From assembly GCF_000949295.1 (NCBI RefSeq), contig NZ_JXYS01000072.1, positions 1 to 48,172 of the forward strand: a DNA stretch of 48,172 bases, in the 5' to 3' direction. The translations under genes were made by a program, and so were the position numbers. The stretch's first letter is position 1, and the number at the start of each line of letters is the position of its first letter. This DNA comes from Acidithrix ferrooxidans (lineage in GTDB: Bacteria > Actinomycetota > Acidimicrobiia > Acidimicrobiales > Acidimicrobiaceae). This document shows, piece after piece, positions 1 to 48,172 of this stretch. The notes under the pieces were generated by a model, which was not told the origin of the DNA, made no database searches, and saw nothing but the letters and a program-made list of their open reading frames with translations.

Positions 1-273
1 GACACGAAGCAAATGGTCATTCATTTCCCTAAAAGGAGCTTCACGTTCCTCAAAACTTCGCGTTGGAGGAACCGGTCTTCCTTCCCCATAAGCTTCCAAA
101 TTCAGTGCCACCTCGAGACCGGCGGCAGCCAAATGGGCAACAATCTCATGTGCAGTCCATCCAGAACAGGCGGTGATGGCATCTGGTGATGTACGTTCAA
201 GAGCAGCAAAAAAGGCATTGGCTTCACGTTGGAAGCTGATGGATGGGCTGCTGTTAACTGATTCATAGCTCAT
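1..273 (-). CDS. Maleylpyruvate isomerase/DinB-like (MDMPI) protein, N-terminal part
   Basis: The frame is open from an ATG at 273 to the left window edge, giving the first 91 residues; the C-terminus lies outside. The motif SGWTAHEIVAHLAAAG around residues 38-53 is the hallmark metal/thiol-binding helix of the mycothiol-dependent maleylpyruvate isomerase / DinB-like superfamily (the WT-H--AHL pattern). Family members are small cytoplasmic four-helix proteins that use mycothiol or another low-molecular-weight thiol for isomerisation, conjugation or detoxification. Mycothiol use points to Actinobacteria. The substrate cannot be told from this fragment. The gene reads out of the window and has no visible operon partner here. 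Family assignment is fairly secure; exact function is unknown. Confidence 0.75.
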   Translation of the reverse strand, partial: MSYESVNSSPSISFQREANAFFAALERTSPDAITACSGWTAHEIVAHLAAAGLEVALNLEAYGEGRPVPPTRSFEEREAPFREMNDHLLRV

Positions 274-1123
274 GGAGCCATCCTACAAGTGAATTATTTT
301 GGCTTTACCTGAACTCTTCCTGCAGCGATTCAGACGATCTTTCAATCTCAGAAAATGCAAGGTCGCTGAGGCTCAGAATGCTAGAGAGTGCCTTTGGCGA
401 TTATAGAAAACTCAATCTAAGGAAATATTTCTGACTCCACATGATCAAGATTCCATCAGGATCTGCCTTCAGCAAGCTTGTTCTTGAGCGGCAGCGACCG
501 CAGCCGCGCCAATCCGAACAAAAATGATTCCATCCCTAATCCATCCCTACTATTAGGCGACGATCCGATAGAACGTTGATCCTGCATGGAGCGTATATTC
601 CGAAGAAATACCCTAGTGAAAGGCAGAATCAGGGCGACGATGGAGGACAGTGTCGGACCCCTTGGACGGCTCAAATAGAACTCATAACCCGAAGGTCGCA
701 GGTTCAAATCCTGTCCCCGCCACTAATGATAATGCAGGGCCGGTCCGCAAGGATCGGTCCTGTTGTTTTTCGAATTCTAATCCATGGGCAATCCCATGAA
801 CGTCACAGCTCGTCGCTACTATCGATACGTACCGGATAAAGAGTTCTACCGCGTATGAAATCGAGTTCCCCGCCCCGGTAGAAACGGAAGAGCCACTTAT
901 CCCCTTAGTCCAAGCCAGCACGGTTGAGATGGATAAAGACTTTACATGGTCAAGCTTTAGGTTGTTCTCTGGTTGCACTTGGTTGAGGGCCAGGAATTTC
1001 ATTACATGGGCGAGATCTGAAATCACGTCTTTGCTGGACTTGCCAACTTGTCACTAACGAAATAGGACTAAATGTTGAGACATGGCTTGACTTTCTGCCA
1101 TTTTCCTAGCGTGTTTTAGCGTT
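274..1123. other. Gene-poor stretch around the tRNA fragment
   Basis: Apart from the tRNA 3' fragment at 681-722 I see no credible gene here. The overlapping minus-strand frames that end in peptides like GTGFEPATFGL or begin NLRPSGYE are the well-known artefactual translations of tRNA T-arm sequence. The rest shows no family resemblance, no strong ribosome-binding site and no clear terminator. Confidence 0.6.
681..722 (+). other. 3' fragment of a tRNA-Met(CAU) gene, probable att-site scar
   Basis: From 681 the sequence reads as the 3' half of a CAU-anticodon tRNA: anticodon loop CTCATAA (681-687), 3' anticodon strand, variable loop, a good T arm (stem 698-702/710-714 around TTCAAAT), and the acceptor strand CCCCGCC plus discriminator A at 722. 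The required 5' acceptor strand (GGCGGGG-like) and D arm are absent, and the bases just 5' of the loop do not pair with the 3' anticodon strand. Identity therefore begins at the anticodon loop and runs to the tRNA 3' end. That is what a tyrosine-integrase crossover in a tRNA gene leaves as attL or attR. No integrase gene lies next to it. Confidence 0.7.
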
Positions 1124-1384
1124 CTACTTCCATTTGAAGTGAACAAAGATACGTCCAAAGTTGTCAGAATCTTTCTCGAGCCTGTGGTATCTTCCTTTGA
1201 TCTCTTTGCTTTCTAAAAACCTGATTACATGCTTTTTGAGCTGCCCGCTTCCTTTGCCGGGAATGATCTCTATGGAAGAGGCCCTTATACGTTCAGCCTC
1301 GGCGAAGGCATCGTTTAGGGCAGCGTCTATAGCACGAGAGTTATTGAAGATTGGATGGAGATCTACTTTTATCTTTGATGACAT
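1124..1384 (-). CDS. Smr-domain protein (MutS2 C-terminal-like)
   Basis: This 86-residue protein is essentially a stand-alone Smr (small MutS-related) domain. It shows the early V-DLH motif (VDLHP, residues 7-11), a helix AFAEAERIRASS, the core strand IEIIPGKGSGQLKKHVIRFL (residues 38-57, matching the family pattern hG-GxGxLk--v--fL, with a P in place of the usual H), and a C-terminal strand. Smr domains nick or bind nucleic acids in repair, recombination or ribosome rescue. The substitution in the usual HGxG/TGxG loop may affect nuclease function. The start is an ATG at 1384. It sits just downstream of the M13 peptidase gene (20-bp gap, same strand) and may be cotranscribed with it. Confidence 0.75.
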   Translation of the reverse strand: MSSKIKVDLHPIFNNSRAIDAALNDAFAEAERIRASSIEIIPGKGSGQLKKHVIRFLESKEIKGRYHRLEKDSDNFGRIFVHFKWK

Positions 1385-1403
1385 TTAAGCCGCCGAATCC
1401 CAT

Positions 1404-3377
1404 CTACCAGATTTGGATTCGTTGTGAAGGATCAAGCCACATTTGACAATCTTCATTCGTCTCAAATGCATCATGGAAGGCATCTAAGTTTTTTACGATT
1501 TGGTTGCATCGAAATTCGCTTGGCGAGTGTGGGTCGATTGCGATGAGACGCTCCATCTCGGCATTACGTCGCTTTTCCCGCCACGCTTGTGCCCACGACA
1601 GGAAGAACCTTTGAGCGCCATTGTAGCCATCGATTATTGGGGATTCGGCGCCATCCAATGAAATAAGGTAAGCCTTCCAAGCGATTCCCAGTCCTCCAAG
1701 GTCACCGATGTTTTCCCCAACCGTCAACTCTCCATTTACCTTAATGTGTGGTGTTTGAGCGGGCGATAGTTCGCTATATTGCGAAATGAGGGCCTTTGCC
1801 CGCTCGTCGAATAATTCTCTGTCGCTATCGGTCCACCAATTTTCCATCTTGCCGGAACCGTCAAATTTGGAGCCTTGATCGTCGAAGCCATGGCCAATTT
1901 CGTGGCCAATGACAGCACCGATTGCACCATAATTTGCTGCGTCGTCGCTATTTGGATCAAAGAAAGGAAATTGCAATATTGCTGCTGGGAAGACGATTTC
2001 GTTGAACCCGGGATTGTAATATGCATTGACGGTTTGGGGGTTCATAAACCACTCATCGCGATCGATTGCGCTTCCAAGTTTTCTAATTTCTCGATTGTGG
2101 TTGAAGGTTGCAATTGCTCGAATGTTGGCGATCAGCGACTCGGAGGTTATGGAGAGCGCATCGTAATTACGCCATTTCTTTGGATATCCAACTTTTGGAG
2201 TGAATTGATCCAATTTGGCGATTGCCCGTATTTTGGTTTCAGAACTCATCCAGTTGAGCTTCGTAATACTTTGTTGATACGCTTCAACTAAGTTTGCAAC
2301 TAAGCGATCCATCGCTACCTTTGACTCCTCGTTGAAGTGCTTTTGGACGTAGATTCTTCCAACAGCTTCGCCCATTGCGCCATTTAGTAACGAGACGGCG
2401 CGTTTCCACCGCTCTGGAATGGCCGGAGTCCCAGTGAGCGTCTTGGAGTAGAAGTCGTAGTGTTCTTCTACAAAGGCCGAAGAGAGATATGCCGATGAGC
2501 TTCTAAGAATGTTCCACTTTAGAAAGATCTTCCATCTCTCTATTCCGATCTCGGAAAGTAATTTTGCGACCTCGCTATGAAATGAAGGTTGCCTAACAAC
2601 AATTTCAGGGGACCTTTCTACGGCCTCTGAAATATGAAGGAGGTAGCTATCGAAGGCTTTCCCTACGGCTGGGTCGATGTCGAGGATTGATTTCTTAAAG
2701 TCGCTCCAGGTAGTGAGGTTGTAAACCTTGGTCTGATCTCGGCATGTGACGTTATCCCAGTGGCACTTGGCAATCTTTGTCTCTAAATCAACTACGAGAT
2801 CTGCATATGTGGGTGCATTTTCAGGATCAATGAGTGCGAAGGTGCGTTCGATATGGACTTTGTAGGCTTCCAATATCGACGCGAAATGTTCATCACGATA
2901 GAACTGCTCGTCCGGAAGACCAATGCCACCTTGCTCAATAAAGAGGAGATATCGATTTGGATCCCCGGGATCGTTGTCAACGAATCCACCGAAGATTCCC
3001 GGGATTGAAATCGACTCGAAGCGGCCAAAGATGTCAAAAAGGGAATTGACGTCTTGAATCGAATCTGCCTCATCCAGCAGGTCTGCGATTGGGAGTGAGC
3101 CGGCTGATTCAATCGCAGCCTCATTCATGTACGACTGATACAGCGCACCAATTTTCTCAGCTTGAGGGTCGGTTTTATTGGAAATTGCAGCTTCTGCGAT
3201 CCCTTTGACCGCTAACTCTGCCTCTTCGGCAAGGATTGCGAACCATCCGTAGCGAGCCTTATCTGAAGGTATTTCGCTGTTTTGTAGCCATTTCCCATTC
3301 ACGTGCCTAAATAGGTCGTCTTTGGGCGAGATATCTTCGTCCATTCCATCTTTGCGGATCCCAGAAGCCTTTGTCAT
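1404..3377 (-). CDS. pepO: M13-family zinc metallopeptidase (neprilysin/PepO-like)
   Basis: The protein has 657 residues, the usual size for bacterial M13 endopeptidases. The N-terminal half is the helical PepO lid (begins DLFRHVNGKWLQ, as in the family). The catalytic domain has NAYYNP, the zinc motif HEIGH followed by GFDDQGSKFDG, and the third-ligand motif GENIGDLGGL. The C-terminus ends in tryptophan, like the neprilysin CxxW end. M13 enzymes cleave short peptides. No signal peptide or membrane anchor is visible, so it is probably cytoplasmic. The ATG at 3377 lacks a strong ribosome site; a second in-frame ATG at 3344 (MDEDISPKD) with purine-rich DNA upstream is a possible alternative. 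Downstream is the Smr gene. Very confident in family. Confidence 0.93.
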   Translation of the reverse strand: MTKASGIRKDGMDEDISPKDDLFRHVNGKWLQNSEIPSDKARYGWFAILAEEAELAVKGIAEAAISNKTDPQAEKIGALYQSYMNEAAIESAGSLPIADLLDEADSIQDVNSLFDIFGRFESISIPGIFGGFVDNDPGDPNRYLLFIEQGGIGLPDEQFYRDEHFASILEAYKVHIERTFALIDPENAPTYADLVVDLETKIAKCHWDNVTCRDQTKVYNLTTWSDFKKSILDIDPAVGKAFDSYLLHISEAVERSPEIVVRQPSFHSEVAKLLSEIGIERWKIFLKWNILRSSSAYLSSAFVEEHYDFYSKTLTGTPAIPERWKRAVSLLNGAMGEAVGRIYVQKHFNEESKVAMDRLVANLVEAYQQSITKLNWMSSETKIRAIAKLDQFTPKVGYPKKWRNYDALSITSESLIANIRAIATFNHNREIRKLGSAIDRDEWFMNPQTVNAYYNPGFNEIVFPAAILQFPFFDPNSDDAANYGAIGAVIGHEIGHGFDDQGSKFDGSGKMENWWTDSDRELFDERAKALISQYSELSPAQTPHIKVNGELTVGENIGDLGGLGIAWKAYLISLDGAESPIIDGYNGAQRFFLSWAQAWREKRRNAEMERLIAIDPHSPSEFRCNQIVKNLDAFHDAFETNEDCQMWLDPSQRIQIW

Positions 3378-4124
3378 ATGGTCATATTAGTTGACATCCT
3401 ATGGACTTTGATAGATTCAGTTTGACTCAATCTAGTCACAGCAAACTTCGGTCATCTTTATTTCACACCTTGAGAGAGGTGTGGGTTTGTCGTTAGTACT
3501 GCTAAGGCGGGATAAGGATTGTTCGGCGACAATCAATGCTGTGAGGTCTTGTGTTCTTCAAGAGTGAGACGAGCTTGGTGATTTAGGTGAAGTCGATGGG
3601 GTGGTTGCTCGGTGGGCGCCCCGGAAATACCCAGCTCAGTTAATTGATTGGTAGCGGTGACTTTTAACGCTAGGTCTCTTGACATAGAGCGTATTTAAAG
3701 TATGTTTGGCGGTCCAAGCGCATTAAAAGATTAGATTGTTCTATTCTTCAGATGGAATGAATGAAGCCACAAAACCATAAAGTGCCTTGGGTGTGGCAGA
3801 TTTCCTTCGAGTTCGTAGTCTGGGCAATTCCAAAGCGGTTCGTTGTGTTTAGGTGATCGCTTGGTTACATTTTTGACCTGGTAAGTATTTTGCCTATTTC
3901 TTGAGGCCACCGGGAGAAGTGGTTTTTCTAGGTTTGTGAGACAAATTCTGGTTAGTTTAGGATCCTAGGCGTCCTTTGTCAGAGTGTCCCAAAACAATGT
4001 GCGCACGGGAAGCAAGAGAGTCATCCATCTTTTTGCAAAGCGGATAAGTCACTGTGATATTGACGAGTTTTGGAATGTCCTCGATGTTTAACATTGGTTG
4101 GCGGCAGATAATAAGGGAATGTGG
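3378..4124. other. Intergenic region between ureD and the M13 peptidase gene
   Basis: About 750 bp without a convincing reading frame. A small dyad (CACACC at 3463-3468 with GGTGTG at 3477-3482) lies upstream of the peptidase gene and could be a weak operator or hairpin. No obvious terminator follows ureD. I see no transposase or RNA gene. Confidence 0.5.
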
Positions 4125-5060
4125 TTAATTTAGGAAGTTTTCAGTCAACCAAGAGAAGTACGACGCAAGATAAAAAGGATCTCTGGCACGTCCCCTAATT
4201 AGCGTAATTTGTTCCATTGGCGATGTCGCAAGAGAGCTCTGCACCTTGGTCATAGCAGAAGTACCAATTTTGGTGAGTTCGTGTAATTTTAGATCTCCTT
4301 GCGGACCAAATCCACAGAAGTAGATCGTGCCTATTACATCAAAGCCGCCCGTTATACGTTGACGAGCTCCCAAGGGGTCGAAGAGTGGATTTTCGTGCGT
4401 TGCGATTCGATCGATTAGTACAGTTTCGCCACCGTAGATCACCTCCATAGCCATATCGATGGTTGTTGTGCCATGGGAGTTTTTGGTTGGAGCGACCTTT
4501 GCTATTATCTCCGAGGTGATGGCTTCGCCACCTAGCGCTAGGTCGAGCTGAATCGATGAAACAAAGTTTGAACCTTCGTAGGAGATCGTAGGAGCCAGTA
4601 GCGCAATGAGGCTACAGTCACTGGCTATTTTGAAGTTCTGTTTCATCTTAGCGTATCTGTCATCTTCACAAAGATGGACCTTTGTCGCTGATTGGCTTTC
4701 GATTACGACATTGCTTTTATCACTAAGACTTAGTGAGATTTGGTGGCGTTCTCCAGGGAAAAGGCCAGGTCCTATCTCGGTGATAAAAAACCGCTTGCGT
4801 CCAAAGATCTCGGTAGTTCGATTTGATAGCCTGAATTGTCCAAATTGCTCTTGACATCTTGGTACCCCGTTCTTAAAGTCGACGACGAGTGATGATGTGG
4901 GTTCCATGCCGAAACTACATCTAGCAGAATCTATAGCTGCTGGGAGATTTTTGCTAGTTAGGGTAGATGTATTTACCGTCATAGTTAGTAGCGACCTTTG
5001 GTGGAGATTGAGCGAGTTTTGCTGTCTTTTTTTGCCTAGCCAATTTGGTCTGAAATCCAC
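4125..5060 (-). CDS. ureD: Urease accessory protein UreD (UreH)
   Basis: UreD is the scaffold that docks on apo-urease and, with UreF and UreG, delivers nickel to the active site through an internal tunnel. Family features include LGPGLFPGE-like [19 protein letters not shown] and the C-terminal half with IYFCGFGP. Length (311 residues from the GTG at 5060) is slightly long. The first 25 or so residues overlap the end of ureG and lack family similarity, so an internal ATG at 4982 (MTVNTSTL) may be the real start. It is the last gene of the operon, the usual place in ureABCFGD clusters. UreD is the most variable urease protein, so family assignment leans partly on position. Confidence 0.88.
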
Positions 5061-5668
5061 CTTGTAATTTGATCGATGCCTCGTCCGTCGCCCAAGTCCG
5101 AGAAGATAGTGGCTCGTTCGCCTCTTAGGGTTTGGGCGTCGTGTTCCATTGTCTCTAGGTTCGCTCCGACAAAAGGAGCAAGGGAGATCTTGTTTATGAT
5201 AAGGAGGTCTGAGAAGGTGAGACCCGGTCCTCCTTTTCTGGGGATTTTGTCTCCTTGTGCTACGTCGATCACGTAGATAGTTTTGTCAGCTAGATCTGGA
5301 GAGAACATCGCAGTCAGGTTGTCGCCGCCAGATTCAACTAATATCAGGTCCAGCTGATCGCACCTTTGTGTCAATTCGTCGATGGCAGCTAGGTTCATTG
5401 AAACGTCGTCGCGAATTGCCGAATGAGGACAGCCTCCTGTTTCGACACCCAAGATATGATTCTGGGGTAAAATCCCCAAATTTGTTAGAAAATCGGCATC
5501 TTCCTTCGTGTAGATATCGTTGGTCACAACACCAATTTGAACCGAGGATTGTAACGATTCGATAATTCTCCTCACCAGCATTGTCTTGCCGGATCCAACT
5601 GGCCCGCCCACTCCGATTCGGAGTGCCCGTCGAGTTGCGCTTTTGGTATTGTCGAGTGCTATTGTCAT
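5036..5668 (-). CDS. ureG: Urease accessory GTPase UreG
   Basis: UreG is the SIMIBI-class GTPase that powers nickel insertion into urease. The 210-residue protein has the P loop [11 protein letters not shown] (residues 20-30), the nickel-site motif [11 protein letters not shown] that carries the invariant CPH, ESGGDNL (switch region), and the guanine-specificity element LLIINKISL (NK motif). Length and motifs are standard. The ATG at 5668 has AAAGGAAG about 10 bp upstream. It is 24 bp downstream of ureF and overlaps the GTG-initiated reading of ureD. There is no histidine-rich N-terminal extension, so it does not itself store nickel. Confidence 0.97.
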
Positions 5669-5692
5669 CTGATAACTTCCTTTTCTTGGTTT

Positions 5693-6397
5693 TTACGACT
5701 GAAATAGCCTTGGTGAGAGTTCTTGGTGGTTTATTTGGTCCATCTCTATCTGCCAAGCTGAAATCGCCGATCTATCTGGAAGCGATTTAGGCCGAACCAT
5801 GGCTAGCTTGGCAGAAGATTCCAGAATCGTGCCCATCATCTCTAGTTGTGCGAATTGGCCAATTCGTCCACAGCGAACCAGTACCGATGTGGCGGCCAAT
5901 GCCTGGGTTTGTAGATAAAAGAGCCTGGTGAGATCGATCGGCCATTTAAGGCGACCAGAGATAATTCCAACGATGCTTGATGGTTCCCGAAGATCTTCCT
6001 GCAGTTTTGTACCGTAAGACGGATTGCTCGCGAACAATTTATTGCCTGCTATTTCAATAGCGCGAGCGAGGGATATTGCAGACTTTCGTCCTTCGTAAGT
6101 TGATCGACTTGCATGCAAGATCGTGTCCTCTTTGGTGATTTGTTGGGTGGTGGCTTGTGGAGTTTGCAAAATCTCTGAGATCTTTGATATGTTTTCGAGA
6201 TCGCCATACCAAAGGGAATGGACCATATAGTTTTCAATCCAATTGAGGCCCTTCTCTGGGTCTGCGCCATCTTTTGAGGCGGCGAAGGTCTCAAATCCAA
6301 AGCTATGACCGTATGCTCCCGCGGGAAACGCTGAATCAAAGAAGTAGTGCATTTGCGATATCTGGCGTGCGTCGGATCTTTTATTGGAGCTCTCCAT
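5693..6397 (-). CDS. ureF: Urease accessory protein UreF
   Basis: UreF is the all-helical partner that dimerises, recruits UreG and gates its GTPase in the UreDFG maturation complex. The diagnostic N-terminal motif DSAFPAGAYGHSFGFE is present at about residues 22-37, and the 234-residue length is normal. The C-terminal half contains the helical segment found in the family. The ATG at 6397 lies 37 bp after the ureC stop; an AAAGGG about 12 bp upstream may serve as ribosome site. Gene order C-F-G-D without ureE is typical of many actinobacteria. Confidence 0.93.
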   Translation of the reverse strand: MESSNKRSDARQISQMHYFFDSAFPAGAYGHSFGFETFAASKDGADPEKGLNWIENYMVHSLWYGDLENISKISEILQTPQATTQQITKEDTILHASRSTYEGRKSAISLARAIEIAGNKLFASNPSYGTKLQEDLREPSSIVGIISGRLKWPIDLTRLFYLQTQALAATSVLVRCGRIGQFAQLEMMGTILESSAKLAMVRPKSLPDRSAISAWQIEMDQINHQELSPRLFQS

Positions 6398-6434
6398 AGT
6401 TAAAGCTGGCCCTTTACCTTGGTGAAATAGTCTT

Positions 6435-8144
6435 TCAAAAGAGAAAATAGCGTTGAGCTAGAGGGAGTGACCTTGCCGGCTGTGAAGTTAGAAGCTCACC
6501 ATCGAGTCGCACTTCGTACGTTTGGGGGTTTACCTCAATATCTCCAACTCTGTCATTTAGCACCATTGCAGCTTTTGTAAGAGTCCTTGTTCCTTTGACG
6601 GGAAGTCTCTTGCGATTCGAATTTTTGAAGCTACTACCGCTGCTAAGGCTGATTTCAGAGACGAACGTGAAGCCAACCGACGATGCGGCGAGTCCCATGG
6701 ATGCAAATTGTGACTTATATAGGCGTGGCTCGGGAGTAGGTATGGACGCATTGGGATCACCACTGACAGCGCACGAAATCATTCCTGCTTTGATGATCAG
6801 TTCGGGTTTGACTCCAAAGAATGCCGGTTTCCAAAGCACCAAGTCGGCAATCTTCCCAACTTCGACGGAGCCTACATAGCTCGAGACTCCATTGGCAATG
6901 GCTGGGTTTATCGTGTATTTGGCGACGTATCGCTTTACTCGATTGTTGTCGGATCTATCGCTATCACCTTCGAGTGGACCTCTCTCTTGCTTCATTTTGT
7001 GGGCGGCTTGCCATGTCCTAATGATTACCTCACCGACCCTACCCATCGCTTGACTATCGGAGGAGATCATAGAGATTGCGCCGAGATCATGTAGAACATC
7101 CTCGGCGGCTATCGTTTCAGCTCGAATTCGAGAGTCAGCAAAGGCTATATCTTCAGCTACAGACTTGTCCAAGTGGTGACAGACCATCAGCATGTCTAGG
7201 TGCTCTTCTATGGTGTTGAGGGTATAGGGTCGTGTTGGATTTGTACTAGAGGGAAGAAAATTTGAAAGGCCGGCAACCTTTATGATGTCGGGCGCGTGGC
7301 CACCACCGGCACCCTCGGTGTGGAAGGCATGGATGGTTCGACCTGATACGGCATTTATCGTCTCTTCGACAAAGCCACTTTCATTCAGGGTATCCGTATG
7401 AATTGCAACCTGAACGTCCATCTCGTCGGCGACATCTAGACAGGTGGAGATGGCCCTAGGTGTAGACCCCCAGTCCTCGTGCAACTTGAGACCCATAGCC
7501 CCGGCGATAACTTGTTCTCGCAGCGCCTCGTGTGACGATGAATTTCCTTTGCCCATGAAGCCCACGTTGATCGGTTGATCTTCGAATGCCTCGATCATGC
7601 GGGCCATATACCAGGCTCCGGGTGTCACCGTTGTTGCGTTTGTCCCAGTAGCCGGACCGGTTCCGCCTCCTATCATGGTTGTAATGCCAGATGAGACTGC
7701 GGCTTGGATCTGATCTGCAGATATGAAATGTATGTGAGAGTCGATTCCGCCTGCGGTGAGAATCATTTTTTCTCCGGCGATTATCTCTGTGCTCGCACCG
7801 ATTTCAATCGTGACACCTTTGGAGACGAGAGAGTTTCCCGCGCTTCCGATCGCTAAAATCAAGCCATCTCGGATAGCGATGTCAGCTTTATAAATTCCAC
7901 TGTGGTCCAGAATTAGCACATTGGTGATGACAAGATCTGGCGCACCCATTGAGCGTGTAATGATTGGGTTCTGACCCATTGAATCACGGATGGTCTTACC
8001 GCCGCCGAATTTGGCCTCTTCGCCCTTGGTCGTTAGATCTTTTTCCACCTCTACGATGAGGTCGGTATCGCCCAAGCGCACTCGGTCGCCTGTTGTGGGT
8101 CCGTAATGACTGACATAGATTGATCTAGGGATTGAACTTGCCAT
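6435..8144 (-). CDS. ureC: Urease alpha subunit (catalytic)
   Basis: This is the catalytic subunit hydrolysing urea to ammonia and carbamate at a bi-nickel centre. All active-site landmarks are visible in the 569-residue chain: SHIHFI (nickel ligands), [12 protein letters not shown] with the lysine that is carbamylated, [29 protein letters not shown] (mobile flap and catalytic histidine) and [12 protein letters not shown] (nickel-ligand aspartate). Length matches the bacterial alpha subunit. It starts at the ATG at 8144, only 5 bp after the ureB stop, so translation is probably coupled. Nothing suggests inactivation. Confidence 0.98.
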
Positions 8145-8149
8145 TAGAT

Positions 8150-8455
8150 TTATCGTTTCATCTCAGGGGCCGACGTCGATTCTGGTGTGGTTAGCGAACC
8201 GCTAAAGTGAACCAAATTCACGTTTCGATGTTGACCTGGCTCAAAGCGCATAGCAGTTCCACTGGCGAGATCGAGTCGAGTGTGAAATGCCAAGCTTCGG
8301 TCGAATAAGAGCGCGTGGTTGCTCTCGTAGAAGTGAAAGTGCGATCCAACCTGGATGGGCCGATCTCCGCTATTGAAGACTTCGATTTCTACGATTTGAG
8401 AGTCAGAATTGATAAGAATATCTTCCTCTGTGAGGAAAAATTCGCCTGGAATCAT
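8150..8455 (-). CDS. ureB: Urease beta subunit
   Basis: The 101-residue protein begins MIPGEFFL and contains VEVFN-like [31 protein letters not shown] and the [15 protein letters not shown] segment, all standard for the non-catalytic urease beta chain that packs with alpha and gamma. It is a separate gene rather than fused to ureA as in Helicobacter. The ATG at 8455 has a good AAAGGAC site. It follows ureA by 76 bp. Confidence 0.97.
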
Positions 8456-8531
8456 GTCTGTCCTTTTGTAATAAAGTTGGTGACTCTAGGAAGTTGCCAA
8501 CTTTGAGCTTGGAGTTGACGTCTTTGTTGAA

Positions 8532-8834
8532 CTATGAGATTGGGTTGTGGACCGTGACCAATTTGGTGCCATCTGGGAATGTGGCTTCTATCTGGATCTC
8601 CTCTATCATCTCTGGAATACCTTCTAGAACTTGATCCGCTGTTAATATTTGAGTGCCGTAAACCATAAGCTCAGAGACGCTTTTACCATCTCGGGCGCTT
8701 TCGAGCAGTTCCGAGGAGATCAATGAAATTGCCTCCGGATAGTTGAGACGTAGACCCCTCTGAAGGCGCCGTCGAGCAAGATCTCCGGCTACCACTAGAA
8801 GGAGTTTTTCTTTATCCCTGTCGGTAAGTAACAT
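8532..8834 (-). CDS. ureA: Urease gamma subunit
   Basis: First gene of the urease operon. The 100-residue protein starts [13 protein letters not shown] and has the family pattern [18 protein letters not shown], followed by GKSVSELM and a [31 protein letters not shown] ending (motif given in parts here as the gamma C-terminus). The gamma chain helps assemble the (alpha-beta-gamma)3 trimer. The ATG at 8834 opens the transcript; the 640 bp upstream should hold the operon promoter. Confidence 0.97.
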
Positions 8835-9472
8835 TGATTGACTCGCTTTTGCCTGTTAGTTTTTCCGTAAAACGAAGGTTAGCGCATGGAAACTATAGAA
8901 GGATCCCCTATGCACTTCTTGATGCACTATTTAACAAAGATGAAACATTTCCTTCAATCTTAAGAGTTCAATTAGCTAATTTAGTATTTGTAATTTTGTT
9001 GATATTTAATCTATTTTCTGCTTCTAGATAGATTATTTTTTGACACTACTATCTCGCCAGGATATCTTTTAGGTATTCCTTATCTCCTTTCGGAGAGGAT
9101 TTTATTACCACTTGAGCGGCGAGTATTGATAGCAAGGCTATCAAATGCGATTTAGACTGGCTGATCTATTTTCCGTCAGCAATTATTTTGACTCCTGGCT
9201 GACCTCTAATATGGCGCTTGTTTTCCTAGGTAAGTCGAAAGTGCGCTTCTTGCCAGGTGCAGTTGTTGAAATGGTTCCTGGGGTTTTTTGTGTGACGCCA
9301 TAGTGATTCTCTATCGAATTGATATCTAGTGGATCTCAATTCCTTGCTTTGTCTTGAATTTAAACCGCGCTAATTCAAATGAAAGTCCTGGTAGGCCTCT
9401 TGTTACCACCTAAAATATGAATTACAGGTAAAGTTTAGGTAAATATAAAAGGATTTATTTCTTTAGAAATGA
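8835..9472. other. Divergent intergenic region, urease operon / PAP2 gene
   Basis: About 640 bp of AT-rich DNA between divergent ureA and the PAP2 gene. It must hold the urease promoter. A perfect 8-bp dyad TTGATAGC-AAG-GCTATCAA lies at 9126-9144 and could be an operator or short hairpin. I see no NikR-type or NtcA-type site that I would defend, and no open frame with family resemblance. Confidence 0.5.
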
Positions 9473-10078
9473 GTGTCGATGAACAGTCTTGACCGTAGTC
9501 TCTATGAGTCCGTAAATCGTTTTGCTAGGAACACCTCATTCGCTCACGGGTTCATGAGCGCCTATGCGGTCTATGGCGGCCTGGTAGTCCTTGGGTTGCT
9601 CGGTTTCTGGGCTTTTTTTAGGGCGAGAAATGTTGGTGCACTTCAATCAGCTCGAGTCGTCTGGGTTGGTGCAGCTACGTTGATAGCCTTGGGTCTGAAT
9701 CAGCCTATAATTCACTTTTTTGGACGGCCGCGACCCTATAACTCGATACCGGGAATGGAGGTCTTGATAGCTAGGGCTAATGACTTTAGCTTTCCCTCTG
9801 ATCACGGGACGGTGGCTGGAGCCATGATCGTAGGGCTCCTGTTGGTTGATCGAAAGGTAGGAATTTTCGCTGCGGTATTTGGGCTATTTCTTGGCTTTGC
9901 TCGAGTCTACGTAGGAGCTCATTATCCGGGTGATATTGTAGCTGGCTTGATTTGGGCTGGCCTTTTTGTCGCTGTCACGCTTCCTCTTGCGACAAAGCTT
10001 TTGAGCCGCCCGGCTGAGTATCTACTCCATACCGGGTTTGCGCCGGTTATTTCAAGTGGAGGACGCCGAGCTATATAG
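9473..10078 (+). CDS. PAP2-family membrane phosphatase
   Basis: A 201-residue integral membrane phosphatase of the PAP2 (type 2 phosphatidic acid phosphatase) superfamily, the group containing undecaprenyl-pyrophosphate, phosphatidylglycerophosphate and lipid phosphatases. The three signature motifs are present: GRPRPYN (motif C1, residues about 84-90, in the form FFGRPRP), FPSDHGT (C2, about 107-113) and RVYVGAHYPGDI (C3, about 143-154). Five or six hydrophobic segments surround them. The start is uncertain: GTG at 9473 or ATG at 9479, neither with a close strong ribosome site. The gene is alone on its strand, divergent from urease and convergent with the transporter cluster. The natural lipid substrate cannot be told. 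Confidence 0.92.
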   Translation: MSMNSLDRSLYESVNRFARNTSFAHGFMSAYAVYGGLVVLGLLGFWAFFRARNVGALQSARVVWVGAATLIALGLNQPIIHFFGRPRPYNSIPGMEVLIARANDFSFPSDHGTVAGAMIVGLLLVDRKVGIFAAVFGLFLGFARVYVGAHYPGDIVAGLIWAGLFVAVTLPLATKLLSRPAEYLLHTGFAPVISSGGRRAI

Positions 10079-10639
10079 GCGGATTTTGATCACCTGTATC
10101 CCGTTCGAGATCTGTTCGCTTCTCTAGCTAGTTTGATCTAATAGGATCGGTATGTCGATGGTTTTAGACTATAAATCTGGCGAGATTCTTTGTCATAAAT
10201 GGGCAATTATGTTGTATGTGATGAATGTTATTTCTTTTAAGCTTATTTTTGTTCGATACGTTCGCTCTTATTGATTGCGTGATTACCTCGCCCCTACTCA
10301 GCAAACATACTTGTTGAATTTTCGCGAATCTACGAAGTCCATAGGCAAGTAATTTATTGAAGTGATGCGTTTATCCGTAATGACACTATGTCGCATTTAC
10401 TATCACAAATATGCACTGGACGGTGTCTTCTGTTAGATTTGAGTTAGGATCGATTTATCAGGTGGCTTTGACGGATGCGATGGCTGTAGAAGTAGTTTTA
10501 GCCATCTAAAGTTTTACTCTCAAGCTTCTTCGGGGTGAGATATATGATTCCGTTTGGATGGTTTGTTTAATTTGGCTAGCTCAAGGTTGCCCCTGCAGGG
10601 CATCGTATGTGGAACCTTGATACTAGCTAGGAAAAGTAG

Positions 10640-10679
10640 AGGCAGGCGTGGTAGAGGTGTGCCTCTACCACGCCTGCCT
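10640..10679. repeat. Perfect 18-bp inverted repeat with 4-base loop
   Basis: The left arm at 10640-10657 and right arm at 10662-10679 are exact reverse complements around the loop TGTG. The arms are GC-rich. There is no T-run directly after it on the plus strand, but the next hairpin starts at the following base. It may be a stalled-transcript or processing hairpin, or part of a small repeat element. Confidence 0.9.
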
Positions 10680-10751
10680 AAAAGATGTTTGTTTTCGTAC
10701 TGTTTGCTTTTGATAAGTCAGCCAAACGATACGAAAACAAACATCTTTTTT
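10680..10751. terminator. Long hairpin flanked by A-run and T-run, likely bidirectional terminator
   Basis: A perfect 20-bp stem (10680-10699 with 10730-10749) continues, after two non-canonical positions, into GTTTG/CAAAC (10702-10706 with 10723-10727), leaving a 16-base loop. The left arm begins AAAA and the right arm ends in TTTTTT at 10746-10751, so a transcript from either side ends its hairpin in a U-run. It lies between convergent genes, where a bidirectional rho-independent terminator is expected. The stem is AT-rich for a terminator. Confidence 0.7.
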
Positions 10752-10835
10752 GGGTTCGAACCAGCTGGTTTGGATATCTTTAGACTCGCGAAAGCTCTAA
10801 ATTTGAGGGGTTGATGGGGGTAATTGGAAGGTGGT

Positions 10836-10873
10836 ATTTCATGTCCCAACACGGGGGAGTCGGGACATGAAAT
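10836..10873. repeat. Perfect 12-bp inverted repeat downstream of the transporter operon
   Basis: ATTTCATGTCCC at 10836-10847 is the exact reverse complement of 10862-10873, with a 14-base G/C-rich loop. It begins 15 bp past the stop codon of the last transporter gene, so on the minus strand it is the first hairpin met after translation ends. It lacks a U-run and may act as a 3'-end stabiliser in front of the terminator hairpin. Confidence 0.75.
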
Positions 10874-10888
10874 CATTACACCGAGGTT

Positions 10889-11584
10889 TCATTCAATGCC
10901 AAAGAATGCTTCTTTTAGCGTGTCGTTATTGTTGAAGTCACTTACTGATCCAGTAAATCTCGTTTTTCCACCTTCAATAACACTTACCGTATCGGCGATA
11001 CTTAGGAAAGATATGTTTTGTTCTGCTATGACGAGAGTTATCCCGCCTCTGAGTTCTGCAAGACGTTCGATTACTTCGTTTACGTACCTCGGAGAAAGGC
11101 CTGACGAAGGTTCATCCATCAGCAGAATCTTAGGTTCGGATATTAACGCGCGCCCGATTCCGACTAGCTTTCGCTGTCCACCTGATAGTCCTCCAGCGAG
11201 TGACTTTCTGCGTTCTTTGAGTTCAGGGAATCGTTCGTAGATGTTGTCGATTTGATCACCGACTGATTTCGTCTTGGTGCGCAAGGAACCCAAGCGGAGA
11301 TTTTCTTCGACGCTCAAATCAGGGAAGATTCCCTGTTCGCTCATGTAGCCAAGACCGTGTTTTACACGTTCGGCAACAGCTAGAGGGGCAATGTTAGTGC
11401 CATTCATCTTCAAGTCACCGGACCACAGAGGCAGTAAGCCGATCGCTACTTTTAGAAAGGTGGATTTACCCGCACCGTTCGCTCCTAGGACGACTTGGAT
11501 CTCATTTTCTTTAACGCTCAGGCTTATATCCCATAGCACTTGCATCGAACCGTAACCGGACGTTAACTGTGACACCTCAAGCAT
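10889..11584 (-). CDS. livF: HAAT-type ABC transporter ATPase, LivF-like (cluster 1)
   Basis: Second ATPase of a branched-chain amino acid/amide (HAAT) importer. Motifs: Walker A GANGAGKST, signature LSGGQRKLVGIGRAL, Walker B KILLMDEPSSGLSP and the switch histidine replaced by Q in VIAEQN, as is usual in LivF. The GTG at 11593 is a possible start, but the ATG at 11584 has a far better ribosome site (GGGAGG 8 bp upstream), giving 231 residues. It overlaps the livG end by a few bases, indicating translational coupling. It is the last gene of the five-gene operon. Substrate is not predictable from the ATPase. Confidence 0.93.
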   Translation of the reverse strand: MLEVSQLTSGYGSMQVLWDISLSVKENEIQVVLGANGAGKSTFLKVAIGLLPLWSGDLKMNGTNIAPLAVAERVKHGLGYMSEQGIFPDLSVEENLRLGSLRTKTKSVGDQIDNIYERFPELKERRKSLAGGLSGGQRKLVGIGRALISEPKILLMDEPSSGLSPRYVNEVIERLAELRGGITLVIAEQNISFLSIADTVSVIEGGKTRFTGSVSDFNNNDTLKEAFFGIE

Positions 11585-12296
11585 CGTGTGCACCTCCCAG
11601 AAAGACCCGCTTTACCTCTTCGTCTGAGAGCGCGTCGCGAAGGGATCCAGAAAAGATGCCTTTGCCTGCGCTTAGAACAAAGACCGAATCGACAACTTGC
11701 TCTAAAAATCCCATTAAGTGTTCCACGACGATAAGCGCTATACCATTTTGTCGAAAGTTGGCTAACATCTCGGCAACTTCGGTTAGCTCTGTCGGAGTTA
11801 ATCCGGCTGCTAGTTCATCAACAAAGATTACTTTGGGATCTAGTGCTAGTGCCCGAGCTAGATCCAGCCTTTTTTGCTGAGAGGCTGTTAGCTTTTCAAT
11901 CGGATAATTTGCGCAATCGGCCAAGTTGACTTTTCTTAAGATTTCTGGGATCGATGTCCGGTTTTTGGAGTGGATCGAGGAGACCGCCACGTTCTCATAG
12001 ACTGAAAGGTCTCGGAAAGGTTTTGGTATCTGAAAGGTTCGATTTATCCCGGCTCTCGCAATGTCATGAGGGCGTTTCCCTGTGATATTTAGGCCTTCTA
12101 AGGTTATGTGACCGTGCGCAGGCTTATAGAGTCCACAAACCGTGTTTACCAGTGTTGTTTTCCCTGAGCCGTTGGGTCCAACCAGGCCTAAGGCTTGACC
12201 TTGGAAGAGTTCTAGAGATACATCGTTAAGTGCCTTAAATCCGCTAAATATGGTCGTAAGATTTTCGATCTTTAGAAGACTTTTCGATTCAGTCAT
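11577..12296 (-). CDS. livG: HAAT-type ABC transporter ATPase, LivG-like (cluster 1)
   Basis: First ATPase of the HAAT importer, 239 residues. It has Walker A GPNGSGKTT, a TASQQKRLDLARALA signature (LTASQQKR in place of the usual LSYGQQ/LSGGQ), Walker B KVIFVDELAAGLTP and the switch VVEHLM. NRTFQIPKPF is the typical LivG Q-loop. The Walker B reads DEL where most LivG proteins have DEP, a mild oddity. The ATG at 12296 overlaps the livM stop by 8 bp (ATGACTGA). With LivF it forms the nucleotide-binding heterodimer. Confidence 0.93.
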   Translation of the reverse strand: MTESKSLLKIENLTTIFSGFKALNDVSLELFQGQALGLVGPNGSGKTTLVNTVCGLYKPAHGHITLEGLNITGKRPHDIARAGINRTFQIPKPFRDLSVYENVAVSSIHSKNRTSIPEILRKVNLADCANYPIEKLTASQQKRLDLARALALDPKVIFVDELAAGLTPTELTEVAEMLANFRQNGIALIVVEHLMGFLEQVVDSVFVLSAGKGIFSGSLRDALSDEEVKRVFLGGAHDA

Positions 12297-13275
12297 TTTT
12301 TGCCCTGACCGTGGTGATTTTTGTAGTGATGTAGTTCCAAAAGCCAGCTAGCCCTCGGGGTGCAAAAAGGACCAAAAGTACGATTACCATTCCGTAGATT
12401 AGCTGGAAGTATTGTGGATTTGAAACCCCAATTGCGTTATAGATCGCATATAGAACGACCGTGCCAATCGTCGGACCCCAAATGGTTCCAACACCACCGA
12501 ATAGGGCGAAAACGATAGCTAGCACTGAGAGGGCCGGGTCGAACACTGCTTGGGGATAGAAGACGCTTGTCGACCAGCCAAAGACACTGCCTGCCATACC
12601 TGCTATGGCAGCTGCGATTAACCATGCATAGAATCTTTGGCGCGGTACGTTCACTCCAGCCATTGATGCCGAATATGAGTCGTCACGGATCGCCTTGAGC
12701 GTCAACCCGAATTTCGAAGAGCGCACAAAGCTTGTAGCAAGTATCGATAAGGCTGCTAAGGCTATAGCGGTTCCATATGCCGTTCCAGAGGAGTAAAAAC
12801 CTGCTAGGTTGAGGCCGTATGGCCCATTCGTAATCGACTGGAGGGAGGGGTTGGAGATTATCGTGTAGATCGCTTCGCTGGCTGCTAGAGTTCCAATCGC
12901 GAAATAGGCCCCACGTAATCTAAATAATGGTAACAAGATTGCACCTACAAGTGCTCCCGCTACGCCGCCAATGATAACGGCTAGTACCGGGGGAACGTTA
13001 TAATCCAGCATTACAAGGCCAGAGGCATAAGCTCCGACTCCGAAAAAGCCGAAATAGCCAAATGGCAGGTATCCAGTGAATCCATAGATGATATTGATTC
13101 CTTGGGCGAGCGCAATGTAAATTGCCATGTAAGTTAGGAGCAGTTCGTTCGAATAGAGGTGGACACCTACGGCAAATGCAACGATTGGCACCAATGCTGC
13201 AATCGCTGGAGAGATCAGTTTCTTTCCCTTTGATCCTGTCTCTAATGTCAGATCTAGATCATCTAATTTAGGCAA
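12289..13275 (-). CDS. livM: HAAT-type ABC transporter permease, LivM-like (cluster 1)
   Basis: A 328-residue polytopic permease of the LivM family. It shows IIYGFTGYLPFGYFGFFGVGAY-type N-terminal segment, the LRGAYFAIGTLA motif, and the cytoplasmic EAA-like loop GLTLKAIRDDSYSASMAGV followed by the C-terminal GGVGTIWGP segment. Roughly eight to ten membrane spans are visible. The start is TTG at 13275, embedded in the livH stop (TTGCCTAA), with AAGAAGG upstream; a cytoplasmic tail of about 25 residues precedes the first span. Confidence 0.92.
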   Translation of the reverse strand: MPKLDDLDLTLETGSKGKKLISPAIAALVPIVAFAVGVHLYSNELLLTYMAIYIALAQGINIIYGFTGYLPFGYFGFFGVGAYASGLVMLDYNVPPVLAVIIGGVAGALVGAILLPLFRLRGAYFAIGTLAASEAIYTIISNPSLQSITNGPYGLNLAGFYSSGTAYGTAIALAALSILATSFVRSSKFGLTLKAIRDDSYSASMAGVNVPRQRFYAWLIAAAIAGMAGSVFGWSTSVFYPQAVFDPALSVLAIVFALFGGVGTIWGPTIGTVVLYAIYNAIGVSNPQYFQLIYGMVIVLLVLFAPRGLAGFWNYITTKITTVRAKND

Positions 13276-14146
13276 TTCTCTGCCTTCTTCCGAATAAGCC
13301 TTGAGGCCTAATGAGCATTGTGGCGATGACTAATGCATAGGGTACAAGGTTTGACCAGCTAGGAATGTAGACCTGAGCCAATTGGTAAAAGATTCCGAAG
13401 ATGATTCCTGCTGCGATCGTTCCCAATGTGTTTCCTAAAGATCCAAAGACGATGATTGCAAAGGCAGTAATTGTAATTGCAGCACCTTCGGTAGGACTGA
13501 CTCCGCCAAATATAAATACTCCCCAGACTCCAGCACAAGCTGCAAGTGCAAAGCCGATTCCAAAGTAGATACCGGAGACTCTTTTAGAATTTATTCCAGC
13601 TACTGCGGCCTCAACGGAGTCGGAGATGACGGCCCTTACCTGAAGGCCGATAGATGTGCGATAGAGAAAGATCACAAATATTGCCAGTAGTGGAATGATG
13701 ACTAAAGCGCTCACCCACCAGGTGGCTGGGTAGCCTTGACCAAAGAGCACTAGGCGAGATGTTGGTATCGACGAGACTGGCAAAGATCTTTCAGCACTTC
13801 CAAAGACGAGCGAGGCCAGTGCCTGGATGACCTCTGAAAGGCCGAAGAACAGAATCAACGAAAGCATTTCGGGATCTGAAGCTTTTACGAGGCGTGGTGC
13901 GATCAATCGATTCAATAGATAGCCAAAGAGTACGGTTATTGGAATTACTATTATGGTCGAAAGTATCGGTGAGATGTGGTAGGTATTGTAGAGTTCCCAG
14001 GCACCATATCCGCCGAGCATTATGATGTCGCCATGTGCGAGATTGATTATCTTCTGCGCACCGTAAACGACATTTAATCCCACAGCCAATAACGCATAAA
14101 AAATGCCTAGGAGAATACCGCCTATAACGGCGTATTCGAAGAGCAC
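13268..14146 (-). CDS. livH: HAAT-type ABC transporter permease, LivH-like (cluster 1)
   Basis: A 292-residue permease of the LivH family. The N-terminus has the typical GLNVVYGAQKIINLAHGDI-like pattern (G-N-VYG-----NLAHGD--MLG), and the C-terminal half has TSIGLQVRAVISDSVEAAVAGI (EAA-like loop) and FGSLGNTLGTIAAG. About eight membrane spans. The GTG at 14146 has AAAGGAA 7 bp upstream. It follows the binding-protein gene with an 83-bp gap that contains a strong hairpin. Confidence 0.93.
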   Translation of the reverse strand: MLFEYAVIGGILLGIFYALLAVGLNVVYGAQKIINLAHGDIIMLGGYGAWELYNTYHISPILSTIIVIPITVLFGYLLNRLIAPRLVKASDPEMLSLILFFGLSEVIQALASLVFGSAERSLPVSSIPTSRLVLFGQGYPATWWVSALVIIPLLAIFVIFLYRTSIGLQVRAVISDSVEAAVAGINSKRVSGIYFGIGFALAACAGVWGVFIFGGVSPTEGAAITITAFAIIVFGSLGNTLGTIAAGIIFGIFYQLAQVYIPSWSNLVPYALVIATMLIRPQGLFGRRQRIA

Positions 14147-14169
14147 AGATTTTTCCTTTACTTATACGA

Positions 14170-14222
14170 AAATAGCCACCGCACTAGCTGTCAAAGTGAC
14201 AAGCATGGAGCGGTGGCTATTT
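14170..14222 (-). terminator. Two-tier hairpin between binding-protein and permease genes
   Basis: AAATAGCCACCGC at 14170-14182 pairs perfectly (13 bp) with 14210-14222, and the loop holds a second hairpin TGTCA-AAG-TGACA. On the minus strand it sits between the binding-protein stop and the livH start and is followed by TTTTC. This is the usual position of a partial terminator or mRNA-stabilising hairpin that lets the binding protein be made in excess over the permeases. Confidence 0.7.
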
Positions 14223-14229
14223 AGGGGAA

Positions 14230-15513
14230 TTAACCTACAGGAGCAGGGTAGACGGCAGAGCCGGTGGCTTGGCTGGCAGGATAGACGGCTTTGAGTGTGA
14301 TTCCGCTGCTTGATGGGAAGAGCTGTGCTACTGGAAGAAGTTCGCCAGTTTGAGCTCCCTCTGAATTTATGACGAAGTTCCCATTAAGTGTGTTCAAATG
14401 GCCAGATGCCGCAGCCGCTCCGGCGCGTATATCGGTTTGTGAGAGTGACTTAGCATTTTTTAGCGAAGCTTGAATTACAAGTCCTGTATTGTATCCATCT
14501 AACGACAGCGAGTTTAGCTGACCAGGGAATGCAGCAGCGAATTGCGTCTTGAATTGGGAGCTATTTAGTCCCTCGGATACCGTTGGATAATTGACATAGA
14601 AGTTGGTTCCATAGGTGTAGGTGTATGCCAAACCTGCGGTTCCTACCTGTTGCTGGAAGAGACTCAGTAGCTGCCCTGGAAAGACGGTAAATACCATCTT
14701 GAAGTGCATCCCGGAGCTCTGAACGTTTTGAAGGAACGGAGTGTCATTGGCTGCGTAACCGAACTCTAGAACCGCATCTGGCTTGGATGCCGAGATCGTT
14801 TGCAGGAGTGTACCGTAGCTTGTGGTAGATGATGGTACACCTTGGTAGTATGCGACATTGATTCCGTTTTGCGAGAGGATGCTCTTTAGGGTGGTCGCCT
14901 GCGAAGCATCGAAATCGTTGGTTCCATAGAGTACTGCAAGGTTCTTGATCTGCTTGGAGATGAGGAATTTTGCTAACACGTTGGGCCAAATGGAAGATTC
15001 GGGTAGATCAGTCAGAACTATGTATTTATTTTGTGGTGTGAAAAATGGAATGCCGGTACCAGTTTGGTCGAAGAGTACGACCTTATGAGCTTGAGCCAAG
15101 GAGACAGCTGGAGCAGTCAACACTGATCCAAAGTCTGAGACAAAGATATTAACTTTATCTTGAGTTAAAAGCTGATTGTAGAGAGTTGCAGCAGTGGTAG
15201 CTGAACTTAAGTCGTTGTATGCGATGAGCTTTAGCGGAATTCTTTTCTTATATCCACCAACGTAAACACCACCTTTTGCGTTCTCGGTTTTGATCCAAAA
15301 CTTAAGGCCGGCTAATTCCGGCAGTGATGAAGTGGCGAACGATCCAGAACCCGAATAGGTAGTACCGACGGTGATCTGGGCTGGTGCAGCCGGCAGGTTA
15401 GACGCGCTAGTGCCCGAACTGCCCGAGCTAGAAGACGATGTGGAAGATGATCCGCATGCTGCTAATGCTATACCGAATGATGCGGCAATCACTGGAAATG
15501 TTTTTTTACGCAA
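14230..15513 (-). CDS. HAAT-type substrate-binding lipoprotein (cluster 1)
   Basis: The 427-residue product starts with a lipoprotein signal (MRKKTFPVIAASFGIALAAC, lipobox LAAC, cysteine 20) followed by a Ser/Gly/Thr-rich linker, then a type-I periplasmic-binding fold of the Peripla_BP_6 (LivJ/LivK) kind beginning ITVGTTYSGSGSF. The start is TTG at 15513 with AAAGGGGA 8 bp upstream. It is the first gene of the operon. The nearby urease operon makes urea or an amide a tempting ligand. However, the protein does not look like the canonical UrtA group to me, so the ligand is open: branched-chain amino acid, urea, short amide or aromatic acid. Confidence 0.9.
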   Translation of the reverse strand: MRKKTFPVIAASFGIALAACGSSSTSSSSSGSSGTSASNLPAAPAQITVGTTYSGSGSFATSSLPELAGLKFWIKTENAKGGVYVGGYKKRIPLKLIAYNDLSSATTAATLYNQLLTQDKVNIFVSDFGSVLTAPAVSLAQAHKVVLFDQTGTGIPFFTPQNKYIVLTDLPESSIWPNVLAKFLISKQIKNLAVLYGTNDFDASQATTLKSILSQNGINVAYYQGVPSSTTSYGTLLQTISASKPDAVLEFGYAANDTPFLQNVQSSGMHFKMVFTVFPGQLLSLFQQQVGTAGLAYTYTYGTNFYVNYPTVSEGLNSSQFKTQFAAAFPGQLNSLSLDGYNTGLVIQASLKNAKSLSQTDIRAGAAAASGHLNTLNGNFVINSEGAQTGELLPVAQLFPSSSGITLKAVYPASQATGSAVYPAPVG

Positions 15514-16242
15514 CTATTTATCCCCTTTAAATTTGCTTTTGTTCCACCTTTAGTGATGAAGATCCCCCGTCTCCATAAGGTGCTTACCTAGAATAGCATG
15601 AAAACTAAAAAAGTAAAGTCAGCGCGTTGGGAAATTTGATATCAGAGAGTTTCCGTTCTATTTTTGATTGATTTGACGATTTTATCAATCATTTTTTAGC
15701 TCCGTGATCTTACCAATACTTTGTATTATTTGTTTCCAAACTATCTTCGTTCTAGACCTGGCTCTTGAACGATCTTGCTTCGATGATTTATTTGCTAGGG
15801 CTAATCGGGAAGCGGTGTCATGATATCTGGCATGCTCTTAGTGGGGTTTAGCCGTATTTTTTTGGAAAGGACCTAGCTGAACCGGCTTTTAGAGGGTTGG
15901 GCACCCGTTGAGTGGATTTGGCCCTAGGTGATAGATGAGCGATTTGCCTCTGTTTCTCAATTGCAATTGCTCATAGTCGGTGCGTAAAATTAATAAACGA
16001 GGTAGAGGAACAGGTGCCGCTTCCGCTATGGCAAGTGGTGCAAGTGAATTTTGCGCCTTGGAATCTATTTGGGCTTTGTTGGTTTTTGAGATGGCGAGTA
16101 AGTTCTTGTCGCGATTGGCTTAGTCGAGCTAATACCATATAAGGGTTACTTGATTATTCTTGTTGTCACCCAAATTTGAATATCAAGTGTTCGCTATGTG
16201 GCTTTTGGCCAGGTAAAGCTAAGGTCGTAGGTGGATTAGAAA
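15514..16242. other. Intergenic region upstream of transporter cluster 1
   Basis: About 730 bp between the divergent binding-protein gene and the DUF3054 gene. It should contain both promoters. I found no riboswitch consensus, no long inverted repeat and no conserved reading frame. Confidence 0.5.
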
Positions 16243-16623
16243 ATGAGGATTTTGGCAAATGTACGTTCCGGCATATTTGACTGTCTAGTTGTTGTAGTTT
16301 TTGTAATTATCGGTCGTTCCGCCCATGGACACGGAGAGACCATCGCCGGAATAGTAGCTACCGCATGGCCATTTCTCGCAGGAACGACTCTCGGATGGTT
16401 GATTATTAGACCATGGATGACTTCGACGCAGATCTATCCAGTGGGTGTTGTAGTTTGGCTCTCAACGGTTATCTTTGGTCAGTTGTTTCGTGTGATCTCG
16501 GGCCAGGGAACTGCCCTAGCTTTCATTGGAGTTTCACTAGGCTTTTTGGGATTAGGTTTGGTGGGTTGGAGGGCTGTTGCGTCGTTCTTTTCTAGATCCA
16601 AAGGGACCTTCTTGCTCAAATAG
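16243..16623 (+). CDS. DUF3054 membrane protein
   Basis: A 126-residue protein with four hydrophobic segments. It matches the DUF3054 pattern of actinobacteria and haloarchaea: VVVFVIIGRSAHGHGE near the N-terminus, TAWPFLAGTTLGWLI, then a variable loop, VVWLSTVIFGQLFRV, and a C-terminal GWRA. Function is unknown. The ATG at 16243 has GGTGG about 9 bp upstream. It stands alone on its strand between the transporter cluster and a gap. Confidence 0.8.
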   Translation: MRILANVRSGIFDCLVVVVFVIIGRSAHGHGETIAGIVATAWPFLAGTTLGWLIIRPWMTSTQIYPVGVVVWLSTVIFGQLFRVISGQGTALAFIGVSLGFLGLGLVGWRAVASFFSRSKGTFLLK

Positions 16624-17321
16624 GCTTTGTCTTTCCCGTTTACACGCCGAGGAATAACCTCTATGTAAATCGATTCGCCTAGTCATAATTTGTGTCGACC
16701 ATGGTTGGTTTGAATTTGGGTTTGACTGGTGCCTAGCGTTAGCTGGTTGCTAGCGAGGGTTTTATGGACGGATGAAGTTTTTCTAGCAATGATTACAGTA
16801 ATTGGATCAACTAAGTCCAGTCAAACCCCTTAATGTTCAATCGATGGGTTAGTTCTCCGAGGCCGGAATCCATGGGCCAAGGTTGACCTTATCTAATCGA
16901 GTGCCAAAGCTATCGCATCGTATTTAGGTCATTGGTCAACTTCCCTCAGCGGGCTTGCAGGGTTTGCACCTTGGCTCAAAGAAGCACTGACTTTCTATCC
17001 CCGGCGCTATATCCCCGGCTCGTTACCCCCGGAAGCCGGTCTTTAGCTCCCGCAGCGTCGATGGGGTTTTTTCATTTGCGATTTTGCCGAGTCTGGGCCT
17101 TTTTGTTGGCTTGTATCGATGATGGATCCGAATCGAAGTGTTGATTTCATTGCTTTATTAGAGCCATGGTTTTGAGTGTGTTGAAGTTGCAGGGCCATTT
17201 TTAGGTTGGGCCTTGACATGGATTCTGTTGGTAATTTGAGTGATTGTTTGTCCCAACCTCTAAGAGGCGATTGGGCGAGAGACGTTCCTTCTGTGGCCTA
17301 TTAGGGTTCGCTCGACTTTAT
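16624..17321. other. Gene-free region
   Basis: About 700 bp. A 70-residue frame near 16932-17144 has no family resemblance. A patch of imperfect repeats of the type CCCCGGCGCTATAT / CCCCGGCTCGTTA / CCCCCGGAAGCCGG runs from about 17000 to 17040. Nothing else seen. Confidence 0.5.
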
Positions 17322-17618
17322 TTATCCTCCAGCAATCGCTCCTAAGATGTCGATTCTAGGGGTTGCATGTCGAATATATTCTTTCAATGATTCGTTTATG
17401 GGCATATTGGAAATGTCTTGCCCATCGGCGAAGAATCTAATGAAGGCTCGACGCGATTGCGTCGTTGGATTTAGGATTGTGCCTCGAAGCATAGGGAATT
17501 CTACTTCTATCGTGTTCACAATCGCGGCTAATGTCAGCTCGCCTGATATTTCAAGAGTTAATTCTCCGGAGATATTTGCTAGATCCCTGAGGTGTTGGGG
17601 AAGGCGGATTTGTATCAT
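17322..17618 (-). CDS. MoaD/ThiS-family ubiquitin-like sulfur carrier
   Basis: The 98-residue protein has the beta-grasp layout of MoaD/ThiS: an N-terminal IRLPQHLRDLA strand-helix, a helix AAIVNTIEVEFPMLRG, a strand FIRFFADGQDI, and the terminal DILGAIAGG ending in the required Gly-Gly. In this family the C-terminal GG is adenylated and thiocarboxylated to donate sulfur. It lies 83 bp downstream of the Asp-box protein gene on the same strand. MoaD-like plus BNR-repeat pairs occur in many bacteria, and their shared role is not established. No MoaE or ThiG is nearby, so molybdopterin or thiamine synthesis cannot be assumed. Confidence 0.82.
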   Translation of the reverse strand: MIQIRLPQHLRDLANISGELTLEISGELTLAAIVNTIEVEFPMLRGTILNPTTQSRRAFIRFFADGQDISNMPINESLKEYIRHATPRIDILGAIAGG

Positions 17619-17701
17619 TCAAGTGTATGTGCTTCTACGGATAAAACAGAGGGAAGGTGGGAGGCTAGTTCCATGAAGGAATCGCCTGAATCGCGAGAGG
17701 C

Positions 17702-18730
17702 TTAGATTTCCCCAGTTGTCGAGCCGAAATAGATACCACAGGGATCGCATTGATCACTGGAGAGAGCTCCTCTTAGGACATTCCCGTAGAAGTGGCTTTG
17801 GGGCAGCCCTTTTGATATGGGTTGCCAGTCGTAACCCCCGCTTTGGCTTCTGTAGACTCTTAGCTGGTGGTCCGGGGGAAAGTGCTCCGAGTCACTTTTT
17901 ATGGGGATCACGTAAACAGTTTCTGGATTGTTGTAGTCGACTGCGATTGCGAAACCAAAGTCACTTGGTAAATTGCCTGATATCTCGTACCAATTTTCTC
18001 CCGCGTCGTCACTGCGCATTACATCCCAATGCTTTTGCATGAATAGCACCTCAGGCTTCGATCGGTGTAGCGCTAGGCGATGCACGCAGTGTCCCACTTC
18101 TACGTCGTCATCGGGAAGATAGTCTGCTCGGAGTCCCTTGTTGATCGGCTTCCAATTTAGTCCTGCGTCATCACTTTTAAATGCGCCAGCTGCTGAAATT
18201 CCTACGTAGATCCGATTTGAGTTGGTCGGATCTTGAATAACGGTATGAAGGCATAGCCCACCGGCGCCAGGTTGCCACGAACCAGCCGTTGAATGTTCTC
18301 TCAGTCCATGCAGTTCGCCCCATGATTCTCCGGCGTCGTGCGAGACGAATATAGCCGCATCTTCAATACCTGCGAAGACTGTTTTTTCGTCAAATAGGGA
18401 AGGGGAGAGATTCCACACCTTCGCGAATTCCCATAGATGGAAAGATCCGTCATACCACAGGTGTGGTTTTGGTTCACCGGAGTAGTTGAAGCTGTTCGAA
18501 ACCGCTTCCCAGGTCTTGCCGGCATCGAACGACCGCTGCAGGACTTGTCCAAACCATCCGTTGAATTGCGACGCGTAGATGAGATTTTTATTTAGTGGTG
18601 ATGCATTGATGTGGTAGATCTCCCAACCCCCAAAGAGAGGCCCTTGTATCTGCCATTGTGATCGGCCATTGGCGCTATCTATTATAAAGGCTCCCTTTTT
18701 GGTGCCAATTAGCAACCTGACCTCAGTCAC
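17702..18730 (-). CDS. Asp-box (BNR) beta-propeller protein
   Basis: A 342-residue beta-propeller of the WD40/YVTN/BNR-like (sialidase/VPS10-like) superfamily. Five Asp boxes of the form S-x-D-x-G-x-x-W are visible: SFDAGKTW (about residue 67), [24 protein letters not shown] and SQSGGYDW. The start [12 protein letters not shown] is typical of the family usually annotated as exo-alpha-sialidase or glycosyl hydrolase. Those names are probably misleading, because catalytic sialidase residues are not evident and there is no signal peptide. The GTG at 18730 has AAGGAGC 6 bp upstream. Likely cotranscribed with the MoaD-like gene. Confidence 0.85.
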
Positions 18731-19195
18731 AGCAGCTCCTTTTTTTTCTATTCCAGACCAAAGAAAAAGGACTACACCGGATCTTTTGTCTTTAAGATTT
18801 CCGACATTATTGATTTATGATGTTATCACGTCAAATTCAAGAGATTATGAATTAAGTTGTAAATTGCAACTAACAGTTTCTGCTTTGAGGGTTCGCGTAG
18901 GAGGTGGATTTTTACAAAAGACAATCTAGCCACTGGTTTTCGCACTTAATCCGGATCTTTGAGTGTGCGCCAGATGTTACATATCTTCTATCAAATGGGC
19001 TCTCAGCGAAAGAATTCGCTCAAAATAATTGCCAGATATCCAGTCCGATTGGCTCTTAGATCGTGGTCTATTTCCCTATCTTTGAACTAGCTAGTGGGCG
19101 CAATTGCTATGATAATAATCATTTAAAAGAGATGTGGGATGGCTAAAAGGCTTGTTCACTATTTGCTAAAACTTTTTAAGTGCAACTTTTGTAAA
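18731..19195. other. Intergenic region
   Basis: About 465 bp between the Asp-box gene and the downstream end of the helicase gene. AT-rich, with no convincing gene. It must contain the promoter of the Asp-box/MoaD pair. No clear terminator seen for the helicase gene. Confidence 0.5.
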
Positions 19196-20755
19196 TTACC
19201 AAAGCTCTCCTTGACTCCAGGTCGGTTCCGCGAATTTTTTTACTATTTCGAGAATGTCGCTTCCGTATTTGGTAGCTTTTGTTGGACCAATTCCTTTGAC
19301 TCCGAGGAGTTCTTGATCGGTCTTGGGAAGCATTCGGGAAATTTCTTCAAGGGTAACGTCGTGAGCGATTATGTATTGAGGCACTCCTTCACTTCTTGAG
19401 CGTTCGCGCCTCCAAATTTTAAGGTGGTCGAGAATATTGGTGTTTATATCCTTTATCTCTAACGTGTGAGTTTGGGGAGTTTGTATCGATTCGTCAAAAT
19501 CAACGGTATTTGCAGCGAGTGCTTCTGAACGCGCTCGCAGAACCCTGTCTAGCTCAAAGATCCTTTCGTTGAGTCGCAGTGCCATTGAATTTAATCCAGC
19601 AATGAAGAGTCCATCTAGACGGCGAACCCTAGACAGTGCGACATATCCCATGCCGGGTGTGAATGATCGTTTTAGGTCCACCTCAGCGGCGTCGAGGCTC
19701 ATCCCTTGACTTTTGTGAATCGTGATTGCCCACGCTAATCGTAATGGTACCTGGCTGATCTCAGCGGTGACTTTTTGATCTTCCTCGCGCTGCCACGTAT
19801 GGGCCTCTACCTCTATGACTCGGCCGTTTCTTGCTAGTGCTACACGTGGCCACTCCAAATCGAGGTCGATGACTTTGCCAAGGGTTCCATTTGCATACTG
19901 TCGATTAGGGTCATTTGCCACAAACATCACCTCTGCTCCAACCTTTAGGTCAAGGTCGCTAGGGGCAAGCATGCCTTTGCGGAGAGTTTCAATCGATGTT
20001 GATTCACCGCGGGAAACGATAGTGAATCTTTTAGTTGGCATTGGTATTTCATCTAGATGGCGCTGGTTGATGGTGTCGACATCGATATTGTGCGAGTAGA
20101 GTCTCGTTATCTCATTTCGATTTTCCGGCGCTATCGCGGTTCTAGATTCTAGTATCTCAAGATGTTTTGGGCCCAGCGACCCTAATCTCATTGCTTCAAG
20201 CACCTCTTGGAGGCCATCGCCTTCCTGGCGGTGCTGTTCGGTTAGATAACAGGGGTCGGGATCTAGATCTCGCCAACTGCGCGAGTTGAAAGCAAAATCG
20301 AAGTCGCTTAAACCCTTTGAAATCGGTGGCAGCTGAAACATATCCCCGACAAGGATCATCTGTATTCCCCCAAAGGGCGCGTCTATGCCTCTTATCTTTC
20401 TGGCTAGGTCATCAAGAGAGTCCAAAAATCGCCCTGGAAGCATTGATATCTCATCGATTATTAGAGTCTGCACCTCTAAGAACCGACGAGATATCCTGTC
20501 GCGCGCGGCTATCTTGGCTAACTCTTGGTCGTTCAATGAATCGCTGATTCCGATACCTGACCATGAATGTATTGTGACTCCAGCAATTTGAGTCGCTGCA
20601 ATTCCCGTTGATGCGGTAACTGCGACTTGGATGTTCCATGCTCGACTATAACGAACAAAATTTGACAATACATATGACTTGCCTGCGCCCGGTGCTCCCG
20701 TAAGGAAGACGGAGGCTGAGTTCATCATGATTTGAAGTGCTTGGCTTTGTCTCAC
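19196..20755 (-). CDS. PIF1/RecD-like DNA helicase with C-terminal HRDC domain
   Basis: A 519-residue SF1B helicase. Motifs in order: Walker A GAPGAGKSYVL (about residue 20), Walker B LIIDEISMLPG (about 98), motif III VGDMFQLPPI (about 137), then the C-terminal motifs LAWAITIHKSQGMSLD (V) and GYVALSRVRRLDGLFIAGL (VI). After residue 430 there is an HRDC domain like that of RecQ (LKIWRRERSRSEGVPQYII, then LLGVKGIGPTKATKYG), a nucleic-acid-binding module. PIF1-type enzymes unwind forked DNA, R-loops and G-quadruplexes. The GTG at 20755 is the start used. It stands alone, bordering a zone of decayed mobile DNA. Confidence 0.93.
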   Translation of the reverse strand: MRQSQALQIMMNSASVFLTGAPGAGKSYVLSNFVRYSRAWNIQVAVTASTGIAATQIAGVTIHSWSGIGISDSLNDQELAKIAARDRISRRFLEVQTLIIDEISMLPGRFLDSLDDLARKIRGIDAPFGGIQMILVGDMFQLPPISKGLSDFDFAFNSRSWRDLDPDPCYLTEQHRQEGDGLQEVLEAMRLGSLGPKHLEILESRTAIAPENRNEITRLYSHNIDVDTINQRHLDEIPMPTKRFTIVSRGESTSIETLRKGMLAPSDLDLKVGAEVMFVANDPNRQYANGTLGKVIDLDLEWPRVALARNGRVIEVEAHTWQREEDQKVTAEISQVPLRLAWAITIHKSQGMSLDAAEVDLKRSFTPGMGYVALSRVRRLDGLFIAGLNSMALRLNERIFELDRVLRARSEALAANTVDFDESIQTPQTHTLEIKDINTNILDHLKIWRRERSRSEGVPQYIIAHDVTLEEISRMLPKTDQELLGVKGIGPTKATKYGSDILEIVKKFAEPTWSQGELW

Positions 20756-20921
20756 CCATTAGACCTTAGCTTTTTCTGGAGCGACCTTTAGACCTTATAA
20801 TGCTTTTACCACAGTGGGCAAACCGTACTCCTTGAAAATTACGAACACCTTGGGGTTGCTATTTGCCAACGTTAGTAGAGGGTAGTCGATGAAATAGCTT
20901 TCTATTTTGTCATTTCCCTGG

Positions 20922-20986
20922 TGTTAACCGGCTAATCGTGAGGCTTCCTCCCCGAGAATCATTGCGCCTGGATTAGCAGGTTAACA
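20922..20986. repeat. 16-bp near-perfect inverted repeat
   Basis: TGTTAACCGGCTAATC at 20922-20937 and GATTAGCAGGTTAACA at 20971-20986 are reverse complements except at one position, around a 33-base spacer. It lies upstream of the helicase gene, at the edge of the mobile-element zone. It could be a terminal inverted repeat remnant, an operator or an attachment-like site. Confidence 0.6.
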
Positions 20987-21067
20987 GGGTATTGTCCGGG
21001 TACTAATCGGAGATTTGGACGCACTAGTATGCCCAATAACCGGATAATCCTACGATAATTGAAATGA

Positions 21068-21253
21068 CTGAATCACTTTTGTGCTTCATTGAAAAAAGAG
21101 CTCGTCAAAGGATAAGTTTTGTACACCAGAGAGGAGGCGAGAACGGAGATATTTGATTGGATCCAATGGTATAACCGGAAAAGAAGACATTTACGTATTG
21201 GTGATATTTCACCAACTGAGTTCGAAAGGTCAGCTATGTTGAAAGCTGCGTAG
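21068..21253 (+). pseudogene. IS3-family transposase (OrfB) C-terminal remnant
   Basis: The plus strand reads as the end of an IS3-type integrase-core transposase: LNHFCASLKKELVKG, an in-frame TAA at 21113, then VLYTREEARTEIFDWIQW, YNRKRRHLRIGDISPTEFE and a stop at 21251. The LKKEL and WYNRKRRH-----SP-EFE motifs are the conserved DDE-domain C-terminus of IS3/IS150-type OrfB. The rest of the gene, OrfA and clear terminal repeats are missing. This is a dead fragment. Confidence 0.85.
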
Positions 21254-21430
21254 TTGAGCGGAGTTTCGTGTCGCGTTCGGTGAGCAATTCCAGAGACTTC
21301 CGATCCAGTATCAGAGGTATCAATTATTCCTACGGATAAGTCAGTTGGAGATGAATCAAAAGGCGAGCGAAGGGAGGTCGCTTAGATTGTGCGAAAGTGA
21401 CAATTTTATTGGCAGGCTCCGGAGCTGACT

Positions 21431-21643
21431 TTGAGGCACAACAACGACAAGAGAAGATGGTCAACCATCAAAGAGCAACTTAATAGTCACCACCGAGCCA
21501 CCATAGTTCTTACGTCAGATAAAGGTGTCGTCTATCACATCTGCACTAGTGGTGTTTCTGAGCCGGTTCACAAAGAGATCTACCGTCTCTTAGGAGTTAG
21601 TGATCCCCTTAAACGGATAAAGACCATTGCGACGCATTTGTAG
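21431..21643 (+). pseudogene. C-terminal fragment of a second transposase (tentative)
   Basis: A 70-codon open stretch with a stop codon 6 bp upstream of its first usable TTG. It reads RRWSTIKEQLNSHHRAT, then VLTSDKGVVYHIC, then EPVHKEIYRLLGVSDP, ending IATHL. The pattern R-T---TD-G---H-----EP-H--IY--LG is what I recall from C-terminal tails of IS4/IS1634-like transposases. I hold that assignment loosely. There is no ribosome site and no complete gene around it. Confidence 0.45.
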
Positions 21644-21815
21644 TGTCCCAACAAAAGACTACATACCCAACTAGCTGGGAGAATAGGTTGAGTGACGGTA
21701 AGTTGGGTTAACATACGAGTAAATGCTTGGAAATACCTATCTCAAATAGCCGAACGTGAACCCAATCTTTGGGCTCAATGGTCATTTGGGGTAATACCAA
21801 AAGTCGGTTCGCTAG

Positions 21816-21885
21816 GAGCCGTGTGAATTGAGATGTTCACGCACGGTTCTGTGAGTTATGCGGCTAATCCGAGTCCGGACTTAGC
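21816..21885 (+). ncRNA. Group II intron domain V (and likely domain VI) remnant
   Basis: Positions 21816-21849 form a textbook 34-nt domain V. The lower stem is GAGCCGTG/CACGGTTC with the catalytic AGC near its 5' end. A bulge ACG lies on the 3' side, and the upper stem is capped by the GNRA loop GAGA. It is followed by a domain-VI-like hairpin, GCTAATCCG (21863-21871) pairing with CGGA and TTAGC (21876-21885). I do not see the branch-point bulged A with confidence. No reverse transcriptase/maturase frame exists anywhere nearby, so this is a 3' remnant of an intron or an ORF-less intron whose 5' end I could not define. DNA from about 21660 upstream may belong to its other domains. Confidence 0.75.
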
Positions 21886-21911
21886 TATCTCCCACACACG
21901 CCTAGTCTTTA

Positions 21912-22031
21912 TTACCTTGTTTTTTCTCCGGATTGGCGGGCAACTGAGCCTAGGAGCTCTTCGTGACGACGAAGGACGGCGGCCATCGCTTCAAGGCTAA
22001 CACGGAGTTGCTCGACTTGAGCGGCTAACCC
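21912..22031 (-). pseudogene. TnpC-like transposon accessory protein, C-terminal remnant
   Basis: The minus strand reads GLAAQVEQLRVSLEAMAAVL then RRHEELLGSVARQSG and a stop at 21912. This coiled-coil-like tail matches the small TnpC/DUF6262 proteins that accompany two tyrosine recombinases in Tn554-like transposons of actinobacteria. Its N-terminal part is missing. Confidence 0.6.
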
Positions 22032-22043
22032 CGAACCGCAACG

Positions 22044-22250
22044 TTACGATGCAAATTCAAGTATCGAAGCAATCGCTTGAGTTGTTACCTCTTGTAACGA
22101 AAGCCCCTCTTCAATCAGCCACCGACAGAAGGACAAAAGATCAAAGGCATAAGCCTCTACCGTTCTTGGCGACTAAGCCCGATCCATGAGATAGCTAAGG
22201 TAAGCACTCTCCGCCTCGAAACCATCGCTAGGCGAACCCGATAGGCTCCA
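22044..22250 (-). pseudogene. Tyrosine recombinase (TnpA-like) N-terminal remnant
   Basis: The minus strand reads EAESAYLSYLMDRA, an in-frame TAG, then SPRTVEAYAFDLLSFCRWLI, EEGLSLQEVTTQAIASIL and a stop at 22044. The pattern YL--L--RG-SPRTV-AYA-DLL-F-RWL--- is the core-binding (SAM-like) domain of XerC/Tn554-type integrases. The catalytic domain is missing. It lies directly upstream, in transcription order, of the TnpC-like tail, so one deletion appears to have joined the two ends of a tnpA-tnpB-tnpC module. Confidence 0.75.
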
Positions 22251-22390
22251 GCCCTTTTCGTGGCGATCCAGACGTAGCGTCTTTGTTTGTCTAGAACATT
22301 AGTATCTCACCGGTCTTATCTCATTGCAAGCTATTTTTTAGAAAACTTTCGAAGAAGCAAATCAGATGGAACTTGGATGGATGATCGGCC

Positions 22391-22458
22391 AATTCCACCC
22401 CATCCCTTCGCTCCATCTGTATCTTCAGTCGCATTCCGCGAGGGGATGGGGTGGAATT
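22391..22458. repeat. 21-bp inverted repeat
   Basis: The arm at 22391-22411 pairs with 22438-22458 (20 Watson-Crick pairs and one G-T) around a 26-base loop. The core AATTCCACCCCATCCC is perfect over 16 bp. No U-run follows on either strand, so a simple intrinsic terminator is unlikely. It lies in the decayed mobile zone and may mark a terminal repeat pair or a small palindromic element. Confidence 0.8.
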
Positions 22459-23011
22459 TGTTAGTCTGAGTACCACAAACCCAAAAGAGCACTCACATCC
22501 CCAGTATCCTGCACAAACTCTCGGAGTTTCCTCACCCCAACAACCGTTGATACTAATTATTAGCCACATAAAAGGAGAGCGGGGAGGGGAAGTTCCTCCC
22601 CGTCAATCGACAAAGGGATATCAAACCGGCACAAGCTGCGTTGGTAAAGAGCGCAGGTAATGAGCGTTGTGTTCAAAAGGCGGAGATGCCTCCCTTGGGT
22701 AAGTACTACGAAGATGCGCGAAAACAAACCATCCGATGACGCACAAAGGAAATTATCAATAATGACACTAGGAGACAATTGATTAGGTCGCTATACCCAA
22801 AATTAGATTTCAGAATCTAAAAAAGTGACCAAGAAGGCTCAATCGCAAAGGGAATAGGTCTTATTTGACTCTCTGAAACCAGATTTGGGCCATAGATGCT
22901 TTGTCAAACCTAATTCAGTTCCAAATAACCGACGCAGAGTTACGCCGAAGGGCTCGAGCTGGTCTACTTCTGTTGATTAAGACTTGATTGGAGACCAGCC
23001 GCCTTGGTTGG
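22459..23011. other. Gene-free tail of the decayed region
   Basis: About 550 bp upstream of the response-regulator stop codon. Short frames here have no family resemblance and no ribosome sites. No further transposase fragment is recognisable. Confidence 0.5.
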
Positions 23012-23716
23012 TTATTTGGCCCACTCATAAAGGTGCTCAGGTCGCCCACTTGCCCCATATTTGAGAGTGAGATTTACCTTGCCTAATCTGGCTAGGTACG
23101 CTAAGTAGCGCTGAGTGGTACTTCTTGAGAGGCCGGATCTACGTGCTATTTCGTCTGCAGTGAGTCTTTCATCAACCGCCCTCAGCGTCGACATTACAAC
23201 TTCTAGGGTGTGGGGAGAATGGCCCTTTGGCAGATTGACTTCGTCTGGTGCTGTCCGAAGCACCGACCAAAGGCGATCGATTTGTGCTTGGTCGAGATCG
23301 CTTGATGCGTCAAATTCCGCTCTCATGAGGCGGTACGCCTGGAGTCTTTCACTTAATCCACGTGAGTCAAAAGGCTTAGTAATGTAGTGTATCGCACCAC
23401 ATTTCATCGCTTCTCGGACGCTAGCACTGTCGCGGGCAGCGCTAATGACTATGACGTCTGGACGGGGAGGATCCATCGCTCTTAGCTGCCTTAAGACCGT
23501 TAATCCATCAGTATCTGGCAGATAGAGATCAAGCAGAACTAAATCTGGAGATAGATCCTTTGCGGCCGAGACTGCTAGAGCTCCTGTGTTTGCAAATCCA
23601 CAGGTTTCGAAATCCTCCAATCGGTCGACATATGCGCCATGAAGCTGGGCGACGCGGAAGTCGTCGTCTACTACGAGAATTCGGATCTTTGTCCCTTGTA
23701 AACTTTCCTCGGTCAT
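23012..23716 (-). CDS. CitB/DcuR-type response regulator
   Basis: A 234-residue cytoplasmic response regulator. Receiver domain (about 10-125): acidic pocket VVDDD (15-19), phospho-acceptor aspartate 63 in LLDLYLPD, the VISAARD strand and the lysine of ITKPFD. The C-terminal part (about 175-234) has the winged-helix of the CitB/DcuR/DpiA group: LTADEIARRSGLSRSTTQRY followed by LARLGKV. A longer frame to 23812 exists, but the ATG at 23716 has an excellent AGGAG site and begins right before the receiver. It follows the sensor kinase gene by 153 bp on the same strand. The neighbouring divergent HAAT transporter is the likely target. Confidence 0.92.
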   Translation of the reverse strand: MTEESLQGTKIRILVVDDDFRVAQLHGAYVDRLEDFETCGFANTGALAVSAAKDLSPDLVLLDLYLPDTDGLTVLRQLRAMDPPRPDVIVISAARDSASVREAMKCGAIHYITKPFDSRGLSERLQAYRLMRAEFDASSDLDQAQIDRLWSVLRTAPDEVNLPKGHSPHTLEVVMSTLRAVDERLTADEIARRSGLSRSTTQRYLAYLARLGKVNLTLKYGASGRPEHLYEWAK

Positions 23717-23869
23717 GGAAGCTCCTACCTTGGCGATCTCTTCGTGAATTAAAACTTTGACCACTACTGTAATATTTGGCCAAAGTGCTTTTGGGGCGAT
23801 CATCTTTGGCACTATTGCCTTGAAGTGGAAGTCTTACTGTAAATCTTTAGTTATTTTGATTTTTATGGT

Positions 23870-25594
23870 TCAATCCATTGGACCGATCCTTTCGGCAGCG
23901 CTGTCAATGGCGCTATGAAGAGTAACGCTAAAAGATGCGCCTGGAACGTTCTTTACTTGAACTTCGCCATTATATTTAGCGGCGATTTGAGCCACGAGAG
24001 CTAATCCTAGGCCTCGTCGGTAACCTCTGCCTGCCACTTTGGTGGAAAATCCATCCGTGAAGATTGAGCTTAGGAGTGCCATGGGAATTCCTAAGCCACT
24101 GTCAGTTACGGTTATGTAGATTTTCTCTTCGACGGCTTCTATGTGAAGTTCGATCCATTTGGGATCGTTTTCCATTTGGTATGGATTTGTGTGCTCGGTG
24201 CTCGACAAGACGGCGTCTAGGGCGTTGTCGATTAAATTTCCAACGATTGTCAATATATCCAACGAATTTCGAAGAGTTCCATGAACCTTAGTTGCATTGG
24301 TTACCACCAAGGTGACACCTCGTTCTGAGGTAACTGCGCCCTTGGCCAGGATCAGAGCTCGCAAAAGAGGGTCGTCGATGGCGTCAATCCGATCGTTTGT
24401 AAGGTTACTCCTCGACGAGATGTTGAGGGCAAAGTCGATTGCTTCTTCGGATTCCCCAAGTTCTATAAGTCCAACAATGGTATGCATTTTGTTCGAGAAT
24501 TCGTGGGCTTGCGCCCGAAGGGCTTCTGTCATTCCAACCATGCCGTCGAGTTCACGAAGTAGCCCCTCCCATTCGGTCCGATCCTGAATGGTTATAACGT
24601 GACCAAGGTTTTGGCCGTCGCGTTCAACCGCTAGGCGGGAGATCGAAAGGATGGATCGGCCAACTACCACTGGAAGGTCTCGACCGGGAATTTCTCCGGT
24701 TACAATTTGGCGAAGACGCCGCCCTCGGACGAGGTGTCGTAGAGGTCTTCCAATTGATCTCTCGGGGATCCCTATCAACCGTCGTGCTTCTTGGTTGAAA
24801 AATCTTATTAGTCCATTGGCGTCGCAGGCTATTACGCCTTCAGAGATGCCTTTTAGGAGCGCTTCTTGTTCTTGAAGCAGAGACGATAGTTCAATACTAG
24901 TGAGTCCGAAGGTCTCGGCTAGGTTGCGGCGATAGAGATACCACAGACTGAGGGTTGTGAGTGCTGCGACGAATAGGAATGCAAAGACGATCTTTGAAAA
25001 TACAAACTTCAAATAAGAGTAAAGGCGTTGGCGTGTGGCGACTATTTCAACTATCGCCACCTGTCTGGTATGCCTATTAGATAGCGCGAAATATGAAAAA
25101 TTTATAAGGGTAGTCGGATTGAGGTTTTTGGCACAGAATGATAGTCCGAGATTCGGACTTTGGTAAGGGAGGTTGCTGAGGTTTTGCGCGTGGTTAGAGG
25201 GGAAGATGGGTACAGCTGTTGCTGAAAGTGGGCTCGACGTAGGGGCGGATCCTGTTGCTGTCGCCTTTGTCGTGAGATAGGACGGAAAAAAAACAAAGGT
25301 TAAGTTTTCTATTTTACAAAGGCTCTTTAGCTCATCTCTGGTCTGGCGCGTAATTTCGACCTTGGTGTTATTTGTTGAGGTTCCATCTCCAATCGAACCG
25401 AGAGACTCAAGTATCGCTTTGGATCGATCGATCGATATGGTTGTTAGTCGTAGCTCGGTCGACGATTCGGTCAAGACTAAAAGAGCACCGATCGCCACGG
25501 TGATGGTCATCGTCAGTACGAATGCATAGATCGCGATTTGACGGATGGAACTTGTATTGGATCTGGTGCTCAAGGACAAAAGACCCCCTGACAT
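23870..25594 (-). CDS. CitA/DcuS-type sensor histidine kinase
   Basis: A 574-residue membrane kinase. Spans at about 21-41 and 203-221 enclose an extracytoplasmic sensor of about 160 residues. This is presumably the PDC/sCache fold of this family, with an unusual Ser/Thr/Pro-rich stretch at 108-128 and two cysteines (93 and 154) that could form a disulfide. A PAS domain follows (about 240-340, EGVIACDANGLIRFFNQEA). The DHp motif LRAQAHEFSNKMHTI with histidine 364 matches CitA/DcuS (LRAQ-HEF-NKLH-I). The ATPase domain has NLIDNALDAV, DSGLGIP and GRGYRRGLGLALV. Family members sense citrate, C4-dicarboxylates or similar small acids. Divergent from the second HAAT transporter. Confidence 0.94.
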   Translation of the reverse strand: MSGGLLSLSTRSNTSSIRQIAIYAFVLTMTITVAIGALLVLTESSTELRLTTISIDRSKAILESLGSIGDGTSTNNTKVEITRQTRDELKSLCKIENLTFVFFPSYLTTKATATGSAPTSSPLSATAVPIFPSNHAQNLSNLPYQSPNLGLSFCAKNLNPTTLINFSYFALSNRHTRQVAIVEIVATRQRLYSYLKFVFSKIVFAFLFVAALTTLSLWYLYRRNLAETFGLTSIELSSLLQEQEALLKGISEGVIACDANGLIRFFNQEARRLIGIPERSIGRPLRHLVRGRRLRQIVTGEIPGRDLPVVVGRSILSISRLAVERDGQNLGHVITIQDRTEWEGLLRELDGMVGMTEALRAQAHEFSNKMHTIVGLIELGESEEAIDFALNISSRSNLTNDRIDAIDDPLLRALILAKGAVTSERGVTLVVTNATKVHGTLRNSLDILTIVGNLIDNALDAVLSSTEHTNPYQMENDPKWIELHIEAVEEKIYITVTDSGLGIPMALLSSIFTDGFSTKVAGRGYRRGLGLALVAQIAAKYNGEVQVKNVPGASFSVTLHSAIDSAAERIGPMD

Positions 25595-25664
25595 TGTCTT
25601 TTTGAACCTTCAGATATATACAAACTAGCCCTTTGAACCAAGAAGAACAGCGCCGATCCCTCAT

Positions 25665-25719
25665 GGGATTTATGGGATAAATAGCTTTATTTGGGATTAT
25701 CTGGTTAATTCGAAATTAA
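25665..25719. promoter_or_regulatory. Candidate operator boxes between kinase and transporter genes
   Basis: Two tandem boxes, GGGATTTAT (25665-25673) and GGGATAAAT (25674-25682), are followed by GGGATTAT (25693-25700) and then the dyad TTAATT-CGA-AATTAA (25705-25719). They sit in the 311-bp divergent promoter region. DcuR/CitB-family regulators bind AT-rich direct repeats, so these are reasonable response-regulator sites. This is inference from position and repetition. Confidence 0.45.
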
Positions 25720-25757
25720 TATCGGCTGGGAATTGCCTGGATGTAGATTCTTACCTA

Positions 25758-25806
25758 CTGCCGCGAGGTGTACCGGGGGATGGTCATCTCGAATAAAAAA
25801 CGGCAG
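25758..25806 (+). promoter_or_regulatory. Candidate structured 5' leader of the second transporter operon
   Basis: CTGCCG (25758-25763) pairs with CGGCAG (25801-25806), and GAGGTG (25765-25770) pairs with CATCTC (25785-25790). A further ACC/GGT extension is capped by a G-rich loop. The two helices are separated by 1 base on one side and an A-rich 10-base bulge (GAATAAAAAA) on the other. It lies about 100 bp before the permease start on the sense strand. It resembles no riboswitch I can name. Confidence 0.4.
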
Positions 25807-25905
25807 AGGAAATGTCTGCAATTGGGGGGTTGTTTTGCTTTTGTGCAATCATGTCTCGGTTTCGGGCTACAAATTAGATGCTTTTGCATATCTAAGGAGT
25901 AGTCG

Positions 25906-26781
25906 GTGAAACTATTCTTACTCACATTAGGTTTCGGCTTTGTTTCGGCTTCAATCTATGCCCTTTTGAGTGTTGGCTTGTCGCTCCAATTTGGTGTTAC
26001 AAACTTCGTCAATTTCGCCTATGGGGCGTATCTGGGCGTCGGAATGCTTTTGACCTATACATTTTCAGCCACGCTTGGGTTGCCATTTTGGCTCTCTATC
26101 GTTCTGGCGACAATTGGTACTGGAATAGTTTCCATGCTGATATCGGAGTTCATCCTAAGTCCGTTTGTCAAGCGGCGAAAATCTCTCTTTTACATGTTGA
26201 TCGTGACCTTTGGCCTCTCTCTCATTCTCGACAACGTCTTACAGATCATCTACGGAGTCGGCTTCAACGAATATCCCATAGGTCAGTCCTCGCCTGTTAC
26301 CATTGGCCCCTTTAGCTTCACAGGCAACCAATTGATCATAATTGCGATTGCTGGAATTGTCATGATCGGAGTTCATCTCCTGCTCTCTCGTTCACGATTG
26401 GGCAAGGCTATGCGAGCGATGAGTGATAACGCTGATCTAGCTAGAGCATCTGGAATCGATACCAACATGGTAACTCGTTGGACTTGGTTTATCAGTGGGG
26501 CTCTTGCGGGTCTGGGTGGTATTGTCCTGGCGTTGAATATCGTCTCATTTCAAACGACTAGCGGGGATGCACTGCTCTTTGTCATCTTTGCAGCCGTTAT
26601 TCTTGGCGGAATTGGTCAAACCTACGGGGCTATGCTTGGTGCGTTGATAATTGGCGTAGTGACAGAGGTGTCCACGGTCTTTATATCTTCTGCGTACAAG
26701 CAGGACATTGCATTTTTGGTTCTCGTGATCATGCTTTTGGTACGTCCTCAAGGGTTGATTCCTGCAAAAGGAAAAGCCTAA
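25906..26781 (+). CDS. livH: HAAT-type ABC transporter permease, LivH-like (cluster 2)
   Basis: A 291-residue polytopic permease. It opens with the LivH pattern SIYALLSVGLSLQFGVTNFV followed by NFAYGAYLGVGM, and carries SRLGKAMRAMSDNADLARASG (EAA-like loop contacting the ATPases) and GGIGQTYGAMLGALIIG. It starts at GTG 25906 with AAGGAG 7 bp upstream. First gene of the five-gene operon downstream of the candidate leader. Unlike cluster 1, the binding-protein gene is last, not first. Confidence 0.93.
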   Translation: MKLFLLTLGFGFVSASIYALLSVGLSLQFGVTNFVNFAYGAYLGVGMLLTYTFSATLGLPFWLSIVLATIGTGIVSMLISEFILSPFVKRRKSLFYMLIVTFGLSLILDNVLQIIYGVGFNEYPIGQSSPVTIGPFSFTGNQLIIIAIAGIVMIGVHLLLSRSRLGKAMRAMSDNADLARASGIDTNMVTRWTWFISGALAGLGGIVLALNIVSFQTTSGDALLFVIFAAVILGGIGQTYGAMLGALIIGVVTEVSTVFISSAYKQDIAFLVLVIMLLVRPQGLIPAKGKA

Positions 26782-26927
26782 CCTAGCGACTCCTTTGGAT
26801 GACGATTGATTCGAAATCCATGGGCCATGATGGAACCCAAACCCTTCATATCACAACGTTGGTTTCTCTTTTTATCTTATTTCTACTTCGACCACGGTGA
26901 GAAATTCTTACACATAGGAGTTGGTTT

Positions 26928-27953
26928 ATGTCAATTTTTCTCGGGTATGTGGCAACCATATTGGTTACCTTGTTTACCTACAATATCTTTACCCTGGGCC
27001 TCAATATCCAATTCGGTTATGCCGGGATCTTGAACTTTACGGTTATTACCTTTATGGCAATGGGTGCCTACTTCTACGCAGTCTTCGTAATGCCCCCAGC
27101 AAATGCTTCAAATCAGGTCTTTTATATCCTTGGTTTACACTGGCCCTGGCCCCTTGCTTCGATTGCGGGAATAGTTGCCTCGGGAATCCTTGGCTATCTA
27201 ATTGGTCTGATAGCGCTAAAGCGACTTCGATCTGACTACCTGGCAATTGTTACCCTGGCAACGGGAACTCTTCTCTATGGGCTATCTGGCGATCAGAATA
27301 AACTCTTTGATGGTTGGGCTGGGCTATTTTCGGTAAATCAACCTTTTCAAAGTGTGGCTAACAACCACCCGAACACCTTCTCTTGGATCTTTGTGGTTAT
27401 CTCTGGAGTGGTGATGCTAATCGTTTGGTGGTTTGCCAATCAGCTCTACTCATCACCGTTGGGACGTTCGATGCGTGCAATCCGTGAGGACCAAGACGTG
27501 GTGGACGCCTTTGGAAAAAATACCTTCAAGGTTCGAATGATGGCGATGGTAATAGGTTCTACCATCGTAGGAATCGGAGGAGTGCTTACGATTCAGTACA
27601 TTGGAGCACTTTCACCTGCTGGATGGACCACTGGGGAGACCTTTGTAGTCTGGGCTGCGCTGTTGGTCGGCGGTCGTGGGAACAATATTGGCGCGATGCT
27701 CGGTTCTTTGTTGGTTGCTGTGATCTTCAACGAGGGAACTAGATATATTCCCCAAGTGGCATCTAGCCCTAACCTGGTTCCTGATCTTCGTAACATAATT
27801 ATTGGCTCGTTGGTTATTTTGAGCATCTGGTTTAGACCTCAAGGTGTACTTCCGGAACGTAAGGCCAAGTTTTTCGAACTTCCCCTGAAGGATAAGTATG
27901 CCCAAACCTTTGGTGGAGTAAGCGCGAATCAAGAGTTAGCGACGGAGGTCTAG
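26928..27953 (+). CDS. livM: HAAT-type ABC transporter permease, LivM-like (cluster 2)
   Basis: A 341-residue permease with LivM landmarks: LGLNIQFGYAGILNF near the N-terminus, LRSDYLAIVTLATGTLL, the EAA-like loop GRSMRAIREDQDVVDAFGKN, and GGRGNNIGAMLGSLL near the C-terminus. The ATG at 26928 has AGGAG upstream. A 146-bp spacer separates it from livH. It ends one base before the livG start codon, so the two are tightly coupled. Confidence 0.93.
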   Translation: MSIFLGYVATILVTLFTYNIFTLGLNIQFGYAGILNFTVITFMAMGAYFYAVFVMPPANASNQVFYILGLHWPWPLASIAGIVASGILGYLIGLIALKRLRSDYLAIVTLATGTLLYGLSGDQNKLFDGWAGLFSVNQPFQSVANNHPNTFSWIFVVISGVVMLIVWWFANQLYSSPLGRSMRAIREDQDVVDAFGKNTFKVRMMAMVIGSTIVGIGGVLTIQYIGALSPAGWTTGETFVVWAALLVGGRGNNIGAMLGSLLVAVIFNEGTRYIPQVASSPNLVPDLRNIIIGSLVILSIWFRPQGVLPERKAKFFELPLKDKYAQTFGGVSANQELATEV

Positions 27954-28739
27954 ATGAGTAATATTTTAGCGATCTCGGATGTCCATGTGGCATTTGGTGG
28001 GCTGAAGGCGATCGATGGATGCACCTTTGAGGTAGAAAAGGGTACAATTACTGCCCTGATTGGTCCGAATGGTGCAGGAAAGTCAACCATGGTTGGCTCA
28101 ATTGCCGGAGCCGTTTCTCTTACTTCTGGTTCGATTACCTTCGACGGGCAAGAGATATCACACCTGCCCACATATAGGCGAGCTCAAGGCGGATTGATAA
28201 GGACCTATCAGATTTCACGGGAGTTCGGAGGGATGACCGTTCTTGAGAATTTGCTTGTTGTCCGGCTCGGACAGAGCGGAGAAAGCCTAATTAATGCGGT
28301 CTTTCGGCCGAAGAAATCTAAGACTGAAACCAATGCACTTGTAGGCGAAGCCAACGAAATCCTAAATACTTTTGGTCTTTACCGACTGCGCAATGAGTAT
28401 GCATCGAATCTTTCGGGTGGCCAAAAGCGACTTCTGGAGCTTTCTCGAGCAGTGATGGCCAAACCAAAGATGCTTCTTTTGGATGAGCCAATGGCAGGCG
28501 TAACGCCCGCTCTTATTGAAATCCTTGGACAACACTTACTGGACCTAAATAAGGGTTCAGGCATGTCAATGTTGCTTGTTGAACACAACCTAGAGGTTGT
28601 AGACAAAATCTGTTCGAGGGTCGTGGTTATGGCGACCGGAAAACGTCTTGCTGAGGGAACTTTGGCTGAGCTGCGTTCGAATCGTGACGTTGTCGAGGCT
28701 TATTTGGGAGGTGAAGTTCATGAGCGTATTGGAAGTTAA
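27954..28739 (+). CDS. livG: HAAT-type ABC transporter ATPase, LivG-like (cluster 2)
   Basis: A 261-residue ATPase with Walker A GPNGAGKST, Q-loop IRTYQISREFGG, signature LSGGQKRLLELSRAVM, Walker B KMLLLDEPMAGVTP and switch LLVEHNLEVV. The start ATG directly abuts the livM stop with GGAGG 6 bp upstream. It overlaps livF by 20 bp. Here the Walker B is the canonical DEP, unlike the cluster 1 paralogue. Confidence 0.94.
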   Translation: MSNILAISDVHVAFGGLKAIDGCTFEVEKGTITALIGPNGAGKSTMVGSIAGAVSLTSGSITFDGQEISHLPTYRRAQGGLIRTYQISREFGGMTVLENLLVVRLGQSGESLINAVFRPKKSKTETNALVGEANEILNTFGLYRLRNEYASNLSGGQKRLLELSRAVMAKPKMLLLDEPMAGVTPALIEILGQHLLDLNKGSGMSMLLVEHNLEVVDKICSRVVVMATGKRLAEGTLAELRSNRDVVEAYLGGEVHERIGS

Positions 28740-29460
28740 AGGACTTAGCGGAGGGTACGGGAAGACCCCAATTATTTGGGAAGTATCCATGGAGGCCAAG
28801 GTCGGCCAGGTGGTTAGTATTGTTGGGCCAAATGGCGCTGGTAAGTCAACCTTCATGAAGTCCCTGTTCGGGATTACAGACGTGACCGGCGGCGAAGTGG
28901 TACTCGATGGCCAGAACGTCAAGGGACTGCCTTCATTTCGGTTGGCTCGCGCGGGTATGGCTTATGTGCCCCAAGTTGACAATATCTTTACGACCATGAC
29001 GATCAAAGAGAACCTGGAGATGGGTGGATACTCCAACCGACGGGGACTGGCTCAGCGAGTAGAGGTTGTGCTTGAGATCTTTCCAGACCTCAAGGCTGCT
29101 CAGAACAGAAAAGGCGGAGAGCTTTCGGGCGGACAGCGAAATATGTTGGGTATGGCCCGAGCGCTCATGGCCGATCCCAAGGTGCTGCTACTCGATGAGC
29201 CCACGGCGGGACTTTCGCCTATCTACGTCGACGTAGTCTGGGATCAGGTCGGCCGCATCGCTAAGACTGGCACCGCAATTGTGGTGATTGAACAAAATGT
29301 TGATCGGGCCATCTCGAACTCGGAATGGGTATACGTCCTTGTGGCTGGGCGAAATCGACTCGACGGCCCTGCAAGTCAGGTGGCAGCACTTGACCTGGGC
29401 GAAATTTTCTTGGGTGCGACAGCAGCAGCCATGGAGTCAGAGAGCGAGGTGATCGCCTAG
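28720..29460 (+). CDS. livF: HAAT-type ABC transporter ATPase, LivF-like (cluster 2)
   Basis: A 246-residue ATPase beginning MSVLEVKGLSGGYGK. Motifs: Walker A GPNGAGKST, signature LSGGQRNMLGMARAL, Walker B KVLLLDEPTAGLSP and VVIEQNVDRA. The frame extends further upstream, but the ATG at 28720 has a clear GGGAGGTGA site and begins right at the family start, overlapping livG by 20 bp. It completes the nucleotide-binding pair of transporter 2. Confidence 0.94.
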   Translation: MSVLEVKGLSGGYGKTPIIWEVSMEAKVGQVVSIVGPNGAGKSTFMKSLFGITDVTGGEVVLDGQNVKGLPSFRLARAGMAYVPQVDNIFTTMTIKENLEMGGYSNRRGLAQRVEVVLEIFPDLKAAQNRKGGELSGGQRNMLGMARALMADPKVLLLDEPTAGLSPIYVDVVWDQVGRIAKTGTAIVVIEQNVDRAISNSEWVYVLVAGRNRLDGPASQVAALDLGEIFLGATAAAMESESEVIA

Positions 29461-29652
29461 CAATAGATGGGGCAGTTTTGGGGGATTCCGTTGCTTATGG
29501 TTTGAGCGATGGACAAAGTTTTAAGGCTACTTGGGGATCGTGTGATTTCATCTCTAATGGAGAGTTTCGATTTCGGTAGCTTCATTTCAGTAGTTTCAAT
29601 GATCTCATCAAATTAACTGATGATCAGTATTTGGATAAAAAAGGGGGTACCC

Positions 29653-30936
29653 GTGAAGGGTATTAAAAAGTGGGTAAAAGCGACGGCAGCACTGGCATCG
29701 CTATCTATGGTGGCAGCGGCTTGTGGGAGCGGCTCTCCATCATCATCATCATCATCGGCTACGACAGCGGCATCAACGGGCCCGCTTACAGTCGGGGAGC
29801 TCCTGCCTATGTCTGGGGCAGAGGCGTTCGTCGGTCAGTGGTTTGATCATGGGATCAAAGCTGGTGTCTATGAGATAAATCACCATGGCGGAGTACTTGG
29901 CCATCAACTTACTACGGCACTTCAAGATACTGCGGGCGACCCAGTAGATGCAGTAACAGCGTGGAAGTCGCTTCAGTTACAACATCCAAATTTTGTAACC
30001 GGGCCGAGCTCTCTATCGATCATGGGCGTTATCAATCAGTTCCAACAACAAAAAGTGGTGGACCTCATGGAAGGTGGTACAACTCAGTTGGACCACATGA
30101 CGCAGTCATATATCTATAGAGTTTTCCCATCTGACTCAGTGCTATTGGCAGCAGAGGCCTATTATGCCCTCAAAGGTTTGAATTGCACAAAGGCATCGCT
30201 AATTTACACCTCCGATGCAAACGCCCAGGCCGAAGTTCCTCCTTTGACTGCAGCCTTCACCGGTAATGGTGGGAAGATCTTGGACAACGAGCAGATTCAG
30301 GCCGGCCAGAGCTCGTATCTCTCTGAGGTATCTCGCGCATTTGCGAATAACCCACAGTGTGTATTTTTCCATGCCGATCCACAGACTGCCGCAACTCTGT
30401 TCGCGAACGTAAAGCAGCTCGGTCACCTGAATGTTCACTTTATTACTGGTGATACCGGTACCTCTATTCAGCTAGCACAAGCTGTCGGCCTAGCCGATGC
30501 CAGCAAGTGGATGACAGGTATGGCTGCGCCAGCAGCGTACGCACCGGCATATAATGAGTTTTTAGCAGCCTATAAGGGGCAATGGAATAGCTCTAAGCCA
30601 CTGCCAGCATCACCAGCTATGTATGATGCGGTTGTTATGGCGGCGTTGGCAATGACAGCTGCACATTCCACTAATCCACATGTTTGGGTGAAGTATATTA
30701 CCAAGATTAGCAACCCGCCAGGCACGCCTGTTTATACATATGCACAGGGTGTGGCACTGCTAAAGCAAGGTAAGAAGATCAACTACCAGGGTGCGAGTGG
30801 TCCTGAGAATTTCAATCAGTATCACAACGTCTTTTCTGGCTTTGACGTTCAGCAATTCAATACGGCCGGTGTGTTGCATACAGTCCAAAGTATTACCTCT
30901 AGCCAAGTGGCAGCTATGTACAACTCCAAGGGTTAA
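29653..30936 (+). CDS. HAAT-type substrate-binding lipoprotein (cluster 2)
   Basis: The 427-residue lipoprotein starts at GTG 29653 (AAGGGGG just upstream); an ATG at 29620 in the same frame would add 11 residues before the signal peptide and is less likely. The signal peptide ends in a lipobox VAAAC, followed by a serine run encoded by repeated TCA codons. The mature part is a Peripla_BP_6 type-I binding fold (LTVGELLPMSGAEAFVGQ, INHHGGVLG, then GDTGTSIQLAQAVG). The ligand is unknown; the CitA-like sensor next door suggests a small carboxylate or amide. A 190-bp gap separates it from livF, so it may have its own promoter. A strong terminator follows. Confidence 0.92.
   Translation: MKGIKKWVKATAALASLSMVAAACGSGSPSSSSSSATTAASTGPLTVGELLPMSGAEAFVGQWFDHGIKAGVYEINHHGGVLGHQLTTALQDTAGDPVDAVTAWKSLQLQHPNFVTGPSSLSIMGVINQFQQQKVVDLMEGGTTQLDHMTQSYIYRVFPSDSVLLAAEAYYALKGLNCTKASLIYTSDANAQAEVPPLTAAFTGNGGKILDNEQIQAGQSSYLSEVSRAFANNPQCVFFHADPQTAATLFANVKQLGHLNVHFITGDTGTSIQLAQAVGLADASKWMTGMAAPAAYAPAYNEFLAAYKGQWNSSKPLPASPAMYDAVVMAALAMTAAHSTNPHVWVKYITKISNPPGTPVYTYAQGVALLKQGKKINYQGASGPENFNQYHNVFSGFDVQQFNTAGVLHTVQSITSSQVAAMYNSKG
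29738..29756 (+). repeat. CAT/TCA trinucleotide repeat in the lipoprotein linker
   Basis: Six tandem CAT units (read in frame as TCA serine codons) encode the flexible serine linker just after the lipid-anchored cysteine. Repeat slippage would change linker length in steps of one residue without breaking the frame. Confidence 0.8.
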
Positions 30937-31006
30937 CCAATGAGTTGTCTTGATTTCCTATAATGCACTTAGCTTTTAGGAATTAGTGTTCTCCCCCGAG
31001 AAGCAG

Positions 31007-31044
31007 CGTCGGCCAAATCCACTTGGATTTGGCCGACGTTTTTT
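31007..31044 (+). terminator. Rho-independent terminator of transporter cluster 2
   Basis: A perfect 14-bp GC-rich stem (31007-31020 with 31025-31038), loop ACTT, followed directly by TTTTTT. It lies 71 bp after the binding-protein stop codon. Textbook intrinsic terminator. Confidence 0.95.
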
Positions 31045-31688
31045 AACAGGATTTTCAGCCAGTAACTCTTATTCCTGACACCACCTGAGCGACAATCCAA
31101 AGGAATGTATAGAAGGGCCCCATTACCCGTATTTGTCTGAAGTGATAGTTCGCTAGAGAGTCTGAGAGAATCAAAGTAGGAGGTTGAGTTCGAGAGGCAT
31201 TGATGTTTTTCTCACCAGCAAGCCAGCAAGCGGTTTAGGATTTCTCGTGAATGCGCTAGAAGGCCACGGCGCCGCGGGGAATTCTGTGGTCGTAGTTATT
31301 TCGAATTTGAACTGGCTGAAGTCATGTGAGCCAATCGAGCTATTTGATATTTGGTGATCGAAGGATCGCTCGGTGATCGACGGGAGGACACCATGGTCAG
31401 CTGATATTTTGCCAGAGTAGCTTGCCAGCGTAGCTTTCCAGGGCGGTCTTGGTTCGAGGGGACCATTTTATAAGTAGTCGCATGGTTGCAATGGTTAAGG
31501 TCGCCTCTTTAGTGGTTGTAACATGGTGAATTGCGCCTTAGACATTTACTGCGTTCCACTGCGAAGAGGTCGCCTTTAGGTGAGATGATTAAGCGGGATG
31601 ATCTAATCTTTGCTAGGTTCATCTCGCTTCAGTTTGCATATTTTGTTCATTGAGCAAATATTCGAGAATCGACACTCAAGTGATTGGG
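31045..31688. other. Gene-free region
   Basis: About 640 bp between the terminator and the end of the GH15 gene. One short TTG-initiated frame (31184-31357, 57 codons) has AGTAGGAGG directly before it, but the spacing is too tight and there is no family resemblance. Repeats of the type AGCTTGCCAG/AGCTTTCCAG occur near 31420-31440. Nothing else seen. Confidence 0.5.
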
Positions 31689-33488
31689 CTAGCTGGAGGT
31701 CCTATGCTTTGCTGGTGAGAGCTCTTGAGTAACGTTGCGGGCCGTATTGATCAATGCGACATGAGTGAGTGCTTGTGGAAAATTGCCCAGCATGGAGAGG
31801 TTATTTGGGTCGTACTCCTCTGAAAATAGACCAAGTTCATTTCCTAGTTGGAGGAGTTTGTCAAAGCGAATCTTTGCCTCTTTAGTCTTGCCCGCTAAAA
31901 CCATATTGTCGACTAGCCAGAAACTGCAAGCTAAAAATACTCCTTCATCTCCGGGTAGGCCATCTTCGCCACTTTCTCCAGTTTCATACCTTTTAACTAC
32001 GTTGTTTATCGATAGCCGTTCATCTATTGCTTGGGCGGTGCGAACCATCTTTGGATCTGCTGCATCTATGAATCCCACCAATGGCAAGAGCAGGAGCGAT
32101 GCGTCTAGATTAGTGGATTCGTAGTCTTGTACGAAGTAGCCGAGTTCTTCATTGTAGCCATTAGCCATGATTGATTTGTGTATGTCATCACGAATTGCTC
32201 TCCACTCTTGGTCTTTGCCAGCCATTCCGTATCGTTCGACAAGTTTTATTGCGCGATCAAATACCACCCATGCCATTACCTTTGAATAGGTGAAATGGCG
32301 CCTTGGCCCTCGTATTTCCCAGATTCCTTCGTCAGGTTTGTCCCAATTTTTAGCGACAAAATCTACGATTACCAACTGAAGATGCCAGGACTCTTCGGAG
32401 TATTTAATTCCAGATCGACGAAATTGATAGAATGCATCCATCAATTCTCCATAGACATCTAGCTGGAATTGGTTAGATGCTGCGTTTCCTATTCGAACTG
32501 GTGCTGAGTCTCGATAGCCCGATAGCCACGGTATCGTGAATTCCGGTATAAGTCGTTCGCCTCCAATTCCATACATAATCTGAAGCTGCGTAGGATCTCC
32601 AGCTGCAGCCCGGAGGAGCCATTCTCGCCACTTTAGAGCCTCGCGTTCGAATCCGTCAATCATTAAGGCATATAGGGTAAAGGTGGCGTCTCTCAGCCAA
32701 CAGTATCTGTAATCCCAATTTCGAATACCGCCAATTTGCTCAGGAAGCGAGGTCGTTGGCGAAGCTACAATTGCCCCCGTAGGCTGGTAGGTCAAGGCCT
32801 TTAGGGTGATGATCGACCTCTCTACAACTTCTTGATATTCTCCAAAGATTGGCTTGCATCCCTTCATATAGTTTTGCCAGAAGGAAAAGGCATGTTCGAA
32901 TGATTCGCGAGCTTCGTGGGGGGCTGGAGGTTTGGTGATTGAATCATGATAGATCGCGCTGAACGTTTGAGTTTCGCCAGGGATAGCTTGGAAATTGGCT
33001 ATAGTCTTAAAGTCTTCACTCTCTAGTGCTACGTTGGACGATATGGCCAGACCTCCAGATCCAGAGACCATAGATAGTCCACCTTCCATGTGTCGCACCC
33101 AAGGAACCGTGGTTCCGTAGTCAAACCGAACTATAAGTTCCATGGTCATGTCTACAACTCCATCTATCCCCTCTACAAGACGGTAGATGCTTGGATGAGA
33201 GTTTCTAGGTGGCATAAAGTCAATGACTTTTACCTTTCCTGATGCCGTTGTGAAGGTTGTTTCTAGAATTAGCGTTCTGGGAAGATAGCGTCGTTCGTAT
33301 TTGATGACTGGCTCCTTAGGGGTAATTCTCCAGAAGCCATTTTCGTCGCTACCTATCAGCCGGGCCAGGCACGCATTTGAGTCAAAGCGAGGCAGGCATA
33401 GCCAATCGATTGAACCTCTCTTTGAGATTAGGGCGACTGTATGTAAATCGCCAATGATGCCATAGTCTTCGATAAGTTCTCTTTCCAT
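31689..33488 (-). CDS. Glycoside hydrolase family 15 protein (glucoamylase/trehalase-like)
   Basis: A 599-residue cytoplasmic GH15 enzyme with no signal peptide. The N-terminal beta-sandwich begins IEDYGIIGDLHTVALIS, followed by GSIDWLCLPRFDS. The (alpha/alpha)6 domain has RNWDYRYCWLRDATFTLYAL and MYGIGGERLIPEFTIPWLSG, and the LPGDEGVFLACSFWLVD segment in the catalytic region near the C-terminus. This architecture matches actinobacterial GH15 proteins, several of which are trehalases (splitting trehalose into glucose) and others glucoamylases; sequence alone does not separate them. The ATG at 33488 opens the frame. It stands alone on its strand. Confidence 0.92.
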   Translation of the reverse strand: MERELIEDYGIIGDLHTVALISKRGSIDWLCLPRFDSNACLARLIGSDENGFWRITPKEPVIKYERRYLPRTLILETTFTTASGKVKVIDFMPPRNSHPSIYRLVEGIDGVVDMTMELIVRFDYGTTVPWVRHMEGGLSMVSGSGGLAISSNVALESEDFKTIANFQAIPGETQTFSAIYHDSITKPPAPHEARESFEHAFSFWQNYMKGCKPIFGEYQEVVERSIITLKALTYQPTGAIVASPTTSLPEQIGGIRNWDYRYCWLRDATFTLYALMIDGFEREALKWREWLLRAAAGDPTQLQIMYGIGGERLIPEFTIPWLSGYRDSAPVRIGNAASNQFQLDVYGELMDAFYQFRRSGIKYSEESWHLQLVIVDFVAKNWDKPDEGIWEIRGPRRHFTYSKVMAWVVFDRAIKLVERYGMAGKDQEWRAIRDDIHKSIMANGYNEELGYFVQDYESTNLDASLLLLPLVGFIDAADPKMVRTAQAIDERLSINNVVKRYETGESGEDGLPGDEGVFLACSFWLVDNMVLAGKTKEAKIRFDKLLQLGNELGLFSEEYDPNNLSMLGNFPQALTHVALINTARNVTQELSPAKHRTSS

Positions 33489-33944
33489 AGAATGACATTA
33501 CTTCAGATTTTGCTTTGTGGGAAGCTACCTCGAGGATTTTTGCCTGTTCTAAATCTTAATCATGACTAATTGCCAAGGTCAAGTAATTGAATTATTTCAG
33601 ATTTGGTTCGCTTTAATTTGATCACCAGTTGCCAGCTTTGTTCGGTGAAAGGCGGAGATTGGTGACTTATGTGACCTCATGTTGTTGCCTTAATAGCATG
33701 TAGGGCGGGGGATCAAAGCAGATATTTTATGAGGTTTAGCTGAATAAATTGTTCTAGCAATACGATGTGAACTTACGGATAACTTTGATTTAATTAATGA
33801 TTTTAAGCACGTGTTCAGTCTGTTTATTTTGAGATTTGGTCAGTGGTTATGATTTCTGGGGGATTTATGTCAAAGGATAAACGCGGAGGTGCGCTAGCCG
33901 TTTATCCTATCTGGGTTGGTGGTATTTAAAAGGAGGGTCTAGTC
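33489..33944. other. Divergent intergenic region, GH15 gene / tgt
   Basis: About 455 bp of AT-rich DNA that must hold promoters for both divergent genes. I see no long inverted repeat, RNA motif or conserved short frame. A strong AAGGAGGG ribosome site for tgt lies at its right end. Confidence 0.5.
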
Positions 33945-35060
33945 GTGGTTGATGATTTGAAAGGTGCCCTCTCGTTTTCGGTGGGCGACACTCATAACGG
34001 GAGTCGACGTGGCACGGTTAAATTGAATCGCGGATCTTTTTCGACACCTATATTTATGCCAGTTGGGACCAGGGGCACCATTAAGGCGGCAATCGCCAAT
34101 GACATAGCCGCAATCGGCTTTGAGGTTATTCTCGGAAATACCTACCATCTGATGTTGCGACCTGGAGTTGAAGTTATCGATGCTTTGGGGGGACTTGGTA
34201 GATTTAGCGGGTGGAAGCGCAGTATGCTCACGGATTCAGGTGGATTTCAAGTGATGTCTCTTGGTGCAACCTTTAGCGATGGCGGTGCGACCTTTCGCTC
34301 TATCTACGATGGATCCATTCATGATGTAACCCCCGAGAAGGCCGTCTGGCTTCAAGAGATGATCGGCGCAGACATAGCAATGGTTCTTGACGTTTGTACC
34401 AATCTTCCAGCTAGCCGTGATGAAATTAAACGTGCTATGGATTTGACTCATTCCTGGGCCCTTCGCGCGCGTTTTGCAAAGCACCGACAAGATCAGGCGC
34501 AATTTGGGATCGTTCAGGGGGGCTCCGAGGTAGACCTAAGATCAGAGAGCGCCAAATTTATCTCTGATGTTGGTTTTGAAGGAATTGCCCTAGGAGGATT
34601 GGCGGTAGGAGAGTCCCGTGACGACATGCTTCGGGCCATCGACGCGGTAGTTCCTCATCTTCCACCAGATAAGCCGCGTTATCTGATGGGCGTGGGCGAT
34701 CCAATTGGGGTCGTTGAAGCGATAGCACGCGGAATAGACATGTTTGACTGTGTGGCTCCGTCTCGAGTCGCACGTCATGGGGTTGCCATGACTTTTTCAG
34801 GGAAGATGCATATGAGGAATCAAAAGTACGTGCGTGATGAATCCCCAATTGAGCCCGGGTGTCCATGTGTAGCTTGTGCGAATTTTCCAAGGGCTTTAAT
34901 TCGACACCTTGTGTCGGTAGGTGAACCTACCGGTGGCAGCCTTCTGACCTTGCATAATCTTACTTTTATGTACCGACTAATAGAGGGTTCGCGAAATGCT
35001 ATTTCTACAAAAACTCTAGGTGAATACATTAAGTCGATCTATGCTGCTTGGGGCAACTAG
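33945..35060 (+). CDS. tgt: tRNA-guanine transglycosylase
   Basis: Tgt exchanges guanine-34 for preQ1 in GUN-anticodon tRNAs on the way to queuosine. The 371-residue protein has the active-site motif SMLTDSGGFQVMSL (catalytic Asp in DSGGF), FGIVQGG, GIALGGLAVGE, the nucleophile motif GIDMFDCVAPSRVARHG, and the zinc site CPCVACANFPRALIRHL (CxCxxC plus His). Length is normal. GTG start with AAGGAGGG. It heads a run of same-strand genes with yajC and secDF, as in many bacteria. No queA or preQ0 synthesis genes are in the window. Confidence 0.97.
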   Translation: MVDDLKGALSFSVGDTHNGSRRGTVKLNRGSFSTPIFMPVGTRGTIKAAIANDIAAIGFEVILGNTYHLMLRPGVEVIDALGGLGRFSGWKRSMLTDSGGFQVMSLGATFSDGGATFRSIYDGSIHDVTPEKAVWLQEMIGADIAMVLDVCTNLPASRDEIKRAMDLTHSWALRARFAKHRQDQAQFGIVQGGSEVDLRSESAKFISDVGFEGIALGGLAVGESRDDMLRAIDAVVPHLPPDKPRYLMGVGDPIGVVEAIARGIDMFDCVAPSRVARHGVAMTFSGKMHMRNQKYVRDESPIEPGCPCVACANFPRALIRHLVSVGEPTGGSLLTLHNLTFMYRLIEGSRNAISTKTLGEYIKSIYAAWGN

Positions 35061-35149
35061 CATAGATCTGGTTGTTTATGCCAAAGTGGATTTATAGCGT
35101 TTATGGCTATTGAAAGTTACGGCATATTTTTTACAAATGGAGTATTTGA

Positions 35150-35614
35150 ATGTTTCTAGGGGCCGCTGCTGCACAAACGGGCGGAAGTTCGTTGACGCTA
35201 CTTCTACCAATCGTCCTTTTCGCTGGAATATACCTTCTTGTGCTGCGGCCACGTGCAGCAAAAGCGAAAGCTGCCCAAGCCAACGCCAGGGTTGTTGAAG
35301 TTGGAGATCGAGTCATGATGACCTCTGGAATTTTGGGTCGAGTTGTTCGGACTACCGAAGAGACCGTGGTCGTTGAAGTTGCTCCTGATATCGAGCTGAG
35401 CTTTGTACGTCGTGCGGTTTCACGAAAGCTTGAAGAGGCAGATCCTCTATATTCGATGGATGAATTCGATTATTACGATGAAGACGAAGATGGCGATGTC
35501 GAAGGTGACGATGCTCAAGATGAATCGACTGGGTCGGCCGACGACTCCACCCACGACGGTCAAATTGGATCTGAGGCTCCTAAAAATGCACTCGACGAAG
35601 ATGGCGATAAGTAG
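35150..35614 (+). CDS. yajC: Preprotein translocase subunit YajC with acidic tail
   Basis: YajC is a single-span membrane protein that associates with SecDF. The 154-residue protein has a short N-terminal segment, one span (LTLLLPIVLFAGIYLLVLRP, residues about 15-34) and the conserved VGDRVMMTSGILGRVV motif. After residue 100 it carries an unusually long, strongly acidic tail (YYDEDEDGDVEGDDAQDE and so on), much longer than in typical YajC (about 100-110 residues). The ATG at 35150 has GGAG upstream. It lies 89 bp after tgt and precedes secD. Confidence 0.92.
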   Translation: MFLGAAAAQTGGSSLTLLLPIVLFAGIYLLVLRPRAAKAKAAQANARVVEVGDRVMMTSGILGRVVRTTEETVVVEVAPDIELSFVRRAVSRKLEEADPLYSMDEFDYYDEDEDGDVEGDDAQDESTGSADDSTHDGQIGSEAPKNALDEDGDK

Positions 35615-35637
35615 TAGTAGCAGTAGCAGTAGCAGAG
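35611..35637 (+). repeat. TAG/CAG trinucleotide repeat at the yajC stop
   Basis: Nine trinucleotides of TAG and CAG type run straight from the yajC stop codon, giving several consecutive in-frame TAG stops. A simple-sequence tract; slippage here would not alter the protein. Confidence 0.8.
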
Positions 35638-35794
35638 TTCTCTGATTGACAAATTGCTGGAAGATGAAGACTAGGTCTTTTGCTTCCAGCTTGGTCATTT
35701 TGGTGGAAATGTTGATTCTCGGTCAGACCTTGTTGTAGATGGTCGATCGTTTGATTTTGAACAGATATTTCGTTCAATTTGAGGTGGGTATTTA

Positions 35795-37222
35795 ATGAAA
35801 CGCTCTGGATGGTTTATGGTCATTGCGACCTTCGTCATCTCTATTGGTGCGTTCGTTGCGGTTCTGGCATTGAACTATGCGCCGGTACTAGGCCTGGACC
35901 TTCAGGGTGGGCTCTCAGTTGTCTATGCTCCCGCGCATACAGTAAGTCAGGCGACGCTAAACGAGACGATATCAATCATTAGAAATCGAGTCGATGGTTT
36001 GGGTGTGGCTGAGCCCAATATTACCTCCCAAGGACATGACATTGTGGTTCAGTTGCCTGGTGTAAAAGATCCAGCAGCGGCGCTAAAGATAATTGGGCAG
36101 ACGGCATTGTTGAGGTTTCGACCTGTTCTTTGCTCTGCCGCTCCGTATACAAAGCCTCCGGCTTCACTACATCTAACGGCTAGTGAACTCACACCAACTT
36201 GTCCGACTTCAGCCACTAATTCCAACATATTGGCATATGTTCCGACCACGTCAACGGCTGCAGACCTTCCTACTTCTAACGTTATATTGCCCCAGATAGT
36301 AAATGGAGCAGTTGTAGGTCGCTATGTAATGGGACCAAGCGTATTGACTGGATCAGCGTTAAAGAGCGCATATGCAGGGCTTGACTCTACGGGAAACTGG
36401 CTAGTGAATTTTACGCTAACCAAAACCGGCTCTCCTGCCTTTGATGCCTTGGCTAAGAAGTATTATGGCCAGTACGTCGCCATAGTCTTAGACGGAAATG
36501 TCATAAGTGCACCGAAGATCAATTCGACCTCCTTTGGGGGACAGGGTCAGATCTCAGGTCAGTTCACTCAATCGCAAGCTGATAATTTGGCGCTTGTTCT
36601 CAGATATGGCGCATTACCGGTTCAGTTGGTTCAACAGACAGTGCAAACTGTATCACCTACCCTTGGTCAATCCTCCCTAAAGGCCGGAGTCTTTGCTGGC
36701 ATAGTCGGTCTAATCGTCGTAATGGCTTATACGATCTTTTACTATCGGGCCTTGGGAATAGTGGTCGTCTTGGGTCTTGGTACCACCGCGGCGCTTTTAT
36801 GGGGAATTATCTCTTATATGGGCCATACCAGCGGTTTGACTCTTGACCTGTCAGGAGTAACGGGATTAATTGTATCAATCGGCGTCACTGTTGACTCTTA
36901 CATTGTCTTTTTTGAACGTCTAAAAGACGAGGTGCGTTCGGGAAAGACCGTGCGTAGCTCTGTTGATCGTGGCTTTAAAAAGGCTTTTAGAACAATCGTC
37001 GCTGCCGACCTGGTCTCTTTCATTGGCGCCCTACTTTTGTATCTCCTTTCAATAGGACCGGTTAGAGGTTTTGCATTCTTCCTTGGACTTTCGACAGTCC
37101 TTGACGTTGTTACCTCGTGGACATTTACTCGACCTCTGGTGATGATACTTGGGCGGAGCGAAGTTGTAACTAAAGCTAAATGGCTCGGAATGGCACGTGG
37201 CCTCGCGGTCAAGGGCGCATAG
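35795..37222 (+). CDS. secD: Protein translocase subunit SecD
   Basis: SecD couples the proton-motive force to late steps of protein export together with SecF. The 475-residue protein has an N-terminal span, the GLDLQGGLSVVY motif (D1), NRVDGLGVAEPNI, the periplasmic P1 domain ending GQISGQFTQSQADNLALVLR, and five C-terminal spans with GVTVDSYIVFFERLKDEVRSG and RGFAFFLGLSTVLDVVTSW. Standard length and motifs. ATG at 35795 with GAGG upstream; secF follows after 32 bp. Confidence 0.96.
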   Translation: MKRSGWFMVIATFVISIGAFVAVLALNYAPVLGLDLQGGLSVVYAPAHTVSQATLNETISIIRNRVDGLGVAEPNITSQGHDIVVQLPGVKDPAAALKIIGQTALLRFRPVLCSAAPYTKPPASLHLTASELTPTCPTSATNSNILAYVPTTSTAADLPTSNVILPQIVNGAVVGRYVMGPSVLTGSALKSAYAGLDSTGNWLVNFTLTKTGSPAFDALAKKYYGQYVAIVLDGNVISAPKINSTSFGGQGQISGQFTQSQADNLALVLRYGALPVQLVQQTVQTVSPTLGQSSLKAGVFAGIVGLIVVMAYTIFYYRALGIVVVLGLGTTAALLWGIISYMGHTSGLTLDLSGVTGLIVSIGVTVDSYIVFFERLKDEVRSGKTVRSSVDRGFKKAFRTIVAADLVSFIGALLLYLLSIGPVRGFAFFLGLSTVLDVVTSWTFTRPLVMILGRSEVVTKAKWLGMARGLAVKGA

Positions 37223-37254
37223 TTGAGATTTTGGAATGGTGTTGAAGGATTAAA

Positions 37255-38790
37255 GTGAGCAAAGCAAAGGAAATGGTCTCAAACCAATCGCAAGAGGATG
37301 ACTCTATCTCAAACGAGTCGGTGTGGTCCAAGCTTTATAACGGTCATACCAAGTTGAGTTTTGTGCGCAATCGTAGGCGTTGGTATATAATCTCAAGCCT
37401 AGTGATCTTGATCGGAATTGGTTCGCTAGCTGTGCGTGGTTTGAACTTTGGTATTGAGTTCAAAGGTGGCACCTCTTGGGAGATCACCAATACGACTTTG
37501 ACGGTATCAAAAGCTAAGGCAGTCCTTTCGTCCTTGGCGCTAAAGCAACCGGTTATTGTATCGTTAGGATCGGGTTCGAATACGAGCATCCAAGTCCAAG
37601 CAGATCTCTCGATCTATAGCTTGGCTAAGAAGAACCAATTGGAAAACCAAGTAACGTCAGTGCTGGCCAAGGCCGCTAATGTCCCAACCTCGAAAGTTTC
37701 CTTGACGGACGTTGGTCCCACGTGGGGTGGATCGATAACCTCCAAAGCATTAAGAGCGCTTATTGGATTTTTTATCGCGATCACCCTCTATATAGCTATC
37801 CGATTTGAATTTAAAATGGCCATCGCTGCGCTGATCGCCGTTGTGCATGACCTTTTAGTGACGGTTGGAATCTATTCGATTGTGGGTTTTGAGGTAACCC
37901 CAGCTACGGTGATTGCTGTTTTGACGATTCTTGGATATTCACTATATGACACCATAGTCGTTTTTGACCGCGTCCAGGAGAATGTGAAAGAGCTTGTAAA
38001 TCCAGGGCGAATGACATATTCAGATGCCGTCGACCTTTCGATGAATCAGGTTCTTATGCGATCCATGAATACCTCGATCGTAGCGATCATACCGATTCTA
38101 TCGGTACTGCTGATTGGGGCAGAGTTGCTGGGCGCGACCACTTTACAGCAATTTGGCTTGGCTTTGTTTATAGGCTTGACCACTGGGGCTTACTCTTCAC
38201 TCTTTATCGCGTCGCCTATTTTGGCTTCCCTGAAGGAGAGAGAGCCCAGATATATGAATCTTGCCCAGCGTCTTGAATCCAAAGAGGCACGAGCACAAAG
38301 AAATGAAGTTACAAAGGCGGTGCCGGCTGTTAAAGGCTCCACCTCTGGACCTAAGGTGACAAAGACTACCGGCTCAAAGGGGAATGCACCTTCGAGAAAG
38401 GCGATCAAAGGGGCGAAAAGTACTTCAGATATTTCAGAATTTGCCGCTACTCCTGTGAATTCAGGGTCATCCAAATCAGGAGAAACGAAAAAGTCAAATG
38501 TCGCTCCTAAGACTGGATCGAACAAGGGTGACGAGGAGTTGTCGGCTTTGGTAGGCGACTCTAGTTCGGTTACCTATAGCGTGGTGGATTACTCAGATTT
38601 TGATGAACTAGAGACTGATGTCCCCGAAAGTGACTCTGATGAAGTGCTTGATATGGACGAAGTCCAGATCGACGACGGAGCAGACTTGACACAAAGTTCG
38701 CAGACGAACTCAGGCAGACCTACAGGTCGACCCAAGTTGGTGGAGCCCGGAACTCGAGAGTTGAAGAGCCGTAGAAACAAAAAACGTTGA
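37255..38790 (+). CDS. secF: Protein translocase subunit SecF with long C-terminal extension
   Basis: SecD partner. GTG start at 37255. The core (about residues 45-335) has GLNFGIEFKGGTSWEI, the VHDLLVTVGIYS span, SLYDTIVVFDRVQEN, MNTSIVAIIPILSVLL and the final spans. After about residue 340 there is a hydrophilic cytoplasmic extension of some 170 residues: first Lys/Ser/Thr-rich, then acidic (ETDVPESDSDEVLDMDEV), ending in a basic RRNKKR. Most SecF proteins stop near 300-350 residues or carry a shorter basic tail. The extension looks disordered, like the acidic tail of YajC in the same operon. Confidence 0.95.
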   Translation: MSKAKEMVSNQSQEDDSISNESVWSKLYNGHTKLSFVRNRRRWYIISSLVILIGIGSLAVRGLNFGIEFKGGTSWEITNTTLTVSKAKAVLSSLALKQPVIVSLGSGSNTSIQVQADLSIYSLAKKNQLENQVTSVLAKAANVPTSKVSLTDVGPTWGGSITSKALRALIGFFIAITLYIAIRFEFKMAIAALIAVVHDLLVTVGIYSIVGFEVTPATVIAVLTILGYSLYDTIVVFDRVQENVKELVNPGRMTYSDAVDLSMNQVLMRSMNTSIVAIIPILSVLLIGAELLGATTLQQFGLALFIGLTTGAYSSLFIASPILASLKEREPRYMNLAQRLESKEARAQRNEVTKAVPAVKGSTSGPKVTKTTGSKGNAPSRKAIKGAKSTSDISEFAATPVNSGSSKSGETKKSNVAPKTGSNKGDEELSALVGDSSSVTYSVVDYSDFDELETDVPESDSDEVLDMDEVQIDDGADLTQSSQTNSGRPTGRPKLVEPGTRELKSRRNKKR

Positions 38791-38889
38791 GTAGTTGGGC
38801 TACATGACACTGATTGTGGTAAATTCGGATTAGTTTGGCGCAATTGTAACTAAGTTGACTCATCTTGGGTAATAATAATCGACTATCAC

Positions 38890-41127
38890 GTGTATTTTGT
38901 ATATATGGTACCTGGAATTTCAGCTGAGTTTGAAACAGTTCTTTTGGATAAGCTGCTCAGGTCCTTTCGTGCTCGTCGACCTGAAGCACCTAGCGGATTT
39001 ATTGAAAGTGCTTTTGCTAGCGCCATACGGGCGCACGAAGGGCAGTTTCGTAGATCCGGCGAACCCTACGTAACCCACCCTATTGCTGTAAGTCAAATCG
39101 TAACAGATTTAGGCGTTGATGAGGTAACGATTGTAGCGGCCCTTCTACACGATACGGTAGAGGACACTTCAATCGAGCTAGATCAGATCTCGACACGATT
39201 TTCTCCTGAAGTAGCAGCCATAGTCGATGGTGTTACAAAGTTGGATCGCCTTAGTTTTGACTCTAAAGAAGCACAACAGGCTGCCACTGTTCGCAAGATG
39301 ATAATTGCAATGGCTAAAGATCCAAGAGTTCTAATAATCAAGCTTGCCGATCGCTTGCACAATATGCGCACTTTGGCAGTGTTGCCTGAATGGAAGCAGC
39401 GTCGGATCGCTCAAGAGACCATCGATATCTATGCACCCTTGGCGCACCGCCTCGGAATCCAAGAGATTCGTTGGCAACTTGAAGACCTTGCATTTGCGGT
39501 TCTTCAACCTCGACGTTACGCCGAAATTGAACAGATGGTTCAATTGAGGACTCCAGAGCGAGAGCAATCCATTGGTCTCTTGCTCAAGAACCTCAAAGAT
39601 CGACTTTTGGATGCAGGTGTCGTAGCTGATGTGAAGGGGAGACCTAAACACTTTTGGTCGATCTATGAAAAGATGGTCGTAAAGACCAAGGAATTCAACG
39701 AAATCTACGATATCATCGGCATTAGAATCATCTGTGAGACCGAGAAGGATTGCTGGGCTTCCTTGGGTGTGGTGCATTCCTTATGGAATCCAATTCCGGG
39801 CCGATTCAAGGACTATATAAATACTCCTAAATTCAATCTCTATCAATCGCTTCACACGACGGTTGTAGCTCCGGGTGGAAATCCGCTCGAGGTTCAGGTG
39901 CGTACCTTTGAGATGCATCAACGTGCAGAATTTGGAATCGCCGCCCACTGGGGATATAAGGAGGGTTCGTCGAATTCAGAGATGGCATGGCTGGGGCGGA
40001 TATTAGATTGGCAAAAAGATACTCCTGATCCTATTGAATTTTTGGAGAATCTGAAGCTTGATCTGGAGCTTGATGAGGTCTATGTCTTTACCCCCAAGGG
40101 TAAAGTCGTCTCCTTGCCAGCCAAAGCGACGCCGATCGACTTTGCCTATACGATTCATACCGAGGTAGGTCATAGGTGCATTGGAGCCAAGGTCAATGGT
40201 CGCCTAGTTCCCTTGGACTCAGTGTTGAAGTCGGGAGATACGGTAGAGATATTCACCTCGAAGGTGGAGAGTGCTGGGCCATCTAGGGATTGGCAATCTA
40301 TCGTCGTCACCCCTAGGGCTCGAAGCAAGATTCGCCATTGGTTTTCTCGTGAACGTCGCGAGGATGCACTTGAGAGCGGACGAGATGAATTAATTAAGGC
40401 CTTGCGCAAGGAAGGGTTGCCAGTACAGAAGATGGCGGCATCGGATACCCTTGGGAAGCTGGCAGTCTCCTTAGGTTTTAGCGATGTGGAAGCCCTCTAC
40501 GTCTCGGTAGGGGAAGGTCATGCTTCGGCTAAGGGTTTAGCTCAACGCGTTGTCCGGGAGATGGCGCCCGAAGAATCTGAGATTCAACTTCCAACTACGG
40601 TTAATCCCTCTAGACGACAGAGCAAGCGTCGTCGAACTCCAGGCGTCTACGTCGAGGGGTTGGATGACGTTGTTATTCGCTTTTCGCGATGTTGTAGCCC
40701 TGTTCCTGGTGATGACATAATCGGCTTTGTAACCAGAGGTCGTGGTGTATCTGTTCATAGGACTAATTGTTCAAATGCTGCCGCTTTGGCGGCATCCTCG
40801 CGAGAGCGTCTTATTGAAGTTGAATGGGATAGTGACATATCTAATTCCGTATTTAGCGCCCAGATTGAAATCAGGGCACTTGATCGTTCGCGACTTCTTG
40901 CAGACGTTGCGAGGGTTCTGTCGGAGCATCATTTGAATATTCTCTCATCCTCAACTCAGGCCGGTGTGGATCGAATATCAAGGATGCGTTTCGAATTTGA
41001 ATTAGCAGATCCTAGTCATTTGGACTCTGTGTTGTCAGCGTTAAGAAAGCTAGATAGTGTGTATGACGCTTATCGAGTGGTTGAAGGCGGTCATGGTGAA
41101 GGCGATTTAGGGGGCAATCTGAACTAG
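38890..41127 (+). CDS. relA: Bifunctional (p)ppGpp synthetase/hydrolase (RelA/SpoT, Rel)
   Basis: A 745-residue long RSH protein. Domains in order: HD hydrolase (about 40-190) with ALLHDTVEDT and KLADRLHNMRTL, so hydrolase appears intact; synthetase (about 240-370) with YDIIGIRIICE, FKDYINTPKFNLYQSLHT and RAEFGIAAHWGYKEG; TGS (about 395-455, VYVFTPKGKVVSLPAKATPI); a zinc-finger/conserved-cysteine region with RFSRCCSPVPGD; and a C-terminal ACT domain. It sets the alarmone level in the stringent response, the single Rel type of actinobacteria. Start is GTG 38890 or ATG 38905. The usual apt gene between secF and rel is absent. Confidence 0.97.
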   Translation: MYFVYMVPGISAEFETVLLDKLLRSFRARRPEAPSGFIESAFASAIRAHEGQFRRSGEPYVTHPIAVSQIVTDLGVDEVTIVAALLHDTVEDTSIELDQISTRFSPEVAAIVDGVTKLDRLSFDSKEAQQAATVRKMIIAMAKDPRVLIIKLADRLHNMRTLAVLPEWKQRRIAQETIDIYAPLAHRLGIQEIRWQLEDLAFAVLQPRRYAEIEQMVQLRTPEREQSIGLLLKNLKDRLLDAGVVADVKGRPKHFWSIYEKMVVKTKEFNEIYDIIGIRIICETEKDCWASLGVVHSLWNPIPGRFKDYINTPKFNLYQSLHTTVVAPGGNPLEVQVRTFEMHQRAEFGIAAHWGYKEGSSNSEMAWLGRILDWQKDTPDPIEFLENLKLDLELDEVYVFTPKGKVVSLPAKATPIDFAYTIHTEVGHRCIGAKVNGRLVPLDSVLKSGDTVEIFTSKVESAGPSRDWQSIVVTPRARSKIRHWFSRERREDALESGRDELIKALRKEGLPVQKMAASDTLGKLAVSLGFSDVEALYVSVGEGHASAKGLAQRVVREMAPEESEIQLPTTVNPSRRQSKRRRTPGVYVEGLDDVVIRFSRCCSPVPGDDIIGFVTRGRGVSVHRTNCSNAAALAASSRERLIEVEWDSDISNSVFSAQIEIRALDRSRLLADVARVLSEHHLNILSSSTQAGVDRISRMRFEFELADPSHLDSVLSALRKLDSVYDAYRVVEGGHGEGDLGGNLN

Positions 41128-41397
41128 ACGATTCGGGCGATCCCTCGCAGAGCATCGGGTCCATATCTGATTGTTTCATTTAACGCGGTCCTGTATGAGA
41201 TTGAGACAATCGTAAGGTCTCAGCTGTACAGACAGCTAATTTTTCTTTCTAATTTTCGCTCCATCTTTGGGACTAGCCAAGCGATGTGAGGTTTGATCTT
41301 GGAACATTCGGGATAGGCTCGATAACTTTGGCTAGGCTTTTCTCAGCTCGAAAAGGTAAGAAGCGAGGACTTTTCACTTGATGGTCGTAGGTTTTTG

Positions 41398-43725
41398 ATG
41401 TCTATATTTACTAAGGTTCCCCAGGTCGCATACCAAGGTCTTGATCCTAAGAACAAAGTGGCGCTTACTAACACACTTTTTGTCGTGTTGGGTATGCAGT
41501 CTTTACCGGGATGGTTTCGGGTTGAAGTAGAGGTTTTGGGTCAATACCTAGGTTCAGCTCGGCCATTTGTGGTCATTGGCAAACCGGATTCGTTCGTTTC
41601 CTCCAAGGTGCTCGAAATGACGAAGGTTCAAGAGACAACCTTTAGGACCACGGCTTATGTAGAAGCTGGATTCGAGATTTCAATCAATTTTACAGATTCC
41701 TTTTTGCTATGCTATCCTCCCAAGGTATTGTTCACAGCTATCTCCAAGCGCCAAAGTTTTGTCAACCGAGCTGTAATCATTGCTCAAGATAAAGACTATT
41801 GGCGCGGCTTTTCGAATGGATTGAGATCGCCCTCTGAAAAAGGGTTGAGAGGCGCTTTAGAAGTAGCTTGCAGAAGTGTTTTTAGGCGGATTCGTAAGGG
41901 CGAACCAAGTGGAGGCTTGGAGAGGATTAAGGCGGTGGCCAGCGACTTTGATAGATACCAAAGATGGCTGTTGGTGCACCAAGGTGATTTGATAGCGGTC
42001 GAACAGGGTTCGAATATGGCAGGGTTGAGCGAGACTGTGTCGAGTTGCGATGATGGCTCTGGAGCCACTCCAGTTGGCCTTTTGCTCGATGGTCGAGCTT
42101 GTACATCCGATGAAGTGCTACTGACGCTTTCCTCGATCTTTAGTCAGCGTGTTAGCAACCTTGCGATTGTGGTGGTCTTCAAAGAAGGAGACTATAACAC
42201 ATGGAAGCGGCAGATCGCCATAATGAGTTCCCTCTATGGCTTTGGCGGTACCGTCGTATTGGTGGACTTTCGGGTGATGGCCAATAAGGATCTAAGTACG
42301 CTGATCGATGAGACCCCCATGCCAGATGCGGGCCACCACTCGGAGCGTTTCTGGTGTTTTTTAGAAGGGGGAACTTTACTTGGTTTGGACTTACTAACTG
42401 TTCTTGACGCCGAGATCAAAAAGGGCTTCTCTCCAAAGGTCGTTTATTTCGATCACGACCTTGTCTCACGAAACGGGATCCATCATTCACCTCACTTAAA
42501 GGCGTTTTTCGACCCTGATCTTTGGTATGCCAGTAACTATATTGGTCGAGGCACATTCGTCTCTGGTGTGCTACTCGGCACATTGGAGATGTCGCTAGCG
42601 GAGTCGTTATCACAAGGTGCAATAGATCGCGCATGTCTTTTCTTGATTCGAAGTGATAATTGCTCGTCAATTGTGCATGTACCAGTAGTTGGTTTTCACT
42701 ACCTCGACTACCTGAATTTCGACGCAAGCTTCGAGAGCAATCCCAAAATTCCAGCCCGGTTCGAATTGGTTGAAAGACATCTTCAAGAGATCTTTCCCAA
42801 TGTCGTGCTCAAAGAAAAGAAGATCGAGAATGCCACTGGCCCTTTAGAGGCCAAGGGGGAAATCTCGATTTTCGAGATCACATATGAGCCGCCTCTGAAT
42901 GCGCCAAAGGTTTCAATAATAATTCCAACTCGCGATGGAATTGATGTTTTGCCCAACTGCATCGATAGTCTTAGGTCTAAGACGATTTATGAAAATTTTG
43001 AGATCCTGATAGTCGATAATGGTTCCTTGGATCCAAGGATGATTGACTATTTGGACTCTGTCTCCACGGAGGATTCCGTTAGAGTCGTGAGCTTTGATGG
43101 CCCCTTCAACTTTGCTAAGATTCAAAACTTTGCTCTGTCGCAGTGTGATGGCGAGTTGGTTTGTCTGCTCAATGATGATACCGAGGTATTAGAAGGGGAG
43201 TGGTTGACAAAGATGGTGGGGTTGGCTCTACGTGAGGATGTAGGGGTGGTTGGAGCAAGACTGCTATATCCAGATCGTACCCTTCAGCACTGCGGAATCT
43301 ATTTAGGCATTGGCGAAGCTCTAAGTGCTCAAGGTGAGGGCGTTAGGGATTTTGTGTCCACCTCTCAGTGTGTGGCTACACACGAGGTAAGCGCGGTCAC
43401 CGGCGCTGCTCTTTTGATTTCGAGGTCACTTTGGATGCAAGTTGGAGGGATGGATGAGATTCATTTGGGGGTATCTTATAACGATGTTGACTTGTGCATG
43501 AAGGTTCGGGACGTTGGATTGCGGGTAATGGTCGAAGTGGGAGCTGTCTTGATACATCACGAGTCAAAGACTCGAGGTCTAGACGGATTGGACCCCAAGA
43601 AAATTCGCCGAAATGCAAGCGAAAGGGCCTATATGCTTGCCAGGTGGGATTGTCTTATGGAAGATGACCGCTTCTACAGTCCCCTTTACTCCAAGTCGGT
43701 ACTCTTTGACCTAGACATAGAATGA
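41398..43725 (+). CDS. Large glycosyltransferase, GT2 domain at C-terminus
   Basis: A 775-residue protein. The C-terminal third (about residues 500-760) is a GT-A fold family-2 glycosyltransferase: PKVSIIIPTRDG, then EILIVDNGS, FAKIQNFALSQCDGELVCLL followed by NDDTEV (DxD-type metal site NDD), and a GxAxLxxR segment with GGMDEIHLGVSYNDVDLCMK (acceptor-site region). The first 490 or so residues have no recognisable fold to me; they could hold a second degenerate GT or binding domain. No membrane span. Similar enzymes build O-antigen, rhamnan or other cell-surface polymers. ATG at 41398. The downstream GT4 gene is on the same strand, suggesting a small surface-polysaccharide locus. Confidence 0.88.
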   Translation: MSIFTKVPQVAYQGLDPKNKVALTNTLFVVLGMQSLPGWFRVEVEVLGQYLGSARPFVVIGKPDSFVSSKVLEMTKVQETTFRTTAYVEAGFEISINFTDSFLLCYPPKVLFTAISKRQSFVNRAVIIAQDKDYWRGFSNGLRSPSEKGLRGALEVACRSVFRRIRKGEPSGGLERIKAVASDFDRYQRWLLVHQGDLIAVEQGSNMAGLSETVSSCDDGSGATPVGLLLDGRACTSDEVLLTLSSIFSQRVSNLAIVVVFKEGDYNTWKRQIAIMSSLYGFGGTVVLVDFRVMANKDLSTLIDETPMPDAGHHSERFWCFLEGGTLLGLDLLTVLDAEIKKGFSPKVVYFDHDLVSRNGIHHSPHLKAFFDPDLWYASNYIGRGTFVSGVLLGTLEMSLAESLSQGAIDRACLFLIRSDNCSSIVHVPVVGFHYLDYLNFDASFESNPKIPARFELVERHLQEIFPNVVLKEKKIENATGPLEAKGEISIFEITYEPPLNAPKVSIIIPTRDGIDVLPNCIDSLRSKTIYENFEILIVDNGSLDPRMIDYLDSVSTEDSVRVVSFDGPFNFAKIQNFALSQCDGELVCLLNDDTEVLEGEWLTKMVGLALREDVGVVGARLLYPDRTLQHCGIYLGIGEALSAQGEGVRDFVSTSQCVATHEVSAVTGAALLISRSLWMQVGGMDEIHLGVSYNDVDLCMKVRDVGLRVMVEVGAVLIHHESKTRGLDGLDPKKIRRNASERAYMLARWDCLMEDDRFYSPLYSKSVLFDLDIE

Positions 43726-43984
43726 TTTTACTTTGAATTTGTCAAAGAGAAGCTCGAGTTTTATTATCCTTTGGTTTGGATCGGCTTGCAGGATCGCTTG
43801 AGATTACCAATAAAGGCTCAAGCCCTGCGCCTTTGATCGATTCGAAGCTAAGGTGCTAGTCGTTTTGAATGCGGTCGATAGTCATTTGCGGTCGATCGAT
43901 ATTATCTTGTTTATCTTGGCGGTATTTGATATCAAAGCACTCCGATAGGCTGGTAGGCAAGGAATTAAAGGCACGAAAGTTCAA

Positions 43985-45121
43985 ATGTTTTTTAATCTAC
44001 GATCACAAATCGAAGTCCCGATATTTATGCCGTCTTTAGCGCCTAATGATGCGATGGCGACCCATGTGATTTCATTGCGCGATGCAATAAATGCTCACGG
44101 ATTGCGCTCGACAATCTATGCCGACGATATTAAGGCCGAAATGAAGAGCGAAGCTAAGCCGTTTCGCCAATTTAAATATCTGCCCCATTCTCAAAGTCGA
44201 TACCTGTTATATCAGGCTGCCACTGGGTCTAACCTTGTCCGTCACTTAGTTGCTCGTTCTGAGCCTTTGATGATTCAATTTCATAATATAACTCCTCGTT
44301 CTCAATTCGTAGCCTGGGAGCCTGGAATATCTTCTGCTATGGCTTGGGGGCGCAGGCAGTTGGAGACGCTCAGCCGCCACGTTGAACTAGCGCTTGCCAT
44401 CTCGCCGTTCAATGCAAGAGACCTCATCAACGCGGACTATTCAAAGATAGTGCTTTCGCCTCCACTGATTAGGGAGCTTCCAAGGAACCCTGGGAGTAGG
44501 TTCAAATCTGAGTCAGGGACTCTTGCCAAGTTGCTTTGTGTGGGTCGAATAGTCCCGAACAAAGCGCAGGAAGATCTTCTTCGGGCGTTGGCGATCTACA
44601 ACGCCACTTTCGAGCCAAAAGCTAAATTGACCTTCGTTGGTTCGACCGTTATAGAAGATTACAGAAAGTATCTTCAATCTTTAGTTGTTGAATTGAGTAT
44701 CTCGGAATATGTCGAGTTTCGTTCTTCGTTGAACGAAACCGAACTGGCGGGACTATTCGAGACTTCGCAACTTCTTGTATCTGCTTCTCGTCATGAGGGC
44801 TTTGGCTTTCCTTTCATAGAGTCAATGCGTTTTGGTTTACCAAGTGTCGCAATAGGTACGACTGCTATCCCAGAATCGGTTGGAGATGGAACTGTTTTGG
44901 TGAGCGACAATGATCCGATCGCGATGGCAACTGCTTGGAATATGGTCTTGTCCGACCTTTCCTTGCGCCAACGCTTGGTTGAAAATGGATATAAGCAGTC
45001 TAAGCGAGTGGACCTTGAAGCAAATAAAGTACAGAATATAGCCGCACTTGCTAATCTGGTTCCCATCGAAGGGGTCACACCAGCCAAGTTATTTTATGAG
45101 GCGAAAAAGGATCCCAAGTAA
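43985..45121 (+). CDS. Family 4 glycosyltransferase (GT-B)
   Basis: A 378-residue GT-B fold retaining glycosyltransferase. The C-terminal domain shows LLCVGRIVPNKAQEDLLRAL, the KLTFVGS strand and the donor-binding SRHEGFGFPFIESMRFGLPS (EGFG----E motif). The N-terminal acceptor domain is shorter and variable. No signal peptide. 259 bp downstream of the GT2-type gene. Likely nucleotide-sugar donor; acceptor unknown. Confidence 0.92.
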   Translation: MFFNLRSQIEVPIFMPSLAPNDAMATHVISLRDAINAHGLRSTIYADDIKAEMKSEAKPFRQFKYLPHSQSRYLLYQAATGSNLVRHLVARSEPLMIQFHNITPRSQFVAWEPGISSAMAWGRRQLETLSRHVELALAISPFNARDLINADYSKIVLSPPLIRELPRNPGSRFKSESGTLAKLLCVGRIVPNKAQEDLLRALAIYNATFEPKAKLTFVGSTVIEDYRKYLQSLVVELSISEYVEFRSSLNETELAGLFETSQLLVSASRHEGFGFPFIESMRFGLPSVAIGTTAIPESVGDGTVLVSDNDPIAMATAWNMVLSDLSLRQRLVENGYKQSKRVDLEANKVQNIAALANLVPIEGVTPAKLFYEAKKDPK

Positions 45122-45165
45122 GTATTTGGCTTCAAGAATGAGATATCTTTGGCTATGGAATTTAG

Positions 45166-45432
45166 CTAACGTTTCATCCGGGGTCCTTCGAGAGGAGTTG
45201 TTAGCCCAAATTCACTCCTAAGACGACTTGACTCCTTTTTCATCTCTCTGGATCCAGTCTTTACAGCTTCGTTTAATGTGGCAAGTGTCGAGCGAGATGA
45301 CTTGAGTGTGGCGATAGTTATCTGCAGTGGCGTCGAACCGGCAATTCGTTTTTCGATTTTGTACTTCGTCCATAGGGATCCGCAAGCACCGATGGTTGCG
45401 CCAACCCCAAACCAGAGTGTTCTTTTTGGCAC
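45166..45432 (-). CDS. Small membrane protein, DUF6167-like
   Basis: An 88-residue protein with one N-terminal span (LWFGVGATIGACGSLWTKYK) and a basic cytoplasmic tail. The W-G-GA-G-----K start and size fit the small DUF6167-type proteins that in actinobacteria sit between a DUF948 protein and alaS. Here alaS is absent from the window. It directly follows the DUF948-like gene (3-bp gap), so the two form an operon. Family assignment is from pattern and context. Confidence 0.55.
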   Translation of the reverse strand: MPKRTLWFGVGATIGACGSLWTKYKIEKRIAGSTPLQITIATLKSSRSTLATLNEAVKTGSREMKKESSRLRSEFGLTTPLEGPRMKR

Positions 45433-45435
45433 GGG

Positions 45436-45801
45436 CTATTTTCTTTCTTTTTTTGTTCGAAGTACTGAAGCCGCAGCGCGTGACCCGGCTTGGAGGGATC
45501 GAACTTTGACGATAGGTGAGGTCAAGGCCGAGAAGGCAGCTCGGGAGGTCTTGTGCATCATTTCGGTAGCGATAGCGGTGGAATCAATTAGTGATTCGAG
45601 CTTTTCAAGTTCGTCTTCGGATCTTGAGATGTTACTGGCAGCATCTCTAATCAATGGCAGAGTCTCATCTCGGAGCGATTTGATTGAAAGCTCTAGATAG
45701 CGCTCCAAGCGGCGAGTTCGTCGAATTGCTAGGTATGAAAAGATAGCAGCCACCGCTGCAGCTATCGATGCGATCATGGTAGTTGCGGCAATTAACGTCA
45801 A
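45436..45801 (-). CDS. DUF948-like membrane protein with coiled coil
   Basis: The 121-residue protein has one N-terminal span (MTLIAATTMIASIAAAVAAI) followed by a helical, probably coiled-coil cytoplasmic region with many Glu, Arg and Leu. This is the DUF948 layout. The frame extends to 45870, but the TTG at 45801 has AGGAGA 7 bp upstream and begins right at the membrane span, so I prefer it. Translationally linked to the DUF6167-like gene. Function unknown. Confidence 0.6.
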   Translation of the reverse strand: MTLIAATTMIASIAAAVAAIFSYLAIRRTRRLERYLELSIKSLRDETLPLIRDAASNISRSEDELEKLESLIDSTAIATEMMHKTSRAAFSALTSPIVKVRSLQAGSRAAASVLRTKKERK

Positions 45802-46069
45802 AAGATCTCTCCTGTTTCTACATAATACCGCCTTGGGCGATAACTCCGATTTGAACCAATGGGAGCGCAATCGGTTTCGGTAAGGGAGTGGGAATGATCG
45901 TAGCTATTGTTGCATGGATACTCGAATACTTTTTGCTGTGAGCGTCCATTTGTCGGCACTTTTACCCAGGGGCAGAGGCCAACACGGGCTGAATTGAGCG
46001 ATTTGAGTTCAATCCGGCGATATCACTTTTAGTTATCTGTTCCAATAGGTACCTTTGTGAAGTGGGGTT

Positions 46070-46324
46070 TTAGCTATTTGGATGTGGGCTTCGAGAGATC
46101 TGTCTCTTTGGGTTTTGGGTGGTTAAATCTAGTATGACCACCCCTGATTGATCGAGAAGATTAATTCGAGTTAGCCCCAGGAATTTGAGCTCAGCCATTG
46201 ATCGATAGCGATGAATGAGCCCTTTATCTGTGGTCGAGTTGATTATATAGTAGCGCCCGCTTGGGTGGACGAAGACTTTTGGTATCTTTGCTAGCAGGAC
46301 CGCCCTAGCTCTAGTTTCGGGCAC
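46070..46324 (-). CDS. Possible small protein of unknown function
   Basis: An 84-codon GTG-initiated frame (MPETRARAVLLAKIPKVFVH). Its middle (PSGRYYIINSTTDKG, LKFLGLTRINLLDQSG) looks protein-like with alternating strands, but I recognise no family and the ribosome site is weak. It borders decayed mobile DNA and could be a fragment. Existence uncertain. Confidence 0.3.
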   Translation of the reverse strand: MPETRARAVLLAKIPKVFVHPSGRYYIINSTTDKGLIHRYRSMAELKFLGLTRINLLDQSGVVILDLTTQNPKRQISRSPHPNS

Positions 46325-46570
46325 CGCCCCGTGAAAGCCCAGGTTATGACCATATTGGTGTCAAGATTTGGGCACTACAGTTGAGCAATCACCGTCTTGG
46401 TTCGACCTGAGGTGTCTACTATCCCAAGAATTGAGTAGATATCTTTTTGGGTAGCGGTGAGTGTCAGAATAGTTGGCACATTTGCTCAGTTCCAGATTAA
46501 TGGTTTTCTGGCACCTTGGTGCCGCCAAAATTTAGTTAATTTAGGTTTCCCGTGGATCGACTTACCCGTG

Positions 46571-46625
46571 GTGGTCATTTGATTTAGTTGCCGACGATAA
46601 GTCGGCAACTAAATCAAATGACCAC
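46571..46625. repeat. Perfect 25-bp inverted repeat with 5-base loop
   Basis: 46571-46595 and 46601-46625 are exact reverse complements around GATAA. It has no T-run on either side, so it is not a standard terminator. It lies in decayed DNA between the possible small gene and a recombinase fragment. Confidence 0.95.
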
Positions 46626-46825
46626 ACTTAACTCTGCCAATTCAGACAACTAATTGACGATCTCTCGTTGCTTTTGGCTTAGGAGATCGAAGATGTATAA
46701 CAGAATCGTCGCGCTATCGTCACGTAGCGGGCCAGTGGAGTTCGCAAATAGCTGCCTCCTGTTTGGTTGGATAGACTTCTAGCTCTTTAGCGCCGCCATT
46801 GGGGCTATTGAGTTGTGGAGCATTG

Positions 46826-47207
46826 CTAGTGGTGATGAGCAATGTTCCGTTCGTGCTGATTAGGTTTGTGGACGATCTTTATCTTCCCACACGAAACACA
46901 CGTTGTAGCCAGCTGTCGACGCCGATAATTACCACACACCCCGCCTTCCTGCGACGAGGTCACCTTGTGATTTGTTCGTCCACATCCCACACATGTGGGT
47001 TCGCCAATTGCTATACCTGCCTCTCTCAAAGCCATAACCAGACGTCCCACCAATGGAGGCGCACCGATCGATACTGCGTCAGGATGGGTTGAACGCTCGG
47101 TAGAGTGAAGCGAACATGGCAGGTTTAACAGTCATCTGATTGAGCACTTGGGCAATTGCCAAACGATCGGCTTCACCAACTGTGGCCGCAATGCTCTCAA
47201 GTATCAT
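46826..47207 (-). pseudogene. TnpB-like recombinase remnant with zinc-ribbon
   Basis: Read on the minus strand from ATG 47207: MILESIAATVGEADRLAIAQ and on to YRAFNPS, where a stop occurs; shifting frame near 47085 restores PDAVSIGAPPLVGRLVMAL, REAGIAIGEPTCVGCGRTN and RRRQLATTCVSCGKIKIVHK, ending at a stop at 46826. The CxxC-CxxC arrangement after an AG------P-C--CGR motif is the zinc-ribbon region found in the large site-specific integrase (TnpB-like) of actinobacterial three-gene recombinase transposons. Frameshift and missing catalytic half mark it as dead. Confidence 0.65.
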
Positions 47208-48041
47208 TTCTACCAATTAAAGAGGAATAATAAAGAGATCTTTTTCCAATTCCCTCACATCGAAATGTCAACCCTAGCTAAAAATCAAACTGCCATCGAC
47301 AACTTTCATCTGATCGACTCTACATAGCTCTCCGAGGCCTGTAAGGTGCGAATTCGGCTAGAGCGCCCAACGACTTGCATAGTTTCTCCTCTCCAAGAAA
47401 TGCCCATTGCAGAACCGTATGAAATATCTACTCGTAATGGCCAAAAAGGAGGGCTTTAGCTTAACGCGAGCTGTGGTAAAACATTCAAAAGCGACGGCCC
47501 CCTGTATGCATTGTTCGCGGCAATTAACTTGCATTTCTCAGCGGCCATTGACACCGCAAGCGTCAAGGAAGTTAGCATCGCTTTGTACGGAATATCAACC
47601 CTGTAGAACGAAAACCTTGAACGGACGATGAGGGGCTTCATTCTAAAGATCAAGAAAAGGCTATTGGTGAAGGGCTCAGTAGCTGTCGTTGGAGCTAAGT
47701 GGGGTCTAGCGTTTCCAAGTTGCTGACTTGTGATCACCAACTAAAAGAAATTTTCAACCAGGTAAGTCGATCCACGAGAAATCGAAATTAATTAGATTTA
47801 GGCGACACTGGTGCTAGAAACCACCAATGGAAGAACAGAGCAACGATTTAGCCATTCTCACGCTTACCGTCACCAAAGGTACTATTTATCTCTTCTTGCT
47901 AACTAATTTCCCAGTTGATTGAGATTGCCTGCTTTAAAGTCACTCTTTGTGTTTGATTATGCGGTATAGTTACACATAGAATGTTAGTTTAAATGTTGCA
48001 TAATTGAATCAAACAAGTAAGCACAGGTAAACGCAAGGATA
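47208..48041. other. Decayed or non-coding region
   Basis: About 830 bp. From 47500 to 47710 on the plus strand a frame reads PLYALFAAINLHFSAAID, a stop, then LERTMRGFILKIKKRLLVKG, which looks like a broken gene but matches no family I know. A minus-strand stretch near 47280-47370 reads LTGLGELCRVDQMKVVDGSL. These may be further transposon remnants. No intact gene is visible. Confidence 0.4.
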
Positions 48042-48172
48042 ATGAGATGGGTCACAACTTTTATGTCAAAACTTCCTAAATTGCACAGAAAGCCATTTAG
48101 CGGTTATTCAAATTCAAAGAAGGTATCTTTTGCAAGATCTACTTTCGGTGTCATCTCATTCGTAAGTAGATC
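48042..48172 (+). CDS. Possible gene start running off the window
   Basis: From the ATG at 48042 the plus strand stays open for 43 codons to the window edge (MRWVTTFMSKLPKLHRKPFS...). AAGGAT lies 3-5 bp upstream. A basic start followed by a more hydrophobic stretch (TFGVISFV) could be a signal peptide or membrane segment. No family can be named. Confidence 0.35.
   Translation, partial: MRWVTTFMSKLPKLHRKPFSGYSNSKKVSFARSTFGVISFVSR

Follow-up and report, generated by a model that had tools for sequence, protein, structure and literature searches.

The window analysed here, a stretch of 48,172 nucleotides, is contig C72 within the 4.02-Mb draft genome of Acidithrix ferrooxidans. All genes that a preliminary description had named between positions 23012 and 31044 were found as open frames (ORF list, with NCBIfam and Pfam models) and are placed as it stated: a response-regulator gene (23012..23716) and a sensor histidine kinase gene (23870..25594) lie on the minus strand, divergent from livH–livM–livG–livF and a binding-protein gene on the plus strand. 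Because all the proteins score below the curated cutoff of their best model, we refer to them as CitA/DcuS-type, CitB/DcuR-type and HAAT-type, without a named orthologue.

The kinase comprises a first transmembrane segment, an extracytoplasmic sensor, a second transmembrane segment, a PAS domain, the phosphoacceptor box HEFSNKMH and a HATPase domain. Its best model is DcuS/MalK, which is matched only from residue 173 (residues 173–557; 214.5 bits, 2.2e-63; curated cutoff 520), and in Pfam it matches HATPase_c and PAS, with SPOB_a falling below threshold. The HEFxNxxH box and HATPase domain in a CitA/DcuS-like core, together with two transmembrane segments (hydropathy) and a cytoplasmic PAS like that of CitA/DcuS, place the protein among the HPK5-type kinases; the nearest PDB entries to the PAS, by sequence matches, are CitA and DcuS PAS domains (5fq1, 8bjp and 2w0n). 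The regulator has DcuR as its best NCBIfam model (132.7 bits, 1.5e-38, residues 43–263, below the curated cutoff of 262) and contains the Pfam domains Response_reg and HTH_IclR, that is, the receiver and CitB-type HTH of the CitB/DcuR family. Its C-terminal part can be aligned with Tct-linked and ABC-linked homologues. Its start is likely ATG 23716 rather than GTG 23812, where the long ORF opens.

The importer operon encodes a LivH-type permease (25906..26781, GTG start), a LivM-type permease (26928..27953), a LivG-type ATPase (27954..28739), a LivF-type ATPase (28720..29460) and a Peripla_BP_6 substrate-binding lipoprotein (29620..30936; lipobox seen by eye, alternative start GTG 29653). LivF probably starts at ATG 28720, the mechanical ORF opening at TTG 28648. 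Two BPD_transp_2 permeases, two ABC_tran ATPases and a Peripla_BP_6 protein make up a HAAT set by Pfam, and all five proteins fall below the curated cutoffs of the Liv and Urt equivalogs (for example UrtB, 134 against 250; LivG, 209 against 362). A urea importer was considered and rejected: the set lies below the Urt cutoffs, and the other HAAT set in the window (10889–15513) is closer to the urease genes. The nearest solved relative of the binding protein by sequence is the amino acid/amide HAAT protein 4nqr (E 4.6e-9); the structure model of the binding protein was too poor for use (pLDDT 50). The position of the binding-protein gene, last rather than first as the preliminary description had pointed out, recurs in 21 of 21 HAAT loci that show it, drawn from 23 HAAT loci among the best 80 of 230 kinase relatives, two of which have a contig ending before this gene.

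The operon is closed by an intrinsic terminator on the plus strand (31005..31044) with a 16-bp stem and a T run, and folding agrees with its earlier description as strong (−31.9 kcal/mol over a 57-nt stretch, z −7.6); a consensus terminator scanner did not report 31005–31044. Upstream of livH, the leader at 25740–25910 folds at z −4.0 and contains a hairpin (25758..25806, plus strand) whose core, GTACCGGGGGATGGTC, is identical in the window and the two closest genomes, where a similar hairpin is predicted. The pairing registers drift between close genomes as judged by eye, and no alignable counterpart was seen in other clades, so the structured leader that had been described holds only in part, with a hairpin limited to near relatives. 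A known riboswitch or attenuator was rejected for the leader, Rfam giving only two chance-level matches, and a generic promoter scan gave no signal above shuffles.

Conservation of the kinase neighbourhood

Across 42 genomes of the family, the kinase was counted at E values up to 1e-20 and the binding protein from 60% identity upward. The kinase was found in 20 genomes and an orthologue of the binding protein in 24, including all 20 with the kinase. Kinase and livH are adjacent and divergent in 15 of the 20, among them G533, in which 2.8 kb separates the two genes. In G014 they lie on one strand, and a frame resembling an IS3 transposase (by eye) stands between kinase and regulator. The kinase is apart from livH in four window-clade genomes, on another contig in G508, G509 and G516 and about 10.7 kb away in G510. 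Four further genomes (G512, G513, G517 and G527, MAGs of 73–91% completeness) have the importer without a detected kinase.

Kinase matches at 1e-20 occur in 3 of 148 genomes at the class level, and matches at 1e-40 in 32 of 396 genomes of a phylum sample. From the phylum we extracted 40 stretches: 39 surround a kinase of a genome that does not belong to the family, and the remaining one surrounds a match to the binding protein (L073). At 1e-4, neither LivH nor LivM was matched in any of the 39 kinase stretches; TctC or TctA is present at 13 of these loci, whose kinases are less close. A broader scan, with an alignment of 15 kinases against about 85,000 species, turned up 230 relatives; the analysis was continued with the best 80. 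LivH or LivM lies near the kinase at 23 of these 80 loci, a count that overlaps with the family count, several of the 23 being the same MAGs. At 43 loci the gene for an ABC ATPase only 24–35% like LivG/LivF diverges from the kinase gene at close range; one further locus has Tct genes, and 13 have neither HAAT, other ABC nor Tct genes. Two of the 43 loci were checked by Pfam, and both point to importers of the NitT/TauT type: the divergent neighbours in L191 (Streptomyces) are an ATPase, a BPD_transp_1 permease and an NMT1 binding protein, and the divergent neighbour in L177 (Chloroflexi) is an NMT1 binding protein.

The tallies from the family (15 of 20) and from the best 80 loci (23 of 80) led us to reject chance co-location, and they bear out the kinase–regulator–transporter module that had been proposed, for which the lack of a conserved neighbourhood had been named as the refuting outcome. 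The preliminary description had also contrasted this pairing with the secondary carriers usually controlled by such systems. That contrast is too strong for the present branch, in which 43 of 80 loci adjoin a non-HAAT ABC importer and 1 of 80 Tct genes, though at the less close phylum loci Tct is present at 13 of 39; since many relatives of the kinase adjoin ABC importers, the pairing is less unusual than first supposed. A maximum-likelihood tree was built from 98 kinase cores (long branches flagged, those of L182 and G526 among them). In it the window clade forms one branch (100/100), and all HAAT-linked kinases fall within one fork of 39 rows (99/94) that also takes in 6 kinases next to other ABC importers, which implies that the importer type has switched at least once.

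A tandem direct repeat and the regulator's predicted recognition helix

The intergenic region between kinase and livH contains a tandem 9-bp direct repeat (25665..25701, plus strand), 205–241 bp upstream of livH, which reads GGGATTTAT GGGATAAAT with a period of 9, followed by a degenerate unit and then GGGATTATC at 25693. The window and its close relatives share this arrangement upstream of livH (GGGATTTAT-GGGATAAAT or near, the degenerate unit and a further GGGATTAT), and for the window clade the repeat can be written GGGATTWAT-GGGANNAA. The pattern GGGATTWATGGGANNAA has 9 exact matches across the 42 family genomes, one per genome in 9, all just upstream of livH; its reversed control has 0. 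One-base variants occur in four more genomes (G508, G510, G516 and G517); the site is weaker in G533 and missing from G526. In G508, G509, G510 and G516 the stretch before the kinase showed no copy of the new motif, two of the four stretches being only 199–261 bases long.

The equivalent place in relatives whose kinase adjoins a HAAT importer or another ABC importer has two copies of GMGCANAAN (GMGCANAAN-GMGCANAA), the ancestral motif. Of the 43 loci next to other ABC importers 33 entered the test, and 31 of them have GMGCANAANGMGCANAA with up to two mismatches, 26 exactly; at the same level it is present in 16 of the 17 HAAT loci that do not belong to the window clade. The shuffle controls gave 7/990 and 12/1600. 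For a positional control we took the 67 of the best 80 loci that lie outside the window clade and compared the zone before the kinase core (59,126 bp) with the surroundings (1,140,303 bp). The zone and the surroundings contain, respectively, 48 and 0 exact matches, 19 and 1 with one mismatch, and 14 and 14 with two mismatches; the 67 loci are kin by descent, so that these counts are not independent events, and the surroundings, of the same descent, are without the motif. All 81 zone matches share one orientation, toward the importer operon. An exact zone match is found at 47 of the 67 loci and one with at most one mismatch at 60; L184 and L186 have the motif only at two mismatches, and L177, L178, L182, L190 and L211 have no match at that level.

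Over whole genomes, the exact ancestral pattern occurs at close to the chance level, with 65 matches against about 55 for the reversed control (hand count) in the 396 phylum genomes. Only its location stands out: of 23 exact matches in the kinase-bearing phylum genomes, 13 are no more than 15 kb from a kinase. With one mismatch the pattern is noisy in the family genomes, where 5 of its 25 places precede livH. A period-9 test on single sequences reached p 0.05 or less in only 11 of 32 upstream regions, and in two of these 11, G526 and L182, the best period-9 repeat is a different motif. At Tct-linked loci the ancestral pattern occurs with up to two mismatches in 7 of 13, all 7 in the tctC sense and none exact; the motif is weaker there than at ABC-linked loci.

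The match to the HTH model suggests S-R-x-T-A-Q-R-Y-L as the recognition helix of the regulators. The window protein reads SRSTTQRYL, the diagnostic Thr being residue 233 of the 266-residue ORF that opens at GTG 23812. Outside the window clade this residue is Ala in 79 of the 81 regulators with a letter there and Ser in two (G535 and L187); within the clade it is changed in 13 of 13, to Thr (11), Val (1) or Ser (1). G535 and L187 retain GAGCA-type sites, which indicates that Ser alone is not sufficient. The joint change of operator and helix is confined to one branch and is thus counted as one correlated event. We propose the 9-bp repeat, which is new here, as the predicted operator of the regulator, and the conservation of such a repeat near the promoter lends support to the view that this regulator controls the operon.

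Sensor domain, signal and alternative readings

The sensor region of the kinase (25016..25465, minus strand) covers about residues 44–193. In 14 of 14 aligned window-clade kinases its only invariant columns are Cys93, Pro104 and Cys154, and the cysteine pair is missing from six aligned sister-clade kinases. Pfam did not match sCache (PF17203) to the window kinase at 0.001 and gave no Cache match for the kinases of L116, L122 and L183; sCache_3_2 is present in the HAAT-linked L175 and in L191. The AlphaFold model of the window sensor, on which we base no conclusion, is weak (pLDDT 63.6; very low confidence over the 41 residues 108–148) and runs helix, two short strands, helix, strand, short strand, two long strands, helix, an order of elements as in Cache domains. 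With this model, Foldseek gave no match at E 0.001 or less; the best VIA-align rows include sensor domains, with Z up to 7.5, within the range given for common arrangements, and none of the 50 rows listed is a sensor chain of CitA or DcuS, such a match being still possible according to the tool's note. The window binding protein is 62–65% identical to five sister-clade rows and 45–46% identical to four rows of the Cache group (L173, L175, L176 and L187). Stretches such as GGTTQLD and DPQTA, common to the window and the sister clades and altered in the Cache-bearing group, presumably line the pocket, by analogy.

That a diverged Cache fold lets the kinase itself sense the ligand brought in by the importer, in keeping with the preliminary description, is plausible, if somewhat short of probable: the sCache_3_2 domain of L175, the Cache-like order in the model and the VIA-align rows are in its favor, and the missing Pfam Cache matches and the empty Foldseek search weigh against it. 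It is rather doubtful that the kinase instead responds, not to a free small molecule, but to the state of the importer or of its loaded binding protein, as DcuS depends on its transporter DctA, a precedent that is published. Such co-sensing would fit the lack of a Cache match in the window-clade sensor, the very low model confidence at residues 108–148 and a binding protein that is as similar as noted between window and sister clades despite another sensor type, yet four kinases do not lie beside the importer, and the model is too weak for surfaces to be judged. That Cys93 and Cys154 make the sensor responsive to redox state or metal strikes us as very unlikely; their invariance, and hosts that we take to come largely from acidic, iron-rich settings, speak for it, but a structural disulfide is the ordinary reading of such a pair in an extracytoplasmic domain.

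The repeats themselves might be the site of a different conserved regulator, for nitrogen or carbon control, with the two-component pair linked to the importer by history only. The repeat remains at livH in G508, G510 and G516 although the kinase is elsewhere, and CRP-like dyads (TGTGA-N6-TCACA or close) in the livH upstream region of two related groups make additional control likely and suggest a second regulatory input there. Nevertheless, we regard this account of the repeats as improbable: they accompany the two-component genes across unrelated importer types, they change on the same branch as the recognition helix, and tandem direct repeats are the known mode of binding of the citrate-family regulator MaeR, described as binding three of them between the divergent maePE and maeKR operons (PMC5457438).

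A probable regulator–importer module and its relation to known systems

We consider it probable, from sequence comparison, that the locus is a regulator–importer module in which the regulator acts through the repeats at 25665–25701 on livHMGF and the binding-protein gene. The CitA/DcuS-type kinase would take its signal through the extracytoplasmic domain and would phosphorylate the CitB/DcuR-type regulator; the phosphorylated regulator would bind the head-to-tail 9-bp repeats and, in that state, would activate rather than repress these importer genes; it may act likewise on the operon to which it belongs.

The kinase core, the cytoplasmic PAS and the regulator match the families of enterobacterial DcuSR and CitAB, from which the window differs in a sensor domain that is not recognisable; the known targets of these enterobacterial systems are dicarboxylate or citrate functions. 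Targets of this kind are also cited in PMC5457438, on MaeKR of Lactobacillus casei, which belongs to the same kinase/regulator family and is likewise divergent from a transporter operon, whereas it controls a malate carrier and malic enzyme, has a MaeK without a functional ATP-binding domain and uses the repeat TTATT(A/T)AA. According to a 2012 review, CitAB of Corynebacterium glutamicum is an actinobacterial pair of HPK5-type kinase and CitB-type regulator, divergent, as in the window, from a transporter gene (citH), and also activates tctCBA; it differs in responding to citrate and in its carriers, CitH and TctABC, and the exact DNA-binding motif of CitB had not been identified at that time (PMC3353115).

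With LivHMGF-LivJ/K and UrtABCDE the window set shares two permeases, two ATPases and a Peripla_BP_6 protein; it differs in scoring below the curated cutoffs, in its binding-protein gene at the end and in the linked two-component system. The amino-acid ABC importer gluABCD of Streptomyces coelicolor is not a HAAT importer. It is adjoined and regulated by GluK-GluR, a likeness to the window, with GluR listed as OmpR-type, unlike the regulator here (PMC9739842). No paper on a CitA/DcuS-type system beside HAAT genes was found by title and start of abstract in the licence-limited literature, which is no proof of absence.

The kinase tree fits a history in which different lineages put one regulator–operator cassette to use for HAAT or for other ABC importers, and in the window clade the sensor and the predicted operator are both diverged in sequence. 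We tentatively suggest, while giving the idea rather less than even weight, that a portable sensor–regulator–operator cassette is shared among unrelated actinobacterial transporters (HAAT, NitT/TauT and, more weakly, TctABC) with the 9-bp tandem operator kept, and that the window clade re-coded it at both ends, a cysteine-paired sensor replacing the Cache sensor and the operator changing from GAGCANAA to GGGATTWAT repeats along with one recognition-helix residue, which would insulate the cassette from its relatives. The main addition of this work is a predicted operator that tracks a regulator group across importer types. It would give a large group of actinobacterial CitB-type regulators a concrete predicted operator that can be put to the test. 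It would also be a naturally occurring example of operator re-coding, in which one residue is a candidate for setting specificity, and the linked sensors may lead to the ligands of HAAT importers not yet characterised.

Probable mobile-element remnants and loci of related kinases

Two pieces of group II intron lie on the forward strand of the window; one matches the 3' part (21814-21885), with a score just under the gathering score, and the other matches domains D1-D4 (22586-22700). Since the 3' part lies upstream of D1-D4 on the same strand, the pieces look like fragments from two copies. By eye, a 44-residue frame at 21119-21253 (+) resembles an IS3-type transposase tail.

Among the loci in other genomes that bear related kinases, L021 (10387-14179), in a one-contig genome, carries an IS3-like transposase frame between kinase and regulator, and the C-terminus of its kinase diverges from that of its relatives. 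At L177, in a Chloroflexi genome, the related kinase stands beside an NMT1-type binding protein gene followed by a HAAT-type one (Peripla_BP_6; 5363-6637, -).

The second HAAT set and the urease genes

A second HAAT set is encoded in the window at 10889-15513 (-), close to the urease genes ureC and ureG (5036-8144, -). Three of its five proteins have UrtB, UrtD and UrtE as top NCBIfam models, and the other two LivM and a Liv-type binding protein, all with scores below the cutoffs. The binding-protein gene comes first in this set. Within the urease alpha gene, and antisense to it, lies an Rfam match to 5_ureB_sRNA (7700-7989, +), which may merely reflect coding conservation.

Sequences before livH and within the importer operon

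Shortly after the proposed operator of tandem direct repeats, the window carries the near-palindrome TTAATTCGAAATTAA (25705-25719), identical in its two closest genomes. Inspection by eye of livH upstream regions revealed, in the related loci L117-L121 and L124-L128, CRP-like dyads that read TGTGACGGGGATCACA and AGTGAAATTGGTCACA or nearly so; none was seen as such in the window. In L117-L121, a short frame opening ATGCC.. was also noted by eye immediately 5' of livH; in most cases its stop overlaps the GTG start of livH, and it is possibly a leader peptide coupled to that gene. Inside the window's importer operon, the long livH-livM (26782-26927) and livF-binding protein (29461-29619) gaps could accommodate internal promoters or processing sites.
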